A DNA stretch of 64,000 nucleotides from contig NZ_BMKX01000001.1 of assembly GCF_014644555.1 (NCBI RefSeq), forward strand, positions 894,650-958,649, in the 5' to 3' direction. The stretch comes from Glutamicibacter ardleyensis. Its GTDB lineage: Bacteria > Actinomycetota > Actinomycetes > Actinomycetales > Micrococcaceae. The translations under genes and the position numbers were made by a program. Under the pieces are notes generated by a model, which saw nothing but the letters and a program-made list of their open reading frames with translations, made no database searches and had not been told where the DNA came from. The first letter of the stretch is position 1. Each line of letters begins with the position of its first letter. Of this stretch, positions 1 through 64,000 are shown piece after piece.

Positions 1-389
1 GGGCGAAGCAGGCTTGTGTTCGTCGGTACCGTACCGGATACGTGCGGATCCCGGATCTCGAAGAAGAATGGCAGCAAGCCGTCGATAAGCCGATGGGTCA
101 GCACAAACTATTGCGTAAATATGCCAATTACAGTGTTCTGGCGTTGGATGAATGGTTGCTGGATCCGCCTACAGGTGAGTTCTTAAGGTTCATTTTCGAG
201 TTCATGGAGCGAAGGTATGACGCCGGGTCGACTATTTTCTGCACACAGTACTAGCAGTCGGACTGGCATGCCTGGCTGGGTGCTGGTGCGTTGGCTGACG
301 CGATCATGGATCGCATTGTTCACAACACGATCTGGGTTGAGACCGGTGGGTTCAACATGCGTAAGGCGTATTCCAGTTCCGGGCAGTAG
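1..389 (+). pseudogene. IS21-family helper ATPase IstB, 5'-truncated by window edge and broken by a stop
   Basis: The C-terminal part of an IstB-like AAA+ transposition helper reads in one frame from the window start to a TAG at 387-389. Recognisable pieces are VRIPDLEEEW (from about 42), the Walker-B-like LALDEWLL and STIFCTQY. Directly after CTQY lies an in-frame TAG (252-254), after which the same frame continues as QSDWHAWLGAGALADAIMDR, the usual IstB C-terminus. The frame is therefore intact and only one codon is nonsense, so the inactivation looks recent. The N-terminal half and any istA lie upstream of the window. IstB normally assists the IstA transposase. The multi-copy end repeats just downstream (418-543) support the IS21 assignment. 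Confidence 0.85.
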
Positions 390-417
390 GAACGGGTCGC
401 CGTTACGGTGAGATATG

Positions 418-543
418 GGTTCAGAGCCGCCGGTTCACCGCGAGGGAAGCCGGTGGCTCTGAACGTGAATATTGGGTTGCTCTGAACCGCAAGAACGGGT
501 GGCTCTGAACCGCAAGAACGGGTGGCTCTGATCGGGTCAAATA
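418..543. repeat. IS21-like right-end repeat array
   Basis: Directly behind the istB remnant are two nearly identical 23-bp tandem units (475-497 and 498-520, core GGCTCTGAACCGCAAGAAC with one T/G difference near the start). A partial third unit follows (521-543), an earlier core copy sits at 453-465, and an inverted copy lies at about 418-440. IS21 elements are known to carry several transposase-binding repeats at each end, so this is read as the terminal array of the element whose istB is broken at 1-389. The exact outer boundary of the element cannot be seen. Confidence 0.6.
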
Positions 544-2073
544 TTCACTTTGGCCCCGCTTCAAAGCTGAATTCAGGGCTTACGGTGACCGTCGACTGAC
601 TTAGGATATGCGCTCAAGACCAACTGGATTAATTCATAGTCAGCCTTAGCGAACAGATCTTCAAGTTTGCTCCCCATCTTTTACGCATCCAGTGGTAGCT
701 GCGCGATCAACGGTCACTGGCATTTTGAACGAAGATATTCTTCACGTCTCGCCTCCAATATTGCTCATGTCGGATGCGCTGACGGGCTTACTCGCACAAA
801 GCCTTGGAATCAGTTTCGACCCACTAGGTTGGATTCAAGACCTACATAACAAGATACAGCCTTTCACAAGTTCAACTTTGAACCCATTGAGTCATCCGGT
901 TCCGGCACTTCAATGTCCTCCTGACGCTGCTCTTCTTGCTCATCCAACCAAGCCCTGGGTACTGGTCTTGACCAAGAGGCAACGATATCTAGAAAACATG
1001 CCGTTTCGTTGTCCGCTTTATATACAAGGTTTCCGATACACCGGGGTACTTCGTTCCGGTATTGGTAGACCAACAATTAGGCTGTCAGTTCTATCTTCCC
1101 CACTCCGATGAACCTCCTTGGGCTCTTGCTTTAAAGCACTGACTCTCAGCTAGGAGAACCTCATCGTAGATTTTCTAATAACTATGAATCCATCAGCAAC
1201 CAGTGCTTCCGATAGGCGGAACCGGACCCGCTGGCGATTAGGTCGTTGGCAATCGTGATGAATCAAGAATTTGACGGTAGTCCGACAGACAAAGAGTCAG
1301 TGGCTAGGACGACGGCTTCTCACAATCACCTAAGAATTCCCAATTGTTCCCTCACCCCCGGTCCATAGGTATGGATTAGTGATTTGGCAACGGGTATCGG
1401 CTTCGACCCTTCACTGGTTTTGTCCCTTCTAGGTAGATCCCGCCCCCACGGTTCGCGAATGACACAAGATCTGTCGCGGTAGAAAGAGAGAACGGTTCAA
1501 AGTAGAGGTCTTTAGAATTAGTTAGTGCTGCGACTACCATTCTTCGCCAAGACCTCAACTTTCTTGTCCTTTGGCAACTTCCACGGGACACGGACCGTCT
1601 GCTTCCCTGCGTTCCCCCTGATTCTTGCAAATTCACGTGACTCGTACTTACGAAGTCGACATGTACGAGCGTCGACGCCAGAATGATTCTTCAACGGCTT
1701 CAGCAGACCACCACAGTGAAAGTGACTGAGTATCAATTATTCCTGCACCTAAGTCTCACCCGTGTGGTGACTTCGACGGTTTCAGCGCAGACACGGTTCC
1801 ACACGATGCTCCCCGAAATCGTCGAACGTATCGTCCCTACCACGAGCGATAAATCAGTGTTGCAGTCATAACACCAGCAGCAGACAGACAACACAATCGC
1901 TCCCGTTCCTGGACTGAACGACGTCTCAGAGTTCACCAGCGGCCTAGCCGGTGGTGTTTTGACCCTGGGTAAAAGAGGCTGCTGGCAAGGTGTCCAGAGT
2001 GAACGTCAATGGACGTCAGAGAATGTAGCCGACGTGGGGCTGGAGAATTCGCTTTGGCTCTTTGTATTAGATA

Positions 2074-2089
2074 TGTTTCACGTGAAACA
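2074..2089. promoter_or_regulatory. parS centromere site (perfect)
   Basis: The 16-mer TGTTTCACGTGAAACA is a perfect match to the bacterial parS consensus bound by ParB. It lies alone inside the gene desert, about 2.8 kb beyond the parB stop codon. It belongs to a group of four parS-type sites between 2074 and 7240. Confidence 0.92.
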
Positions 2090-3473
2090 GAGACAGGAAC
2101 AGTCGGTGCGTGGCTACGAGAATGCCAGCGGCCATACAAATCCAATCTACGTGGCTGAGGTTACCTACATAAAATTCAACTACGAAGAGCACTCCAAAGA
2201 CCCCCACGCATCCTGAGGAGTTATTTAATATGCCGATGCCACTCGTCTCCCCGGTGAAGCCCAATACTGCACTTCTGCCCATTCGTTCTTGCCACGGGTA
2301 GATCAGTTTCGACAAATGGAAAATACGAACTGGCATATCCTCGATAGTTCTTTGCTCAACGAATGGTCAGCGAGGATCGCTCCCATTCACGTTGGAATCA
2401 TCCCCACCCGGTTTGGTTGCAACAACTGAGATGAACCTGTGACTGCACCACGACAACGGTGATTATTCGGAGGAGTCAGAGTCAATTAGTACCCGCATTG
2501 AGGGCCGCCCATTAGCCTCATTTATAACTGTCGCTTCTTCAAGCCACGATGGACGGTAGCTCGAGGGAAATTACCCTGTCGAGGTAGCGCTTCAGGAGCA
2601 AGGCCTCCTGCTCGAAACTCTCACGCATATAATGCACTGATGGCTCCAGCACAGATCTAGTTCGAAACGATATGGTGCGTACACGTCAGTTATATCGTCG
2701 CTAACACGAGCGGGTATGCCAGGACGGTTGCGCGTGCTGTTTACTTACGATGGTCGAGTCCGTTGATTATTTGCCTCCTTGGTAGCCACCAAGATTGCAA
2801 TTCAGCGCCATATGGTCACCACAGCGATATTCGGTCGCAGAGCCGCTTGGTATTCCCTGTTGGAGCCACCCTACGATCTGTTTCCGTCCGGTCAGCGGCA
2901 CGCAACTATGACAAGTTGGCAGTTGTGCTTCTTGCACATCTAAATCGTACGGAGGGCTGTACAGAAACCTCATGCTGAATAGGTATCGGCGGCATGTGCT
3001 GTCGCATCGAGCCTAGGTTCTTACTGACCATTGCCCGTCAACTCGCCGTCGCAGCAATGACAGGATAGCTGGCAACAGGCTGATTAGTGGTCAAACCCAA
3101 CTAGCAGGCCAATTATTCTTCTTGTCAATGCATCTTGAGTGCCTGTCCACGCAATGGCTAGCGGTTTCTCGGCATGAGGCACTCGTCAGAAACCAAGACG
3201 AGAGTGATGTTCCTGCAACACATGTACGCCGGGAGGGCTCTCTAGCTATGACAATCAATCCGGGAATCACCATAGATTGAGCATGAGAGTGATGCCCGGG
3301 CTATATCGCTTGAGCCAGGTCAGATCGTGCCCCCAAGCGAAACGGTGATGTTTGAGGGGGTACGGATGCGTATGTGTTTGCGATTTGCCGGTCATTCTAC
3401 GACCTCCTCTCTTTGATCCCATCGATAAGGTGTATCTAGATGCGAGCCGTCCTCGACGGGTGCACTGCAGCTT

Positions 3474-3546
3474 GGTGGCTCTGATCTGCAATAACGGGTG
3501 GCGCTCAACCACAATATTGGTAGCTCTAAAACTTGCGCATATTCAC
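3474..3546. repeat. Diverged IS21-like end array (second copy)
   Basis: Three degenerate units in a row begin GGTGGCTCTGATCTGCAA, GGGTGGCGCTCAACC and TGGTAGCTCTAAAAC, and the array finishes with ATATTCAC. The order, spacing (about 23 bp) and closing ATATTCAC match the array at 453-550. This is therefore an older, decayed copy of the same type of insertion-sequence end. No transposase frame survives next to it. Confidence 0.5.
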
Positions 3547-4251
3547 CCACGTTTTCCACTGCATCAAAAGTCATGGCGATGCCCGCCAAACTACTGATCC
3601 ATGACTAGGCGGCTACCCGCGCAACGGTACAATCCCGATATTTCCAAAGCATGTATCGTCCTCCCCGATCACCAACTGTGTGCCACCAACGATCACGTGT
3701 TGACATGATTATTAGACCCGCTGACAGGGACCATTTTGAGCTTCAGAGCCACACCAGATCTTCATTTAGATCCACTTTGTCTGTCTCCACTCCCCCACGC
3801 AGCAATATCTCAAGAGAGGAGCCGGCCACCAGATAGACAACAAATCGAGGCGAGGAGCATACTCCAATACCGCCTGAACGGGATGCCCGGACAGTATGGC
3901 CAGCCTCCCTAAGCATCTTGTCCCAAGGCGCTGTATCTTTGAAAGCCGCAACACAGTTACTAAGGACTCTGACGATTTCTGGAATGTGTCGTTGCATCCA
4001 GAAACTAAGAAATGAGAAGGCGACGACCACCGTCAGTAAACAGTACGAGCAACAGGACGCTTACCCACTCGCGTCGTCTACGTTACGAGTTAGGATGGCG
4101 TTCGATATCGGCTGGGCTCAAATATGCGGCGGACCAGTAGGTGCACCAAACGTGCGAATTTTTCGTGCATTAGCCTTTGCTCCAGAAAACAGCACCGTGG
4201 CCAAGTTCGTGCCTCCAAACCACTGACCATCATATCTAGATTATTGGTGCC

Positions 4252-4293
4252 CTGAACGAGAATTATGGTGGCTCTGGTATGCAGTAACTGGTG
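4252..4293. repeat. Diverged IS21-like end array (third copy)
   Basis: The stretch beginning CTGAACGAGAATTATGG and continuing GGTGGCTCTGGTATGCAGTA parallels 460-502 (CTGAACGTGAATATTGGG and the following unit). It also matches the first unit at 3474-3495 at about 19 of 22 positions. It is the most fragmentary of the three copies. Confidence 0.4.
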
Positions 4294-4849
4294 ACAATGA
4301 AACCTTTGAAAATTTCGTCAATGGTAAAGAAACAACTTCGGCAAGAGAGGTAGTAGTTTCTGACCTCTTGAATAAAAATTGAAGTTTCTGGTCCAACCAT
4401 TTATATGATTCCAACTGGAATCTTCTTCTACGGGCCTTTCTGTAGGTGGCAGACGTTTATTCGCAGGGCGCAAAAAAATAGCACCGACTTGACGGCCTCC
4501 TTGAGAGAGCCTCTGTGAAGAATCTTGAAGCAGTAAACGTGTCAGCAAGAGCTTCTTGAAAGCGGTCTAAACGGAGAACCCGAGCACCTTCTATTCCTTT
4601 CACGACCCAAGCATAGAAAACTAGAGCACCCTGGTCGCGCTACAGCGACCTTACGGGCCACCAGTGGGACGAGACCCTCCCCCTGAGCCTAGAAGCGGCT
4701 CAGTGACTCCTTAGGTGCCGATTCAGCAACTTTTTTGGTCGCAATCATTCTCCAGTAGAATCCGCAGTGGAACCCACGCACTATCGTTGCCAGCCAGAAC
4801 CTACTTCACTTTTCCTTACTGATCTTGAACTCAGTTTTTAAACAAAGGC

Positions 4850-4875
4850 GGTCATGTTTCACGTGAAACATGACC
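4850..4875. promoter_or_regulatory. parS site inside an extended 26-bp perfect palindrome
   Basis: The perfect parS 16-mer at 4855-4870 is extended by five further symmetrical bases on each side, giving a 26-bp perfect palindrome. It lies 18 bp past the parB stop codon (4894 on the minus strand). It could serve both as a ParB site and as a hairpin at the 3' end of the parAB transcript. Confidence 0.92.
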
Positions 4876-4893
4876 ATCATTGTTAGCTGAAGC

Positions 4894-6057
4894 CTATGAT
4901 TTCTTAAGGTCCGGATCTAGAACTTCCATGATTCTGTTCAGGTCTTCAACGGACGCGAATTCGATACTAACTTTACCTTTTCGAGAGCCCAACTGAATCT
5001 TCACGCTAGTATCCAGTCGATCGGCCAGAGATGTAGCTAGGAAATCAAGCCGTTCGTTTCGCTGGGTTTCTCGTGGTTTGGCATTCTTCTTGACCGGCTT
5101 ATCGCCACTGAGTGCTACGGCTTCTTCTGTAGCGCGAACCGACAGGCCTTCATTGACGATGCGTTGAGCGAGTTGTTCTATCGCTTCCCCATTGGACAGG
5201 CCGAGCAAAGCTCTTGCGTGCCCCGCAGAGAGGACTCCCGCCGCAACTCGTCGTTGAACCAAAGCTGGTAGCTTCATGAGCCGAATAGTGTTCGAAATCT
5301 GTGACCGCGAACGACCGATACGATCAGATAAGACCTCTTGTGTGCAGTTGAACTCTTCGAGTAACTGCTGGTAAGCAGCCGCTTCTTCCAGCGGGTTGAG
5401 TTCCGACCGATGTAGATTTTCAAGCAGCGCGTCACGTAAAAGGTCGTTATCTTGAGTGTCGCGGATAATGGCTGGAATCGTAGACAGGCCCGCGGCTTGA
5501 GTAGCGCGCCAACGACGCTCACCCATGACCAGTTCGTATGGGGCCTCATTTTCTTCTCTCGAAGGCCGAACAACGATCGGCTGAAGCAACCCGATTTCCC
5601 GGATGGAATGGATGAGTTCATCCAGTTGTTCCTGATCGAAGTTAGTTCTTGGCTGCTTACGGTTCGGATGGATCTGGTTAACATTGAGTTCAGCAAAACT
5701 TGCACCAGGAACGTCAACTAGTCCTGGAGAAGATTCTTCAATGTTAGGAATAGTCGCCTTCTTCGAGACAGCTGGTTCAGTTTCTCTTGGAGCCACAGAC
5801 GAAGTTAAACCAGGCATGGCCGCACGAGTTTTTTTGCCATTTTTTGCAGGGGTGATCTTAGAGGCAGAAGACGAAGATTTCCGCCCCGGTTCAAAGAACA
5901 TATCCACAGGGCGTGCAGATTTGGTTTTGCTTACTTGCGGTTCAGTAGAAGATGTTTCACGTGAAACTTCCTCAACAGTCTCAGGTGCAGCGCCTGTTGG
6001 TGAACTGGAAATCAGGGCACCTAGTCCCCTGCCTAAGCCACGCTTTTTCTCAGCCAT
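4894..6057 (-). CDS. parB: Chromosome-partitioning protein ParB (CTP-dependent clamp)
   Basis: 387 residues. ParB proteins bind parS, load as CTP-gated sliding clamps and work with ParA to segregate the origin. Visible features are the N-terminal ParA-stimulating motif GRGLGALI (about residues 9-16), a variable Ser/Lys-rich linker, the ParB/Srx fold with [12 protein letters not shown] (CTP-binding motif), a helix-turn-helix region containing [18 protein letters not shown], and a C-terminal dimerisation segment ending LDPDLKKS. The ATG at 6057 is chosen because AGGAG lies 9 bases upstream and [11 protein letters not shown] is the usual N-terminus; the same frame stays open upstream into parA but that extension is not ParB-like. 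The gene follows parA and contains a parS-like sequence of its own. Confidence 0.97.
5953..5968. promoter_or_regulatory. parS-like site within parB
   Basis: TGTTTCACGTGAAACT matches the parS consensus at 15 of 16 positions, including the whole GTTTCACGTGAAAC core. It lies in the 5' part of the parB coding sequence, encoding part of the poorly conserved linker, so it is probably kept for DNA binding rather than for protein sequence. Confidence 0.85.
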
Positions 6058-6238
6058 TTGCCGGCACTCCTTCTCATCCAAATACTCAGCCATGACTAGT
6101 CTACTGTTTACTCGACAAACAAGGGGGATGTTGCTCGCCTTGATTGTAAGAAGTCTCGAAGAGTACAAATACAAAATTTTCTCGTTAAACAACAATAAGC
6201 GGGTTATTTCCCGCTTAAGTTGGCTCAAAAGCTTTCGG

Positions 6239-7168
6239 TTAGACCCGAACGGCTCTTTCCGCAATCTCTATGGCTGCCTCCATGTAAGACAGAGCACCTG
6301 TAGAGCTTGGATCGTAAGTAATGACCGTTTGTTGGTAACTAGGTGCTTCAGAGATGCGCACGGAACGTGGAATCACGGCTCCTAAAACTTGCTCCGGAAA
6401 ATGTTCCCGAACTTCGTTAGCAACTTGAGCTGCAAGGTTCGTTCGTCCGTCATACATGGTCAGCAGAATCGTAGATACTGTCAACTTTGAATTCAAGTGC
6501 TTCTGAATCATTTCAATGTTCTTCAACAGCTGACTGAGACCTTCCAGCGCGTAATATTCGCACTGAATCGGAATCAGAACTTCTCTGGCAGCCACAAACG
6601 CATTAACTGTCAACAGGCCGAGGCTCGGCGGACAGTCAATGAAAACATAATCCAACCGCGGAAGGCCCTCGCGCTGTCGGGTTCGCGCGTAGTCGTCCAA
6701 TGCTCGTTGCAACCGCTGTTCACGGGCAACCAGAGATACCAACTCAATCTCTGCGCCGGCCAGGTGAATGGTTGCAGGTGCAACTTGCAATAAAGGTAGT
6801 TCAGGGCATGTCGCGATGACGTCAGCCAACGGAAGATCGTTGATTAGAACATCGTAGATGCTATCCACTTCCGAATGATGCTCAATGCCGAGCGCAGTTG
6901 ATGCATTACCCTGTGGATCAATATCGATCACAAGAACATTCAAACCGCTCTTTGCCAGCGCAGCCGCCAAATTAACCGTCGTCGTCGTTTTACCGACGCC
7001 ACCCTTTTGATTCGAAATGGTCAGGTAACGAGTCTTCGGAGGAGTGGGAACCTTACGCTCAGAAATTGCTTCGCGTCGGCGGTGCTCGCTAGCCAATTGA
7101 CTAGCAAGGGGCGAAGAAGAGTCATTAAAGTCAAAAACGTTACTCGACGAACCTTTAGCCTTGGACAA
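6239..7168 (-). CDS. parA: Chromosome-partitioning ATPase ParA (Soj)
   Basis: 309 residues. ParA is a Walker-type ATPase that binds DNA non-specifically and moves ParB-parS complexes. The sequence shows a variable N-terminal tail of about 45 residues, the deviant Walker [16 protein letters not shown], switch region [15 protein letters not shown], Walker-B-like [14 protein letters not shown] and a conserved C-terminal region around [14 protein letters not shown]. The start is TTG at 7168, supported by a strong AGGAGGAG eight bases upstream. parB follows 181 bp downstream, and a parS site lies in the leader region (7225-7240). Confidence 0.97.
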
Positions 7169-7224
7169 AGGTGAAACTCCTCCTCGTAATTTGATGCGTG
7201 CAATTTTCGCAGATAGTTAGACTT

Positions 7225-7240
7225 TGTTTCACGTGAAACA
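7225..7240. promoter_or_regulatory. parS site upstream of parA
   Basis: Perfect TGTTTCACGTGAAACA in the 176-bp gap between rsmG and parA, about 57 bp upstream of the parA start. Besides segregation it could let ParB influence parAB transcription. Confidence 0.93.
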
Positions 7241-7344
7241 CTCGAAAACAAACGTCTTAGCGTGTGTTCAATTTAGATGTCAAAAGACTTCAAAATTTTG
7301 CATCGTGCCGCATCGAAAGCTACTTAAAGACTAACGCCTAAGCC

Positions 7345-7986
7345 TTAGCCAACCTTGATTCGAACCACCGTGGTGACTTCTTCAAGAATGTCTTCACCCA
7401 CAGTCAAAACCTCGGTTTTGGTGCCACCGAGCTTACGAATGACTTTTTGAGCCTTGTCGATTTCTTCTGCAGCCGAACGACCCTTGATCGCGATCAAGTC
7501 GCCCTTGCCATGCAGTAGTGGAATGGTCAAGCCTGCCAAGTTGCTCAGGGCTGATACAGCACGAGCCGTAACGTATCGAGCGTTGATCGTCTCGACCATC
7601 TGTTCTGCGCGTCCACGCATCACAGTAACGTTATCTAGCCCAAGATCATCAATAACCTCTGTCAGCCAGATGCAGCGACGCTCTAGCGGCTCAATCAGAG
7701 TTAGTTTCAAGTCTGGACGTGCGATGGCAAGGCATAGCCCAGGAAGCCCTGCGCCACTGCCTACGTCGGCCACTTCAGCGTCCTGCTCCATAAGCGATTC
7801 GATGATCGCACAGTTCAATACGTGGCGTGACCAGAGGCGTGGAACTTCACGTGGGCCAAGTAAGCCCCGTTCAATTCCGGAGGTCGCTAGGTGCGTTACA
7901 TAACGCTTGGCAAGATCCAGTCGGTCGCCGAAAATTTTCTCGGCGGCTACGGTCTCCGCAGCTGTCAGGCTGAGGTCCTCAGTCAT
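7345..7986 (-). CDS. rsmG: 16S rRNA (guanine-N7)-methyltransferase RsmG (GidB)
   Basis: 213 residues, the usual length. RsmG methylates N7 of the conserved 530-loop guanine of 16S rRNA using S-adenosylmethionine. The SAM-binding signature VADVGSGAGLPGLCLAIARP follows the family motif RLWSRHVLNCAIIESL; the C-terminal AIKGRSAAEEI is typical. It sits between jag and parA in the conserved actinobacterial order. Loss of rsmG is known to give low-level streptomycin resistance in several bacteria; this copy looks intact. Confidence 0.96.
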   Translation of the reverse strand: MTEDLSLTAAETVAAEKIFGDRLDLAKRYVTHLATSGIERGLLGPREVPRLWSRHVLNCAIIESLMEQDAEVADVGSGAGLPGLCLAIARPDLKLTLIEPLERRCIWLTEVIDDLGLDNVTVMRGRAEQMVETINARYVTARAVSALSNLAGLTIPLLHGKGDLIAIKGRSAAEEIDKAQKVIRKLGGTKTEVLTVGEDILEEVTTVVRIKVG

Positions 7987-8030
7987 TGCATTGGTCCTTA
8001 GAACGTTCGAAACCGCGAATAGCGATGTAC

Positions 8031-8558
8031 TTAGTTAGCTAGCGTCGAAACGACGATGTGGCGACGAGCGGATTCGCCCTCGGATTCCGAGTGCAAGCCG
8101 GCATCAGCGATTACATCATGAACAAGCTTGCGCTCATATGCGCTCATCGGTTCAAGATGTACAGCTTCTCCACTTTTGCGAGCTTGCTCGATGGCCTGTG
8201 CTGCAATCTCCTGCAGTTCCTCGGCACGGTTAGCGCGGTAACCAGCTATGTCCAGGACGAGCCGTGAGCGCTCACCTGTAGCGTTCAGGACGGCCAAACG
8301 GGTGAGTTCCTGTAGTGCATCAAGGACTTCACCGTCCTTGCCTACCAGGCTGTTCAGGTCAGTGGTTGCTTCTTCGGCAACGATCGAAATGTAGGTACGC
8401 CCACCACGAATTTCGATGTCAATGTCGCCATCAAGATCGGCAATATCGAGCAGTTCTTCGAGGTAATCCGCGGCAACATCGCCTTCGTCAATTACCTCGT
8501 CTGCTTGCTCATGCTGATCCTCTAGCTCTGTTGCTTCAGGATTTTCAGTTGCAGTCAT
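8031..8558 (-). CDS. khpB: RNA-binding protein KhpB/Jag (KH and R3H domains)
   Basis: 175 residues. The N-terminal 30 residues are acidic and variable. A KH-II-like domain follows (LVGKDGEVLDALQELTRLAV) and then an R3H domain ending in a family-typical MSAYERKLVHDVIADAGLHSESEGE. Such proteins bind RNA and in other Gram-positives partner with KhpA in cell-envelope control. It lies 2 bp behind yidC and upstream of rsmG in a conserved operon. The separate Jag-N domain of Firmicutes is missing, as is normal in Actinobacteria. Confidence 0.93.
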   Translation of the reverse strand: MTATENPEATELEDQHEQADEVIDEGDVAADYLEELLDIADLDGDIDIEIRGGRTYISIVAEEATTDLNSLVGKDGEVLDALQELTRLAVLNATGERSRLVLDIAGYRANRAEELQEIAAQAIEQARKSGEAVHLEPMSAYERKLVHDVIADAGLHSESEGESARRHIVVSTLAN

Positions 8559-8560
8559 GA

Positions 8561-9520
8561 CTACCTCTTCTTGCGGTTCTTGCGCTTAGGCTGCTCGCGC
8601 TGGCCTTTAGGCTCTTCAATGGCTGGGGTCTCGGACTCGTCAACCTTCTTCTGCCCCACAGGAGGCAGGCCCTTCTCCGCACGGCGAGCGTTTAGTTCAC
8701 GTTCTGCCTGGGAGCCCGGGGTTGGGTTGTTACGAATAACCCAGAACTGCTGTCCCAGGGTCCACAAGTTCGATGCGGTCCAGTAGATCAGAACACCGAT
8801 TGGGAAGTTGATGCCACCGATACCGAAGACCAAAGGCAGGATGTAGAGCATCATCTTCTGCTGCTGCATGAATGGGCCCTGAAGAGCTTCTGCGCTCATG
8901 TTCTTCGTCATCAGCTGACGCTGGGTGAAGAACTGCGAGGCTGTCATTGCAAGGATCATGATGACAGCAACAACGATTACGGCCCAGTTGATAGCGCCGG
9001 AGTTAATGGTGCCCAAGAACGTCTCGGACAGGGGTGCTCCGAGAATCGAGGACTGGTCGAAGCTGCGGATGTGGTCAGCGGACAAGGCGCCGATTGAACG
9101 GCCGTCATCGCTGGCACGGGATGCTTCGTTGAGCACGCGGAACAGTGCAAAGAAGAACGGCATCTGCACGAGTAGTGGCAAGCACGAGGAAAGTGGATTG
9201 GTCTTGTGCTTTTTGAACAGCGCCTGCTGCTCTTGCACCATGGCCTGACGCGACATTTGGTCGGTCTTGCCCTTGTACTTTGCCTGGAGCTTACGAAGGT
9301 CAGGCTGTAGCGCCTGCATCGCTCGCTGACTCTTGATCTGCTTGACGAAGACCGGGATCAACAAGGTACGAATAAGCAGCACAAGGAAGATGATGGACAA
9401 GGTCCAGGTCACACCCGAGCCTTCATCCATACCAAGAATTGTGAACAGTTCGTGGAAGGCCCACAGGACCCACGACACGGCATACGTGAACGGAGTCAAT
9501 ATCGTGTCTAGAAAGTTCAT
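8561..9520 (-). CDS. yidC: Membrane protein insertase YidC
   Basis: 319 residues, the Gram-positive/actinobacterial type without the large periplasmic domain of E. coli YidC. Hydrophobic segments are visible near residues 10-30 and 35-55 and in three later helices (around SCLPLLVQMPFFFALFRVL, AVIVVAVIMILAMTAS and the IYWTASNLWTLGQQF region). An SQRAMQALQPDLRKLQAKYK cytoplasmic loop precedes the insertase core. The C-terminus is a highly basic tail (KRKNRKKR), thought to help ribosome contact. It shares its start with the yidD stop codon and leads into khpB. Confidence 0.96.
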   Translation of the reverse strand: MNFLDTILTPFTYAVSWVLWAFHELFTILGMDEGSGVTWTLSIIFLVLLIRTLLIPVFVKQIKSQRAMQALQPDLRKLQAKYKGKTDQMSRQAMVQEQQALFKKHKTNPLSSCLPLLVQMPFFFALFRVLNEASRASDDGRSIGALSADHIRSFDQSSILGAPLSETFLGTINSGAINWAVIVVAVIMILAMTASQFFTQRQLMTKNMSAEALQGPFMQQQKMMLYILPLVFGIGGINFPIGVLIYWTASNLWTLGQQFWVIRNNPTPGSQAERELNARRAEKGLPPVGQKKVDESETPAIEEPKGQREQPKRKNRKKR

Positions 9521-9897
9521 TAGCGGTCAAGCTCCTTGTGGCCGCTATCCGCGGCGTCTTCATCGTCGGGAATCACAGGATGATTCAGAACTATGATCCT
9601 CGGCAGTTTACCTTCAGGCCAAATCCTTGGTCCTTCAGGCACTTGGTCTACACCGCCGTGGGAAAATGGATTGCACCTCAGAACCCGCCAAGCGGTCAAG
9701 ACGATGCCTTTGATAGCGCCGTGTTGAGTCACCGCTTCGAGCCCATAGGCAGAACAGCTAGGAAAGTATCGGCATACATCGCCGTAAATTGGCGAGATGA
9801 TTTTGCGGTAGATCTTAAGAAATCCAATTAGCAGGTTGCGTGGAATATCAATGATGAACCACAGCACCCCAGTACGCGGAGTTAAGTCCTTACGCAT
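9520..9897 (-). CDS. yidD: Membrane protein insertion efficiency factor YidD
   Basis: 125 residues. The family signature is complete: [20 protein letters not shown] and [34 protein letters not shown]. The N-terminal amphipathic/hydrophobic segment [17 protein letters not shown] would bind the inner face of the membrane, where YidD supports YidC-dependent insertion. The gene overlaps rnpA upstream and yidC downstream by single bases, which implies translational coupling. The C-terminal tail of about 25 residues is acidic and specific to this lineage. Confidence 0.95.
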
Positions 9898-10247
9898 CAG
9901 CGAACTTCTGCTTTACGCTGTACAGATGCAAAGGCGGCAGTAACCTGGGTCCGTAGTTCGTCCCAAGTGAGCTCTGCAGCTCCGGGTAAAGCACGAACAA
10001 CGATGTCCAGGTTCCCATCCACGCGCCTGAGCTCGTGGGCAACTTCGCGCATACGGCGTTTAGTCAGATTTCGCTTAACTGCAATTCCCACTGCCTTGGA
10101 GACAATAAATCCAAACCGGTCCCCCGCGGCCCCTTCGGGACGAGGACGTGCATATAGCACGACGTTCCGGCGTCCGCTTCGGGCGCCGGAACGTACAGTG
10201 ACTGTAAGGTCTTGCGCTAGGCGCAATCGCTGATTCTTTGGCAACAT
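9897..10247 (-). CDS. rnpA: Ribonuclease P protein component RnpA
   Basis: 116 residues. This small basic protein combines with RNase P RNA to trim tRNA 5' leaders. The RNR signature region reads as [22 protein letters not shown], with the central [11 protein letters not shown] strand before it. It starts [14 protein letters not shown] like other actinobacterial RnpA. It lies 64 bp downstream of rpmH in the universal rpmH-rnpA-yidD-yidC order. Confidence 0.95.
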
Positions 10248-10311
10248 TTTTGTTCTAGCCAGATCTAGTAGATTCCGCCAGAACTACGCAGCCAAAAGCT
10301 GTTTCGCAAAT

Positions 10312-10449
10312 TTATGCGGAAAGCTCGGTACGGCTCTTGCCGCGACGTGCGGACAAGATTGCGCGACCTGCACGGGTACGCATACGAAGACGGAAACCGT
10401 GCTTCTTGGCACGACGACGGTTATTAGGCTGAAAAGTCCGCTTGCTCAC
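10312..10449 (-). CDS. rpmH: 50S ribosomal protein L34
   Basis: 45 residues on the minus strand, reading [20 protein letters not shown] and ending [11 protein letters not shown], an unmistakable L34. The start is GTG at 10447-10449 with TTGGAG about 8 bases upstream. It is the first gene of the leftward operon rpmH-rnpA-yidD-yidC-khpB-rsmG and is divergent from dnaA. Confidence 0.97.
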
Positions 10450-10962
10450 GGTGACACTCCAAGAAATTTAAGTGATGCGCCGGACCCGCTACTAGCTAGC
10501 TGGATAACAACAGGCTGACGCTCGTTCTTTAAAAAATGTGTAATTTTGCGGGCTCTTCTAAAAACTGAGCAGGTCACAAAACGCACACATAGGACTAAAT
10601 AACGATAGGAAAAATTCCGCCATAGGTCAAATTGGCGCGATTTTCAAGGACCCCTGTGCATATCAGAGCCCTACCTGTGAATAATCTACCCCAAAGTTGT
10701 GGATTACTTCATCGTTTATCGAAAGACAACTCACAATCTGGGATGAAAATCCATGTCACAACGCCCATAAAAACGGTATATTTCAAGGGGAAAGGCGTTT
10801 TCCACAGGCAATCAGCTAACTTTTTCCACCTGACTGTGCATAACCATGTGGATAGTGGTTAGAATCAGTGGAGATAACGTCGCCAAAACCGCGAAAGCGG
10901 GGCCCGAAACAGGGCTTTGTGTGATCAACATTGCATTAAATGATGGAAGTGGGGCGCCCTTA
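10450..10962. other. rpmH-dnaA intergenic region with DnaA-box-like sites (left part of origin region)
   Basis: About 510 bp, AT-richer than the genes, without a plausible coding frame. It must hold the divergent promoters for rpmH and dnaA. Near-consensus DnaA boxes are TGTGGATTA (10698-10706), TGTGCATAA (10835-10843) and TGTGGATAG (10847-10855), all in the same orientation. None is a perfect TTATCCACA. These sites would fit autoregulation of dnaA and/or participation in oriC. Confidence 0.65.
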
Positions 10963-12399
10963 GTGAGCAGCGACGAGACCAATAGTATTGGGAGCTCCTG
11001 GCGTCAGGTCATTCGTAAGATCGAAGATGATGATCGAGTCAAGGCCCGTCATCGTCCATTTGTGTCCCTTGCTAAACCCCAGGGACTCATTGGTAGTACC
11101 CTGCTTGTTGCCGTACCTAACGACCTCACCCGCGATATTTTGCAAACTCAGCTACGCGAACCTCTCGATCAGGCGTTGCGTGAGGTCTTCCAAGACGATA
11201 TCCGCTGCGCCGTCAGCGTCGATCTGTCCTTGGCTGAGGATGTCGAACAGCCAGCCGAACAAAAGGTCTCTCCAGCTCCGGTCCCAGCTCCAGTTCCAGA
11301 AACCCCTGGACCGCGACCGCAGCCTGCACCACAACCGACGCCACCATCAAACTCCCAAGAGTTTGGCCGGCTCAATCCAAAATACATTTTTGACACTTTT
11401 GTCATTGGGTCATCGAACCGATTCGCTCACGCGGCCGCGGTTGCCGTCGCTGAAGCGCCGGCCAAAGCCTACAACCCGCTATTTATCTATGGCGATTCCG
11501 GGCTAGGTAAAACTCACCTGCTTCACGCCATTGGACACTACGCGCGTCATCTCTACAAGGGGATCCGAGTGCGTTATGTGAACTCCGAAGAGTTCACCAA
11601 TGACTTCATCAACTCAATCCGTGATGACGAAGGTGCCAGCTTCAAGCAGACCTATCGTAATGTCGATATTTTGCTCATCGACGATATTCAATTCTTGGCC
11701 AATAAAGATGCAACGCAGGAAGAGTTCTTCCATACCTTCAATGCATTGCACAATCACAACAAGCAGGTAGTGATTACCTCTGACTTGCCGCCTAAACAGC
11801 TGCAAGGATTTGAAGATCGCATGCGTTCGCGCTTTGAGTGGGGTTTGCTCACCGATATTCAGCCCCCTGAATTGGAAACCCGTATTGCGATCCTGCGCAA
11901 GAAAGCTGACGCCGAGAATCTTTCAGCTCCAGGCGATGTCATGGAATATATCGCCTCTAGAATCTCGACGAATATCCGTGAACTTGAGGGTGCACTCATC
12001 CGAGTGACCGCTTTTGCCTCATTGAATAACCAACATGTTGATCTGGCCCTGGCAGAAACCGTGCTCAAGGATTTGATCAGTGCTGACGGTGCTCAGGAAA
12101 TCACGCCTTCAACCATCATCAAGCAAACTGCTGAGTACTTTGGGCTGTCTATTGACGAGCTCAACAGTAAATCTCGCACTCGAACCCTGGTGACGGCACG
12201 TCAGATCGCGATGTATCTGCTGCGTGAGCTGACGGATATGTCATTGCCGAAGATCGGCGCAGAACTTGGCGGGCGAGACCACACCACGGTTATCCATGCG
12301 GATCGAAAGATCCGTGAGTTGATGGCCGAGCGTCGCGCAATCTTCAACCAAGTGACAGAACTGACAAACCGGATTAAACAGAGTCAGCGCGAGCATTAA
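10963..12399 (+). CDS. dnaA: Chromosomal replication initiator DnaA
   Basis: 478 residues from the chosen GTG. DnaA binds 9-mer boxes at oriC and melts DNA as an ATP-bound filament. Domain I begins SSWRQVIRKIEDDDRV. Domain II is a Pro/Gln-rich linker (about residues 110-145). Domain III has GDSGLGKTH (Walker A), LLIDDIQF (Walker B) and the family sequence RYVNSEEFTNDFI. Domain IV ends with the DnaA-box signature GGRDHTTVIHADRKI. The frame is open upstream to 10846, but the N-terminus from 10963 (MSSDETNSIGSSW) matches related DnaA proteins and has a GTGGGG-type ribosome site. The stop is followed by oriC. Confidence 0.96.
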   Translation: MSSDETNSIGSSWRQVIRKIEDDDRVKARHRPFVSLAKPQGLIGSTLLVAVPNDLTRDILQTQLREPLDQALREVFQDDIRCAVSVDLSLAEDVEQPAEQKVSPAPVPAPVPETPGPRPQPAPQPTPPSNSQEFGRLNPKYIFDTFVIGSSNRFAHAAAVAVAEAPAKAYNPLFIYGDSGLGKTHLLHAIGHYARHLYKGIRVRYVNSEEFTNDFINSIRDDEGASFKQTYRNVDILLIDDIQFLANKDATQEEFFHTFNALHNHNKQVVITSDLPPKQLQGFEDRMRSRFEWGLLTDIQPPELETRIAILRKKADAENLSAPGDVMEYIASRISTNIRELEGALIRVTAFASLNNQHVDLALAETVLKDLISADGAQEITPSTIIKQTAEYFGLSIDELNSKSRTRTLVTARQIAMYLLRELTDMSLPKIGAELGGRDHTTVIHADRKIRELMAERRAIFNQVTELTNRIKQSQREH

Positions 12400-12864
12400 A
12401 CCGGTAAATCACAGCTGTGGATAAGGCTGTGGATTACATGAAGACAACCTGAGTATAACTAGCACCTCGCGTGTGGACTCAGAAAAGCGTGACACTGAGT
12501 ATCAACAGGACCATGGAACTCAGTGTCACTGCCAGTCACAGTTTGTTCACATGCACAATTGGTTCAAACTATGGGCTCGAGGGGCTTATCCACAGTATCC
12601 ACAGGGGTTATTAACACTACTTCCTTTAAACACTTATTCATCCAAATAACGAGACCTCTCCCCCAGCGCTGGTTTTGAACTGCTTTTTGTTCATAAGCTC
12701 GTGGTTACACACACTTGGAAAGTTCCATGAGGGCTATTCGAAGAAGACGTGGCAAGATTAAGTGGAGATATCGTGTAGCTACCTGCTCTATGCTTAAGAA
12801 CTTGGCGGGAAACAACCTTCTTGGCCTCACTTAAGACTTATGGGTTCCGAAAGGCGGATTTTTC
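12400..12864. other. oriC: Presumed oriC between dnaA and dnaN
   Basis: 465 bp with no coding frame. DnaA boxes: TGTGGATAA (12416-12424, perfect), TGTGGATTA (12428-12436), TTATCCACA (12586-12594, perfect) and, directly abutting, GTATCCACA (12595-12603). The last pair is followed by an AT-rich stretch (about 12607-12655, containing GTTATTAACAC) that is a candidate unwinding element. Between the two box groups is a perfect 12-bp inverted repeat (12489-12500 and 12518-12529). Location between dnaA and dnaN is the usual place of oriC in Actinobacteria. The dnaN promoter must also lie here. Confidence 0.85.
12489..12529. repeat. Perfect 12-bp inverted repeat in oriC
   Basis: GTGACACTGAGT at 12489-12500 and its exact complement ACTCAGTGTCAC at 12518-12529 enclose a 17-base loop. 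It lies 90 bp after the dnaA stop. It has no T-run, so a classical terminator is doubtful; it may be a structural or protein-binding element of the origin. Confidence 0.8.
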
Positions 12865-13992
12865 GTGAAGTTCAGCGTTGAAAAGGATGTATTGGCAGAT
12901 GCCGTTTCTTGGACCGCAAGGTCTCTAGCGCAGCGTCCACCATCTCCAGTACTTGCTGGCATTTTGATCACTACCCATGAAGGCATCGTTCGCCTTGAGG
13001 GATTTGATTACGAAATTTCATCCCACATCGAGATTCCTGCTGATATTGGAGAACAAGGCAAGGTCTTAATTTCTGGCAAGCTGCTTGCGGAAATTACACG
13101 TTCATTGCCAAATTCAACGGTGACCCTCGAAACTGATGGAACAAAGATCACCGTCTCCTGCGGTCGTTCACGATTCCACTTAGCGACCATGCCAGTTGAG
13201 GAATACCCTTCTTTGCCAGCGCTTCCAGAAGTTGCAGGCACCATCAATGGCCAGGCTTTCTCTGAAGCTGTATCTCAGGTCATTGTCGCGGCATCGAAGG
13301 ATGACACCCTGCCAGTGTTGACTGGCATCAAGGTTGAAATTGAAAATGACCTGATCACTTTCCTTGCCACGGACCGCTACCGTTTGGCGATGCGTGAACT
13401 GAATTGGACTCCAAACCAGCCAGAAATTTCTACTTCCTTCTTGGTCAAAGCCAAAACCCTGAACGAAGTAGCTAAAACACTTTCTAGTTCTGGCGACCTG
13501 AAGCTTGCAATCAGCCCTACCGGGGAAATGATCGGTTTCGAAAGTGCTAACCGTCGGACAACCTCGTTGCTTATCAATGGCGATTACCCAAAGATTCGTT
13601 CGTTGTTCCCGGATAACACTCCAATTCACGCTACTGTCCGTTCTAGCGATCTGATTGAAGCGGTACGTCGCGTTTCTGTTGTTGCTGAACGAAACACGCC
13701 AGTACGTATGGCATTCACCGATGGACAGCTGACCCTTGACGCAGGCACCGGTGAGGACGCCCAGGCCGAAGAATCAATTGTTGCTTCATTGCGCGGAGAA
13801 GACATTACGGTTGCATTCAACCCAACCTTCCTCAGTGAAGGATTGAGCTCGTTCAATACTGATTTTGTTCGTTTTTCCTTCACCAGCGCTCCAAAGCCAG
13901 CAATGGTCACTGGTCAGAAGAAAATTGATGAAGACGACCAGGACCAATACCGGTACCTCGTTATGCCAGTTCGACTCCCAAACTCGAACTAG
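12865..13992 (+). CDS. dnaN: DNA polymerase III beta subunit (sliding clamp)
   Basis: 375 residues, normal for the ring-shaped processivity clamp built of three similar domains per subunit. Recognisable parts are the N-terminal MKFSVEKDVLADAVSW, the ATDRYRLAMRELNW region of domain 2 and the C-terminal hydrophobic end LVMPVRLPNSN (family: MPxRL), which forms the client-binding pocket. The start is GTG (12865) with AAGG upstream. It follows oriC and is read in the same direction as dnaA and recF. Confidence 0.97.
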   Translation: MKFSVEKDVLADAVSWTARSLAQRPPSPVLAGILITTHEGIVRLEGFDYEISSHIEIPADIGEQGKVLISGKLLAEITRSLPNSTVTLETDGTKITVSCGRSRFHLATMPVEEYPSLPALPEVAGTINGQAFSEAVSQVIVAASKDDTLPVLTGIKVEIENDLITFLATDRYRLAMRELNWTPNQPEISTSFLVKAKTLNEVAKTLSSSGDLKLAISPTGEMIGFESANRRTTSLLINGDYPKIRSLFPDNTPIHATVRSSDLIEAVRRVSVVAERNTPVRMAFTDGQLTLDAGTGEDAQAEESIVASLRGEDITVAFNPTFLSEGLSSFNTDFVRFSFTSAPKPAMVTGQKKIDEDDQDQYRYLVMPVRLPNSN

Positions 13993-14051
13993 CAACAAGT
14001 TAGTGGTGGAATGCTAAATATTCCACTGCTTCGTAGCTTTCAGGATTCTCG

Positions 14052-15215
14052 GTGTATATCTCGCAGCTTTCCCTCACGAGCTTTCGCTCGTACGTGCAGG
14101 CCGACGTACAACTAGCCCCGGGCATCAACGTACTGGTTGGACCCAACGGCGTCGGTAAAACGAACATCGTTGAAGCCATCGGATATCTAGCGAACCTCTC
14201 CTCGCACCGAGTCAGCAACGATGCTCCGCTGCTTCACTTCGGTTCCGAACGTGCGCTGATCCGCGGCACGTTACACCGTGGAGCTCAGTCCACCTCCCTC
14301 GAGGTGGAAATTACTAGCGGAAAAATCAACAGGGCGCGGATTAACCGGGCCAATCCGGTACGCGCACGAGAGATTCTTGGGCTCGTGCGAACGGTACTCT
14401 TCGCTCCCGAAGATCTGTCCTTGATCAAGGGCGATCCATCTAATCGACGTCGTTTCCTCGATGAAATGCTGATCTCCTTAAGACCTATCGAAGCCGGCAC
14501 CAAAAACGACTACGAGCGAATCGTGAAACAACGAAATGCGTTGTTGAAATCGATCAGAGGCAAATCAAAACTTAATTCTTCACAAGAGAACACCTTGCAG
14601 GCATGGGACATGCAACTGGCCACTTGCGGGGCCCGCCTCATTCGTGGCCGATTGATGGTACTTGCCCTACTGAGGCCCTATATGGAAGCGGCCTACGCAG
14701 ATCTTGCCGATGGTAAGAAGCATGCCGATGCGGTTTATCGCTCATCGCTTGAAGGTGAGATTGACGAAAATTCTTTGCCGGTGAAAAATCTGCAGGGGTT
14801 GACCCAAGACGAAATTCGCGATTTGCTGCTCAGCGCCATCGAGGCAAACCGGGCACGCGAACTAGATCGCGGAATTTCACTATTTGGTCCACATCGTGAT
14901 GATTTGACCCTGACTTTAGGGGCAACTCCTGCAAAAGGCTACGCCTCGCATGGAGAAACCTGGTCCTTTGCGCTCGCATTACGCCTGGCTGCTTACCGCG
15001 TCTTTGGTGATGACGATCCGCGAACTGGGTCCGGACCGATTTTGATCCTCGATGATGTTTTTGCAGAACTTGACGCTACCCGGCGGGACCGATTGGCGCA
15101 TATTGTTGCCGGTGCAGAACAAGTATTGGTGACCGCGGCGGTGGCTGCCGATGTGCCTGAGGCCTTAAAAGGACATTTTTTCATGGTGAGCCCTGGTCAG
15201 GTCAGCGATGTCTGA
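14052..15215 (+). CDS. recF: DNA replication/repair protein RecF
   Basis: 387 residues. RecF is an SMC-like ATPase that loads RecA at gaps. Walker A is GPNGVGKTNIVEAIGYL (about residues 32-48); the ABC signature is replaced by the usual late motif around ASHGETWSFALALRLA, and Walker B reads ILILDDVFAELD. The N-terminus is MYISQLSLTSFRSY from a GTG codon at 14052. It overlaps the next gene by 8 bp, so the two are probably co-translated. gnd, which sits between dnaN and recF in some Actinobacteria, is absent. Confidence 0.96.
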   Translation: MYISQLSLTSFRSYVQADVQLAPGINVLVGPNGVGKTNIVEAIGYLANLSSHRVSNDAPLLHFGSERALIRGTLHRGAQSTSLEVEITSGKINRARINRANPVRAREILGLVRTVLFAPEDLSLIKGDPSNRRRFLDEMLISLRPIEAGTKNDYERIVKQRNALLKSIRGKSKLNSSQENTLQAWDMQLATCGARLIRGRLMVLALLRPYMEAAYADLADGKKHADAVYRSSLEGEIDENSLPVKNLQGLTQDEIRDLLLSAIEANRARELDRGISLFGPHRDDLTLTLGATPAKGYASHGETWSFALALRLAAYRVFGDDDPRTGSGPILILDDVFAELDATRRDRLAHIVAGAEQVLVTAAVAADVPEALKGHFFMVSPGQVSDV

Positions 15216-15735
15216 GGAAGAACTCGACTCGGCCAAGGCGTTGCTCAATCGCATGCGCAAACTTGCCGAAGAGCGTGGTGAAACCAGAATTGACGCTGCC
15301 CGCATGGACCGCGTCAAAAAGCGTCAAGCAACGCGTCGCGGATTCGCTGCGCCGCAGGGTAAACCCGTTGAAGGATCCGCACGCGACCCACATGCTATCG
15401 GTGAAATCGTATCGAGAATGTCCAAATCTCGTGGCTGGAATACTCAAGTTGCGGTTGGATCCGTACTGGGCCGCTGGACAGAATTGGTCGGCGAAGACGT
15501 GGCAGCACATTGCAAGCCCGAGTCTTTTGAAGACACCGTCGTGGTTGTACGCTGCGATTCAACTTCCTGGGCTACACAATTACGCCTACTCAGCCATCAA
15601 ATTTTGAAGAAAATTGATGCAGAGTTAGGTTCGGGAATCGTCACGGTTATCAAGGTTTTGGGCCCCAACGCACCCTCCTGGCGCCACGGCCTGCGTTCGG
15701 TTGCCGGACGAGGCCCGCGAGATACCTACGGATAA
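15208..15735 (+). CDS. DciA-like DUF721 protein (replicative helicase loader candidate)
   Basis: 175 residues. The C-terminal 100 residues form the DUF721/DciA domain ([20 protein letters not shown] through [25 protein letters not shown]). The N-terminal part is basic and low in structure. In Actinobacteria this gene always lies between recF and gyrB. DciA family members are known to assist loading or activity of the DnaB helicase in bacteria that lack DnaC; assigning that role here is by family and position. Confidence 0.88.
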
Positions 15736-16015
15736 AATTGCTGGCACGGCATATGGCGCTGTAACGGAGCCGCTGGCTGGATCCCCCCTTACTGCTCCGC
15801 CAGTAACCGCTCTAAGTGATGATTCTGTGCCTACTACAGCCGATTTGATGCTCAGGATCCCTATATATTTCGCTAAACGCGGTAGAATTAGAGGCAGTGA
15901 GTGCGCGTCGTGTAGGTATCCCCCACGCACGTTGCACCAGACCATGGTTTTTTGTTGGCCCGCACGCAGGGGCGGCAGGGAATCGCGCACCAAATTCGAG
16001 GAGTTCGTAGCACAA

Positions 16016-18073
16016 GTGTCTACCGAAAACGCTTCACCGCAGGAGCCGGCCGAAAGCCAAGTACCCGCGGAATCGATGACTTCAAAAGTCGAACACACCT
16101 ATGGCGCCCAGGACATTACCGTCCTCGAAGGACTCGAAGCGGTACGCAAACGCCCGGGCATGTATATCGGTTCAACCGGACCGCGCGGCCTGCACCACCT
16201 GGTCTATGAAGTTGTTGATAACTCCGTTGATGAGGCTCTTGCAGGCTACTGCGACACTATCGACATCACCTTGCAGAATGACGGCGCTGTCCGAGTTCAG
16301 GACAACGGGCGTGGCATCCCCACAGATATGCACCCGACAGAGGGTAAGCCAGCGGTAGAGGTCGTCATGACGATCCTGCACGCCGGCGGTAAGTTCGGCG
16401 GCGGCGGTTATGCGGTCTCCGGCGGTCTGCACGGCGTAGGTATTTCGGTAGTTAACGCGCTATCTAGCCGCGTGGACACCATCGTTCGGCAAAAGGGTTA
16501 CGCCTGGCGGATCTCCTTCGGCAATGGCGGCATGACTACCTCCCCATTAACCCGTGGCGAAGAAACCGAAGAAACCGGCACCACCCAGACGTTCTACCCG
16601 GACGCCGGAATCTTTGAAACCACAGTATTTGATTTCGAAACCCTGCGTGCGCGTTTCCAGCAGATGGCCTTCCTGAACAAGGGCCTGCGCATCCGTTTGA
16701 CCGACGAGCGTGTGGTTGAAGAGGTTGAGGCTGAGGTCGAAGACGAGCGCGAAAATCAGGTTGTTAAACCACGCGTGGTCGACTACCTGTACAAGGACGG
16801 ACTGCTCGATTACGTCAAGCACCTGAACTCCGCGAAAAAAGTGGAATTGGTACATGACGAGGTCATTGCCTTCGAGGCCGAGGACACCACTCGCGGTATC
16901 AGCGTTGAAGTTGCTATGCAGTGGACCAATGCATACTCGGAGTCTGTGCACACCTACGCAAACACCATCAACACCCACGAGGGTGGTACCCACGAAGAGG
17001 GGTTCCGCGCCGCATTGACCGGCTTGCTTAACCGCTACGCCCGCGATAATAAGATCCTGCGCGAAAAGGATGACAACCTCTCCGGTGATGATGTCCGCGA
17101 GGGTCTGACCGCAGTTCTTTCGGTCAAGCTCTCCGAACCACAGTTTGAAGGCCAGACTAAAACCAAGCTGGGTAACTCGATGGCCCGTGGTTTCGTGCAC
17201 GGTGTGGTCAACGAGGAACTTGGCGACTGGTTCGAGCGCAACCCGAACGTCGCCAAAGACATTATTCGCAAGGCAATGCTTGCCTCCCAAGCCCGAATGG
17301 CGGCCCGCAAGGCGCGTGACAACGCGCGCCGTAAGTCGCCGATGGAATCCTTCGGCATGCCGGGTAAGCTCTCGGACTGTTCCTCAAAGAACCCTGCCGA
17401 GTGTGAGGTTTTCATCGTCGAGGGTGACTCCGCAGGCGGCTCGGCCAAGCGCGGACGCGACCCACACACGCAGGCGATCCTGCCGCTACGCGGAAAGATC
17501 CTGAACGTGGAACGTGCGCGTTTGGACCGTGCGCTGGGCAATGCCGAAGTACAGGCGATGATCACCGCCTTCGGCACCGGCATCGGTGAAGAATTCGACA
17601 TGGCTAAGCTGCGCTATCACAAGATCGTGTTGATGGCGGACGCCGACGTGGACGGCCAGCACATCACCACGCTATTGCTCACGCTGATCTTCCGCTTCAT
17701 GCGTCCACTGATCGAACAGGGCTATGTGTACCTTGCAAGCCCACCGCTGTACCGCATCAAGTGGACTAACGCCGCTCACGAATACGTCTTCACAGACCGT
17801 GAACGCGACGAAGCGCTGGTCAAGGGTGCCGCGTCGAACAAGCGTATTCCTAAGGAAAACGGCATTCAGCGTTACAAGGGTCTGGGCGAGATGGACTACT
17901 CGGAACTGTGGGACACCACGATGGATCCGGCTCACCGCATTCTGCGACAGGTGGCCATGGATGACGCGGCCGCAGCCGATGAGGTCTTCTCCGTGCTGAT
18001 GGGCGAGGACGTCGAATCACGCCGAACCTTTATTCAGCAAAATGCCAAGGACGTGCGCTTCCTGGATATCTAA
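16016..18073 (+). CDS. gyrB: DNA gyrase subunit B
   Basis: 685 residues from the chosen GTG. GyrB hydrolyses ATP to drive negative supercoiling with GyrA. The GHKL ATPase pocket is seen in [18 protein letters not shown] and [14 protein letters not shown], with [15 protein letters not shown]; the TOPRIM domain has [18 protein letters not shown] and [12 protein letters not shown]; the C-terminus ends KDVRFLDI. The frame is open upstream to 15701 inside dciA, but GyrB-like sequence begins only near [18 protein letters not shown] at 16016 has GAGGAG upstream, though 12 bases away. An internal ATG at 16076 is an alternative. Confidence 0.95.
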
Positions 18074-18131
18074 CGCGCCAACCGCAGCGAAACGATAACC
18101 AGCAACGAATTTTAGACTTGTAAGGGATGAA

Positions 18132-20759
18132 ATGAGCGACGAGCAAACCCCGGGGAACGAACCGTTGGACGGGGAGATCGTGCCCGCACTTGAGGGACAC
18201 GACAAGATCGACCAGATCGATCTGCAGACCGAAATGCAGCGGTCCTACCTTGACTACGCCATGGCGGTCATCGTGGGCCGTGCACTACCTGACGTGCGCG
18301 ATGGACTGAAGCCAGTGCACCGCCGCGTGCTGTACGCAATGTACGACGGTGGCTACCGCCCGGAGCGCTCCTACAATAAGTGTGCCCGCGTGGTCGGCGA
18401 AGTGATGGGTCAGTACCACCCGCACGGTGACACCGCGATTTATGATGCGCTGGTCCGCCTGATTCAGGACTGGGTCATGCGTTATCCGCTGGCGCTAGGC
18501 CAGGGTAACTTCGGTTCCCCAGGTAATGATGGCGCTGCCGCCCAGCGTTACACGGAAACCAAGATGGCCCCGTTGGCCATGGAAATGGTCCGTGACATCA
18601 ACGAGGATACCGTTGATTTTAAGGACAACTACGACGGCAAAAACCAAGAACCAACCGTGTTGCCGGCGCGTTTCCCGAACCTGTTGGTCAATGGTTCCTC
18701 GGGCATCGCGGTGGGTATGGCTACCAACATTCCGCCACATAACCTGCGCGAAGTCGCCGAGGGTGTGCAGTGGTACCTGGAGAACCCAGAAGTTACCCGC
18801 GAGGAACTACTTGCCGCGTTAATGCAGCGCGTCAAGGGCCCAGATTTCCCTTCTGGTGCCATGATTCTTGGCACCAAGGGCATCTCCGATGCCTACCGTA
18901 CCGGCCGTGGCTCAATCACCATGCGCGCGGTAGTGAATGTGGAAGAAATTCAGGGCCGCTCCTGCCTGGTAGTCACCGAGCTGCCATATATGGCTAACCC
19001 GGATAACCTCGCGGTAAAGATCGCCGAGCTGGTCCGCGATGGCAAGGTCGCCGGCATCGCCGACATGCGCGATGAGACCTCGGGCCGTACCGGCCAGCGT
19101 CTGGTGATCGTGCTTAAGCGCGACGCCGTGGCCAAGGTGGTACTGAACAACCTCTACAAGCACACCGAACTGCAGTCCAACTTCTCCGCGAATATGCTCG
19201 CGATCGTTGATGGAGTGCCGCGCACCCTGCCACTGGATGGTTTCATCCGCCACTGGGTGACCCACCAGATCGAAGTGATTGTTCGCCGCACCAAATTCCG
19301 TCTGAAGAAGGCCGAAGCCGAGGCTCACATCTTGCGCGGCCTGCTCAAGGCCTTGGATGCTTTGGACGAGGTCATCGCATTGATCCGCCGTTCTTCGACC
19401 ACCGAAGCGGCCCGCGACGGGTTGATGGAACTGCTAGATATTGACGAGGATCAGGCACGCGCCATTCTCGACATGCAGCTACGTCGACTTGCCGCCCTAG
19501 AACGCCAGAAGATTCAGGATCGTCACGCGGAATTGGCGGTGATGATTGCCGAGTTTAAGGAGATCATCGCCGATCCGCAGCGCCAGCGCACCATCGTCTC
19601 GGAAGAACTCGCCGAGATCGTGGAAAAGCATGGAGATGACCGTCGCACCAATATCCTCATGGGCTTTGATGGCGACATGAACGTCGAAGATCTCATTCCC
19701 GAAGAGGAAATGGTCGTCACCATCACCCGTGGCGGCTACGTCAAGCGCACCCGTATTGATAACTACCGTTCGCAGCAGCGCGGCGGTAAGGGTATCAAGG
19801 GAGCCAACTTGCGCGGAGACGATGTGGTGGAACACTTCTTCGTCACCTCCACACACAACTACCTGCTGTTCTTCACCAACCACGGCCGCGTCTACCGCAC
19901 CAAGTGCTACGAATTGGCCGAGGCCGGACGCGATGCCAAGGGACAACACGTAGCCAACGTGATGGCTTTCCAGCCGGATGAGCACATCGCTCAGGTGCTA
20001 GATCTGCGCACCTACCAGGACGCGCAGTACCTAATGCTTGCTACTCGCAATGGTTTGGTCAAGAAAACGCGCTTGGAAGACTATGACACCAACCGTACCG
20101 CCGGAGTGATCGCGATCAACCTGCGCGAAGACGACGAGCTAGTCTCCGCACAGCTGGTCAGTGAATCCGATGATGTGATGCTGGTCTCGCGTAAGGGGCA
20201 ATCGGTACGCTTCACCGCGACCGACACCGCCTTGCGTCCGATGGGGCGCGCTACCAGTGGCGTGACCGGCATGAAGTTCCGCGAGGGTGACGAACTGTTG
20301 GCCGCCGAGGTGGTACGTCCCGAAGCGTTCGTTTTCACCGTGACAAATGAGGGCTACGCGAAGCGCACTACGGTTGATGAATACCGTGTGCAATCCCGTG
20401 GTGGCTTGGGCATTAAGGTTGCGAAGCTCAACGAGGAACGTGGCGAACTGGTGGGTGCGCTAATCGTTGATGAAACCGACGAGGTACTCGTGGTGATGGC
20501 CTCGGGCAAGGTTGTTCGTTCTGCCGTCTCGCAGGTTCCTTCCAAGGGCCGTGACACCATGGGTGTCATCTTCGCAAAGCCGGATAAGAAGGACCACATT
20601 ATTGCGGTGGCCAAGAACTCGGAGACCGAGCTCGAAGAGAATTCGGAGGAAGATGGCGTAACGTTGGACGCAGAAAACATGACAGATGAGTCATCTGCTG
20701 CGCCGGAAATCGCTTCGGACGTCCAAAACGATGACACCAATAACGGAGGTAACGCATGA
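18132..20759 (+). CDS. gyrA: DNA gyrase subunit A
   Basis: 875 residues. GyrA cuts and rejoins DNA; the catalytic tyrosine lies in [12 protein letters not shown]. The quinolone-resistance segment reads [15 protein letters not shown], with threonine at the position of E. coli Ser83. The C-terminal half has the six-bladed pinwheel with the GyrA box [10 protein letters not shown]. The last 45 residues are an acidic tail ([20 protein letters not shown]). It follows gyrB by 58 bp and its ATGA stop/start overlaps the next gene. Confidence 0.97.
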
Positions 20760-21364
20760 GCACGCCCTCGACGCCTCGCCCAAGTGGCAGCGCCCCGAAG
20801 AGCGCAGCGCCGCGACCTACCCAGGTAAAGCGCCCAGCGCCAACCTCGAATGGTAACCGCCCAACTGGTGCCCGACCGGCGCCAACCGGACAGCCACGTC
20901 CTACCGGCGGGCCTGCCCGGCCTAGTGCAGGTGCACCGCGTCCCACCGGACAGCGGCCGCCACAGTCACAGGATCGCCTGGTTCGCCCGGCGCCTAAGGC
21001 TAAGGTCCGTAAAGCTCGACTGTTAGCGTCGAAGGTAGAGCCGTTCTCAGTCTTGAAGCTTGCCTTCTTGCTGTCGGTCGCCTTTGGTGTCATTACCGTG
21101 GTGGCTTCGGTAGCTATCTGGGCCCTGTTGGACCTGACCGGCACCTTTGACTCCTTCAACCAGTTGATGCGTGACGCGATTGGTGCCGAAGGCACTTTTG
21201 ACCTGCGTGATGTGCTCTCGCTGGGCCAGGTTGCCTCGTACGCGACAATCATTGCGGTAGTCAACGTCGTGGTAATTTCGGTACTCTCGATGCTCGGAGC
21301 GGTGTTGTATAACATTGCCGCTTCGCTCGTCGGTGGCGTCGGAGTGACCCTCACAGACGACTAA
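20756..21364 (+). CDS. DUF3566 transmembrane protein
   Basis: 202 residues. The first 80 are a Pro/Ala/Gly/Arg-rich, probably disordered cytoplasmic segment. Two membrane helices follow ([22 protein letters not shown] and a second around [22 protein letters not shown]), separated by a loop containing [12 protein letters not shown]. This is the DUF3566 protein found behind gyrA throughout Actinobacteria; its function is not known. It overlaps gyrA by 4 bp. A long GC-rich hairpin follows. Confidence 0.92.
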
Positions 21365-21373
21365 GAACGTGCT

Positions 21374-21425
21374 AGTCGAGCCCGGGATTCATGCTGTGAT
21401 GCATGACACCCGGGCTCGATTTGTA
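21374..21425 (+). terminator. Hairpin after the gyrA-DUF3566 operon
   Basis: CGAGCCCGGG (21377-21386) pairs perfectly with CCCGGGCTCG (21409-21418), with a weaker inner stem around CATG...CATG. The following ATTTGTATCTT is only moderately T-rich. Likely rho-independent terminator. Confidence 0.7.
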
Positions 21426-21482
21426 TCTTCTTGCAAACCCCGGTAAAGTTTTATTTCGTTCCGAAGGGAACAAAAAAGGTAA

Positions 21483-21556
21483 GGGCGTATAGCTCAGGCG
21501 GTTAGAGCGCTTCGCTGATAACGAAGAGGTCCCTGGTTCAAGTCCAGGTACGCCCA
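21483..21556 (+). tRNA. tRNA-Ile (GAT)
   Basis: 74-nt cloverleaf. GGGCGTA pairs with TACGCCC, the D arm begins AGCTCAGGCGGTTAGAGC, the anticodon loop reads CTGATAA (GAT), and the T arm contains GGTTCAAGTCC. The final CCA is not encoded. It precedes tRNA-Ala, as in most Actinobacteria near gyrA. Confidence 0.97.
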
Positions 21557-21587
21557 CTGAATCCTTACCAATGAGAAAGAGGGTAGA

Positions 21588-21707
21588 ATGAAAAAGCTCC
21601 TGATTCTCGGGACTGTTGTGGCTGCTGCGGTAGTCATAATCAAGAAGGTAAAGGGTTCAACGGAAATCAAGGAAACCTGGCAACAGGTTACCGACAAAGT
21701 TTCCTAA
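21588..21707 (+). CDS. DLW-39 family small protein
   Basis: 39 residues, MKKLLILGTVVAAAVVIIKK followed by VKGSTEIKETWQQVTDKVS. A purine-rich GAAAGAGGG lies just upstream of the ATG. The N-terminal hydrophobic stretch is a single membrane anchor; the rest is a short charged tail. The exact 39-residue length, the composition and the position between tRNA-Ile and tRNA-Ala match the actinobacterial DLW-39 family, although the name-giving DLW end is replaced by DKVS. Function unknown. Confidence 0.82.
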   Translation: MKKLLILGTVVAAAVVIIKKVKGSTEIKETWQQVTDKVS

Positions 21708-21715
21708 CGCTTTTC

Positions 21716-21788
21716 GGGGCCTTAGCTCAGTTGGTAGAGCGCCTGCTTTGCAAGCAGGATGTCAGGAGTTCGAATCTCCTAGGCTCCA
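21716..21788 (+). tRNA. tRNA-Ala (TGC), copy 1
   Basis: 73 nt. The acceptor stem GGGGCCT pairs with AGGCTCC (one G-T pair), the anticodon loop CTTTGCAAG contains TGC, and the T arm contains GTTCGAATC. It starts only 8 bp after the DLW-39 stop codon. Confidence 0.97.
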
Positions 21789-21790
21789 CA

Positions 21791-21832
21791 GAATAGATTG
21801 GCGGAAAGCAGCAGCTTTCCGCCTATTCTTTT
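21791..21832 (+). terminator. Rho-independent terminator after tRNA-Ala copy 1
   Basis: GGCGGAAAG and CTTTCCGCC form a 9-bp stem around CAGCAG, with outer GAATAG/TATTC pairing and a T-rich tail (ATTCTTTT). Confidence 0.8.
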
Positions 21833-21887
21833 CCAAAGGGTGAGCGTTGCTCATTATCGGAAGTGAAAGTCTTCCACAATTGAATAC

Positions 21888-21960
21888 GGGGCCTTAGCTC
21901 AGTTGGTAGAGCGCCTGCTTTGCAAGCAGGATGTCAGGAGTTCGAATCTCCTAGGCTCCA
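21888..21960 (+). tRNA. tRNA-Ala (TGC), copy 2
   Basis: Identical over all 73 nt to the gene at 21716-21788, 99 bp further on. The flanks differ, including separate terminators, so the duplication is confined to the tRNA itself. Confidence 0.97.
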
Positions 21961-21977
21961 CATTTGAAGCAGTTCTA

Positions 21978-22019
21978 AGAGCGGTGATCGACTCAATGAG
22001 TCAGATCGCCGCTCTTTTT
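21978..22019 (+). terminator. Rho-independent terminator after tRNA-Ala copy 2
   Basis: AGAGCGG...CCGCTCT with inner GATC and GACTC/GAGTC pairing, followed by five T. Confidence 0.85.
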
Positions 22020-22068
22020 CATTTACGCTGTTGCGCCCTTAATCCGCAGGATCGCATCTGTTACGCCG

Positions 22069-22586
22069 TCAATAAATTGTTGTACTTCCGAAAGCTCGGA
22101 TCAGGCTAACCAATCCCCAGTGCGCCAACTCGATCCGCCCTGCGACTTGAAGCACCCCGAAGATAGCGTCAATCGCCGCGCCAACTGCGCGGTATGCGGT
22201 GCGGCGTTCACGGTCCAAAGGCTGACAGACTCCGACCGACTCCGCCTCGAGCACACGTGCTTCGCGCTCATCAGACAGAATCGGCTCCAGAGCTGCCATG
22301 ACCATCCTTTGCACACTCTGTCTGACGGACGTCAAAGGGATCAATGTCGAAGCCGGCGAAGCCCTGCAGCACCTTAGAGTAGCTCAGATTTGTCGGCATA
22401 GAGTTCATAGAATGACCTCGTTGAGACGTGCGCCTGACGGCGCACTTCCTGCACCGTCGCAGCGCTGTAGCCCGTCGTTGCATAAGCCTGAAGCGCAGTA
22501 TCCGATAGTTGACGCCGACGCTGTTTATCGCGTTCGCTTTGGTCGCTACCGCGCCACAGTGGAACCTCGTCAGTTAAGTTCTCCAT
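22069..22586 (-). pseudogene. TetR-family regulator, frameshifted
   Basis: The N-terminal TetR helix-turn-helix is intact from ATG at 22586 (RRRQLSDTALQAYATTGYSA, then VQEVRRQAHVSTRSFYELYA), but this frame stops at 22374. TetR-like continuation is found in the other two minus frames: VLQGFAGFDIDPFDVRQ, then SVQRMVMAALEPILSDERE running on to a stop at 22069. At least one and probably two frameshifts therefore separate the DNA-binding part from the ligand-binding part. It is divergent from the flavin monooxygenase with only 31 bp between the starts, which suggests it once repressed that operon. Confidence 0.75.
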
Positions 22587-22617
22587 TCGGCAATCGTTTC
22601 AATGCAATACTCTTCGC

Positions 22618-24021
22618 ATGGCTTACTTCGTGAAACCCGTGCACCGCAGCGCCGCGGTCATGGCACCCATCGCGTGCGATGAATCTTTGCCCAAAACGTG
22701 CGTGATTGGAGCCGGCTCTTCCGGCCTAGCGGCCGCCAAAGCGCTTTACCTTGCAGGTATTCCCTTCGACTGCTTTGAAAAGGGTAGTGAGATCGGTGGC
22801 AACTGGCTCTTGGATAATCCCAACGGTCAGTCTGCTTGCTATCAAAGCCTGGAGATCAATACCTCCTGTCCACGTATGGCATTCTCCGATTTTCCGATGC
22901 CAGCGGACTATCCCGCCTACGCCCGGCATGATCAGGTCCACGCCTACTTCGAGCAGTATGCGGCGCATTTTGGTTTCCGGCATACGATCACTTTCCGCAC
23001 GAACGTAGTTGCGGTAACTAGGACTGAGGATGGACGCTGGAAGGTCGACATTGAGGGGCCCGAAGGCGCCCAGAGTCGTATCTACGAAGCGATACTCGTG
23101 GCAAATGGCCACCATTGGGACCCGCACTGGCCAGAACCCTCCTACCCCGGAACATTTACCGGCGAGCAGATCCATGCCCATGACTACCGCAGCGGCGATC
23201 AGCTAGAGGGCCGTGACCTACTTGTTGTCGGCGCAGGTAACTCGGCGATGGATATTACCGTTGCAGGGGCAGACCGGGCCAAGAGTGCCACACTGTCGAT
23301 TCGCCGTGGTCAGTGGGTGATGCGCAAATTTTTGTTTGGCAAGGCAACCGATCAGATTGCGTTTCCGGGATGGATTCCTTGGTGGGCGACGAGATTACGT
23401 TTGCGTGTTGGGGCACTGGCTTCAGGTGGGCTGAAAAAGTATGGGTTGCCGAAACCGGCGCATGCCCCAGGCCAATCCCACCCCGTGCAATCTGAAGAAA
23501 TCCGCACGCAGATTGCCGCCGGGAAGATTACGGTGCGCCCCGGCATCCGCCGCTTCGATGCGGATCACGTTGAGTTCACCGATGGCACGCGCACTCGAGC
23601 GGATTTGATCGTGTGGGCCATCGGCTATAAGGTCACTTTCCCATTCCTTGATTTCACGGTGATTAACCCCGAAGAAAATGAGCTTGCGCTGTGGAAACGT
23701 ACGGTGCATCCGGACCTGCCAGGACTTTACTTCATTGGGCTGTTACAGCCGGTGGGCGCGGTCATGCCGCTAGCCGAGGCCCAGTCCGCGTGGATTGCTG
23801 ATCTACTCAGTGGCGGATATTTCCCGCCCACTGAGGCGCAGATCCGTAAACAGATGATGACCGATCATGAGCGCAACAAATCCCGATTCTATGAGTCACC
23901 GCGGCACACCATGGAAGTCGACTTTGATTACTTCTTGTGGGATTTAGCCCGCGAGCGTAAGGCAGGCGCGAAGCGTGCGGAAGATAGGAGCAAACACCAT
24001 GAGTTCGTTTCAACTAAATAA
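22618..24021 (+). CDS. Flavin-containing monooxygenase
   Basis: 467 residues. The FAD-binding Rossmann motif GAGSSGLAAAKAL lies near residue 32, the family fingerprint FTGEQIHAHDY near residue 180, and the NADPH motif VGAGNSAMDI near residue 200. Such enzymes use FAD, NADPH and O2 to oxygenate heteroatoms or, as Baeyer-Villiger enzymes, ketones; the substrate here cannot be read from sequence. No clear ribosome site precedes the ATG at 22618; ATG 22660 is an alternative start. The next gene, an SDR, overlaps it by 23 bp, so both probably act in one pathway, formerly under the adjacent TetR. Confidence 0.88.
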   Translation: MAYFVKPVHRSAAVMAPIACDESLPKTCVIGAGSSGLAAAKALYLAGIPFDCFEKGSEIGGNWLLDNPNGQSACYQSLEINTSCPRMAFSDFPMPADYPAYARHDQVHAYFEQYAAHFGFRHTITFRTNVVAVTRTEDGRWKVDIEGPEGAQSRIYEAILVANGHHWDPHWPEPSYPGTFTGEQIHAHDYRSGDQLEGRDLLVVGAGNSAMDITVAGADRAKSATLSIRRGQWVMRKFLFGKATDQIAFPGWIPWWATRLRLRVGALASGGLKKYGLPKPAHAPGQSHPVQSEEIRTQIAAGKITVRPGIRRFDADHVEFTDGTRTRADLIVWAIGYKVTFPFLDFTVINPEENELALWKRTVHPDLPGLYFIGLLQPVGAVMPLAEAQSAWIADLLSGGYFPPTEAQIRKQMMTDHERNKSRFYESPRHTMEVDFDYFLWDLARERKAGAKRAEDRSKHHEFVSTK

Positions 24022-24829
24022 CCGCGTTGTCGCAATCACCGGGGGCGCAAACGGCATCGGCCGGGCGACCGCGAAACTTCTCGCCGAGGCAGGAGCGCGG
24101 ATTGCCATCGGAGACTATGACGTCGAAGCCGCGCGAGCTACGGCCAAGGAGCTCGGTGGAGCCGGTTTCTTTCTGGACGTCACCGATGCGCAATCCTTCA
24201 CCGCATTCCTAGCCGATGTGCAAGGACAGTACGGACCAATCGACATCCTGATCAACAGTGCCGGAGTCATGTGGGTCGGAGAGTTTGAGCAAGAGCCGGA
24301 GTCGGCGTCCAGACGTCAACTCGAGGTGAACCTATTGGGAGTCATCCACGGCATCAAGCTGGCCACTCCAGGCATGCGTGCGCGCGGATCCGGTCACCTC
24401 GTTACCATCGCTTCGGCGGCCTCACTGCTGCCGACCCCCGGAGAGGCGACCTATGCGGCGAGCAAACACGGCGTGCTCGGCTACCTGAAGACAGTACGTG
24501 CAGAGCTACGCGGTAGCGGTATCCATGTTTCGGTGATCATGCCTACCGTCGTTGATACGGCGCTGGCCGCCGGCACAAGCACTGGATCAGCAGCGATGCT
24601 TCAATCTAGCGATATCGCACGAGCTGTCGCCCAAGTCATTGCCCGCCCACGATTTGAGGTCACCGTACCCGGGTACGTCGGTATCCTCCATCGCCTCTTA
24701 AGCCTGTTGCCACAGAGAATGCGAGACCTAATCTTAGGAAAGATGGTCCCTGATCAGGTTGCCTCGGTGGACCGCAAGGCTCGCTCGGACTACGAAGAGA
24801 TTTTCCGACCGGGCCAACCGCCAGCCTGA
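23999..24829 (+). CDS. Short-chain dehydrogenase/reductase (SDR)
   Basis: 276 residues. Cofactor motif TGGANGIGRATAKLLAEAG, NSAG (as ILINSAGVMW), and catalytic serine plus YAASK (residues around ATYAASKHGVLGYL). These are classical SDR features for NAD(P)-dependent alcohol/ketone conversion. The ATG at 23999 follows AGGAG at good spacing; the frame is open slightly further upstream. The C-terminal 50 residues are longer than in the minimal family and hydrophobic (ILHRLLSLLPQRM). It overlaps the upstream monooxygenase by 23 bp and converges on the glycosyltransferase with a 40-bp tail-to-tail coding overlap. Confidence 0.9.
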   Translation: MSSFQLNNRVVAITGGANGIGRATAKLLAEAGARIAIGDYDVEAARATAKELGGAGFFLDVTDAQSFTAFLADVQGQYGPIDILINSAGVMWVGEFEQEPESASRRQLEVNLLGVIHGIKLATPGMRARGSGHLVTIASAASLLPTPGEATYAASKHGVLGYLKTVRAELRGSGIHVSVIMPTVVDTALAAGTSTGSAAMLQSSDIARAVAQVIARPRFEVTVPGYVGILHRLLSLLPQRMRDLILGKMVPDQVASVDRKARSDYEEIFRPGQPPA

Positions 24830-25974
24830 TGGCCACTGCGGACGCGTTCAGAACGCACCGTCCAGTAGCTCTGCAGTAGTTCCTCGCCGATCCGAAACCA
24901 TGATCGGTCTTGAACCTGAGCATGTGCCGCGGAGGCAAAGGCTAGACGCTTGGCGTCATCGTAGATCAGGTCACTGACTCGATCACGAAGCTCGTTGAGG
25001 TCGCCCGGGGCATACAGCCAGCCTGTGCGCGAGGAATCCACCAGATCTAGCGGTCCTCCCCTGCCAACTGCAACGACCGGCACAGCGCAAGCCATGGCTT
25101 CCTGAATGGTTTGGCAGAACGTTTCCGAGGCGCCTGGATGAACAAAAACATCAAACGAGGCAATAACTTCCGCTAACCGGGTTCCGGAAAGGAAGCCGGT
25201 GAAGTGTGCGGTGGGCAAAATGCTACGCAATTCGTCTTCCAGCGGGCCCGAACCCACGATCACAAGTCTTGTATTCGGCAGTGAGCTCAAGACTCGTAGG
25301 TCAGCGACCTGCTTTTCGGCAGCAAGTCGGCCCACATATCCAATAATGCGTTCACCGGTGGGGGCAATAGCCTCGCGGAACTTTGCGTCACGCCGTTGTG
25401 GGGTGAATTGCACGGTGTCCACTCCCCTGCCGCTCAAAACAAGGCGCGTAACGCCCAGAGATTCGAGCTGGCGGCGCGAAAAAGTACTTGGCACCAACGT
25501 TAGGTCTGCAGTCGTGTGAATGGCTCTCACGTGATCCCAAAGCTTTTCGGTTAGCCACGGCATTTTATAGCGCGCGGCATAGGTCGGAACCTCGGTTTGA
25601 TACATGGCAACGGAGGGTATGTTCAGTTCTTGAGCCGCACGTAGGGCACGCCAGCCTAATAAGAATGGGCTAGCCAGGTGCACCACGTCGGGTGCCTCTC
25701 TGGCCAAGATTCTTTTGAGACGGCCAACCCCTCCGGCAGCCAAGCGAACCTCCGGGTAATTAACCATTGCCACAGAGGGAACGGTAATGATCGGAAATCC
25801 CTTATATGAGCGGGGTACGCTGTGGCCCTTGAGCTCACCGGCCAACGAGGCTGCGGGAGTGATGACCACGGCGCTATGGCCGGTCAGCTCAAGATGATCA
25901 AGGGTCCTTAGGACCGAATTTGTAACCCCATTTACGTGGGGTAGGAACGATTCAGCAACGATGGCAACCTTCAC
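24790..25974 (-). CDS. GT4-type glycosyltransferase (GDP-mannose-like mannosyltransferase)
   Basis: 394 residues from the GTG at 25974. N-terminal AIVAESFLPHVNGVTNSVLR and C-terminal GSGPLEDELR, ASFDVFVHPGASETFCQTIQ and GRGGPLDLV are typical of GT4 retaining glycosyltransferases; the E-x7-E region is ETFCQTIQE. Actinobacterial relatives transfer mannose from GDP-mannose to lipid acceptors, but the donor is inferred only. The frame is open to an ATG at 26031; the GTG is chosen because family homology begins there, although neither start has a strong ribosome site. The 3' end overlaps the SDR gene on the other strand. Confidence 0.85.
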   Translation of the reverse strand: MKVAIVAESFLPHVNGVTNSVLRTLDHLELTGHSAVVITPAASLAGELKGHSVPRSYKGFPIITVPSVAMVNYPEVRLAAGGVGRLKRILAREAPDVVHLASPFLLGWRALRAAQELNIPSVAMYQTEVPTYAARYKMPWLTEKLWDHVRAIHTTADLTLVPSTFSRRQLESLGVTRLVLSGRGVDTVQFTPQRRDAKFREAIAPTGERIIGYVGRLAAEKQVADLRVLSSLPNTRLVIVGSGPLEDELRSILPTAHFTGFLSGTRLAEVIASFDVFVHPGASETFCQTIQEAMACAVPVVAVGRGGPLDLVDSSRTGWLYAPGDLNELRDRVSDLIYDDAKRLAFASAAHAQVQDRSWFRIGEELLQSYWTVRSERVRSGHQAGGWPGRKISS

Positions 25975-26280
25975 AACTTCATGATGCGTGCCGCGGGTAA
26001 CGCCGAGCTTAACAAGGCATACTGCGTTCATTAACTTCTCACAACGGAACCGACAAGTCCGTCGAAGAATGAACCAAACCCGGGATCAGATGTTTGTTCT
26101 CGAAGGATTCTCGGGAAGCCAATGTTAGTTCCTCAGGAGGCATAGAATCAATATAAAAAATTACAATAAACTGAATTTGACCAGCATGTATGTCGCTACG
26201 AGGATGTATATCTATAACTTGAGCTTACGCGCTCAGAGGCCCAGTTCAGGCAAGTCACGTAGAGCTTGTAAACTTAGCCG

Positions 26281-27150
26281 GTGACGTTCTTGTTAGCCGC
26301 GTTGGGAATACTCGGCATTTCAGCTTCTGGACCAATTATTGCGGCGTTTCCCGGCGTCCCGGTGATGTCCATGGCGTTTTGGCGCAATGGCGCAGCGGCC
26401 TTGCTCCTCGCAGGCCCGGCGATTAAGGAAAACCCGCGGCAGTACTTACGCTTCACTCGGCGAGAATGGTTTTACATTCTGGTTGCCGGTGGGGCGCTCG
26501 CCTTGCACTTCGTCTGTTTCATGTTTGCGGTCCGAATGACCAGTGTTGCGGCGGCTACCGCCTTGGTTTGTATCCAAGGCGTGTGGATTGCATTGTTTCA
26601 AGCGCTGCGCGGGGTGAGATATCGGTCCCCCGTGATAATCGGAATGAGCACCGCTATCGTTGGCGTTGTACTCATTACGGGTTTTGATTTGGGCCAAGGA
26701 CTTACGGCGTTTATGGGTGACTTGTTAGCCCTTGCCGGTGGGGTACTCGCCGCGATTTATACGTTCGCAGGATCTGCGGCCCGGCGCACCATGAGCACCT
26801 CTCGATATACCTCGATCTGCTATGCCGTTACCGCGGTACTGTTGCTAATCATTTGCCTAGCTACAGGACAGCCTCTGTGGGGATTTGATGCCTGGGGTTG
26901 GGTTGGAATTATTCTGCTGACCGTCTGCGCGCAACTATTCGGGCACACTGCGATGAATCACCTACTCAGTGTGCTGGGGCCATTGACCGTTTCGACCCTG
27001 ATCCTGCTTGAAATTCCCGGTGCTGCGTTGCTCGCCGCATTGCTCTTAGGGCAGGTGGTCCCGGTGGGCACATATATAGGTTTGGGAATCATCTTGCTTG
27101 GACTCGTATTTGTCGTCCGAGGCCAAGCGGCACCAAAACTTAGGGCTTAA
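26281..27150 (+). CDS. EamA/DMT-superfamily transporter
   Basis: 289 residues with about ten hydrophobic helices arranged as two EamA repeats, the second starting near LTAFMGDLLALAGGVLAAIY. These proteins export metabolites or drugs; the substrate is not predictable. The start is GTG at 26281 without a ribosome site. A TAAACT hexamer 7 bases upstream suggests a leaderless mRNA, common in Actinobacteria. The 250 bp upstream are AT-rich. The gene shares its last 4 bases with the convergent small gene 27147-27350. Confidence 0.87.
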   Translation: MTFLLAALGILGISASGPIIAAFPGVPVMSMAFWRNGAAALLLAGPAIKENPRQYLRFTRREWFYILVAGGALALHFVCFMFAVRMTSVAAATALVCIQGVWIALFQALRGVRYRSPVIIGMSTAIVGVVLITGFDLGQGLTAFMGDLLALAGGVLAAIYTFAGSAARRTMSTSRYTSICYAVTAVLLLIICLATGQPLWGFDAWGWVGIILLTVCAQLFGHTAMNHLLSVLGPLTVSTLILLEIPGAALLAALLLGQVVPVGTYIGLGIILLGLVFVVRGQAAPKLRA

Positions 27151-27350
27151 CTTTCCTCGACTAACGTTCGAACCTCAGCTATGTCAGCTTCGCGAGATTC
27201 GACAGGCTGCTGTGGTTCGGAAATTTTTGGTTCATTTTCCCAAGGGTCTTCCACCGGACGGGAAGCTTTCCACATGGCCACGATGAGAGCCACAATTCCT
27301 ACGAACACGCCGAATGCTAAAAATTTTCCTGCTGCACTTTTCTTGCTCAT
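27147..27350 (-). CDS. Small single-pass membrane protein
   Basis: 67 residues: MSKKSAAGKFLAFGVFVGIV, one hydrophobic helix, then a charged C-terminus rich in Glu and Pro. The ATG at 27350 follows GGGAGA. It resembles short one-helix proteins encoded near cyclophilin genes in Micrococcaceae, but I recognise no named family. It overlaps the convergent transporter by 4 bp and is divergent from the cyclophilin gene. Confidence 0.65.
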   Translation of the reverse strand: MSKKSAAGKFLAFGVFVGIVALIVAMWKASRPVEDPWENEPKISEPQQPVESREADIAEVRTLVEES

Positions 27351-27518
27351 GATTTCTCCCTTGTGAATCAATTTTTGTTCCCAGATACCTCCAGACTAGG
27401 CAGTTAGCCGATGTGAGACCAGTGTCCGCGAGTCTGACACCGGTGATGACGTAATTGTTTCACTCAGCGCGTACTTCAGCTTTGGCGGCCTTGGCCCTAC
27501 TCATGGGAGAATGAAGCC

Positions 27519-28064
27519 ATGACCGCAAACGCAACGCATAAAGCCACGATTCACACTACTTTGGGCGACATCGTCGTCGATCTTTTCGGCAACCACGCCC
27601 CGAAGACCGTAAAGAACTTCGTTGGCTTGTCGACCGGTGAGCAGGAATGGGTACACCCAGAGTCCGGTGACAAGAAGACCAACACCCCGCTGTACAGCGG
27701 CACCATCTTCCACCGCATCATTTCTGACTTCATGATTCAGGGTGGCGACCCACTGGGTCAGGGCTTTGGCGGCCCAGGCTACCAGTTCGACGATGAGATC
27801 CACCCAGAACTGAACTTCAACGATCCTTACAAGCTTGCCATGGCAAATGCCGGCATCCGCATGGGTCGTGGAACCAACGGTTCGCAGTTCTTCATCACCA
27901 CCGTTGCAACCTCATGGTTGCAGGGCAAGCACACCATCTTCGGTGACGTAACCGATGCAGAATCCCGCAAGGTTGTTGACGCCTTGAACGCCGTTGCAAC
28001 CGATGGCCGTGACAAGCCATTGGAAGATGTTGTTATCACCTCGGTAGATATCGAGACGCTGTAA
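27519..28064 (+). CDS. ppiA: Peptidyl-prolyl cis-trans isomerase (cyclophilin)
   Basis: 181 residues, cytoplasmic (no signal peptide). Cyclophilin motifs are present: FHRIISDFMIQGGDPLG with the catalytic Arg, NGSQFFITT and WLQGKHTIFGDV. The fold assists proline isomerisation in protein folding. It is monocistronic, ending in a strong terminator. The gene lies in the conserved stretch between the gyrase operon and crgA where actinobacterial ppiA is usually found, followed by a rhomboid protease. Confidence 0.95.
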   Translation: MTANATHKATIHTTLGDIVVDLFGNHAPKTVKNFVGLSTGEQEWVHPESGDKKTNTPLYSGTIFHRIISDFMIQGGDPLGQGFGGPGYQFDDEIHPELNFNDPYKLAMANAGIRMGRGTNGSQFFITTVATSWLQGKHTIFGDVTDAESRKVVDALNAVATDGRDKPLEDVVITSVDIETL

Positions 28065-28080
28065 CTTTCAGTAGTAATAA

Positions 28081-28130
28081 CTGCGGCTCCGGTGATTCCC
28101 TTGGGGAGTCGCCGGAGCCGCAGTTTTTTT
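28081..28130 (+). terminator. Rho-independent terminator after ppiA
   Basis: CTGCGGCTCCGG pairs with CCGGAGCCGCAG around a small loop that itself can pair, followed by seven T. Confidence 0.92.
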
Positions 28131-28162
28131 AAACCACCACGATGAGATCAAGGTAGAAACAG

Positions 28163-29005
28163 ATGTCTTACGGTCAAGTGACTCCCGCGGGGCAGTCGGC
28201 TCCAAGCTGCTATAGACACCCAGGAACGGTCTCATATGTGTCCTGCAATCGATGCGGCCGTCCGGTATGCCCTCAATGTCAGGTGCCGGCTCCCGTGGGA
28301 GTGCAGTGCGTCGAATGCGTCCATGAAGCGAATAAGAAGATCCCTTCTCAGCGGACCGAATTTGGTGCGCGGGCGCGCCAAGGTGTCCCGATAATTACTT
28401 ATTCACTGATTGCGGTGAACGTTCTCGCCTACATTCTTCAATGGGTGGTCCCGGCGGCCACTGGCTACATGTACTTGGTCCCTATGTGGGCGGATTCAGA
28501 ACCATGGCGCTTGATCACCAGTGCGTTCGCGCACTCCAGGGGCTCTATCTTTCATCTAGCGATGAATATGTACGGCATTTATCTCTGTGGAGTTTTCCTC
28601 GAGCCGCGACTGGGTCGCGCACGCTTTAGCTGGCTTTATCTACTGAGCACCTTGGGTGGATCCTTGGGTATTCTCCTGCTGAGTCCCCCACTGAGCGCTA
28701 CTCTGGGTGCCTCGGGCGCTCTCGCAGGGCTCTTCTTATCCCTCTTCGTAGTTTTCCGCACCAACAAGCAAGTCCTACGTCAGATGGCCATTGTTCTAGT
28801 ACTCAATGTGGTGCTCGGATTTGTGGTCTCGGGTATTTCTTGGCAGGGACACCTCGGTGGTGCTGTCGTTGGCGCACTGGCGGCCGCTTGCATTGTGTTG
28901 GTGCCACGTAATCCACAACGTACGAAGATTCAATTCTCTTTGTTGGGTGTCTTGACGATAGTTGTGGCAGTAGCGATATATCTTGCGGCTGTGGCCGTGA
29001 AGTAG
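28163..29005 (+). CDS. Rhomboid-family intramembrane serine protease
   Basis: 280 residues. An N-terminal zinc-finger-like segment has four Cys pairs (CNRCGRPVCPQC, VQCVEC), then six to seven membrane helices. The catalytic serine is in GASGALAGL, the histidine in WQGHLGGAVVGAL, and HLAMNMYGIYLCG supplies the oxyanion-side residues. Rhomboids cleave other membrane proteins within the bilayer. The gene occupies its usual actinobacterial place after ppiA. Its stop is followed by the DnaA-box-rich intergenic region. Confidence 0.93.
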   Translation: MSYGQVTPAGQSAPSCYRHPGTVSYVSCNRCGRPVCPQCQVPAPVGVQCVECVHEANKKIPSQRTEFGARARQGVPIITYSLIAVNVLAYILQWVVPAATGYMYLVPMWADSEPWRLITSAFAHSRGSIFHLAMNMYGIYLCGVFLEPRLGRARFSWLYLLSTLGGSLGILLLSPPLSATLGASGALAGLFLSLFVVFRTNKQVLRQMAIVLVLNVVLGFVVSGISWQGHLGGAVVGALAAACIVLVPRNPQRTKIQFSLLGVLTIVVAVAIYLAAVAVK

Positions 29006-29061
29006 CCGCTAAGTTAATTCGAACTCTTCTGCGTCTAGTTATCCACAAGTATTATCCACAC

Positions 29062-29083
29062 TGTTAATAACTTACAACCATGT
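29062..29083 (+). repeat. 22-bp direct repeat, copy 1
   Basis: Begins TGTTAATAACTTACAACC and is perfectly repeated at 29327-29348. Each copy is preceded within two bases by a DnaA box (TTATCCACA here, TAATCCACA in copy 2), so the real duplicated unit is about 32 bp with two or so differences. Confidence 0.9.
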
Positions 29084-29326
29084 AACTCGCATCTGGGTAG
29101 CGATGGGACACCCCTTAGACGCCCATGATTTCGTGGATATGCCACTTCCGGCATCGAATACTCACAGCTTTACCCACAATTGTGGATAACTTTTAAACAG
29201 GCCCTGTAGATAGCCTTATTCCGAGACCCTGTGCCGATCCGTTTAGTTGTTCGAATTTTTAAACGAATCTCTGATATCTGTCGACTGAGTCACCATAAAG
29301 AAGATGTCCACACGCGTAATCCACAG

Positions 29327-29348
29327 TGTTAATAACTTACAACCATGT
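29327..29348 (+). repeat. 22-bp direct repeat, copy 2
   Basis: Identical to 29062-29083, 265 bp downstream, again behind a DnaA-box-like 9-mer. The GTGTTAATAAC part also occurs inverted in oriC (12607-12617) next to a DnaA box. Confidence 0.9.
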
Positions 29349-29511
29349 CATTCAACAACATGCAATTGGCGCTGACTTGGAATAATGAATAGTTTATACA
29401 GCCCCTGCTCACCTTATCCCCACCTGTGGATAAAGTTGTGAACAAGTAAATAAGAACGTTCTCCACAAGGTGTGTGGATAACCTGTTAATACTGTGGATA
29501 TCTCACACTCT

Positions 29512-30126
29512 TTACAAAAAGAGCGGTCGAATCAGCAACACCGCAAAAATGGTCATAAAGATGCAAATGATCGCATCCAGAATGCGCCAGGACGTGGCGC
29601 TTGCGAAAATGCGGGACAAGAATCTGGAAGCATAACCAAGTGCCGTGAACCAACAGATGCTGGCCGCAATTGCACCGAGTGCGAAATACCATTTACCGTC
29701 GTGCTGTGCGACTGCTACGGAACCGAGCAGAATAACCGTGTCTACGTAAACATGCGGATTAAGCCAAGTCAGAGATAAAGCGGTCAGCGCAACCGTCCAT
29801 TTGACGGTCGGTGCTGGAGAATTTGAAGTGCTTAGAATGCCAGGGGAGACCGCACGCTTTAGCGCAAGGATGGAGTAGCACAGCAGGAAAATAAAGCCAC
29901 CAATCCGTGCATAAGTGAGGATCCACGGAGCGTGCTCAACGAGGGTGCCGATACCCATGACCCCGGCCAAAATTAGTACTACGTCTGACGCCGCGCAAAT
30001 CACGACGGTGAGCAACACGTGTTCTCGTCTGATCCCTTGACGCAGCAGGAACGCGTTCTGGGATCCAATGGCGATGATGAGCGAAAGTCCTGTGGAGAAT
30101 CCAAGGAATATTGGTGCGGGGATCAT
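29512..30126 (-). CDS. LysE/ArgO-family basic amino-acid exporter
   Basis: 204 residues with five to six membrane helices. The LysE family start GLSLIIAIGSQNAFLLRQG is clear, and LTWLNPHVYVDTVILLGS is the second signature. LysE/ArgO proteins export lysine and arginine and related analogues. The gene is divergent from the LysG-like regulator at 30198, the standard exporter-regulator arrangement. Its 3' end abuts the DnaA-box cluster. Confidence 0.93.
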   Translation of the reverse strand: MIPAPIFLGFSTGLSLIIAIGSQNAFLLRQGIRREHVLLTVVICAASDVVLILAGVMGIGTLVEHAPWILTYARIGGFIFLLCYSILALKRAVSPGILSTSNSPAPTVKWTVALTALSLTWLNPHVYVDTVILLGSVAVAQHDGKWYFALGAIAASICWFTALGYASRFLSRIFASATSWRILDAIICIFMTIFAVLLIRPLFL

Positions 30127-30180
30127 AGGGTAACGGTAAAAGAAGTCACTAACCGGTGTCTAACTTAAAATACTGAAGCT

Positions 30181-30199
30181 ACATTAGTCTTGCTAATGT
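30181..30199. promoter_or_regulatory. Inverted repeat at the lysG start (candidate LysG/ArgP operator)
   Basis: ACATTAG-TCTTG-CTAATGT is a perfect 7-bp inverted repeat with the T-N11-A pattern of LysR-type operators. It lies in the 71-bp region between lysE and lysG and overlaps the lysG start codon (GTG, 30198). Confidence 0.65.
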
Positions 30200-31082
30200 G
30201 AATTTAGATCTTGAACACCTCGAAACCTTGCTCGCGGTCATCGATGCGGGGAGCTTTGACGATGCTTCCATTGATCTCGGAGTCAGCCCCTCGGCTATTA
30301 GCCAACGGATTAAATCCTTGGAAAGCAGGTTGGGGGCAATCTTGCTGGTACGAAGCCGGCCGGTGAAGCCCACTGAGCAAGGAGCGCGGGTGTTGCGCTA
30401 CGCGCGACAGATTTCTCTATTGGGCACCGAATTCAGTGAAGAGCTCATGCGTCACGAAGGCCGCGAAGGCAAGATATCACTCACTATCGGAGTTAACGCC
30501 GATTCTTTGGCTACCTGGTTCGCTCCGGTCTTCACCGCTCTGGCAAAGTGGCCACAGTTAAGTTGCGAGATTTTACGTACGGATGAAAATCTCACGGTCG
30601 GACTGCTTCGTTCAGGCAGGGTCAGCGCGGTGGTGACAAATAGCCAGGAAGCTGCGCAGGGGTGCACCATTCGACGTTTGGGGAGTATGCGTTACTACGC
30701 CGTAGCAGCCCCGGGCGTGGTGAGTGAGGCAAGTAAAGACGAGCTCTCCTCGGTGCCAATAGTACTTTTTGATAGAGAGGATCCGTTACAGCATCAAATG
30801 CTCGAGCGAATTGATCCCACGAAGCCGCGCCCAGTGGGAACCATCTCTTATGTTCCAGACTCGCTGCTCTTTGTACAGGCGATTCGCGCGGGTATGGGGT
30901 GGGGCATGGTTCCCGAACAACAATTAGCTATAGCACCCGAGCTCATGGTTCTCAACGAGCAATGGTTTATTGATGTGCCATTATTCTGGCAACGCTGGTC
31001 CGTTGACTCTCCAGCACTTGATCGTCTGGGGAATATTCTGTACACGGCGGCGCAAGAAAGCGGTATTGGTTTGCTACCCTAA
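30198..31082 (+). CDS. LysR-family regulator LysG/ArgP
   Basis: 294 residues. The N-terminal winged helix-turn-helix reads LDLEHLETLLAVIDAGSFDD then SPSAISQRIKSLESRLG; the rest is the effector domain. LysG/ArgP proteins activate the divergent exporter gene when basic amino acids are abundant, matching the lysE neighbour. The start is GTG at 30198, with no obvious ribosome site. The stop is 25 bp before the guanidine-III riboswitch of the next gene, so any read-through would pass the riboswitch. Confidence 0.93.
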   Translation: MNLDLEHLETLLAVIDAGSFDDASIDLGVSPSAISQRIKSLESRLGAILLVRSRPVKPTEQGARVLRYARQISLLGTEFSEELMRHEGREGKISLTIGVNADSLATWFAPVFTALAKWPQLSCEILRTDENLTVGLLRSGRVSAVVTNSQEAAQGCTIRRLGSMRYYAVAAPGVVSEASKDELSSVPIVLFDREDPLQHQMLERIDPTKPRPVGTISYVPDSLLFVQAIRAGMGWGMVPEQQLAIAPELMVLNEQWFIDVPLFWQRWSVDSPALDRLGNILYTAAQESGIGLLP

Positions 31083-31104
31083 GGGAGAGTCGGCGGTAGG
31101 CCGA

Positions 31105-31150
31105 TTCCCGGACGAGGGAGCCGTACCCGGAACGATAGCTAAGACGGCCA
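31105..31150 (+). promoter_or_regulatory. Guanidine-III (ykkC-III) riboswitch
   Basis: CCGGACGAGG (31108-31117), then GCCGTACCCGG and, 13 bases later, ACGGC (31144-31148). This reproduces the compact guanidine-III aptamer: CCGG pairs with CCGG, and GCCGT pairs with the downstream ACGGC to close the pseudoknot. The order, the invariant ACGAGG and the GUACCCGG agree with the known actinobacterial structure as I remember it. The next gene is a small multidrug-resistance-type guanidinium exporter, the classical target. The ribosome site AAGG follows within a few bases, which suggests translational control. Confidence 0.9.
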
Positions 31151-31164
31151 GTAAGGTATCTGGC

Positions 31165-31482
31165 GTGTATTGGCTAATTCTCGTAATTTCCGGTCTTTTT
31201 GAAGCAGTTTGGGCTACCGCACTAGGCATGAGTTCTGGGTTGTCGAAGCTCGTTCCCAGCATCATATTTTTCGCCACACTTATTGTTTCTATGGGCGGGC
31301 TGGCGTACGCAATGAAAGAAATCCCCACCGGAACCGCATATGCGGTCTGGGTGGGGATTGGTGCTTCTGTCACGGTGATCTACGCAATTGCGACCGGTCA
31401 AGAAGCATTTTCTGTACTGAAAATGCTATTCATTGTGGGCCTGATTGGTTGCGTTATCGGCCTCAAAGCAGTCAGTGAATAA
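31165..31482 (+). CDS. gdx: SMR-family guanidinium exporter (Gdx/SugE type)
   Basis: 105 residues, four membrane helices. Begins VYWLILVISGLFEAVWATAL, with the membrane-embedded Glu of SMR proteins in GLFEAVW, and has the SugE/Gdx-type IPTGTAYAVWVGIGA. Gdx exports guanidinium in exchange for protons. GTG at 31165 with AAGG upstream is chosen because it gives the canonical length; the same frame is open upstream into lysG but would read through the riboswitch. The riboswitch directly in front makes the guanidinium assignment strong. It converges on crgA with 3 bp between stops. Confidence 0.93.
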   Translation: MYWLILVISGLFEAVWATALGMSSGLSKLVPSIIFFATLIVSMGGLAYAMKEIPTGTAYAVWVGIGASVTVIYAIATGQEAFSVLKMLFIVGLIGCVIGLKAVSE

Positions 31483-31485
31483 CTA

Positions 31486-31743
31486 CTATTTCCAGCCAGT
31501 TGTCATGAAGAAACCAACCATGGCAATACCAAAGCCAATGACAATGTTCCATCCGCCAATATTTGGGATCGGGAACAGGGTCTGCGAAATGTAATAAACG
31601 ATAATCCAGACCAGACCCAGTAGCATCAATCCAAACATCACTGGCTTGTACCAGCTTGGCATGGGCTTATCCGCGGCATGTGTGCCCGGTGCGACCTGCT
31701 GGGTCTGTGGTTTGTTCTTGCGTCGTGGCTTAGACTCCGGCAC
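31486..31743 (-). CDS. crgA: Cell-division protein CrgA
   Basis: 85 residues: a basic N-terminal tail (MPESKPRRKNKPQ), then two membrane helices (WYKPVMFGLMLLGLVWIIVYY and a second around NIVIGFGIAMVGFFMTTGWK). The PNIGGWN loop is typical of CrgA, which acts at the actinobacterial division septum with FtsZ and penicillin-binding proteins. The start is GTG (31743) with GGAG 8 bases upstream. It lies in the conserved rhomboid-crgA-sortase neighbourhood. Confidence 0.94.
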   Translation of the reverse strand: MPESKPRRKNKPQTQQVAPGTHAADKPMPSWYKPVMFGLMLLGLVWIIVYYISQTLFPIPNIGGWNIVIGFGIAMVGFFMTTGWK

Positions 31744-31964
31744 TAGAATTCTCCCTCGGCTTCATCCGCATGTTGTAGTAAAAGGGGGAGACTTTCAGGT
31801 CTTCCCGGTAGTGTTAGGACAAGTAATGAACGAAAGTTCGCATCATTTTCCTGCGTAGATTCCATACTAGCGGTAATGTGCTTAGTCCTTGATTTAGGGT
31901 TCATGGAAAATTCGAAAGTTGAGTCCGTAGTGAATGCCAAACCGTCCAAAGGAGCACCACCAAA

Positions 31965-32735
31965 GTGAACCGTGTAGCGTCTGCACCCGGGCGAAGGATG
32001 GCCCGTGAAAAGCAAACATTTGGCAACCGGATTACCGGGTTCCTTGGTGAATTGCTGATTACCCTTGGCATTGTCCTCATGCTTTACGTTGTCTGGGAAC
32101 TTTGGTGGACGAACATAGATTCCGCGAACGCACAGAAAGAAGTGACGCAGAATCTAGTTCAAGATCTGGGCGACGTGGTGATTCCCCACGAAGAAGTGGA
32201 AGAAGACATCGATTACGGTCCGGCACCGGTCAGTGAGGCCGCGCCAGGTGAAACTTTCGGGATCATGTACTTCCCAACATTCGGTAAAAAGGGCACGCAT
32301 CACCCGGTGAGCTACGGCGTGCAGAGCTCGGTAATCGACAATCTGGGGATTGGCTATTATCCGAACACCCAGTTGCCCGGCGAAAAAGGAAACTTTGCAG
32401 TTGCAGCGCATCGGCAGACCCACGGTCAAGTTTTTTGGGACATCGACAAATTAGACGATGGCGATCATATCTACCTGCAAACCAAGGAAGGGTATTACAC
32501 CTACACCTGGTTTGATACCGAAATTGTCACGCCATCTAATGGCGACGTGTTGCTCCCAACACCACACAAATGGGGTGTGGAACCCAAAAAATCGATTCTC
32601 ACGATGACAAGTTGCCACCCACCATTTAGCACTCGAGAGCGCATCATTGCCTACTCCGAACTCACCGATTGGCAGCCGTTAGATGCTGGGCCGCCTAAGG
32701 AAATTCGGAAACTCGTTGTCGACGCCACAAGCTAG
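31965..32735 (+). CDS. Class E sortase
   Basis: 256 residues: an N-terminal cytoplasmic tail, a membrane helix (LGELLITLGIVLMLYVVWEL) and an extracellular sortase domain. The catalytic His is in VAAHRQTHG, the Cys in LTMTSCHPPFS and the Arg follows in TRERI. Class E sortases anchor proteins with LAXTG-type signals to the actinobacterial wall. GTG at 31965 follows AGGAG at about 10 bases; ATG 31998 is an alternative. It forms an operon with the 55-residue gene and the pabA-like gene downstream. Confidence 0.93.
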   Translation: MNRVASAPGRRMAREKQTFGNRITGFLGELLITLGIVLMLYVVWELWWTNIDSANAQKEVTQNLVQDLGDVVIPHEEVEEDIDYGPAPVSEAAPGETFGIMYFPTFGKKGTHHPVSYGVQSSVIDNLGIGYYPNTQLPGEKGNFAVAAHRQTHGQVFWDIDKLDDGDHIYLQTKEGYYTYTWFDTEIVTPSNGDVLLPTPHKWGVEPKKSILTMTSCHPPFSTRERIIAYSELTDWQPLDAGPPKEIRKLVVDATS

Positions 32736-32744
32736 GGAGTAATA

Positions 32745-32912
32745 ATGTACGCATGGATTTTTCGAAATCTGCCAGGACCAATCTGGTTACGCATTATTGA
32801 AGCATTAATATTGCTGGCCGCTGTCGTGCTATTACTAATGATGTACGTCTTCCCGTGGCTGTCGCAGTTCAGCCCATTTACCGACTCAACGATTGGCCAG
32901 AGTAACCCGTGA
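32745..32912 (+). CDS. Conserved small membrane protein between sortase and pabA
   Basis: 55 residues: begins MYAWIFRNLPGPIWLRIIEA, has a membrane helix around LILLAAVVLLLMMYVFPWL, and ends FTDSTIGQSNP. GGGAG lies just upstream of the ATG. A short protein with this pattern (MYAW...LPGP...R, one helix, FPW...PF.D.T.G) occurs at the same place in many Actinobacteria. Its function is unknown. It is co-transcribed with the sortase (9 bp gap) and overlaps the next gene by 4 bp. Confidence 0.85.
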   Translation: MYAWIFRNLPGPIWLRIIEALILLAAVVLLLMMYVFPWLSQFSPFTDSTIGQSNP

Positions 32913-33553
32913 GCACCACCAAGATCCTCGTAATCGACAACTACGATAGCTTCGTTTACACCCTCGTTGGTTACCTCCAAGAGCTCGGTGCCCAGACTAC
33001 GGTTCACCGTAACGATCAGATAAGTCTCGAGCAGGCCCAAGAGCTTGCAGCAGAATATGACGGTGTTCTTATTTCTCCGGGGCCGGGTGATCCCGCCGGG
33101 GCTGGCGTGAGCGTCGACTTGATCAAGTGGTGCGCAGGGCACGACAAACCGATGCTCGGTGTGTGTCTAGGGCACCAGGCGCTTGCTGAAGCATTCGGGG
33201 GAGTCGTGACGCATGCTGAAGAGTTGATGCACGGCAAAACTTCGTTAGTCAGTCACGAAGAACATCCGGTATTCAAGAACGTGGCGAATCCGTTTACCGC
33301 CACTCGATACCACTCACTGGCTGCGGTTCGCGATAGTATCCCGCAGGAATTGGAAATTATCGCGGAAACCGCTGGGGGAGTCATCATGGGATTGGCTCAC
33401 CGCACCGCTCCATTGTGGGGTTTGCAGTATCACCCAGAATCGGTACTCACCGAACAGGGTTATCAGATGCTCGGCAACTGGCTGGAATTTATTGGACTGC
33501 AGGGGGCAGCCGAAAAGGCCGGCACCCTGAGCCCACTATTTAGTGGCGAGTAG
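32909..33553 (+). CDS. pabA: Glutamine amidotransferase of anthranilate/aminodeoxychorismate synthase (TrpG/PabA)
   Basis: 214 residues, class I glutamine amidotransferase. The nucleophile Cys is in MLGVCLGHQALAEAFGG, the His-Glu pair in LQYHPESVL, and DNYDSFVYTLVGYL starts the fold. It releases ammonia from glutamine for PabB- or TrpE-type synthases; the partner is not in this window, so folate versus tryptophan use is unresolved. The position next to pknB is the conserved actinobacterial one. Its stop codon directly abuts the pknB stop codon on the other strand. Confidence 0.92.
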   Translation: MSTTKILVIDNYDSFVYTLVGYLQELGAQTTVHRNDQISLEQAQELAAEYDGVLISPGPGDPAGAGVSVDLIKWCAGHDKPMLGVCLGHQALAEAFGGVVTHAEELMHGKTSLVSHEEHPVFKNVANPFTATRYHSLAAVRDSIPQELEIIAETAGGVIMGLAHRTAPLWGLQYHPESVLTEQGYQMLGNWLEFIGLQGAAEKAGTLSPLFSGE

Positions 33554-35464
33554 TTAGTCGCCGCGATTACCACGGCCGTTGCCGTTCCCATTGCCATTGG
33601 TTGACTGTGGAGGCATCGACTTTTCGGTCCCCGGGGTTTTACTTTCCGTCGGTGGCGTTGACTCATCTGTTTCGTCAGAGCTCTGTGAGGTCTCTGGGGC
33701 CGTTGGGCTCTGGCTTGGGGTGGGTTCTGGCTGATCGACTGACACAGATACGGTCACAAAGGATCCCTGAGCAACCTCGGCGCCAGCGACTGGATCTTGC
33801 AGGAACAACGTCCCTGGTTCAGACTCGTCGGGAACTTCGACAAACTTCGCCAACAAGCCTACGTCTTCAGCGGTGAGAGCCTTTTCGGCTTCATCACGGG
33901 TCATTCCATTGATATCAGGCACCTTGACCATCCCGGTGGAAAGAATAAGATCCACGGTTGACCCGGCCTTAACCTTTGAACCAAGCTCGGGGCTAGTGCC
34001 GATCACCCAATCGGTAGGAATACTCGCGTGATTCTCCCTGCTGACGTCACCAACTTCTAGACCCGCCGCCCGAATTGCCTCGCGGGCAGCGACCTCGGAC
34101 TGATTTTCAAGAGATTCTGGAATAACGCGATCTTCGGTCCCCTCGGAGATAAAAAGCTTGACCGTTGAATCCTTGGACAGCTGAGCCCCGTTATTCGGAT
34201 CGGTACGCGTCGCCTTGTTTTCATCAACGTCAGCGCTAAACTCGCGCTCAACATCCACCTTGAAGGTTGCATCGTTGAGTAGTCGAGTGGCATCTACTTC
34301 AGAGAGATTCTTGACCTCGGGAACCGCGACGGGTGCCCGCTGTTCGGCCTCGGCCTGCAATGACCTAATCACTAAGAAGCTGGCGATACCCACCGCGACC
34401 AAAGCGATAATCGTCAACAGCCAAATCAGGCCACGGTTCGAGCGGTGTTCCCGAGGACGTTCGTCGCGCTCATCGGCACTGGAAGAGAACACCGGATGCT
34501 CGCTAGTGCGCGGATGCCGAAATGCTGCGGTTTCCTCCTGATGCTCATAGAAGGGCACCGTAGCAGCCACCATCGTGGCCGCCTCATCTCGGTAAGGAAT
34601 ACCGTTCTGAGCATCCTCCAACGCCGTTGCAAAGGCGCCAGCAGACTGGAAACGCTGGTCTCGTTCCTTAGCTAAGGATTTGAGCACCACAGCGTCATAG
34701 ATTTCAGGAAGTGAATTGTTAACCTCGCTGGGAGGAACCGGGCTCTCCCCAACATGCTGGTACGCCACAGATACCGGAGAATCACCGGTAAACGGGGGCT
34801 GATGAGTAACCAGCTCATAAAAAAGGCAACCGGCCGAATAGATGTCGGAACGGTAATCTACCAGTTCTCCTCGTGCCTGCTCAGGAGAAAAATACTGTGC
34901 GGTGCCGACAACCGCCGCCGTTTGGGTCATGGTTGAGGAGGTGTCCATGGCTCGGGCGATTCCGAAATCCATGAGTTTCACGTGACCCTGGTCTGTCAAC
35001 ATTATGTTCGCCGGTTTGATGTCGCGGTGTACGACATTTTTCATATGAGAATGATCCAGCGCATCACACACACCACGGATCAGTTCTACCGCGTATTGCT
35101 CATCGACATGCTCATCTTTGAGCACCTGCCTCAGCGTGCGTCCAGAGACATATTCCATGACGATATACGGTGAGGTGCTCCTGCTATATTCGGTGGCAGG
35201 AAGCTCGCCAGTGTCGTAAACAGCAACGATATTTGGATGGCTGAGCCCGGCGACCGACTTCGCCTCGCGGCGGAATCGGTTGGTCACCATCGGATTATCT
35301 GCGGTGTCGTGGCGCAGGACTTTAACCGCTACCTGACGGGCAAGAGTATGGTCCGTCGCTAAATAAACGTCTGCCATCCCGCCACGGCCGATCAGCGACC
35401 GTATTTCATAACGGTCGGCAATCAGCCGAGGCAAACCGGGCGGCAATGCATCAAAATTACTCAT
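33554..35464 (-). CDS. pknB: PASTA-domain Ser/Thr protein kinase PknB
   Basis: 636 residues. Kinase domain (1-280): GRGGMADVY glycine loop, VAVKVL lysine, [13 protein letters not shown] catalytic loop, [10 protein letters not shown] membrane helix ([19 protein letters not shown]) is followed by three extracellular PASTA repeats and a Ser/Thr/Pro-rich tail. PASTA domains sense peptidoglycan fragments/lipid II, and PknB regulates growth and division. It overlaps the upstream kinase by 4 bp and ends the leftward fhaA-fhaB-pstP-rodA-pbpA-pknA-pknB operon. The extremely C-terminal [11 protein letters not shown] stretch is low complexity. Confidence 0.95.
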
Positions 35465-37278
35465 GGTGCTTCGCTTGCGCCAGTTTCTTTAGGTGTTGCC
35501 GATTCGGTAGGGGTAGCAGTTGGTGTTGGTGTTGGAGTCGGAGTTTCGCTCGGAGTTTCTTTTGGCTCCGGGCCAAGCGAGATAATCAACGAGATTCGCG
35601 AACCAGGAGTGACCTTGGTGCCTTCTGCGGGGGTTTGTTTCAGCACGGTATTTGCTACCGAAGAATCGTGTTCTTCTCCACCCTTGGATACTGCAAGACC
35701 AGAGTCCTGCAACAGCTTTTGCGCGGCTTCGTAGCTCATGCCGGTAACCGCAGGAACATCAACGGTTTCTGGGGCCTTCGCGTAGCTCACCTTGACCGTA
35801 GAACCGGGTTCAACACTTCCGGTTGGTGAAACCGATAGCACCTCGCCAGGATTAGCTTCCGAGCTTTCCGTTGCAGAATCGCTGACCTCTAGACCCAGGG
35901 ACTTCAGTTGTGCGATGACGGTATCAATATCCTTGCCCACTAAGTTTGAAGGCACGGTGACGGACTTGACCGTTTTTGTTGGGGCAGTGGTCTCTTCGCT
36001 TGGTGTGCTGGTTTCGTCGCTTGGTTCGGTAGTTTCAGCACTAGGTTCGGAACTTTCCACCGATGCACTGGTGCTGACCGGAGGGCTAGTTGGTTCGGTG
36101 TTCGAGGAACCCAATTTTGGAATGAGCCAAGCGCCCAAGGCAATCAATGCTGCCAAGACGATGACTACCACCAGTGGAATGATCCACGGGTTTCGTTTCT
36201 CGTCCTCATAGCCGTCTTGATTGTCCGCCTGATGCTCGTCAAAGCCTTCGTCATCGTAGCTCGCGGCCGAAGCACCTACAGCCGCGGCCCCCACAGCGGC
36301 TGGCGCCGAGACCGTAGGCATGGCGTTAGTCATCGGCGGAGCAGCGTTTACCGAGGTGACGGCTCGGGTGGCGTCTTCATCGAGATTAAGTGCCTGAGTA
36401 GCGTCATCGTGCACACCGGTGATGAGCATGCCGGGTACGGCGATGGTCGCGGTGTTCGTGTCACCCTTGCGTAGCGCCTCTGCGGCGTCTGCCAAAGCAT
36501 TCGCGTTAGCTGGACGATCTGCCGGGTTCTTGGCGAGCATCGAAATGATCAGCTGACGAACGGGTGCGGGCAGCGAATCGGGAAGCGGTGGGGGAGCGTC
36601 GTTGACCTGCGCCAACGCGATAGCGATCTGTGATTCACCGGTGAATGGCCGACGTCCGGCAAGACATTCGTAACCGATGACGCCCAGTGCATAGATATCC
36701 GAGCTGCCCGTGGCGATCTGACCGGTGGCCTGCTCCGGAGCTAGGTACTGGGCGGTGCCCATCACCTGACCGGTGGCCGTCAGTGGAACCTGATCGGCCA
36801 AGCGCGCAATGCCAAAGTCGGTAATCTTCACAACACCGGTAGGCATCACCAGAATATTGCCGGGTTTCACGTCGCGGTGTACGAGGCCATGTTCATGCGC
36901 TGCGGCCAATGCACGAGCGGTCTGTGCAATCAGTGACAGCGTGCGATCCACGTCGAGCTTTCGCTCGCGTTCGATAATGGTCGACAGCGGTGGGCCAGGA
37001 ACGAGTTCCATGACCAGATACGCAGAGCCCTGCTCCTCGCCGTAGTCGAAAACGCCCGCGATACCCGAGTGATTTAGCAACGCCGTGTGGCGCGCCTCAA
37101 CGCGGAAACGAGTCAGAAAACTCTCATTGTCCGTGTATTCCTCTTTGAGGATCTTGATCGCAACTAAGCGTCCAAGAACCTGATCTCGGGCCTTCCAGAC
37201 CTCGCCCATGCCACCGATCGCGATGCGGTCAGTCAGCTTGTATCGACCGCCCAAGGTGGTGCCGGTTACTGGCCTCAC
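35461..37278 (-). CDS. Ser/Thr protein kinase, PknA position, with PASTA repeats
   Basis: 605 residues. Kinase domain: [44 protein letters not shown]. After a Ser/Thr-rich linker and a membrane helix ([20 protein letters not shown]) come two PASTA repeats (beginning [14 protein letters not shown] and [14 protein letters not shown]). M. tuberculosis PknA lacks PASTA domains, so this product combines PknA position with a PknB-like sensor. It starts at GTG, overlapping pbpA by 4 bp, and overlaps pknB by 4 bp. The C-terminus is a Thr/Pro-rich repeat tail. Confidence 0.92.
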
Positions 37279-38723
37279 TTGTTGAACACCGCCTCTGTCA
37301 TCTTCTTCATCAGTGACCCGGCCGTGTTGTGGCCAGTATCGTAATCTACTTGTTCAATGTTCACGGTGATCGCGACCTGTGGATCATCACCCGGCGCGAA
37401 GCCGGTGATCCAGGAATTGACCATCCCCGTGGTACCAATTTGTGCAGTACCGGTCTTGACCCGTAGGTCAACACCTGGCACCGCGGCATTCATTGCCGTG
37501 CCCGACTGCACGGGGCCCATCATCAATTCGGCCACCGTGTTGGCGACTTCCTTGGTAGTAGCCGTAGAGAAAGCCTTGGGCTTTGGATCTTCAATTACTC
37601 GGAGATCCGGGGCGATGACCTTATCAATCATATTTGGTTGCATGATTACCCCGTCGTTAGCGATAGCCATGGCGACCATATTCATTTGCAAAGAAGTCGT
37701 TTTTGTATCGAACTGTCCGATGGTGGACATGGCTAACTGTGAGGCAGTCATGCCAGTCGGGAAAACACTGGCAGTTACGGACTGCGGAATGTTTAGCTGT
37801 TGTCCAAATCCGAAGCGTTCGGTGACATCCTCATATGGTTTTGCGCCGAGCTTCTCGCTGATATTCACGAATGGCGTATTGCAGCTCTGGGTAAAGATGA
37901 ATTCGAGCTTTGCCTGCGGTTGGCGGGCACAGATGCCGGCTTCAAAGTTTCGGAGTTTGGTATTCGTACCCGGCAAGGTGATGCGGGTCGGGTTATCGAT
38001 TACCGTATTCAAATCATATTCACCGGATTCCAGCGCCGCCACGGTACTCAAAATCTTGAATGAGGAGCCTGGCGCTACGAGGTTTCCGATCGCAGGATTA
38101 ATGTAAGGGCTCAAACCCTTGACGTTGTTCAGCTTCTTCATGTTTTCGGCAGCTTTAACCGTCGAGTGGACTGCAAGCTCATTGGGGTCAAAGCTCGGCT
38201 TTGAAGCCATAGCTAGAATGTCACCGGTTTTTGGATCCGTCACCACGATGGTGGCCCGCAATCCATCCGGGATCATTTCGTAGGCCTTCTTCTGCAGATC
38301 GCCATCAATGGTGAGCTCGACCGAAGCACCTTCGGCCTTCTTGCCGGTAAACATCGCGGTGAGGCGATCAAAGACCAGATCGGAGCTGCTGCCGGTCAGC
38401 CAAGAATTCAGATCTGATTCCAGATGGGTGCTGCCATTAGCCAGTGAGTAATAACCGGTGAGGTGAGCGTATTCCTCGGGATTGTTGTACTTGCGCTGGT
38501 ACGTGAATTGACCGTCATCGGTGGGTACCGATTCCGCAATAGGTTTACCGTCTACCAAGATGGCCCCGCGCGGTAGATCAAATTCGCGGTAAAGCTGACG
38601 CTTATTCAGCGAATTATCGGCAAGCTTTTCGGCACTGAAGAACTGGATGTAGCTTAAGCCTGCAAGGCAGACAACGAACATCATGGTCAAAGCGACCCAG
38701 ACGCGCTTAATGGCTTGATTCAT
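37275..38723 (-). CDS. pbpA: Class B penicillin-binding protein PbpA (peptidoglycan transpeptidase)
   Basis: 482 residues. An N-terminal membrane anchor ([21 protein letters not shown]) precedes the transpeptidase domain. Active-site motifs are SFKI (GSSFKILST), SCN (FTQSCNTPF) and KTG ([10 protein letters not shown]). It cross-links peptidoglycan, working with the SEDS protein encoded immediately upstream. It lies between the rodA-type gene and the PknA-like kinase with 4-bp overlaps on both sides. Confidence 0.95.
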
Positions 38724-40108
38724 ACGTTCTTCACCGCCTTTGTAGTTATAGCTCCCGGAGTTGCAACCTCGTCGGTGGGTCCCACGCCGCCGAGCATTGG
38801 ACGACGTGAATTATGCGAAATCATTAAGAGTAAGGCGACGATGATCCAGTTCGCGAGCAACGATGAACCACCGGCCGCCATGAAAGGAGTTGCCAAACCG
38901 GTCAATGGAATCAGTCGCGATACGCCACCAATAATGACGATGCACTGCAATCCGAGGGTGAAAGACAACCCAGCGGCGAGGAGCTTGCCGAAGGTATCTC
39001 GTGATCCCAAGGCCGCGCGTAGTCCTCGACTGATCAGCAACATATAGAGCAGCACGATTGCCGAAAGCCCTATCAGACCGATCTCTTCACCAAAGGAAGC
39101 GATGATCATGTCCGAGTTTGCAAGCGGAACACGGTAGGGAGAACCTTGACCCAGACCGGTGCCAAATAGTCCACCGTCGGCCATGCCAAACAGGCCTTCG
39201 ACGATCTGCATACTGCCGCCGCGGGCCTGATAAATTTCCGGGGAGAATGCATTGAGCCAAACGTCGATGCGGCGGGTTACGTGACTCATCGTCATCGCGG
39301 CAAAGACGCCTCCGGCCGCAACCATCAACAGACCGATGAGCACCCAGGAGATTCGGGCGGTAGCCACATAGATCATCACGATAAACAGGCCGAAGAACAG
39401 AATCGAAGAACCAAGATCTCGCTGCACCACGAGTACACCAATGGACAATACCCAGGCCACCACCATTGGTGCCATATCGCGCAGTCGTGGCAATTGCAGT
39501 GGGCCAAGCTTGCGCCCAGCCATCAAGATGAGGTCACGGTTGGACGAAAGATAGCCAGCAAAGAAGATCGACAAGGTGATTTTGGCCAGCTCGCCGGGCT
39601 GCATAGAGAACGGGCCTAGCCGGACCCAAATGCGAGCACCGTTGATGGTCACGCCAAATCCGGGAATCATCGGCAAAAGCAGCAAGATTATTGATGCCAG
39701 CAATGCGATGTAGGTGAATCGGCGCAACATGCGGTGATCGCGGATCGCCCAGAGAACGACGGCTGCAATGATTACAGCGATGGTGGTCCATAGAAGTTGA
39801 CGCATGGATTGATCCGTGGTTTTTGCCAAGTCAATCCGGTGAATCATCGCTAAGCCAAGGGAGTTCAAAGCTACCGTAATCGGAAGTATTACCGGATCAG
39901 CATACTTAGCGAAAATGCGTAACATGATGTGCATAAGGAGGGCTAGCCCAGCCAGAATTCCGGTTTGCACGAAGAAGTCGGTGTTGTCGTTCGCGTCCGA
40001 GCTACTTCCAACGAGGAAGAAGGCTGCGGCACCAACACTCAGCGCCAGTAATAGTAGAACCAGCTCCAAATTGCGTCGTGGAACCGGCGCGGTGTGCAGT
40101 TCGCTCAT
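38720..40108 (-). CDS. rodA: SEDS-family peptidoglycan polymerase (FtsW/RodA)
   Basis: 462 residues, about ten membrane helices. SEDS motifs include NGARIWVRLGPFSMQPGEL and the GEEIGLIG segment with the conserved Glu-Glu. SEDS proteins are glycosyltransferases that polymerise lipid II together with a class B PBP, here PbpA. The ATG at 40108 is used because AGGAG lies 8 bases upstream and ATGA overlaps the pstP stop; an in-frame ATG at 40126 lacks this. Confidence 0.94.
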   Translation of the reverse strand: MSELHTAPVPRRNLELVLLLLALSVGAAAFFLVGSSSDANDNTDFFVQTGILAGLALLMHIMLRIFAKYADPVILPITVALNSLGLAMIHRIDLAKTTDQSMRQLLWTTIAVIIAAVVLWAIRDHRMLRRFTYIALLASIILLLLPMIPGFGVTINGARIWVRLGPFSMQPGELAKITLSIFFAGYLSSNRDLILMAGRKLGPLQLPRLRDMAPMVVAWVLSIGVLVVQRDLGSSILFFGLFIVMIYVATARISWVLIGLLMVAAGGVFAAMTMSHVTRRIDVWLNAFSPEIYQARGGSMQIVEGLFGMADGGLFGTGLGQGSPYRVPLANSDMIIASFGEEIGLIGLSAIVLLYMLLISRGLRAALGSRDTFGKLLAAGLSFTLGLQCIVIIGGVSRLIPLTGLATPFMAAGGSSLLANWIIVALLLMISHNSRRPMLGGVGPTDEVATPGAITTKAVKNV

Positions 40109-41502
40109 CGCATGATCTCCTGACAATAGGCTGGCGGAAGTGGGGAATTCTGATTACCGCCGTTAGTACCCGGCGCCTGAACAGGACAATTCTGTTTTGC
40201 CGTGACAAGAAGTTCTTGAATCATCATGGCCGCGTGTTCCTGGCTGTCGGCCAAAATTGCAGATTCCACGCGCTGCCGTGAATATTCGGGCAGGGCTTCA
40301 AGTGGAATACTGCTGACGGTGTCGACCTCAGACAACGAAATCGGTCCGAGCTCTTGTGGCACACCGCGATAGATGGCGACCTTGTCTCCAACGGCTCCCA
40401 CATAGAACTGGGTTTGTGTCCAGAGGTAACCCCAGACGCCCAGTCCGATGATTAGCAAGGTGGCCATGGTCAACAGCAGTGGCATAAACCAGCGATGCTG
40501 CACGGGACGTGAATCCAATGGGTCAAGAACTTCACCGGCAGCTGGCGAACGGTGCGTAAGTAACGCGGCGGCTCGACGTTCACCGGTGTGCTGGGTGACC
40601 ACAGGAATCTGGCCGGTCTGCGTCGCCAGTTGTGCGGCACCGACCAAAAGGTGTGGACGTTGCGAAATCTCGTGGCGCAACACGGATGCGCTTGCCTCAA
40701 CATCGCCTTCGGCGGCGATGGTCAGCTGACCAGTATCTGGCGCCGGTTCGAAGCTGGCCGGACCCGCATCTTCGGTGTCATCTACTTCGATGACGTCAAA
40801 GAGCACGACGGTAACGTTATCCGGCGCTCCGTTACGTAGAGTAGTTGCTACGAGGTCGTTGACCGCCGCATTCATATCTGCAGTGCCACGCACAATTTGT
40901 TCGATGATGGGCACTGCCACCGCATCGGTCAAACCGTCTGAGCATAAGAGCCAGCGTTCTCCGGGTTGCGCTTCGAGCTGTAATACATCTACTTCGGGGG
41001 ATGCGTCAGAATCGCCCAGCACACGCAGTAGTACGTTTTTATGTGGGTGAGTTTCTGCCTCGTGCGGCTGGATTCGACCCTCTTCAACGAGTCGTTGAAC
41101 AAAGGTGTGGTCGCGGCTGATCTGTTCAAATTCATTATTCTTCAGGCGGTAGGCGCGTGAGTCGCCAATATGCGCCAGATGTAAGGTCTCACCGGAGAGA
41201 AGCACCGAGGTGACGGTGGTGCCCATGCCTGAAAGTTTCGGATTTGCACCGACAAGTTCGTTGAGCACCAAATTTGCTGCCTGAATTTCATCGGTCAGGG
41301 CATTTTGTGGATCTACCGTGTAGCGGCGGTCCAGATGCACCAGATCTAGCACCGTGGAAGCCGATGCCACATCGCCACCGACGTGACCTCCCATGCCGTC
41401 GGCCAGAACCGCGAGGTATTCGCCGGCATAGGCAGAGTCGTCGTTCTTTTTGCGTATGCGTCCGACATCGGACATGGCCGCAAATTTAAACTTTAAAGCC
41501 AT
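40105..41502 (-). CDS. pstP: PP2C-family Ser/Thr phosphatase PstP
   Basis: 465 residues. The metal-binding PP2C motifs are LADGMGGHVGGDVAS, CSDGLTDAV and NGAPDNVTVVLFD. A linker and a membrane helix (WFMPLLLTMATLLIIGLGVW) follow, then an extracellular domain with Cys near the C-terminus. PstP reverses PknA/PknB phosphorylation. It lies 3 bp after fhaB and overlaps rodA. Confidence 0.95.
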   Translation of the reverse strand: MALKFKFAAMSDVGRIRKKNDDSAYAGEYLAVLADGMGGHVGGDVASASTVLDLVHLDRRYTVDPQNALTDEIQAANLVLNELVGANPKLSGMGTTVTSVLLSGETLHLAHIGDSRAYRLKNNEFEQISRDHTFVQRLVEEGRIQPHEAETHPHKNVLLRVLGDSDASPEVDVLQLEAQPGERWLLCSDGLTDAVAVPIIEQIVRGTADMNAAVNDLVATTLRNGAPDNVTVVLFDVIEVDDTEDAGPASFEPAPDTGQLTIAAEGDVEASASVLRHEISQRPHLLVGAAQLATQTGQIPVVTQHTGERRAAALLTHRSPAAGEVLDPLDSRPVQHRWFMPLLLTMATLLIIGLGVWGYLWTQTQFYVGAVGDKVAIYRGVPQELGPISLSEVDTVSSIPLEALPEYSRQRVESAILADSQEHAAMMIQELLVTAKQNCPVQAPGTNGGNQNSPLPPAYCQEIMR

Positions 41503-41505
41503 TGG

Positions 41506-41985
41506 CTAGGCCTTCAATTCCAGAACAGTCTTCCCGATGCGGATTCGCTGTCCCGGTTCAACTGGCTGTGCACGAGTGAGCTGACTATCTCCCACAAAGG
41601 TGCCGTTGGTAGAGCCCAGATCCTCGATAAACCACCGTGACCCCTGAGGGAAAAGGCGCGCGTGACGGCCTGAAGCATAATCGTCTTCGAGAACCACGGT
41701 GGCGTCTTGCGCGCGGCCGAACATAATAGGTTCTCCCTGCAAAGGGATGCTGCGTCCGGCTAGTGGGCCCTCAACAATGTGTAAGGTGCTAGCTGCCTTG
41801 CGTGTGCTGACCTCAGGTTCGGCAAGTTCTGGATTCTTCTTCAAAGCCCTGGCGCTGGGTGCGCCGGTACGAGCTCGAGCACCAATTGCTAGGTCGCGGC
41901 GCATGGCGCCAACAATGCTCAAAACGAGTAACCAAATCAGGACGAGGAAGCCAAGGCGGAACAGGCTGAGTACGAGATCATTCAT
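41506..41985 (-). CDS. fhaB: FHA-domain protein FhaB (FipA-like)
   Basis: 159 residues: an N-terminal membrane helix (LFRLGFLVLIWLLVLSIVGA) and a C-terminal FHA domain (ASGRHARLFPQGSRWFIEDL and GSTNGTFVGDS) that binds phosphothreonine. In mycobacteria FhaB (FipA) is a kinase substrate linked to division. It overlaps fhaA by 4 bp and is followed by pstP. Confidence 0.94.
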   Translation of the reverse strand: MNDLVLSLFRLGFLVLIWLLVLSIVGAMRRDLAIGARARTGAPSARALKKNPELAEPEVSTRKAASTLHIVEGPLAGRSIPLQGEPIMFGRAQDATVVLEDDYASGRHARLFPQGSRWFIEDLGSTNGTFVGDSQLTRAQPVEPGQRIRIGKTVLELKA

Positions 41986-42806
41986 GCACGGCCTCCGTTG
42001 CTAGGCGTAATTAGGCGAAAAACTATCTTGGTCTGTCCAATAGTAATGATTGAACCGTCCAATATACGCGTCTGCGCGGAAATCTTCTTACCATCGACGT
42101 AGGTACCGTTGGTTGAGCCGAGATCGGTGACTACATAAGAGCCCGGAGACTTCTGCTCTACTCGAATATGCTGACGGGAAACTCCAGTGTCGTCTACCGG
42201 AATATCGGTGCTGGCCGAACGACCAAGCACGATCGAGTGGTGATTGAGCGCGAAACGCTGTCCATTGACTTCGACTACCGCTTGTTTCGGAAGTGGCGCG
42301 GCGGCCGGGGCTGCTGGCTTTGCGGTAGGTCGAGGTTGTGCGGTGGTTTGTGGTGTTGGCGTCGCGGCAACAGGCGTTGGTTCTGCCTTTGGCGCCTGGG
42401 GTTTCACGGGAGCAGAAGCGACCGGGTTTGCGCTTGAATCCTTCACGGATCCTGCAACTTCCACTTCGCCGGCCTTGAGTTCTTGAGAATTCACAAAATG
42501 AATCATGATCTTTCCCTGAACCGAGTATCCCTGGGCGACCGCGTGTTCCGCGGTGACCTTAGCCATCTCGTTGACTACTGGGGATCCCCATGCTTTGGCG
42601 GTGTCAAAATCTTTAGTACTCAACGACACGACGAAGTCGTTCGGAGCAAGGCTGCGACCTTCACTGATCGCGAGAATTCCGCGATCCATTTCATTGCGAA
42701 GCGCGGTAGTTAGTTCGACAGGCTTAATGTCTGCAGTGCTGTTACCACGAAAGAAGCTGGTGACGACCTTCTCTAAGCCTCGTTCGACATTATCGAGAAA
42801 GCTCAT
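41982..42806 (-). CDS. fhaA: FhaA: DUF3662 plus FHA domain
   Basis: 274 residues from the ATG at 42806, which has AGGAG at good spacing. N-terminal DUF3662 (MSFLDNVERGLEKVVTSFFR onward), a Pro/Ala-rich linker (about residues 130-180) and a C-terminal FHA domain (GRSASTDIPVDDTGVSRQHI, STNGTYVDGKKI). FhaA proteins bind phosphorylated MviN/kinase partners in cell-wall control. It is the first gene of the leftward cluster ending in pknB; the 269-bp leader up to tRNA-Leu must hold the operon promoter. Confidence 0.94.
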   Translation of the reverse strand: MSFLDNVERGLEKVVTSFFRGNSTADIKPVELTTALRNEMDRGILAISEGRSLAPNDFVVSLSTKDFDTAKAWGSPVVNEMAKVTAEHAVAQGYSVQGKIMIHFVNSQELKAGEVEVAGSVKDSSANPVASAPVKPQAPKAEPTPVAATPTPQTTAQPRPTAKPAAPAAAPLPKQAVVEVNGQRFALNHHSIVLGRSASTDIPVDDTGVSRQHIRVEQKSPGSYVVTDLGSTNGTYVDGKKISAQTRILDGSIITIGQTKIVFRLITPSNGGRA

Positions 42807-43075
42807 TACGTGTGCTCCTTTCCTGTAGTCCATGGCGTTTTTTGGCCCGGAATTTCAGTTCAATGTCCTTGCGACACAGAACGTCATTCTCGATCTTACT
42901 GTTTTCAGCTGTGCAATTCCCGGAAATATCCTTGAAGGAAAGGCAGGCAACTGATTCAACGTCCCAACTGGTCAAAAGGTTTCATGTGGTGCTGGGCACA
43001 TGCGGTTGATTCGATTAGGTGAACAATAAAAACAACGTGTAAGCTATTTCTTGTTGCCGCGAGAGCGGGAATCAT

Positions 43076-43159
<84 letters not shown>

Positions 43160-43165
43160 CATGAG

Positions 43166-43213
43166 AAATGTCTCGGAACATCGTTTGATCGATGTTCCGA
43201 GACATTTGTTTTT
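43166..43213 (+). terminator. Rho-independent terminator after tRNA-Leu
   Basis: An 18-bp perfect stem (AAATGTCTCGGAACATCG and its complement) with a 6-base loop, followed by GTTTTT. Confidence 0.93.
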
Positions 43214-43219
43214 AACTAT

Positions 43220-44305
43220 TCACCGCGTCAATATTTTGGGTCTCGCCCCGAGTTGAGAAAAGTTATCTAGATTCCGCTTGACGCCGCGTGCGGCGGATCG
43301 TCCGGCTCGATTTGCGCCAATGGTGCTTGCCGAAGGTCCGTAGCCCACCAGCTGCACCCGTGGATCCTTGACTGATCCGGTACCTTTTCCCGCACGGTCT
43401 AGCTGAATGCCACCGTGGTCACTGCGCAGTTTCAGTGGGGCGAGGTGAGCTATGGCTGGCCTGAATCCCGTGGCCCAGAGGATCGCGTCAATTCGTTCAA
43501 ATCGACCATCGGCCCAGCGTACTCCGTCGGCTTCCACCGTAGTGAACATTGGGTGGCGTTCATAAGCGCCTAAGTCTTTGGCTTCCTGTTCTTGGGCGCG
43601 TAGCGCAAGTCCGGTCACGCTAACCACGCTTTGTGGCGGCAATCCTTGAGCAACGCGTTGCTCAACCAAAGCTACTGCGGCAATCCGTGCTTCGTCGGAA
43701 TCGAATGTATCTTCCCGCCAATTTGGGTCGGTGCGTGTTACCCATAACGTGTCGGTAATTGGACGTAGCGCACCAAGAAATTGCACGGCCGACGCGCCGC
43801 CGCCCACGACTAGGACTCGTTTGTTTCGAAAGTATTCGGGACCGGGGTATGCCACCGTGTGGAATTGCTCTCCGATAAATGTTTCCACCCCGGGGTAGTG
43901 CGGAAGGAATGGGCGTGTCCAGGTTCCTGTCGCGTTAATTAGGGTGTGAGCGCGCCAGATGTTCTGTGCAGTGTGAACGAGTAATGTGCCGGCGTCATCG
44001 GTAACGCTAGTTACGTTCACCGGCCGAATAATTGGTAGTTCATGTTCTTTTTCGTAGTCTGCAAAGGATTCGGGAACCGCCACATTGGCCCGGCGAAGGT
44101 CGAGTTTTGGTGGCATGGCGTCTGGTAGCTCGGCGACGCCGTGAACGTCTCGCATGGTCAATGCGTCCCACCGGTGTTGCCAAGCTCCACCGGGTGCTGT
44201 GTTTGCATCGAGCACAACGTGTCGCAGGCCTAAGCGTTTCAGGTGATAGGAAGCCGATAATCCGGCCTGTCCGGCACCGATGACAATGCTGTCCAAAATT
44301 TCCAC
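43220..44305 (-). CDS. FAD-dependent oxidoreductase (flavin monooxygenase-like)
   Basis: 361 residues from GTG 44305. N-terminal FAD motif IGAGQAGLSASYHLKRLG, middle NAD(P) motif VVGGGASAVQFLGAL and a late ATGFRP motif. This resembles NAD(P)H-using flavoproteins annotated as putative monooxygenases; the substrate is unknown. It is the last gene of a three-gene operon with an F420-reductase-like protein and a luciferase-like enzyme. The start overlaps the preceding gene's end closely (2 bp gap), and homology to the FAD motif begins directly after it. Confidence 0.87.
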   Translation of the reverse strand: MEILDSIVIGAGQAGLSASYHLKRLGLRHVVLDANTAPGGAWQHRWDALTMRDVHGVAELPDAMPPKLDLRRANVAVPESFADYEKEHELPIIRPVNVTSVTDDAGTLLVHTAQNIWRAHTLINATGTWTRPFLPHYPGVETFIGEQFHTVAYPGPEYFRNKRVLVVGGGASAVQFLGALRPITDTLWVTRTDPNWREDTFDSDEARIAAVALVEQRVAQGLPPQSVVSVTGLALRAQEQEAKDLGAYERHPMFTTVEADGVRWADGRFERIDAILWATGFRPAIAHLAPLKLRSDHGGIQLDRAGKGTGSVKDPRVQLVGYGPSASTIGANRAGRSAARGVKRNLDNFSQLGARPKILTR

Positions 44306-44307
44306 GG

Positions 44308-44988
44308 TTAGCTTGTTTCCTTTACCGGCTCTCGGATTCCATCCCAATTCACGCTGGCTTCTTCGATCTTTTGCGCCAGTTGTGCCTTTGGAAGGTTAGC
44401 TCCGAAGGCGGGGTTTCCTGGCTGTAGGCGTGCACCATTTGCTAGCGAGCCAATGAGTAATGGGTCGAATCCAAGGGCGTCGATCAAGGAGGCCACCTTT
44501 GGAAGCTGATGCTCTCCGGCGATGGCAATAGCCTTGCGAGCGCTGCTGCCAGCGGACTTCGACTCTTCTTCAAGGTCGTGGTATCCCATGTGATTAAGCG
44601 CCTTGACCACACGGGAGCGTGGCAAGAATTCTTGCACAATTTCGCTGGTGGAGGTTAGTGGGTCACGCAGGTCCTCGCGGATTCCATCGGTCTCCCACCA
44701 GTAGTTCATCGTGTCGATAACTAGTTTGTCAGCCAGCTGAGCAACGGGCAGCGTGTGGTACTTACCCAGGGGAAGCGCCAGAATGACAATATCTGCGTTA
44801 CTCGCGGCATCGGCCGAGGACATCGGTTGCGCTCCGGGGGTCAGTATTTCGACGGTCAACGCGATCTTCGCTGGATCCCCGGAGCCTGCGATGAGTACGC
44901 GATATCCGGCGGCTAACGCGAGCCGGGCCAGGGCTGTGCCGACTTTTCCTGCGCCGAGGATTCCAAGCGTGGTGCTCGAGTTGTTCAT
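44308..44988 (-). CDS. NADPH-dependent F420 reductase-like NAD(P)-binding protein
   Basis: 226 residues. Rossmann motif [19 protein letters not shown] near the N-terminus, then [10 protein letters not shown] and [13 protein letters not shown] as in the NADP-binding F420 reductase (Npd/Fno-like) family. These proteins move hydride between NADPH and F420 or flavin cofactors. Being sandwiched between a luciferase-like and an FAD enzyme fits a supply of reduced cofactor; that link is inference. It overlaps the upstream gene by 4 bp. Confidence 0.82.
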
Positions 44989-46052
44989 CGTGTGACCTTC
45001 TGACTTGCTGGTTGTTCGGCGAGCATTTCGCGGACTAACGGAATCACCTTGGTGCCGTAGAGTTCCACGGCGCGCAAGCGATCGCTGGCGGGCACGGCTC
45101 CACCGCTGTAGATCAGGTCAAAACGTCCGATATCCAGTGTGCCGATAGTCTTGGCAATTTTGCGCGCCACGGTTTCGGGCGAGCCAATGTAAAGCGAACC
45201 GTGGGCGGCTTCGGCTTCAAATTCCTCGCGGCGCATCGGCGACCAACCACGTTCGGCGCCGATCTGATCACGCATCTTCTTATAGTCTTCGAAGATGATT
45301 TCCTTGGCCTGCTCGTCGGTGTCCGCAATAAATCCAGGAGAGTGCAGGCCGACCGGGTGCGAGCTCTGGCCTAGTTGCGCGTTCGCACGGTGGTAGAGAT
45401 CAATGTAAGGAGCGAAGCGGTCCGGGGCGCCGCCGATGACGGCGAGCATCATTCGGAAACCGTAGTTTGCGGTTCGAATGACAGATTGTGGGGAGCCGCC
45501 GACACCGACCCATGTTTTCAGACGCCCCGACTCGGTCTTCGGGAAGACATCTGCCTCGTTTAGGGAGGCGCGCGTAGTGCCCTGCCAGGTGACGGGCTTC
45601 TCATCGAGTAGCTTGTGGAAAAGGTCGATCTTCTCGTCGAAAAGTAGGTCATAATCGGCCATGTCATAGCCGAAGAGCGGGAAGGATTCGGTAAATGAGC
45701 CGCGGCCTAGAATCACTTCGGCTCGGCCGCCGGACAGCGCATCAACTGTGGCGAAGCGCTGGAAAACGCGTACCGGATCGTCTGAGGATAGGACGGTCAC
45801 GCCGGAGGCAAGGTGAATATTGCTGGTTGCTGTCGCAATCCCTGCAAGAACTGTTTCCGGGGTGGTAATTGCGAACTCTGGCCGGTGGTGTTCACCTACC
45901 GCAATGACATCTATGCCCACCTGGTCTGCGAGGACTGCCTCCTCTAAGGTGGCGCGAATTGCCTGAGCGTAGGACACGAGCTGACCGTCCTTGCCACGCG
46001 GCACATCGCCGAAGGTGTCGATACCAAATTCGATGTTTTCGATGCCATCCAT
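44985..46052 (-). CDS. LLM-class flavin-dependent oxidoreductase (luciferase-like)
   Basis: 355 residues. A bacterial-luciferase-like TIM barrel, with [10 protein letters not shown] at the start, [19 protein letters not shown] (flavin-side loop) and [17 protein letters not shown]. Such enzymes use reduced FMN or F420 for oxygenation or hydride transfer. ATG 46052 has AAGGGG at 8 bases. It is the first gene of a leftward operon with a clear promoter and twin operators (46083-46123). The insertion sequence begins 82 bp upstream of the start. Confidence 0.9.
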
Positions 46053-46082
46053 GTTCGAACCCCTTACCAGTCTTCATTTTTA

Positions 46083-46123
46083 ATTGACACGTCAATCATA
46101 TGCTTTTATGGTTGACATGTCAA
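46083..46123 (-). promoter_or_regulatory. Sigma70-type promoter with two palindromic operators for the LLM operon
   Basis: On the minus strand TTGACA (46123-46118), 17-bp spacer, TATGAT (46100-46095): almost perfect consensus. The -35 lies inside the 12-bp palindrome TTGACATGTCAA (46112-46123). A second palindrome, ATTGACACGTCAAT (46083-46096), overlaps the -10 edge and the expected start point. Binding at both would block polymerase. This looks like a MarR/TetR-type operator pair, but no such regulator gene is next to it. Confidence 0.88.
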
Positions 46124-46133
46124 TAAATCGTGT

Positions 46134-47528
46134 TGACTCATCTAAAGTGCTCGCGAAACTCCCCGCATGCCTCAACTAAGAAATGCTCGCGAAACACTAC
46201 CCACCATGAAGGTGAAAACCTCATGCTGAACAGATGGGACACGAGCTAACCTTGGCGACACGACGAGATATCACAAAGAAGGAAGCCCAGCTTTACGCCA
46301 GAGCCTCCAAAAAAGAAAAAGGCGTCATCTTGGATCGCATCACCACCGAAATCGGGTGGTCTCGTGCCAACGCCCGCCGCCAACTCCAACACGCACTGCA
46401 ACGACGCGGACCGGCCATCAGCATCAAACGTAAACCGCGTGGCAACAAATACAGCTACGACGCGATACTGCTCCTTCAGCACGTGTATCTCGTGGCCGGC
46501 CAACCTTGCGGTAAATACTTAGCAGCCATCATGCAGATCGTGTTGGACAACCTGGAAAAGCATGCGGATAACGGCTCATTTAGCAAGGTCAGAGTCCGCT
46601 ACACCCCACAAATACGTGCTGAGCTTTTGCGCATGAGCCCGGCAACTATTGACCGGTACCTTGCCCCTTTCAAGAACCGGTTGCATCCTGACGCGAAGTC
46701 TTCGACTCGGTCCTCAAAGAACCGGTTCAAAGACATCATTCCCATCATGACGCACATCAAACCAATCGATCATCAGCCAGGGATCATCATGATCGACACC
46801 GTGGCCCATTGCGGACACACCCTCAAAGGCGAATTCGCGTTCACACTCACCGTCACTGACCCGTTCACGGGGTGGACCATTAACGCTGCGGTGAAGAACA
46901 AAGCGTCGAAATGGATTGTTGAAGTCCTTGACGATGCCAAGTGTCTATTCCCCTATGAACTGGACAGAATCCATAGCGATAACGGAGCAGAATTTTTGAA
47001 TACTGCCGTCCAAGCGTGGGTGAAAACCAATAATCTGCTGGCTACGCGCTCGCGCCCACGGCATTCGAATGACAACCCTTTTGTTGAGCAGAAAAACGGG
47101 GACATTGTCCGGAAGGACGCGTTCTATTACCGGTATGACACGCCTCGAGAGTTGGCGGTGTTGAAGGCTTTGTGGCCGTTGGTGAACGTGCGTAAGAACT
47201 TGTTCACTCCTACGACGAAGGCGGTGGGGTACAAGATCAGTCGGTCAGGGCGGCAGGTGCGGGCCTATGATGCTCCGTGCACGCCGGCAGACCGAGTGAG
47301 GCTTACTGGAGTGATGTTGCCACCGCAGCGCGAAGCGCTGGACCAGTTGTATTGGGATACGGATCTAGCCGAGCTGACCCGGCGGATCCATCAGTTACAG
47401 CAGGAACTTATTCGGCTCGCGGAGGCGAAGACGCAGGCTCAGGTGCAGGCACAGGTTTCGTAGTGGTTACGCGAGCATTTTAGGTGAGGCATGGGGTGTT
47501 GTTTTCGCGAGCATATTGACTTGAGGCA
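46134..47528 (+). mobile_element. Insertion sequence with duplicated ~30-bp end repeats
   Basis: A single transposase gene is flanked by imperfect inverted ends, each carrying two units of the pattern TGCCTCA-N(2-3)-TAA-N-TGCTCGCGAAA. Left units start at 46134 (TGACTCA) and about 46168 (TGCCTCA); right units (reverse strand) end at 47528 and at about 47490. The TGCTCGCG cores are at 46148-46155 and 46184-46191 on the left, 47470-47477 and 47506-47513 (as CGCGAGCA) on the right. No target-site duplication was found by eye. Length about 1.4 kb. It inserted next to the LLM promoter. Confidence 0.8.
46234..47463 (+). CDS. DDE transposase with integrase catalytic core
   Basis: 409 residues. An N-terminal helix-turn-helix region (TEIGWSRANARRQLQHALQR) precedes an rve-type integrase core: first Asp in IIMIDTVAHCG, second in RIHSDNGAEFLN, Glu in NPFVEQKNGD. 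The C-terminus has a Gln/Ala-rich tail (EAKTQAQVQAQVS). It is full length and uninterrupted, so the element may still be active. The family resembles single-ORF integrase-type IS transposases (IS481/ISNCY-like); I cannot fix the family. Confidence 0.88.
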   Translation: MGHELTLATRRDITKKEAQLYARASKKEKGVILDRITTEIGWSRANARRQLQHALQRRGPAISIKRKPRGNKYSYDAILLLQHVYLVAGQPCGKYLAAIMQIVLDNLEKHADNGSFSKVRVRYTPQIRAELLRMSPATIDRYLAPFKNRLHPDAKSSTRSSKNRFKDIIPIMTHIKPIDHQPGIIMIDTVAHCGHTLKGEFAFTLTVTDPFTGWTINAAVKNKASKWIVEVLDDAKCLFPYELDRIHSDNGAEFLNTAVQAWVKTNNLLATRSRPRHSNDNPFVEQKNGDIVRKDAFYYRYDTPRELAVLKALWPLVNVRKNLFTPTTKAVGYKISRSGRQVRAYDAPCTPADRVRLTGVMLPPQREALDQLYWDTDLAELTRRIHQLQQELIRLAEAKTQAQVQAQVS

Positions 47529-47666
47529 CTACGTAAATAAAAGTTCGTAGGTTGCTCAGCGGTGCGTCTCACTGCAAAAAAGTGAAAATTTGGTCCCGTT
47601 CTAAACCCGAGCCAACCGAGCGTCCAAGCAGGACATAGAATCAAGGACAAAAGAAAGTGGGATGAC

Positions 47667-48182
47667 ATGTCAAAGGGTCCGAAGATCGTGGAGCTCACCG
47701 GAATAGTTGACCAGATCGGCGACAGGCTGATCCTGCGCTTGGACGAGGAATCGAGCAAGAGCCTGCCTAGCCGCGGACAAGTTGCCGTCCAATTAATCAA
47801 CTCCCCAGAGACGGTCGTCGTAGAGCCCGATGGCCGAAGGGGGCATTGGATCCCGGGCGAAGTACTTGATCTTCACCCCGGGCAAAAGGTGAGCCTTTCG
47901 GTTACTATCGCCGAGTTTTGGCCGGAAGTTAAACTTCCGCAAGACCTTGCCGGTGCCTTGGCGGAAGCCGATGATCTGCATGAAACTTGGCTCGGGCTGA
48001 CGCCCATGGCTAGGTGGGAGTGGGCACGCTGGGTGAAATCTACGCAAAGCCCAACGACCCGGGAGCGTCGAGTTCAGGTGAGCATTTCCAAGCTTCGTGA
48101 CGGAAAGCGCCGACCGTGTTGTTTTGACCTGTCCTCGTGCACGGATCCAGAGGTTGCCAAAAGCGGCAAGCTTATCCAGTAG
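47667..48182 (+). CDS. YdeI/OmpD-associated family protein with N-terminal DUF1905-like part
   Basis: 171 residues. The middle part (LTGIVDQIGDRLILRLDEES, VAVQLINSP, GRRGHWIPGEVL) is a small beta domain like DUF1905. The C-terminus LGLTPMARWEWARWVKSTQS, TTRERRVQVSISKLRDGKRR is the YdeI/OmpD-associated helical motif. Function unknown. It lies just right of the insertion sequence and converges on the LacI gene with stops adjoining. The C-terminal tail is short and Cys-containing. Confidence 0.75.
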   Translation: MSKGPKIVELTGIVDQIGDRLILRLDEESSKSLPSRGQVAVQLINSPETVVVEPDGRRGHWIPGEVLDLHPGQKVSLSVTIAEFWPEVKLPQDLAGALAEADDLHETWLGLTPMARWEWARWVKSTQSPTTRERRVQVSISKLRDGKRRPCCFDLSSCTDPEVAKSGKLIQ

Positions 48183-49226
48183 CTACTGAGTTCCGCCGCT
48201 TGACGCGCGCACCATGAGTTGGCTGGAGAGCTGAAGTTTCGACTCCTTCAAGGGTGTGCCGTCGATTAATTGGCGCAGTGCCTGGGCAGCCTGAACCCCG
48301 ACACTATGTGCGTCGAGACGAACACTGGTCAATGACGGGTGTGAGGCGGTAGAAAACGGCAAGTCATCAAATCCAGTCACCGCTAAATCCTGCGGAACCC
48401 GAACACCTGTGGTGCTGGCAGCCTGAAGGACACCATACGCATGGGTGTCGGTGGCGCAGGCCAATGCGGTGATTCCGGATTCTTTCCAGACATCCCAGTG
48501 GGTGGCGAACGTGGCCGCAGCATCTCCCATTTCAATGGTTGAAGAGCTGACAGCTACTGCCGGAACCTGCATTCCGAGCTGTGCGGCGGCGCTTAAGAAG
48601 GCTTCACGTCTCATGCGTAGGGTGGCGGTACCGGTAGTTGCGTCCAAATAACCAACTTTGCGATGCCCCTGTGCGGCGAGGTGTGCGGCTACATCGTGGG
48701 CACCTTGGAGTACATCAAAGTTAACCGACGGGATATTTTCTGGTGCGTCTGGTGCGTCCAGTGCAATCAACGGCAACGGACTGGAAAGTTCGGATAAGAA
48801 CAACGGCGTGGGCGCATGGACCAGTAGGCCGGCGGGCCGTAACCCGAGTAACCGTCTGATTTCGGTGGCGCTGGGGGATAAGCCGGCGTCGGTGACCGAA
48901 AGTAATAGCTGGTAATCCTCGCCAAGAACTCCGCGCACACCCGCAATGAGCTTTGCAAAGAACGGGTTTGAAATATCCGGGGCAACCAAGATGACCAGCG
49001 AACTGACCCCGCGGGCCAGAGAACTACCGATGCTATCTACGTAGTATCCGAGCTCGCGTATTGCTTCGCGAACACGTTCCTCATTGCGCTTGGAGACTCG
49101 GCCGGCGGACTTGCCATTGGCCACGAGAGAAACTGTCGCCGTGGAAACACCTGCGTGGGTTGCGACCATAGCGGCGGTGACCTTGCGCGCAGGGCGTGGT
49201 TCGTTCGGCGAATCAGCATTGTTCAT
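48183..49226 (-). CDS. LacI-family transcriptional regulator
   Basis: 347 residues. N-terminal helix-turn-helix VTAAMVATHAGVSTATVSLV with the hinge SKRNEERVREAIRELGY, then a periplasmic-binding-like effector domain (VILVAPDISNPFFAKLIAGV, VTGFDDLPFSTASHPSLTSV). It is divergent from a nucleoside hydrolase, so its ligand may be a nucleoside or ribose; that is inference. An AAGCGCTT-centred operator lies between the two genes. Confidence 0.93.
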   Translation of the reverse strand: MNNADSPNEPRPARKVTAAMVATHAGVSTATVSLVANGKSAGRVSKRNEERVREAIRELGYYVDSIGSSLARGVSSLVILVAPDISNPFFAKLIAGVRGVLGEDYQLLLSVTDAGLSPSATEIRRLLGLRPAGLLVHAPTPLFLSELSSPLPLIALDAPDAPENIPSVNFDVLQGAHDVAAHLAAQGHRKVGYLDATTGTATLRMRREAFLSAAAQLGMQVPAVAVSSSTIEMGDAAATFATHWDVWKESGITALACATDTHAYGVLQAASTTGVRVPQDLAVTGFDDLPFSTASHPSLTSVRLDAHSVGVQAAQALRQLIDGTPLKESKLQLSSQLMVRASSGGTQ

Positions 49227-49269
49227 GGCTCCATCCTAGTGTGCGAGCGGGTGTGCGCAAGCCGTTTAG

Positions 49270-49281
49270 TTAAGCGCTTGA
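49270..49281. promoter_or_regulatory. Candidate LacI operator
   Basis: TTAAGCGCTTGA has the 8-bp palindrome AAGCGCTT at 49272-49279, with the central CG typical of LacI/GalR operators. It lies in the 138-bp gap between the lacI-type gene and the nucleoside hydrolase. Confidence 0.55.
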
Positions 49282-49364
49282 CTGCTTGGGTTTGAGCGGG
49301 AAGAATTAGGCTCAATAACCAACTAACTCCCGATATTTTGTTATCGGACGGACCAGGGGCGTAC

Positions 49365-50324
49365 ATGAGCACACCACGCAAGATCATCCTTGACTGCGAT
49401 CCGGGGCACGACGACGCGGTCGCTATTTTATTGGCACATGGAAACCCGAAGATCGAATTGCTCGCGGTAACTACCGTCGTAGGTAATCAAACTCTGGAGA
49501 AAGTCACCGATAACGCGCTAGTGGTGGGCACTATTGCGGGAATTACCGGTGTACCTTTTGCTGCTGGATGTGCCCGCCCGTTGGTTCGCGAGATAGAAAA
49601 CGCCCCGGAGGTCCACGGTGAATCCGGCATGGATGGTCCGGCGCAACCGGCCTCACGCATAGTGCTTGACGAGCGTCACGCGGTAGATCTGATTATCGAA
49701 TTGATCATGTCTCATGAGCCGGGGGAGATCACCTTGGTTCCCACCGGAGCGCTGACAAATATCGCGCTGGCGGTTCGCCGCGAACCGCGAATTGTTGAGC
49801 GCGTACGCGAAGTGGTGTTGATGGGCGGCGGTTACCATACCGGTAACTGGAGCGCGGTAGCCGAATTTAACATCAAAATCGACCCGGAAGCCGCCCACAT
49901 CGTCTTTAACGAAAAGTGGCCGGTGGTCATGGTCGGACTGGACCTCACCCACCAGGCCCTTGCCACCAAGGAAGTGGTGCAGCGCATCGAAAAGGTCGGC
50001 ACGGGGCCGGCAAAATTCGTTCGCGAATTGATGGACTTCTTTGCGCAGGCCTACCTGGATCATCAGGGCTTTGATGCTCCTCCGGTACATGACCCTTGTG
50101 CCGTCGCCTATGTCATTGACCCAACAGTGGTGCGCACGCTGCGCGCCCCGGTCAGTGTTGAACTACGTGGGGAGCTCACCCTAGGCATGACCGTAGCCGA
50201 TTTGCGTGCCCCGGCCGCCGAAGATTGCCATACCTCGGTGGCGGTTGATCTGGACCATGAACGCTTCTGGGATCTGGTGGTTGATTCACTCGAACGCATC
50301 GGTGAGGTCGATCTAACAGCGTAG
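49365..50324 (+). CDS. Nucleoside hydrolase (inosine-uridine/pyrimidine type)
   Basis: 319 residues. The N-terminal Asp cluster DCDPGHDDAVAILLA binds the catalytic calcium; HGESGMDGPA and the late VHDPCAVAYV are family motifs. The enzyme splits ribonucleosides to base and ribose. ATG 49365 (MSTPRKIILD) follows CAGGGGC; the frame is open a few codons upstream. The divergent LacI probably controls it. Confidence 0.92.
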   Translation: MSTPRKIILDCDPGHDDAVAILLAHGNPKIELLAVTTVVGNQTLEKVTDNALVVGTIAGITGVPFAAGCARPLVREIENAPEVHGESGMDGPAQPASRIVLDERHAVDLIIELIMSHEPGEITLVPTGALTNIALAVRREPRIVERVREVVLMGGGYHTGNWSAVAEFNIKIDPEAAHIVFNEKWPVVMVGLDLTHQALATKEVVQRIEKVGTGPAKFVRELMDFFAQAYLDHQGFDAPPVHDPCAVAYVIDPTVVRTLRAPVSVELRGELTLGMTVADLRAPAAEDCHTSVAVDLDHERFWDLVVDSLERIGEVDLTA

Positions 50325-50416
50325 TCTAGGCAAAATGTCTTAAATTGTGATGGCAGTCAATGCCAAAGCACCTACGGCATGCATAGACTGGAGATAAATA
50401 CAGCTCAGGAGGCGAA

Positions 50417-51115
50417 GTGGCAGTCAAAACCCCGCACCAGAACGTAACTTTTGAATCGTCCGGAACGCAGGCGCACGGATATCTTGCGCTTCCCGAATCC
50501 GGTAAAGGCCCCGGCGTGATCGTCATCCAGGAATGGTGGGGACTGACCGACCATATCCGCGATATCGCAGACCGCCTCGCCGCCCAAGGTTTTGTCGCCT
50601 TGGCTCCAGACCTTTATGGCGGTGCGATCACCCATGACGGTGAAGAAGCCGGCCAGATGATGTCACAGCTGCCCGAAGAGCGGGGTGCCGAACTGCTCTC
50701 CGGAGCAGTCGACTACCTATTGGCGAGCGAGTCTGTCACCAGCACCAAGCTGGGAACTATTGGTTTCTGCATGGGTGGCGGTTTTGTCCTGCAGTTGGCA
50801 GCCCAGCAGGGTGAAAAAATTAGTGCCGCGGTTCCGTTTTACGGTGTCGGGCAGGGTGTGCCCAATGATTTCAGTGGCGTGCGCGCCGCGGTTCAAGGTC
50901 ACTACGCGAACTTTGACGACTTGTACCCCGTCGCGGATGCCAAGGCTCAAGAAGAACAGATTCGCTTAGAATCCGGAGCCGAAGTTCAGTACTTTTACTA
51001 CGACGGCAAGCATGCTTTCCACAACGATGAGAATCCTGCGGGAAACTACGACGCACAGCTTGCCGCCCTTGCCTGGCAGCGCGCCGTGGACTTTTTGCGA
51101 CAAAAAGCCAGCTAA
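50417..51115 (+). CDS. Dienelactone hydrolase family protein
   Basis: 232 residues, alpha/beta hydrolase. Nucleophile Cys in GFCMGGGF, Asp in the ANFDDLYP region and His in DGKHAFHN. The GTG start at 50417 has AGGAGG upstream. Dienelactone hydrolases open the lactone of chlorocatechol pathways, but many family members, like this isolated gene, act on unknown esters. No other aromatic-degradation genes are nearby. Confidence 0.9.
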   Translation: MAVKTPHQNVTFESSGTQAHGYLALPESGKGPGVIVIQEWWGLTDHIRDIADRLAAQGFVALAPDLYGGAITHDGEEAGQMMSQLPEERGAELLSGAVDYLLASESVTSTKLGTIGFCMGGGFVLQLAAQQGEKISAAVPFYGVGQGVPNDFSGVRAAVQGHYANFDDLYPVADAKAQEEQIRLESGAEVQYFYYDGKHAFHNDENPAGNYDAQLAALAWQRAVDFLRQKAS

Positions 51116-51192
51116 GCGCATAAAGTGGTAGGCATCACAGTTGGTGTCTGCCTCGAAATACTTACGAAGCAATCCCTATTCAAGGAGAAATA

Positions 51193-51627
51193 ATGTCAGA
51201 AATCATCCTCGTTGGTGTTGACGGTTCCGAAACCGCACAGCGTGCGGCCCGCCGTGCAGCCGAGCTCGCAGTGAAGATCGACGCCGAATTGGTGGTGCTC
51301 ACCGCACACGCTTCGGATAACACCGAAGTAGTTTCCATTGGTAGCGACACCTGGATCTTGGACGACGCAGAGCAGGCCCGCAAGCTGGCTCAGCGTGTGG
51401 CCAACAACGTGCGCAACGCCGTACCAGGCGTGAAGATCAGCGCCGCTGCCGGTCACGGCAAGCCAGGTGACGTGTTGATCTCCGACGCCACCGAGCGCGG
51501 TGCCTCGATGATCGTCGTGGGCAACGTAGGCATGAAGGGTCTGGGCCGCGTGCTCGGCTCGGTTGCTTCCTCGGTAGCCCACTCGGCTCCCTGCGATGTG
51601 CTTGTAGTCAAGACTGACGGCAAGTAG
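51193..51627 (+). CDS. Universal stress protein (UspA family)
   Basis: 144 residues, single Usp domain. ATP-binding signature VVGNVGMKGLGRVLGSVASSV (G-x2-G-x9-GS) and the N-terminal LVGVDGSETAQRAARRAAEL. These proteins bind ATP and support stress or dormancy survival. AGGAG stands upstream of the ATG. It is probably monocistronic, with a GC-rich hairpin after it. Confidence 0.94.
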   Translation: MSEIILVGVDGSETAQRAARRAAELAVKIDAELVVLTAHASDNTEVVSIGSDTWILDDAEQARKLAQRVANNVRNAVPGVKISAAAGHGKPGDVLISDATERGASMIVVGNVGMKGLGRVLGSVASSVAHSAPCDVLVVKTDGK

Positions 51628-51649
51628 CAAGTAGTTTAATCTTTAGCTG

Positions 51650-51679
51650 CGGCGGGCACGGAGTAATCCGAGCCCGCCG
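51650..51679 (+). terminator. Hairpin after the universal stress gene
   Basis: GGCGGGC (51651-51657) pairs with GCCCGCC (51672-51678), with inner CGGA/TCCG pairing. There is no T-run, so termination strength is unclear. Confidence 0.55.
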
Positions 51680-51729
51680 TACCGCGTTAATCGGATCGTT
51701 CACGCCTCAAAGACCAGTAGGATTTAACC

Positions 51730-52449
51730 GTGCACACACTTCGAATTTCCTACGTAGCAGGCGTCACTCCGGGTAAGTGGATGGATCGGTTCACCGAACG
51801 CTACCCGCAGGTAACGCTGGCGGCGACCCGCTACGACGGTGAAGACATCCTTGAACTGCTGGCCAGCGACCAGGCTGACGCTGTGTTTGTGCGCTATACG
51901 GGATCCTCACCCAAGGACGACACCCGTCACTTGATTCCGCTTTACGATGAGCTCGAGGTCGTCTGCGCCGCCAAGGACCACGATGTTGAGTACTACGAAG
52001 AGAAGATCCCCGAAGCGGACGCCGCTAAATTTCCGCAACTTAACTTAAACGAATACCCCGAGGAAGTCGGCGGGGTGCCCACCGCGATGGAAGTTGTCGC
52101 CTCCGGGGCGCAGGTATTGCGTGTTCCACAGAGCATCGCCCGGCTCTATCAGCGCAAGGACGTGGTGTACCGGGAAATTGATGGTGGAAACACCACACAT
52201 GTCGGCATCGCGTGGCCAACCGGACTTGAAGATTCCGAGCTGGTTGATGAATTTATTGGAATTGTGCGCGGACGCGGGGCAAATTCTTCGCGCCAAGCGT
52301 CGGTGCGTAACACCCAACAGGTAGCCAAAGAACGCAACGACAAATTGCGGGCTGCGGCGAAGGATAAAGCGAAATTGCGCGCCAAACAGGAAAAGAAAGC
52401 CAAGGCCAAGGCTCGCTCGGGCGGAGCAAAAACCGGCAAACGCCGGTAA
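51730..52449 (+). CDS. LysR-type substrate-binding domain protein without HTH, with basic tail
   Basis: 239 residues. From the first residues it resembles the periplasmic-binding-like effector domain of LysR regulators (LRISYVAGVTPGKWMDRFTE, LLASDQADAVFVRYT), but no helix-turn-helix precedes it. The last 45 residues are Lys/Ala/Arg-rich (AKDKAKLRAKQEKKAKAKAR). Such stand-alone proteins are common in Actinobacteria. The basic tail could bind nucleic acid; that is inference. The GTG start at 51730 lacks a strong ribosome site. Confidence 0.8.
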   Translation: MHTLRISYVAGVTPGKWMDRFTERYPQVTLAATRYDGEDILELLASDQADAVFVRYTGSSPKDDTRHLIPLYDELEVVCAAKDHDVEYYEEKIPEADAAKFPQLNLNEYPEEVGGVPTAMEVVASGAQVLRVPQSIARLYQRKDVVYREIDGGNTTHVGIAWPTGLEDSELVDEFIGIVRGRGANSSRQASVRNTQQVAKERNDKLRAAAKDKAKLRAKQEKKAKAKARSGGAKTGKRR

Positions 52450-52491
52450 TTTCCTAGTCAGGTAAGCGTGCGACATGAGAGAGTGATCAGC

Positions 52492-53280
52492 ATGGAGCAA
52501 TTTGATACCCTCACCATGACCACACAGGGCGCAGCCCTCATCCTGACCGTCAATCAGCCCGCCTCAATGAACGCGCTGGCCTTGGAGGTTGTCGCGGACC
52601 TCGAACGCGCGGTGGACTACCTTGAAGCCAGCGAGTTTAAGCACCGCGGTGTGGTGCTCACCGGTGCCGGAGAGAAAGCATTTATCGCGGGCGCAAATAT
52701 TGTCCAGATGAACTCCATGGACGCCGATGCGGCTTTGGCCTACGGACGCCGGATGCACGTGCTCACCGAACGTCTAGAATCTTTGCAGATTCCAGTGATC
52801 GCCGCCGTGAACGGTTTTGCCCTCGGTGGTGGCTGTGAACTCGCCTTAGCCTGTGACTTCATTTACGCCTCGGAGCGCGCCAGCTTCGGCCAGCCCGAAG
52901 TAACCTTGGGTCTGGTGCCAGGCTTTGGCGGTTCGGTTCGGCTACCGCGCCGAGTCGGTAACGCGATGGCGCGTGAGTTGATCTTCACCGGACGCCGAAT
53001 CAAGGCCGCCGAGGCGCTACGCATTGGTCTGGTTAATCGTGTGGTGGCTCCTGAAGAACTGCTTGCTCAGGCGGTGGCAACCATCGATGAGCTGACCAAG
53101 GTTTCCCCGATGGCCGTAGCCAACGCAAAGCGTGCGATGGTCACCATGGATGCACTGAACGTTCACGACGGCCTAAAGATCGAAGCGCAGAGCTTTACCG
53201 AAGCGTTTAACACCGCTGACTCCGTGGAAGGCCGCGCCGCCTTTGTCGAAAAGCGCGCCGCAGATTTTCCCGGAAACTAA
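52492..53280 (+). CDS. Enoyl-CoA hydratase/isomerase family protein
   Basis: 262 residues. Crotonase motifs: IAGANIVQMNSMD (oxyanion hole region), ALGGGCELALACDF with the first catalytic Glu, QPEVTLGLVPGFGGSVRL with the second. It would hydrate trans-enoyl-CoA in fatty-acid degradation, subject to the usual ambiguity of the family. ATG 52492 is used; the frame is open slightly upstream. The next gene starts 2 bp after the stop, leading a rightward run to 56363. Confidence 0.9.
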   Translation: MEQFDTLTMTTQGAALILTVNQPASMNALALEVVADLERAVDYLEASEFKHRGVVLTGAGEKAFIAGANIVQMNSMDADAALAYGRRMHVLTERLESLQIPVIAAVNGFALGGGCELALACDFIYASERASFGQPEVTLGLVPGFGGSVRLPRRVGNAMARELIFTGRRIKAAEALRIGLVNRVVAPEELLAQAVATIDELTKVSPMAVANAKRAMVTMDALNVHDGLKIEAQSFTEAFNTADSVEGRAAFVEKRAADFPGN

Positions 53281-53282
53281 CC

Positions 53283-53960
53283 ATGCATTACGGGGCGCAT
53301 CAGGATCAGTGGTTACGCTTTTATGCGCCGGAACAGGTTACCGCGCTTGGTGCGGTGATGATCATTCATGGTGGATATTGGCGCGAAAAATATACCGCGC
53401 AGCTCGGTGAAGCACTGGCCATGGACCTGGCCGCTCGAGGTATCCCCACCTATAACCTTGAATACCGGCGTGGGCCGGGCAGCGCAGCACAGATGCTGGC
53501 AGATGCCCGGCTCGCGCTGGCGCTGATCAAAGAAGAAGGCCCGATTACGCTCATTGGGCATTCCGCCGGCGGGCATCTAGCCTCGTTGCTTGCCGCGCAT
53601 GAAGAGCGCGTCACGCAGGTCATTTCGCAGGCGGGACTATTGGATTTGCAGCTGGCTAAAACCTTGCGGTTGAGCAATGATGCGGTAGATGAAATGCTCG
53701 GCGACGCGGATTTATCCTCGGTGAACCCCGTGGAATTATGGCCGATGCCAGCACGTGTCGTAATCTTTCATGGACGGGCCGATGCGGATGTCCCGGTGAA
53801 AATTGCACGGCGTGCGGCAGACCATGCCGCGGCGCTGGGTCAACAACACACCCTGCGGATTTTTGACGGCGACCATTTCAGCTGGATCGATCCGTCAAGC
53901 CACCAGTGGGAGGCATGTGTTAAACAGCTGTACCCGCTGCATTACAAAGGAGCACGATGA
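53283..53960 (+). CDS. Alpha/beta hydrolase (kynurenine-formamidase-like)
   Basis: 225 residues. HGGYW oxyanion motif (IIHGGYWREKY), nucleophile in IGHSAGGHLAS, Asp in HGRADADVP and His in DGDHFSW. The HGGYW-x and small size match bacterial kynurenine formamidase-like and other short esterases. No kynurenine-pathway neighbours are present, so the substrate is open. It overlaps the following PfkB gene by 4 bp. Confidence 0.85.
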   Translation: MHYGAHQDQWLRFYAPEQVTALGAVMIIHGGYWREKYTAQLGEALAMDLAARGIPTYNLEYRRGPGSAAQMLADARLALALIKEEGPITLIGHSAGGHLASLLAAHEERVTQVISQAGLLDLQLAKTLRLSNDAVDEMLGDADLSSVNPVELWPMPARVVIFHGRADADVPVKIARRAADHAAALGQQHTLRIFDGDHFSWIDPSSHQWEACVKQLYPLHYKGAR

Positions 53961-54859
53961 ACCCGACGGTCATTGGCGAGGCACTAGTCGACGTATTGGC
54001 CTCAGGAATCGCCCCGGCGCAAGAATTTGTGGGCGGAAGCCCGCTCAACGTTGCCGTCGCGTTGGCCCGCCTCGGGTACCCCGGTACGCTCATCACCCGT
54101 TGGGGACATGATGATAAGGGTGCGACCATTGAGCGTTTCCTGTCAGCAAATAACGTCAAATACCTTGGCGGTGCCGATGATGAGCCGACGGTGATTGCCC
54201 ATGGAATTTTGGATCCAGCCGGCGGCGCGACCTTCGCATTTAACGCCTTCTGGCAAATGCCAACGGTGGGCCCGGAACTCGCCCAAGACGCCGAACTGGT
54301 CCACACCGGCTCCATAGCTACACTCTTCAGCCCGGCCGAACTGCTCCCGTTGCTGGCCGCAGCTCGCTCTCATGCCACCATCAGCTACGATCCAAATCTG
54401 CGTCCCTCGCTGGTGACAAACCATGGGCAAACCGTCGCAGAAGTTGAACGTTTTGTCGGCCAAGCAGACGTGGTGCGTGTCTCCGGAATTGACCTGAAAT
54501 GGCTCTATCCGATGCGTTCGGTGCATGAGTCGGCTCGTGCCTGGTTGGCGATGGGCCCAGCAATCGTTGTGGCGACCGCCGGATCACGTGGATCCTGGGG
54601 CGTGGTACGTGCCGGTGAAGCCGAATACAGCGCCCCCTCGGTCGAGGTGACCGATACCGTCGGCGCCGGAGATACGTTTACCGCTGCTCTCTTATGCTGG
54701 CTTGCCGAACGTGGAATGATCGGCGCCGCAAACCGTGAAAAACTTTCTCGACTAGAAGCTAACCAGTTGGAACAGGCACTGAATTTTGCCGCTCATGCGG
54801 CGTCGGTAACGGTAGGCCGTGCCGGGGCGAACCCGCCGCACCGCGGGGAACTTTCATGA
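53957..54859 (+). CDS. PfkB-family carbohydrate kinase
   Basis: 300 residues. Signature 1 is GGSPLNVAVALARLGYPG, signature 2 DTVGAGDTFTAALL with the catalytic Asp. It phosphorylates a sugar, in the fructokinase-like branch; the substrate is not assignable. It is translationally coupled (ATGA) to the hydrolase before and the HAD gene after, so the three probably act together. Confidence 0.92.
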   Translation: MNPTVIGEALVDVLASGIAPAQEFVGGSPLNVAVALARLGYPGTLITRWGHDDKGATIERFLSANNVKYLGGADDEPTVIAHGILDPAGGATFAFNAFWQMPTVGPELAQDAELVHTGSIATLFSPAELLPLLAAARSHATISYDPNLRPSLVTNHGQTVAEVERFVGQADVVRVSGIDLKWLYPMRSVHESARAWLAMGPAIVVATAGSRGSWGVVRAGEAEYSAPSVEVTDTVGAGDTFTAALLCWLAERGMIGAANREKLSRLEANQLEQALNFAAHAASVTVGRAGANPPHRGELS

Positions 54860-55650
54860 TCAAGCTGATCGCCTCTGATCTAGATGGCACCATCGTGGAC
54901 CGTGAGGGTAATATCAGTGAACGTACCCGTCGTGCGTTTCTAGACGCTCGAGATGCCGGTATTCACATCGTTTTTGTGACCGGTAGGCCGTTTCGCTGGC
55001 TCACGCCCATTATCGAAGCCTTTGGAGGTATGGGCACGGTGATCTGCTCTAACGGCGCCGTGCTCTACGATTTAGAACAAGACCGGGTCATCTGGTCGCG
55101 GACTCTCACCGCGGCTACCGCCAAACAGGCGGAGCAGATTATCTTGGAACATGAACCGAACGCGGCTTTTGCCGCCGAAACCACGCGTGGACTACACCTT
55201 GGCGCGAACTTTGCCGAACAAAATCGTACGTTGGGAAGCCAATCGGTCTTGGACCTGAACTCGGAAGCCATCGATCAAGAAGGTATCGTCAAGTTTTTGG
55301 CCAGGTCCAAATCTCTGCCTATTGATGATTTCTACGCTGCTGTGGCTCCCGAATTAACTCAACTACTCTCGGTCACCCACTCGGCCTTCGGGGTCTCGTT
55401 ACTGGAGATGGCGCATGTAGACATCCACAAGGCCACCACCTTAGATGTGTACTGCCGTGAATTGGGGATCAGCGCCGATGAGGTGATGGCCTTCGGTGAC
55501 ATGCCCAACGACTTGGAGATGCTCGAATACGCCGGCCATGGTTATGCGATGGCCTCAGGCCATCCCTTAGCCCTAGCCACCGCGCAACACACCGCGGACA
55601 CCATTGAGGCAGACGGTGTTGCACAGGTGATTGAGAAGCTGCTGAAATGA
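54856..55650 (+). CDS. Cof-type HAD phosphatase
   Basis: 264 residues. Motif I is DLDGTIVDREGNIS, the cap is the large C2 type (residues ~85-190), and motif IV is MAFGDMPNDLEMLEYAG. Cof-like enzymes dephosphorylate sugar phosphates and other metabolites. With a sugar kinase just upstream it may act on the same compound. Overlaps both neighbours by 4 bp. Confidence 0.92.
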   Translation: MIKLIASDLDGTIVDREGNISERTRRAFLDARDAGIHIVFVTGRPFRWLTPIIEAFGGMGTVICSNGAVLYDLEQDRVIWSRTLTAATAKQAEQIILEHEPNAAFAAETTRGLHLGANFAEQNRTLGSQSVLDLNSEAIDQEGIVKFLARSKSLPIDDFYAAVAPELTQLLSVTHSAFGVSLLEMAHVDIHKATTLDVYCRELGISADEVMAFGDMPNDLEMLEYAGHGYAMASGHPLALATAQHTADTIEADGVAQVIEKLLK

Positions 55651-56363
55651 CCTATGCATTCACACATCGCGGCATTCGATTCGGCGATGAAGAGAATACG
55701 CTCATAGCCTTTCAGCGGGCCTGGGATCTGGGAATCACTCATCTGGAGACGGATGTGCGCGCCTCCAAGGATGGAACCGTCTATGCCTTCCACGACGAAA
55801 CGCTAGATCGGGTCACCGATGCTCAGGGGCCATTGCATGAGCGTACCGATGAAGAACTGGCCACGGTGCGAGCCGGAGGCCAACCGCTGTGCACGCTCCG
55901 CGAATTACTGCGCAGCTTCCCGAACGCTGTGCTTAATATCGATGTCAAAGATGAGCGGGTCATTGCCCCGCTGGCCAAGCTCATCGAGGAACTTGGATGT
56001 CACCAGCAGATCGCGCTGGCCTCTTTTGATAGCTCGCGCAGTGCCGCGGTGCAGCACCTAATTTCTGCCCCGGTCCGGCGCTCCCCGGGCATGCGACAGA
56101 TGGCGCTTATTTGGCTATGTGCGACTCTTTTTGCGCGGATTCCACACAGTCTGGCTCAAGGGTTTTGGGCGGTGCAAGTGCCGTTGAAGTACGGTGTTTT
56201 ACCCGTGGTTACACTCAGATTTATCAAGGCCGTACAGCGCGCTGGCTTGCAGGTCCATGTCTGGGTTATCGACGATGAGCCGACCATGCGCGCGCTGATC
56301 GAGAAAAAAGTTGACGCCATTATGAGCGATGACGCCGAACTCCTGTTGCAGGTCTTAGGTTAG
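55647..56363 (+). CDS. Glycerophosphodiester phosphodiesterase
   Basis: 238 residues. The GDPD catalytic core: FTHRGIRFGDEENTLIAF (His and Glu), LETDVRASKDGTVYAFHDE (Asp and His), and VNIDVKDERV-like LNIDVKDERV. It splits glycerophosphodiesters to glycerol-3-phosphate and alcohol. No signal peptide, so intracellular. It ends the run starting at 52492 and is followed by a bidirectional terminator. Confidence 0.92.
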   Translation: MTYAFTHRGIRFGDEENTLIAFQRAWDLGITHLETDVRASKDGTVYAFHDETLDRVTDAQGPLHERTDEELATVRAGGQPLCTLRELLRSFPNAVLNIDVKDERVIAPLAKLIEELGCHQQIALASFDSSRSAAVQHLISAPVRRSPGMRQMALIWLCATLFARIPHSLAQGFWAVQVPLKYGVLPVVTLRFIKAVQRAGLQVHVWVIDDEPTMRALIEKKVDAIMSDDAELLLQVLG

Positions 56364-56387
56364 AAATTGCAACCTGATCTGCATATA

Positions 56388-56427
56388 AGTCTGGCGCGGA
56401 ATATTTAATTCCGCGCCAGACTGTTTC
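56388..56427. terminator. Bidirectional hairpin terminator
   Basis: AGTCTGGCGCGGAAT (56388-56402) pairs perfectly with its complement ending at 56422, followed by TGTTTC on one side. It separates the convergent genes at 56363 and 56435. Confidence 0.8.
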
Positions 56428-56434
56428 AGAATTT

Positions 56435-57412
56435 TTAACGTACCGACAGTGTATCTAAGACCAGCGGTGCGTGTTCTTGGAGTTGCGCCTCGCTTGCGTC
56501 AAGGAGCAACCGTAGCCAGGTTTCATGCTGGGATAGCGGCGCAACCAGACAAGCCGGCGCAATCAGATCGTAAAGCTCATCGGCGTTACCATAGGCAGCA
56601 AACTCTGCTAGGTAGGCAGCTAAAACTCGCATGACTCGTTCGTCATCGGTTCGGCAATTCCAAGCCTGAGTCATTGCAGCCAGCGGGGCGGCCAACGATG
56701 AGAATGGGTGAGCCCAGTGCGCGGCCGCAAAATTGATGATCCGGGCTTGCTGACCTTGCTCGGCGGGAACCACTGCCTGGGCTAAGTCGAAGGCCCCGTG
56801 TTCCAAGCTCAACGGGACCGGGCCACGATGCAAGGCCGCACAGGCGTCAGAGAGTGTGGAGACATGGCGGTGCAGCTCGTCGGCTTGCTGCGGATCCAGA
56901 TGTAATGGATGTTGGGCATCGAGCGAGACATGCATGCTCAACGCCTGCTCAAATTGTTCTGCCAAGAACTGCGGATCTACCACCGGCATGCCCACGTCGA
57001 AGAAGGCCTCTTCGTTGCCCATCAGTGCAACCTGGAAGGAACCGAGCGAAGCCAGCGCCAGTTGCCAGTTTTCGACGCTGTCCTTCAAATCGGCCAAGGT
57101 ATGACCAAAATCGGGGGAGAGCATATACCCGGCCACGCGGTCGATCGCCAACGGCATGACCACACGGTCCGGAAGCAATTCACCGGCGGTAATCGTGATG
57201 GCGGCCTCGGCCGTCAACCCGGGCGCGTTCGCGCTAAACACCAGATCTGCCGCGTCGGTTCCTACCAACGCCGAGATCTGATGCAGAGAAGCCGGCCAAA
57301 AATCCGGTCCTGCAACACGCTCGATGCCGTAAGCCGCACAGGCCTCATCGATCCAGCCGGCGGCATCTTCACGCCATTGCTCGCTATTCCATACATCTAT
57401 CCACTGAGCCAC
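56435..57412 (-). CDS. Degenerate APH/maltokinase-fold protein (catalytic residues missing)
   Basis: 325 residues from GTG 57412 (AGGAAT upstream). The C-terminal half has the layout of aminoglycoside-phosphotransferase-fold kinases: LSLEHGAFDLAQAVVP stands where HGDxHxxN is expected, and ARIINFAAAHWAHPFSSLAA where IDW/F...HPFxDL is expected. Both catalytic aspartates (brace and metal) are replaced, so kinase activity is doubtful. It is divergent from the beta-phosphoglucomutase/GH65 gene, so a sugar-linked role is possible. The frame is open to a TTG at 57439. Confidence 0.65.
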   Translation of the reverse strand: MAQWIDVWNSEQWREDAAGWIDEACAAYGIERVAGPDFWPASLHQISALVGTDAADLVFSANAPGLTAEAAITITAGELLPDRVVMPLAIDRVAGYMLSPDFGHTLADLKDSVENWQLALASLGSFQVALMGNEEAFFDVGMPVVDPQFLAEQFEQALSMHVSLDAQHPLHLDPQQADELHRHVSTLSDACAALHRGPVPLSLEHGAFDLAQAVVPAEQGQQARIINFAAAHWAHPFSSLAAPLAAMTQAWNCRTDDERVMRVLAAYLAEFAAYGNADELYDLIAPACLVAPLSQHETWLRLLLDASEAQLQEHAPLVLDTLSVR

Positions 57413-57503
57413 ATTCCTAATCGTAGTATGTCGTAGCAAGTGGAATCACTTGCTACGGTGGGGACTACGGCCATTCATTGCCCTCTTTCGAAGGATTTCG
57501 ATC

Positions 57504-60500
57504 GTGAACGCTACCCGTCCGACCTACCGGCACCGTGACTTTAAGGCCGTCCTTTTTGATTTGGATGGCGTGCTCACTCCGACCGCGCTGCTACACCGCG
57601 CCGCATGGAATGAACTCTTCACAGAATTTTTCACCCAAGAACATCCGGGCGTGCCGCCTTATACGGAACAAGACTATTTTGACTTGCTCGACGGCAGACC
57701 GCGCTATGAAGGAGTCAGCGCGGTGCTCGCCTCCAGAAATATTGTGCTGCCTTACGGAGACCCGGAGGATCACGCCGGAACCGATTCGGTCTGTGCTCTG
57801 GGTAATCTGAAAAATTCGGTGTTCACCACCGTGCTGGAACGAGATGGCATCGCCCCATATCCGGGCTCCAGCGAGTACCTGCAGCAAGCCTTGGACGTCG
57901 GCTTAGACGTAGCCGTGGTCTCCTCCTCGCGTAATGCTCATGCGGTACTCCAAGCCGCCGGGCTTTCGACGCACTTCACTACCGTCATGGGCGGGCGCGA
58001 GGCTGAAGCGCGCCAGCTTCCCGGCAAGCCTAACCCGGACACCTTCGTGGCCACCGCCAAAGACCTTGGCTGGCGCCCCGAAGAGTGCGTGGTGATCGAA
58101 GATGCCAGCAGCGGGGTAAAAGCCGCCCGGGCTGGGGGTTTCATGGTGGTCGGTGTGGCCCGCGAGGATAATGCAGATCAGCTCCTGGCCGCCGGCGCCG
58201 ACTTTGTCGTAGAGGATCTGAGCGAACTGGTGTCCTCCTCGGCGATTCGAGCCTGGAATTTTGATCCCTGGTCCATCACGCGGGACAGCGAACGTGACCA
58301 TACGGGAGCTCAAGATACCGTTTTCTCCCTTGGCAATGGGTTCCTTGGAACCCGTTCCGCGCAGGTGGGACTCGGTGAACAGGTGGCTGGCACCTTCATC
58401 AACGGGCTGCATGAAACCTGGCAGATCCGCCACGCCGAAAGCGCTTTTGGGCTGGCCGAAACCGGGCAGACGATGATTAGCGCCCCGGATTTTCGCACCT
58501 TGCGTGTGTTCATCAACGATGAGGCCCTCGAGGTGGGCCGTACCGAGATGCTGCGCGATGACCTGCGCCTCGATTTCCGTGAAGGTACCCTGATATCCCA
58601 GACCCTCTGGCGCACCGCAGAAGGCCATCGGGTGGCGGTGACCGCTCGAACCATGATTTCCTTCAGCGATCGCCACTTGGCGCTGCAGGACCTGCACGTG
58701 CGCCTGCTCGATGCCCCGGGGCATGTGTTGGTTCAATCCTCGGTGATCGGCTATCGCTCCGAACCTGAAGTTTCTTCCCCGGCCGAGATGGATTCAGGCA
58801 AGGATCCGCGCAAATCCGATGAAGCTTCCGAGAATCCCTTGCACCCCGCGGGGCATATCGCCAGCGGCGCCCGACTCGGGCTAGCCTACAACGTGGCAGG
58901 TTCCAAGATGTCGGTTTCGGCGGTTATGGAACATCTGGTGGACACCACCGGCGGTGCTACCGCCCAAGTGCATACGGAGCGTTCGGCACAACCGGACCGG
59001 GCCGACGAGGTATCCAGCGCAAACCTCGAGGCGGGTCAAGGGCTGCGTGTGGCAAAGTTCGCGGTTTACCACTCCTCACGCCGCCACCCGGCCCAGGAAA
59101 TGCTGCTGCGTTCCACCCGTGCCCTGGATCGTCTAGTGCCTCGAGGCATCGATGAGCATTTCCGCACCCAGCGCGCCTTTATGAAGTCCTACTGGCAGCG
59201 CAGCGACGTGCTGGTGGACAGCGATGACCCGAGTCTGCAGCGCAAGATCCGCTGGAATCTCTTCCAGCTGGCTCAGGCCTCGGCGCGTGCCGACGGCATG
59301 GGCATCAGCGCCAAGGGGGTCAGCGGCAACGGATATTCCGGGCACTACTTTTGGGACACCGAAATCTACGTGCTGCCGTTTTTGACCTATACCAATCAGC
59401 AGTGGGCGCGTAATACCCTCCGGGCCCGCATTTCAATGATCCCGGCAGCCACCAGACGCGCGCGCATCATGAACGAAGAGGGCATGCTCTTCCCGTGGCG
59501 CACCATCAACGGCGAGGAAGCCAGCGCCTACTATCCGGCGGGCACCGCGCAGTATCATATCAACGCCGACGTAGTGTATTCGCTGGACCGCTATCTCAAC
59601 GCTGCCTGCGATGACGAATTCCTCGAGGCGGGTGCGGCGGAAATTCTGGTGGGCACCGCTCGCATGTGGGCCTCCTTGGGATTCTGGCGTGGTTCCGGAG
59701 CACAACGCAGCTTTCACATTCACGGGGTGACCGGCCCGGATGAGTACACCGCGGTGGTCAACGACAACACCTACACGAACGTGATGGCACGCTTTAACCT
59801 GCGCCGCTCGGCCCAGCTGCTGCGCGAGCTGGCCTCCCGGAACCCGAAGTTCTATGCCCTGCTGGCCGAAAAGCTCGCACTTGAATCCGCGGAGATCGAC
59901 ACCTGGCAGCTGGCGGCCGATCGGATCCACATCCCCTATTCGGATACGGTGGGGATCCACCTGCAGGACGACCATTTCCTGAATCGCGAGGTCTGGGATC
60001 TGGAGGCCAGCGGGCCAGAAAAGCGTCCGTTGCTGCTGCACTACCACCCGTTGGTGATCTACCGCTTCCAGGTCATCAAGCAGGCCGACACGGTACTCGC
60101 CCTGTGGCTTCGCTCCAGCGACTTCACCGCCGAACAGAAATTGGCAGACTTCAACTACTACGATCCGTTGACCACCGGGGACTCGACGCTTTCGGCGACG
60201 GTCCAAGCGATTCTCGCAGCCGAGGTTGGCTACCGCGAGCTTGCGTTCAACTACTTCGAACATGCGCTGAATGTGGATCTGGAGAACCTTCACGGCAATA
60301 CTGCCGACGGAGTGCATGTGGCCTCTACCGGCGGAGTGTGGGCCGCGCTGGTCAACGGCTTCGCAGGACTGCGCGACGACGACCAGTGTTTGCGCTTCGA
60401 TCCGCGGCTGCCGCAGAGCTTTCGATCCATGCGGTTCAAGCTGGCCTTCAACGGTTCGGTGATCGGGGTGCGCCTCGATGCTACGGGTATCGAATTTAAC

Positions 60501-60686
60501 CTCGCAGGGCAAGGACCACAAAGCGTCTGGGTGCGTGGGGAAGAGATTGTGCTGGAGCCTGAGCAGCGCCAGCGGGTATCGCTTGCCGATCAAGGACCGC
60601 AGCTTTCCGGGCGTCCCAGCTTAGAACACGTGCTCTCGTTGCAGCTTGACGCCGGGGCCGAGGTGCCTAATAACCCCTGGAAATAA
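57504..60686 (+). CDS. Fused beta-phosphoglucomutase and glycoside hydrolase family 65 phosphorylase
   Basis: 1060 residues from GTG 57504 (AAGGA upstream). Residues 1-240 are a HAD beta-phosphoglucomutase: LFDLDGVLTPTALLHRAAW, VVIEDASSGVKAARAGGF. The rest is a GH65 disaccharide phosphorylase with SLGNGFLGTRSAQ, ISAKGVSGNGYSGHYFWDTE and GVTGPDEYTAVVNDNTY, the last including the catalytic Glu. GH65 splits maltose/trehalose/kojibiose-type disaccharides to beta-glucose-1-phosphate, which the mutase converts to glucose-6-phosphate: both steps in one chain. The sugar porter at 60731 converges on it. Confidence 0.94.
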   Translation: MNATRPTYRHRDFKAVLFDLDGVLTPTALLHRAAWNELFTEFFTQEHPGVPPYTEQDYFDLLDGRPRYEGVSAVLASRNIVLPYGDPEDHAGTDSVCALGNLKNSVFTTVLERDGIAPYPGSSEYLQQALDVGLDVAVVSSSRNAHAVLQAAGLSTHFTTVMGGREAEARQLPGKPNPDTFVATAKDLGWRPEECVVIEDASSGVKAARAGGFMVVGVAREDNADQLLAAGADFVVEDLSELVSSSAIRAWNFDPWSITRDSERDHTGAQDTVFSLGNGFLGTRSAQVGLGEQVAGTFINGLHETWQIRHAESAFGLAETGQTMISAPDFRTLRVFINDEALEVGRTEMLRDDLRLDFREGTLISQTLWRTAEGHRVAVTARTMISFSDRHLALQDLHVRLLDAPGHVLVQSSVIGYRSEPEVSSPAEMDSGKDPRKSDEASENPLHPAGHIASGARLGLAYNVAGSKMSVSAVMEHLVDTTGGATAQVHTERSAQPDRADEVSSANLEAGQGLRVAKFAVYHSSRRHPAQEMLLRSTRALDRLVPRGIDEHFRTQRAFMKSYWQRSDVLVDSDDPSLQRKIRWNLFQLAQASARADGMGISAKGVSGNGYSGHYFWDTEIYVLPFLTYTNQQWARNTLRARISMIPAATRRARIMNEEGMLFPWRTINGEEASAYYPAGTAQYHINADVVYSLDRYLNAACDDEFLEAGAAEILVGTARMWASLGFWRGSGAQRSFHIHGVTGPDEYTAVVNDNTYTNVMARFNLRRSAQLLRELASRNPKFYALLAEKLALESAEIDTWQLAADRIHIPYSDTVGIHLQDDHFLNREVWDLEASGPEKRPLLLHYHPLVIYRFQVIKQADTVLALWLRSSDFTAEQKLADFNYYDPLTTGDSTLSATVQAILAAEVGYRELAFNYFEHALNVDLENLHGNTADGVHVASTGGVWAALVNGFAGLRDDDQCLRFDPRLPQSFRSMRFKLAFNGSVIGVRLDATGIEFNLAGQGPQSVWVRGEEIVLEPEQRQRVSLADQGPQLSGRPSLEHVLSLQLDAGAEVPNNPWK

Positions 60687-60720
60687 AAAATTGGCGGACC
60701 GTTTGGTCCGCCAATTTTTT
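60685..60720. terminator. Bidirectional rho-independent terminator
   Basis: A 16-bp perfect inverted repeat with a GTTT loop, stem TTGGCGGACC preceded by six A and followed by six T, so it can work in both directions for the convergent genes. Confidence 0.95.
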
Positions 60721-60730
60721 TATGAACTTT

Positions 60731-62137
60731 TTACAGGGTCATTTCCTCGAGCTGGCGTCCCTTGGTTTCGCGCACCATGAAGATCACGAAGATCAGCGAA
60801 AGCAAGGCGAAGAACGCGTAGATACCGTAGGCCAGCGCCAGACCGGTCTCGGCCAGCGAGGGGAAGGTGGTGGAAACGGCAAAGTTGGCGATCCACTGAG
60901 CGGAGGCAGCCACACCGAGGGCCAGCGCGCGAATGGAATTCGGGAAGATCTCACCAAGCAGTACCCACACCGCAGGACCCCAGGTCGCGCCGAAGCCAAC
61001 CACAAACAGGTTCGCGGAGACCAGCGCCACGATGCCCCAGTTGCCCGGCAGGGATACGGCGCCGTCGATGGTGACCGATTGGGCGAAGGAAACTGCCATC
61101 ATGCCCAGAGACAGGGTCATGATGGTGGAACCGATCATCAGCAGCAGCTTGCGTCCCAGTACGTCAATCAGCAGCACCGCAACGATCGTGGCGACCACGT
61201 TGGTGATCGAGGTAATCAGCGAGATGGTGAACGAGTCGGATTCGGCGAAGCCGACAGACTTCCACAGGGTGGTGGAGTAGTAGAAGATCACGTTGATGCC
61301 GACAAATTGCTGGAACACGGAGAGCAGGATGCCTACCCAGACCAGTGGGTGGAAACCGAAACGGCCGAGCAGGTCCTTGAACACCTGACGGCGTTCAACG
61401 TGCACGGTGTTGCGGATTTCCTCGATTTTGGCTTCGGTGGCAGCCCCGGGAACCATGCCCATATCGCGGGTCAGCACGGTAGCGGCCTCAACGTAGCGTC
61501 CGCGTTCGACAAGGTAGCGCGGGGATTCTGGCAGGCGCAGGGCTAGTACCCCGTAAATGATTGCCGGGATTGCCAAGGACAGGTACATCCAGCGCCACGC
61601 GGCCAGGCCGAACCATCCGATAGCGTCCGCCGATCCCATGACGAATACCAGCAGTGCGCTGACCAGGAAGGCCACAAAGATGCCCAATACGATGGCCATC
61701 TGCTGCATGGATCCTAAGCGTCCGCGGTGCTGTGCCGGGGAGACCTCGGCAATGTAGGCCGGGGCGATCACCGAGGCGAAGCCGACGCCGATGCCGCCGA
61801 CGATGCGCCAGATGATCAGGTCAACCTCGCTGAAGCACAGTCCGCAGCCCAGTGCGGAAACCAGGAGCATCGCCGAGGCGAGCACCATGGTGCGAACGCG
61901 GCCGACGCGTTCGGAGACCATGCCGGCGATCCACGCACCGATGGCCGCGCCGAGCAGGGCGCAGGACACGGTGAAACCAATGGTCACGGCGTTGAGCCCA
62001 AACTCGTGTTCGACAGCGTCCACGGTGCCGTTAACAATTGAAGAGTCATAGCCGAAAACAAAGCCGCCAAGGGCGGCGCCGAGGGCTATGAAAATGAGTC
62101 GCGCGGAGATCTTTCCGTCAGATGTAGTCGCAGTCAC
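60731..62137 (-). CDS. Sugar porter (MFS superfamily)
   Basis: 468 residues, twelve hydrophobic segments. Sugar-porter signatures: GYDSSIVNGTVDAV, VGRVRTMVL, PESPRYLVERGR, and VFQQFVGINVIFYYSTTLW; RETKGRQLEEM at the end (PETKG variant). It imports a sugar by proton symport; the convergent GH65-mutase fusion suggests an alpha-linked disaccharide or glucose as cargo, which is inference. Confidence 0.93.
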   Translation of the reverse strand: MTATTSDGKISARLIFIALGAALGGFVFGYDSSIVNGTVDAVEHEFGLNAVTIGFTVSCALLGAAIGAWIAGMVSERVGRVRTMVLASAMLLVSALGCGLCFSEVDLIIWRIVGGIGVGFASVIAPAYIAEVSPAQHRGRLGSMQQMAIVLGIFVAFLVSALLVFVMGSADAIGWFGLAAWRWMYLSLAIPAIIYGVLALRLPESPRYLVERGRYVEAATVLTRDMGMVPGAATEAKIEEIRNTVHVERRQVFKDLLGRFGFHPLVWVGILLSVFQQFVGINVIFYYSTTLWKSVGFAESDSFTISLITSITNVVATIVAVLLIDVLGRKLLLMIGSTIMTLSLGMMAVSFAQSVTIDGAVSLPGNWGIVALVSANLFVVGFGATWGPAVWVLLGEIFPNSIRALALGVAASAQWIANFAVSTTFPSLAETGLALAYGIYAFFALLSLIFVIFMVRETKGRQLEEMTL

Positions 62138-62345
62138 AAGGATTCATGCTATCGCCATTAGGGTCCGTCGCAAATACCCTTTGGGGCTTTTTCATCACAG
62201 TTGGCCGCCGTGGAATGCGACGCTCGTCATAAATAGGAAAGAATCCTTACAATTTGATTTTGGGCTCCGCGGAATCGACGCAAACCAACCCCGGGTTCAT
62301 GCGAAATTCTGAAGCGCCAGCAGTGATCCGTGACGGGTTGAAGAT

Positions 62346-62388
62346 TAAACAAAAACCGGCACTATGAACATCGTCACAATGCCGGTCC
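62346..62388 (-). terminator. Terminator of the nucleobase permease gene
   Basis: On the minus strand GACCGGCA and TGCCGGTT enclose a loop that can pair further, followed by TTTTTGT. It lies about 20 bp after the stop of the permease gene. Confidence 0.85.
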
Positions 62389-62405
62389 GTTGATCGGTTC
62401 AAAAG

Positions 62406-63677
62406 CTACGCATCAACCTGTGTCAGGTCGGTTCCGCGAAGTTTTGCCACGGTAGTCATCAGATGGAAAACGACCAGGGTAGCGATAGTACCCAGCGCGA
62501 TACCGCCCATCTGGAACTGGCCAAAGACTAAGTCTTGGGTCACTGCGATCGCAATGATCAGGCCGGTGCCGGCGGTCATCAAGTTGATCGGGTTACCAAA
62601 ATCAACCTTCGCCTCGATCCACAAGCGGGCACCAACGATACCGATCATGCCGTACAGCACGATCCCCAGTCCGCCGATGACTCCCACCGGAACGGTATTG
62701 ATCAGTGCGCCGAACTTCGGCAAGAAGGCCAACGCCATGGCCGCAATTGCGGCCACCCAATAAGCGGCGGTGGAATATACCCGCGAGGCAGCCATGACGC
62801 CGATGTTTTCCGCATAGGTAGTCGTCGCGGAACCGCCACCAACGCCTGCCACCACGGTGCCGATGCCGTCGGCCATCAAGGCGCGGCCGTTAAACTTCGA
62901 TAAATCCTTGCCGGTCATCAGACCCACCGTGCGCACGTGACCGATGTTCTCCGCAATCAATACGAAGACCGCCGGTAGGAACATCAGTGCCACATTAAAG
63001 TCGAAACTCGGAGTGTGGAATGCGGGCAGGCCCAGCCAAGCTGCCTGACCTACCGGGGTGAAATCCACCTGGCCCTGAACCAACGCAATTAAGTACCCGA
63101 TAACCAGGCCCACCAAAATAGACAAGCGGCCCAGCAAACCTTTAAACGCAACGGTGGACAGCACCACCGCGAGCACCGTCAAGAAGGTAGTGGCGGGGAA
63201 ATCGCGCATCGGCGCGAGGGTAGCGCTAGCCAGGTTCAGGCCGATCAGCGCGACGATGGTACCCATGACCACCGGGGGCATGAGCGCATGAATCCAGCGA
63301 GTACCGGTCTTGGCCACGATCAACCCGACGATAAACAGCGCTGCGCCGGTCATCACGATGCCGCCCAGCGCCGCAGAGAAATCGTCACCGACGGTAGAGG
63401 CAGTCACCGGGGCAATGAGCGCAAAAGAGGAACCCAAATAGCTGGGCACCTTATTCTTGGTCATCAGCAAGAAGATGATGGTCGCGACACCGGTAAACAG
63501 CAAGGTCGTAGTGACCGGGAAACCGGTCAATGTTGGTACCAAAATGCTAGCGCCAAACATCGCCAGAATGTGCTGGACTCCGATGGAAATGGTCTGCGGC
63601 CAATGCAGCCGCTCATCCGGGGCAACAACCTCACCTTCGGTGATGGTCTTCCCGTTGCCGTGAATGCTCCACTTCAT
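62406..63677 (-). CDS. NCS2-family nucleobase permease (uracil/xanthine type)
   Basis: 423 residues, about 14 hydrophobic segments. QHILAMFGASILVPTLTGF at the start, the NCS2 motif LIAENIGHVRTVGLMTGKDL and GGSATTTYAENIGVMA are UraA-like (Glu and Glu/Gly substrate side residues present). It is a proton-coupled importer; uracil is the most likely substrate by similarity. The ATG has GGAGG upstream. It follows a tenA-like gene by 29 bp on the same strand, so the cargo could instead be a thiamin-related pyrimidine. Confidence 0.9.
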   Translation of the reverse strand: MKWSIHGNGKTITEGEVVAPDERLHWPQTISIGVQHILAMFGASILVPTLTGFPVTTTLLFTGVATIIFLLMTKNKVPSYLGSSFALIAPVTASTVGDDFSAALGGIVMTGAALFIVGLIVAKTGTRWIHALMPPVVMGTIVALIGLNLASATLAPMRDFPATTFLTVLAVVLSTVAFKGLLGRLSILVGLVIGYLIALVQGQVDFTPVGQAAWLGLPAFHTPSFDFNVALMFLPAVFVLIAENIGHVRTVGLMTGKDLSKFNGRALMADGIGTVVAGVGGGSATTTYAENIGVMAASRVYSTAAYWVAAIAAMALAFLPKFGALINTVPVGVIGGLGIVLYGMIGIVGARLWIEAKVDFGNPINLMTAGTGLIIAIAVTQDLVFGQFQMGGIALGTIATLVVFHLMTTVAKLRGTDLTQVDA

Positions 63678-63706
63678 GCGTTCCTCCAGAATTCGTAGCC
63701 CCGCGT

Positions 63707-64000
63707 TTAGGCCGTAGAGAAGTCTACGCCCTGGGCATGGGACTGCGCGAAGAATGACAGCTCATGTTCGGCCGAACGCCTGAACGCATCCCACATTCTG
63801 CTCCGGGTGGTCGGGTCGGCAAGCTGCCAGGCTTCGGTCACCATGTTGATCGCCTGCGCGGTGGCCTCATCAAATTCGACCGAACTATAGGTGGATAGCC
63901 AGCTCTCATAACGGTGACCAGGATGGTTTGCGGCGCTCAGCCGGTTGCCGATGTCCTGATAGATCCAATAACACGGCAGGATCGCGGCGATCAGTTCCGC
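63707..64000 (-). CDS. TenA/thiaminase II family protein, cut by the window end
   Basis: The last 97 residues are visible on the minus strand, beginning in the window AELIAAILPCYWIYQDIGNR and ending FFAQSHAQGVDFSTA. LLPCYWIY.DIG and the later EF..AT....M.D.F..S...E..FF pattern identify the TenA fold, which hydrolyses aminopyrimidine products of thiamin breakdown. The N-terminal half lies outside. It precedes the NCS2 permease. Confidence 0.85.
   Translation of the reverse strand, partial: AELIAAILPCYWIYQDIGNRLSAANHPGHRYESWLSTYSSVEFDEATAQAINMVTEAWQLADPTTRSRMWDAFRRSAEHELSFFAQSHAQGVDFSTA

Follow-up and report, generated by a model that had tools for sequence, protein, structure and literature searches.

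Clusters of DnaA boxes near oriC are a known kind of element. In S. coelicolor and B. subtilis they repress untimely initiation, according to PMC4585315, in which the oriC-proximal clusters of B. subtilis (Okumura et al. 2012) have a negative effect on initiation. The same paper treats E. coli datA, a group of DnaA boxes in non-coding DNA at a distance from oriC, as limiting ATP-DnaA, and datA works with a second DNA-binding protein, IHF (PMC10950094). The locus described here, a non-coding gap about 16 kb from the dnaA–dnaN origin of Glutamicibacter ardleyensis, can be compared with each of these systems. The distance between datA and oriC is far larger than that between cluster and oriC here, and E. 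coli DARS1 and DARS2 contain DnaA boxes together with nucleoid-protein sites. The S. coelicolor clusters are reportedly those that Smulczyk-Krawczyszyn et al. named H69, H24 and D78 in 2006, and removal of D78 is said to have raised initiation; we know of no partner palindrome in these clusters. To our knowledge, the limiting of DnaA is much less understood in Actinomycetes than in E. coli.

In position, the locus resembles the S. coelicolor clusters, which likewise lie near oriC, and the Streptomyces gaps analysed here carry boxes at the same place between the rhomboid gene and crgA. As crgA reportedly lies on cosmid H69, this gap may correspond in position to the H69 cluster, which is our guess. 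The B. subtilis clusters are also near oriC but belong to a different phylum. With datA the locus has in common a non-coding DnaA-box cluster outside oriC; the partner site in datA is that of IHF, whereas here it is a conserved palindrome of a putative partner. The likeness to DARS1 and DARS2 lies in the combination of DnaA boxes with another predicted protein site. As far as the accessible text of the open-licence literature goes, no description of a DnaA-box cluster at rhomboid or crgA was found, nor was the palindrome string found in that literature. Within these bounds, what is new is the class-wide rhomboid–crgA place, the palindrome with its phasing, and the presence of an oriC motif in Micrococcaceae-type loci.

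The features of the locus are collected in Table 1, in which the window is the whole 64-kb stretch analysed. Pfam matches agree with the genes proposed by the initial annotation as flanks, rhomboid and lysE, and since these are convergent, the gap is bounded by two 3′ ends and holds neither promoter. A terminator or RNA element was considered and rejected: no terminator-like site was found in the gap, and a comparison with Rfam gave no match at the gathering score. Promoter-like sites are not in excess either (1 found, 1.7 expected). Five perfect and five one-mismatch boxes, together spanning 29039-29501, were counted where the initial annotation had reported five perfect boxes and at least four near matches. 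Its statement that left boxes point right and right boxes point left is true of the perfect ones (++---). The presumed oriC contains the two perfect boxes claimed for it (12416, minus strand; 12586, plus strand) and two with one mismatch. The 64-kb window as a whole has 7 perfect TTATCCACA, where shuffles expect 0.27 and reach a maximum of 3.

Table 1. DnaA boxes, repeats and neighbouring features of the locus (positions in the window unless a genome handle is given; G000 is the home genome, other G and L handles are further genomes and loci)
Feature	Position	Strand	Remark
Non-coding gap with composite DnaA-box cluster	29006..29511	.	Between convergent rhomboid and lysE; footprint alignment
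Rhomboid gene	28163-29005	+	Rhomboid PF01694 (Pfam match)
lysE	29512-30126	-	LysE PF01810 (Pfam match)
crgA, 2 kb beyond the lysE side of the gap	31486..31743	-	Neighbour of the cluster in most other genomes examined
Perfect DnaA box 1 (TTATCCACA)	29039..29047	+	One mismatch in L035, L037, L038
Perfect DnaA box 2	29052..29060	+	Perfect in L031-L038 too
GTTAATAAC motif copy 1, common to oriC	29063..29071	+	
Palindrome copy 1, ACTTACA-ACCA-TGTAACT	29070..29087	.	12/14 positions of AATTACA-N4-TGTAATT
One-mismatch DnaA box (TTACCCACA), aimed at next box	29170..29178	+	
Perfect DnaA box 3, then conserved block CTTTTAAACA	29181..29189	-	Perfect in L031-L038 too
One-mismatch DnaA box (TAATCCACA), ahead of repeat copy 2	29317..29325	+	
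GTTAATAAC motif copy 2	29328..29336	+	
Palindrome copy 2, ACTTACA-ACCA-TGTCATT	29335..29352	.	12/14 positions
One-mismatch DnaA box (TTATCCCCA), aimed at next box	29414..29422	+	
Perfect DnaA box 4	29425..29433	-	Perfect in L031-L038 too
One-mismatch DnaA box (TTCTCCACA)	29459..29467	+	
Perfect DnaA box 5	29473..29481	-	One mismatch in L035, L037, L038
One-mismatch DnaA box (ATATCCACA)	29493..29501	-	
Presumed oriC (dnaA–dnaN gap)	12400..12864	.	GTTATTAAC at 12607-12615 directly after two DnaA boxes
dnaB cluster	G000:C1:850800-851080 (L005 1430-1840, L260)		Four perfect and eight one-mismatch boxes
TATTACAAGTATGTCATT sites	G000:C6:243671, G225:2574614, G239:C7:29293, G008:C1:483222, G168:C63:59107, G182:1050242, G253:C3:283567		

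Two of the boxes are followed by the 22-bp repeat already noticed in the initial annotation, TGTTAATAACTTACAACCATGT (29062-29083 and 29327-29348), which lies within a 52-nt repeat 83% identical between its copies and contains both GTTAATAAC, of the GTTAWTAAC type, and the palindrome. Its part GTGTTAATAAC does recur inverted beside a box in oriC, as GTTATTAACAC from 12607. Two further observations concern other parts of the window. Upstream of dnaA, positions 10676-10855 hold five one-mismatch DnaA boxes, the last overlapping an ORF start, which possibly serve dnaA autoregulation or a bipartite origin. At 31084-31152 there is a guanidine-III riboswitch (Rfam RF01763, 40.2 bits), and the ORF behind it resembles, by eye, a small multidrug-resistance-type transporter.

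At the scale of the home genome (3.94 Mb), 42 perfect TTATCCACA occur and the gap cluster is the sole group of five; the rhomboid-side cluster is the largest group of perfect boxes in G225 as well. The runner-up in the home genome consists of four perfect boxes in 281 bp upstream of dnaB, ∼56 kb from oriC on the opposite (left) side to the rhomboid gap. This second place is conserved too. With dnaB placed in 80 genomes and upstream boxes counted in 70 of them, perfect boxes number 71 in the 1 kb upstream of dnaB and 3 in the remaining 300 kb, and at least one box with up to one mismatch occurs in 67/70 (none in L241, L280 and L287). Because these boxes lie on the promoter side, dnaB is likely a DnaA-controlled gene, so that DnaA sites near oriC also serve transcription; the rhomboid–crgA gap holds no promoter. 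In the Streptomyces-type genome G023, among the matches listed, the rhomboid–crgA gap has three perfect boxes, fewer than the four at G023:C1:4406103-4406414 (L311), ∼100 kb from oriC. This L311 cluster may be the D78 cluster mentioned above. As a separate matter, the 1.3-kb dnaB match spans 1.7-3.8 kb in one open frame in 25 of the 80 genomes, which suggests inteins in their dnaB (e.g. G060:C1:36276-40118).

The presence of the cluster in relatives, a check proposed with the initial annotation, was examined in loci selected by a gyrA scan, in which the best 80 of 581 relatives gave the named loci L031-L110, many of them spanning oriC and the rhomboid region. The best gyrA matches came from Arthrobacter sp. 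MYb229 (96%) and from named species of Glutamicibacter (91-93%), which makes the window Glutamicibacter-like. A rhomboid match was obtained in 34 of the 36 loci L031-L066, and when the 500-bp windows of a locus were ranked by their count of boxes carrying no more than one mismatch, the first in the list fell within about 750 bp downstream of the rhomboid gene in 31/34, the exceptions being L039 and L065 (ties) and L061. Glutamicibacter-type loci have lysE beside the cluster. In Pseudarthrobacter-type loci no lysE was found, and these carry the cluster too, so that it does not depend on lysE and the reading that it belongs to this gene is rejected. Alignment of the gap between the window and L031-L038 gave an identity to the window of 89% in box columns (108) and 49% outside them (398). 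All nine sequences keep perfect boxes at 29052, 29181 and 29425, and the boxes at 29170, 29317, 29414, 29459 and 29493 vary among them. As judged from this alignment, box conservation is that of a footprint, not of drift.

For the wider survey, crgA (PF06781) served as anchor; it is present in 128/129 genomes from the order and 126/128 from the class, which we take to be Actinomycetes. The crgA regions of 99 genomes were compared, hand-picked, mostly one per genus, with seven from genus g6, taken as Streptomyces because the gap of L239, one of the seven, is the same as that of the named Streptomyces locus L109. Rhomboid and crgA are convergent with a gap of 20-1500 bp in 69 of the 99. Perfect TTRTCCACA boxes number 80 in the 29,151 bp of these 69 gaps and 16 in the remaining 927,749 bp of the loci; this outside DNA is mostly coding, and if all 16 boxes are put into an assumed intergenic tenth the gaps are still ∼16 times denser. 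First-order Markov resamples of the gaps expect 0.24 perfect boxes. A perfect box is present in 45 gaps and absent from 24, while a box with at most one mismatch occurs in 65 (6.7 expected), the four gaps without being those of L154, L155, L187 and L198.

The other 30 loci lack the rhomboid gene or have it inverted, at a distance above 1.5 kb or at one below 20 bp. In 22 of them a box lies near the rhomboid 3′ end (up to 1000 bp) or the crgA 3′ end (up to 500 bp); the lone one-mismatch boxes among these, in L171, L205 and L215, may be due to chance. The palindrome is present in 18 of the 30. The boxes follow rhomboid only or mainly in nine loci (L141, L142, L145, L146, L162, L165, L173, L190 and L191) and crgA in other rearranged loci (e.g. 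L199, L202, L204, L235 and L236); eight have no box near either gene (L144, L149, L158, L170, L179, L210, L211 and L217). Altogether, a box is present in 87 of the 99 loci, and 12 have none near rhomboid or crgA. Since the array is kept at the 3′ end of one gene or the other in many rearranged loci, it moves as a unit and is tied to no one gene. The locus is an oriC-proximal DnaA-box cluster, denser than chance and outside but near oriC, and the density over shuffles, the class-wide gaps and the footprint conservation rule out that its boxes are merely incidental.

These observations bear on the idea that DnaA and a partner act on the transcription or 3′ ends of rhomboid and crgA, or on transcription into lysE. 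A link to division would be plausible, as crgA is a cell division protein gene and the palindrome is also found upstream of whiB-like genes (see below). Regulation of the neighbouring genes nonetheless seems quite improbable for a gap at convergent 3′ ends that has no terminator-like site and no excess of promoter-like sites, and for a cluster that follows rhomboid in some genomes, crgA in others, and is not beside crgA here.

The motif common to oriC raises another question, namely whether the cluster is itself an origin. Copies of GTTAATAAC/GTTATTAAC in the window and 34 named loci number 62 in the 41.3 kb that follow rhomboid and 33 in 19.4 kb of dnaA–dnaN gap (once in 33/35 loci), with zero in the 440 kb between dnaN and rhomboid. 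It is absent from 13 kb upstream of dnaA, from the dnaB cluster of the home genome, and from six of the 35 clusters (L050, L053, L056, L064, L065 and L066). The home genome has 11 copies of GTTAWTAAC, 3 of them in oriC and the cluster and 8 elsewhere, and G225 has 5, two of them in oriC and the cluster. A general regulator site is unlikely, given 11 copies in 3.94 Mb against 35 for the reversed string. In oriC, two DnaA boxes and a short spacer rich in G precede the motif, behind which comes a conserved AT-rich stretch, the expected place of an unwinding element.

A second or conditional initiation region built of oriC-like parts would account for this motif in common, and also for the ease of melting, which is about that of oriC over 30-50 bp: the 30-bp minima fall in the lowest 0.05% of the window at the cluster (29047) and the lowest 0.03% at oriC (12608), so that DnaA boxes stand beside an easily melted stretch in the cluster as in an origin. 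Strand composition does not mark the cluster as the main start. The cumulative GC-skew minimum lies 2.0 kb to the right of oriC in G000 (204 kb read) and 1.7 kb to its right in G225 (400 kb read), and no skew switch is seen at the cluster in either; G182 (200 kb read) is ambiguous, with the skew lowest 60 kb to the left of oriC and a local positive turn near the cluster. The genes that lie between oriC and the cluster (12900-29000 in the window) have a four-fold-site skew of lagging type in G000 (P 0.004 when set against leading genes) and in G182 (P 0.03), as a second start would predict, and of leading type in G225. The low values in the first two come partly from genes such as dnaN and the gyrase genes, where codon preference is a likely cause. 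Initiation at the cluster is very improbable in our estimation. The initial annotation, which had offered control of DnaA and a second initiation region side by side, is supported as to the kind of locus and finds no support as to a second main start: the main initiation may be placed at dnaA–dnaN, and a minor or conditional role for the cluster is conceivable. The palindrome, the wide distribution and the sister cluster at dnaB go beyond what that annotation had noticed.

A comparison of 8-mers between the 69 gaps and their flanks brought out, besides box words, GAATTACA and AATTACAC, in 12 genomes each and never outside the gaps. Both belong to the inverted repeat TTACA-N4-TGTAA, which has 10 copies, spread over 8 gaps, and does not occur in the 929 kb outside; spacings of 2, 3, 5 and 6 give no copies. 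Extended to AATTACA-N4-TGTAATT, the palindrome matches at 11/14 positions or more 57 times in 48/69 gaps (0.03 expected) and once in 929 kb outside; at 12/14 or more, there are 37 matches in 32 gaps and none outside. As the palindrome was found on the same 69 gaps, these counts are partly circular, and the named loci and a genome-wide count serve as a check, although genera overlap between the sets. In the window and named loci, 35/35 clusters have it at 12/14 or more. The 21 gaps without it include seven Streptomyces-type ones, which all carry a conserved variant, TCA[CT]A[CT]CGGCGTCAA (7/7). In the 824.5 kb of L072-L110, which are mostly Streptomyces with many not reaching the gap, this variant has four copies, each directly downstream of rhomboid. 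Neither form is found in 14/69 gaps. The palindrome is not a part of every DnaA locus: at 11/14 or more it is rare at dnaB loci (2 in 370 kb; best match in the home dnaB cluster 9/14) and in oriC (5/78 named loci), while upstream of dnaA it occurs in 18/78, with DnaA boxes beside it. In G182, a palindrome site (G182:C1:3333544-3333561) lies beside the oriC DnaA boxes, unlike in most relatives.

The DnaA boxes of the gaps are phased at ∼12, 23 and 35 bp from the palindrome centre. None of the 57 palindromes is farther than 40 bp from the centre of a DnaA box, where random placement in the same gaps puts a mean of 30.3 and a maximum of 40 palindromes that near (2000 runs). At 21.5-24.5 or 33.5-36.5 bp, 63 boxes are directed towards a palindrome (random mean 6.0, maximum 15, 2000 runs), and at 11.5-12.5 bp, 28 are directed away from one (random mean 1.5, maximum 7); the distances were picked after seeing the data, and since the genomes are related the counts are not independent events. 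In the window and named clusters, a box is at -23 for 52 of 62 palindromes and at -36 for 44. The steps come close to a single turn of the DNA, which suggests that a fixed complex sits along one helical face.

Twelve genomes, most of them chosen for a good gap match, were searched whole for the palindrome with up to two mismatches. It occurs 2 to 6 times per genome, 52 times in all, against a single occurrence of the reversed control, and the rhomboid–crgA gap is among the sites in 11 of the 12 (exception G151). The home genome has 7 sites, two of which are the cluster repeats; with 2 for its reversed control, the other five may be partly due to chance. Nothing more specific than these few copies per genome speaks against a chromosome-organisation site, in which DnaA and a partner would anchor or bridge the DNA of the origin domain. 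An array near oriC with a possible nucleoid-protein link would suit such a role, which we consider highly unlikely. The context of sites was read for part of the 52 (L356-L373). Five genomes carry the palindrome upstream of a whiB-like gene (L361, L362, L368, L370 and L371), three of them between whiB and a divergent cofD, and at two sequenced sites it is upstream of a DUF3263 gene (L358 and L364). Further sites outside the gap are those of L356, L359, L372 and L373, the last near genes taken by eye for nrdI and nrdE, with a perfect box ∼80 bp off. The seven whiB-like and napA sites read in sequence have no DnaA box within 1.5 kb, so that the palindrome does not arise merely as a companion of such boxes. 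Its rarity genome-wide and its recurrence elsewhere without DnaA boxes argue that a separate protein probably binds it. A different kind of site is the identical string TATTACAAGTATGTCATT (either strand), a two-mismatch match to the palindrome present in seven genomes (Table 1), which more likely lies inside a conserved gene or RNA than represents a binding site.

The regulators MtrA and FtsR do not fit the palindrome. The MtrA motif is a direct repeat with a GTnAC-like half-site (PMC6265350), which differs from an inverted repeat found with N4 only, and FtsR recognises a different 25-bp repeat (PMC6683498). One candidate partner is the DUF3263 product, which scores 146 bits against the NCBIfam model of the nucleoid-associated protein NapA, under its cut-off of 160. 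The family, to which mycobacterial NapA belongs, is present in 32/32 genomes searched, and the palindrome is found 69-156 bp upstream of the DUF3263 match in 5/15 (G133, G182, G253, G225 and G239) and absent there in 10/15, home genome included. A preference of NapA for AT-rich DNA is reported in a review (PMC7177045), and two DUF3263 relatives in the PDB are named Fis family transcriptional regulator (9n2n and 9n2g). It is on these grounds, a site at its own gene in some genomes, ubiquity in the genomes searched, AT-rich preference and Fis-named relatives, that DUF3263/NapA becomes a candidate; it may equally be a target only.

The Fis-named relatives also speak for a DARS-like locus, in which the array would bind ADP-DnaA and the partner would aid nucleotide release, raising ATP-DnaA. 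The DnaA cycle of E. coli involves IHF and Fis (PMC10380432), and at the locus here DnaA boxes stand at fixed spacing around the predicted site of another protein. Closeness to oriC suits a post-initiation sink at least as well, and we regard reactivation of DnaA as unlikely.

The function we favour, and consider rather probable from the conserved sites and their spacing, is that of a replication-control locus in which a DnaA array, phased with a second, dimeric protein at the palindrome, would lower DnaA after initiation. That the locus is of the DnaA-control kind is supported by its position across the class sample, footprint conservation, non-promoter site and the published precedent in S. 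coelicolor and B. subtilis. Lying ∼16 kb from oriC, the array would be copied soon after the forks leave; once doubled, it would take up DnaA and lower the free (or ATP-bound) form just after initiation, so that the next initiation would be delayed. The putative partner at the palindrome would switch or stabilise the array and set its strength. Pure titration is weakly served by arrays that in many genomes are small (one to three boxes), 24/69 gaps having no perfect box. The 12 loci with no box near either gene, the conserved boxes at the dnaB promoter and the larger perfect-box group of G023 also count against the favoured function.

A broader proposal, rather unlikely in all its parts, is that the locus would be the class-wide actinobacterial counterpart of datA/DARS, and that the palindrome would be read by a dedicated regulator with a sparse regulon (whiB-like genes, napA and, in some clades, dnaA), maybe NapA/DUF3263, which would then act at its own promoter as well as at the array of DnaA boxes. 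If this is true of NapA/DUF3263, one protein would couple DnaA availability with division and nucleoid state. The candidate co-regulated genes would tie replication to division. A DnaA array kept at one gene junction in most of the class-wide sample and phased around a palindrome offers a concrete DNA target for finding the regulator, and the arrangement shared by many related bacteria points to a common brake or timer of DNA replication.
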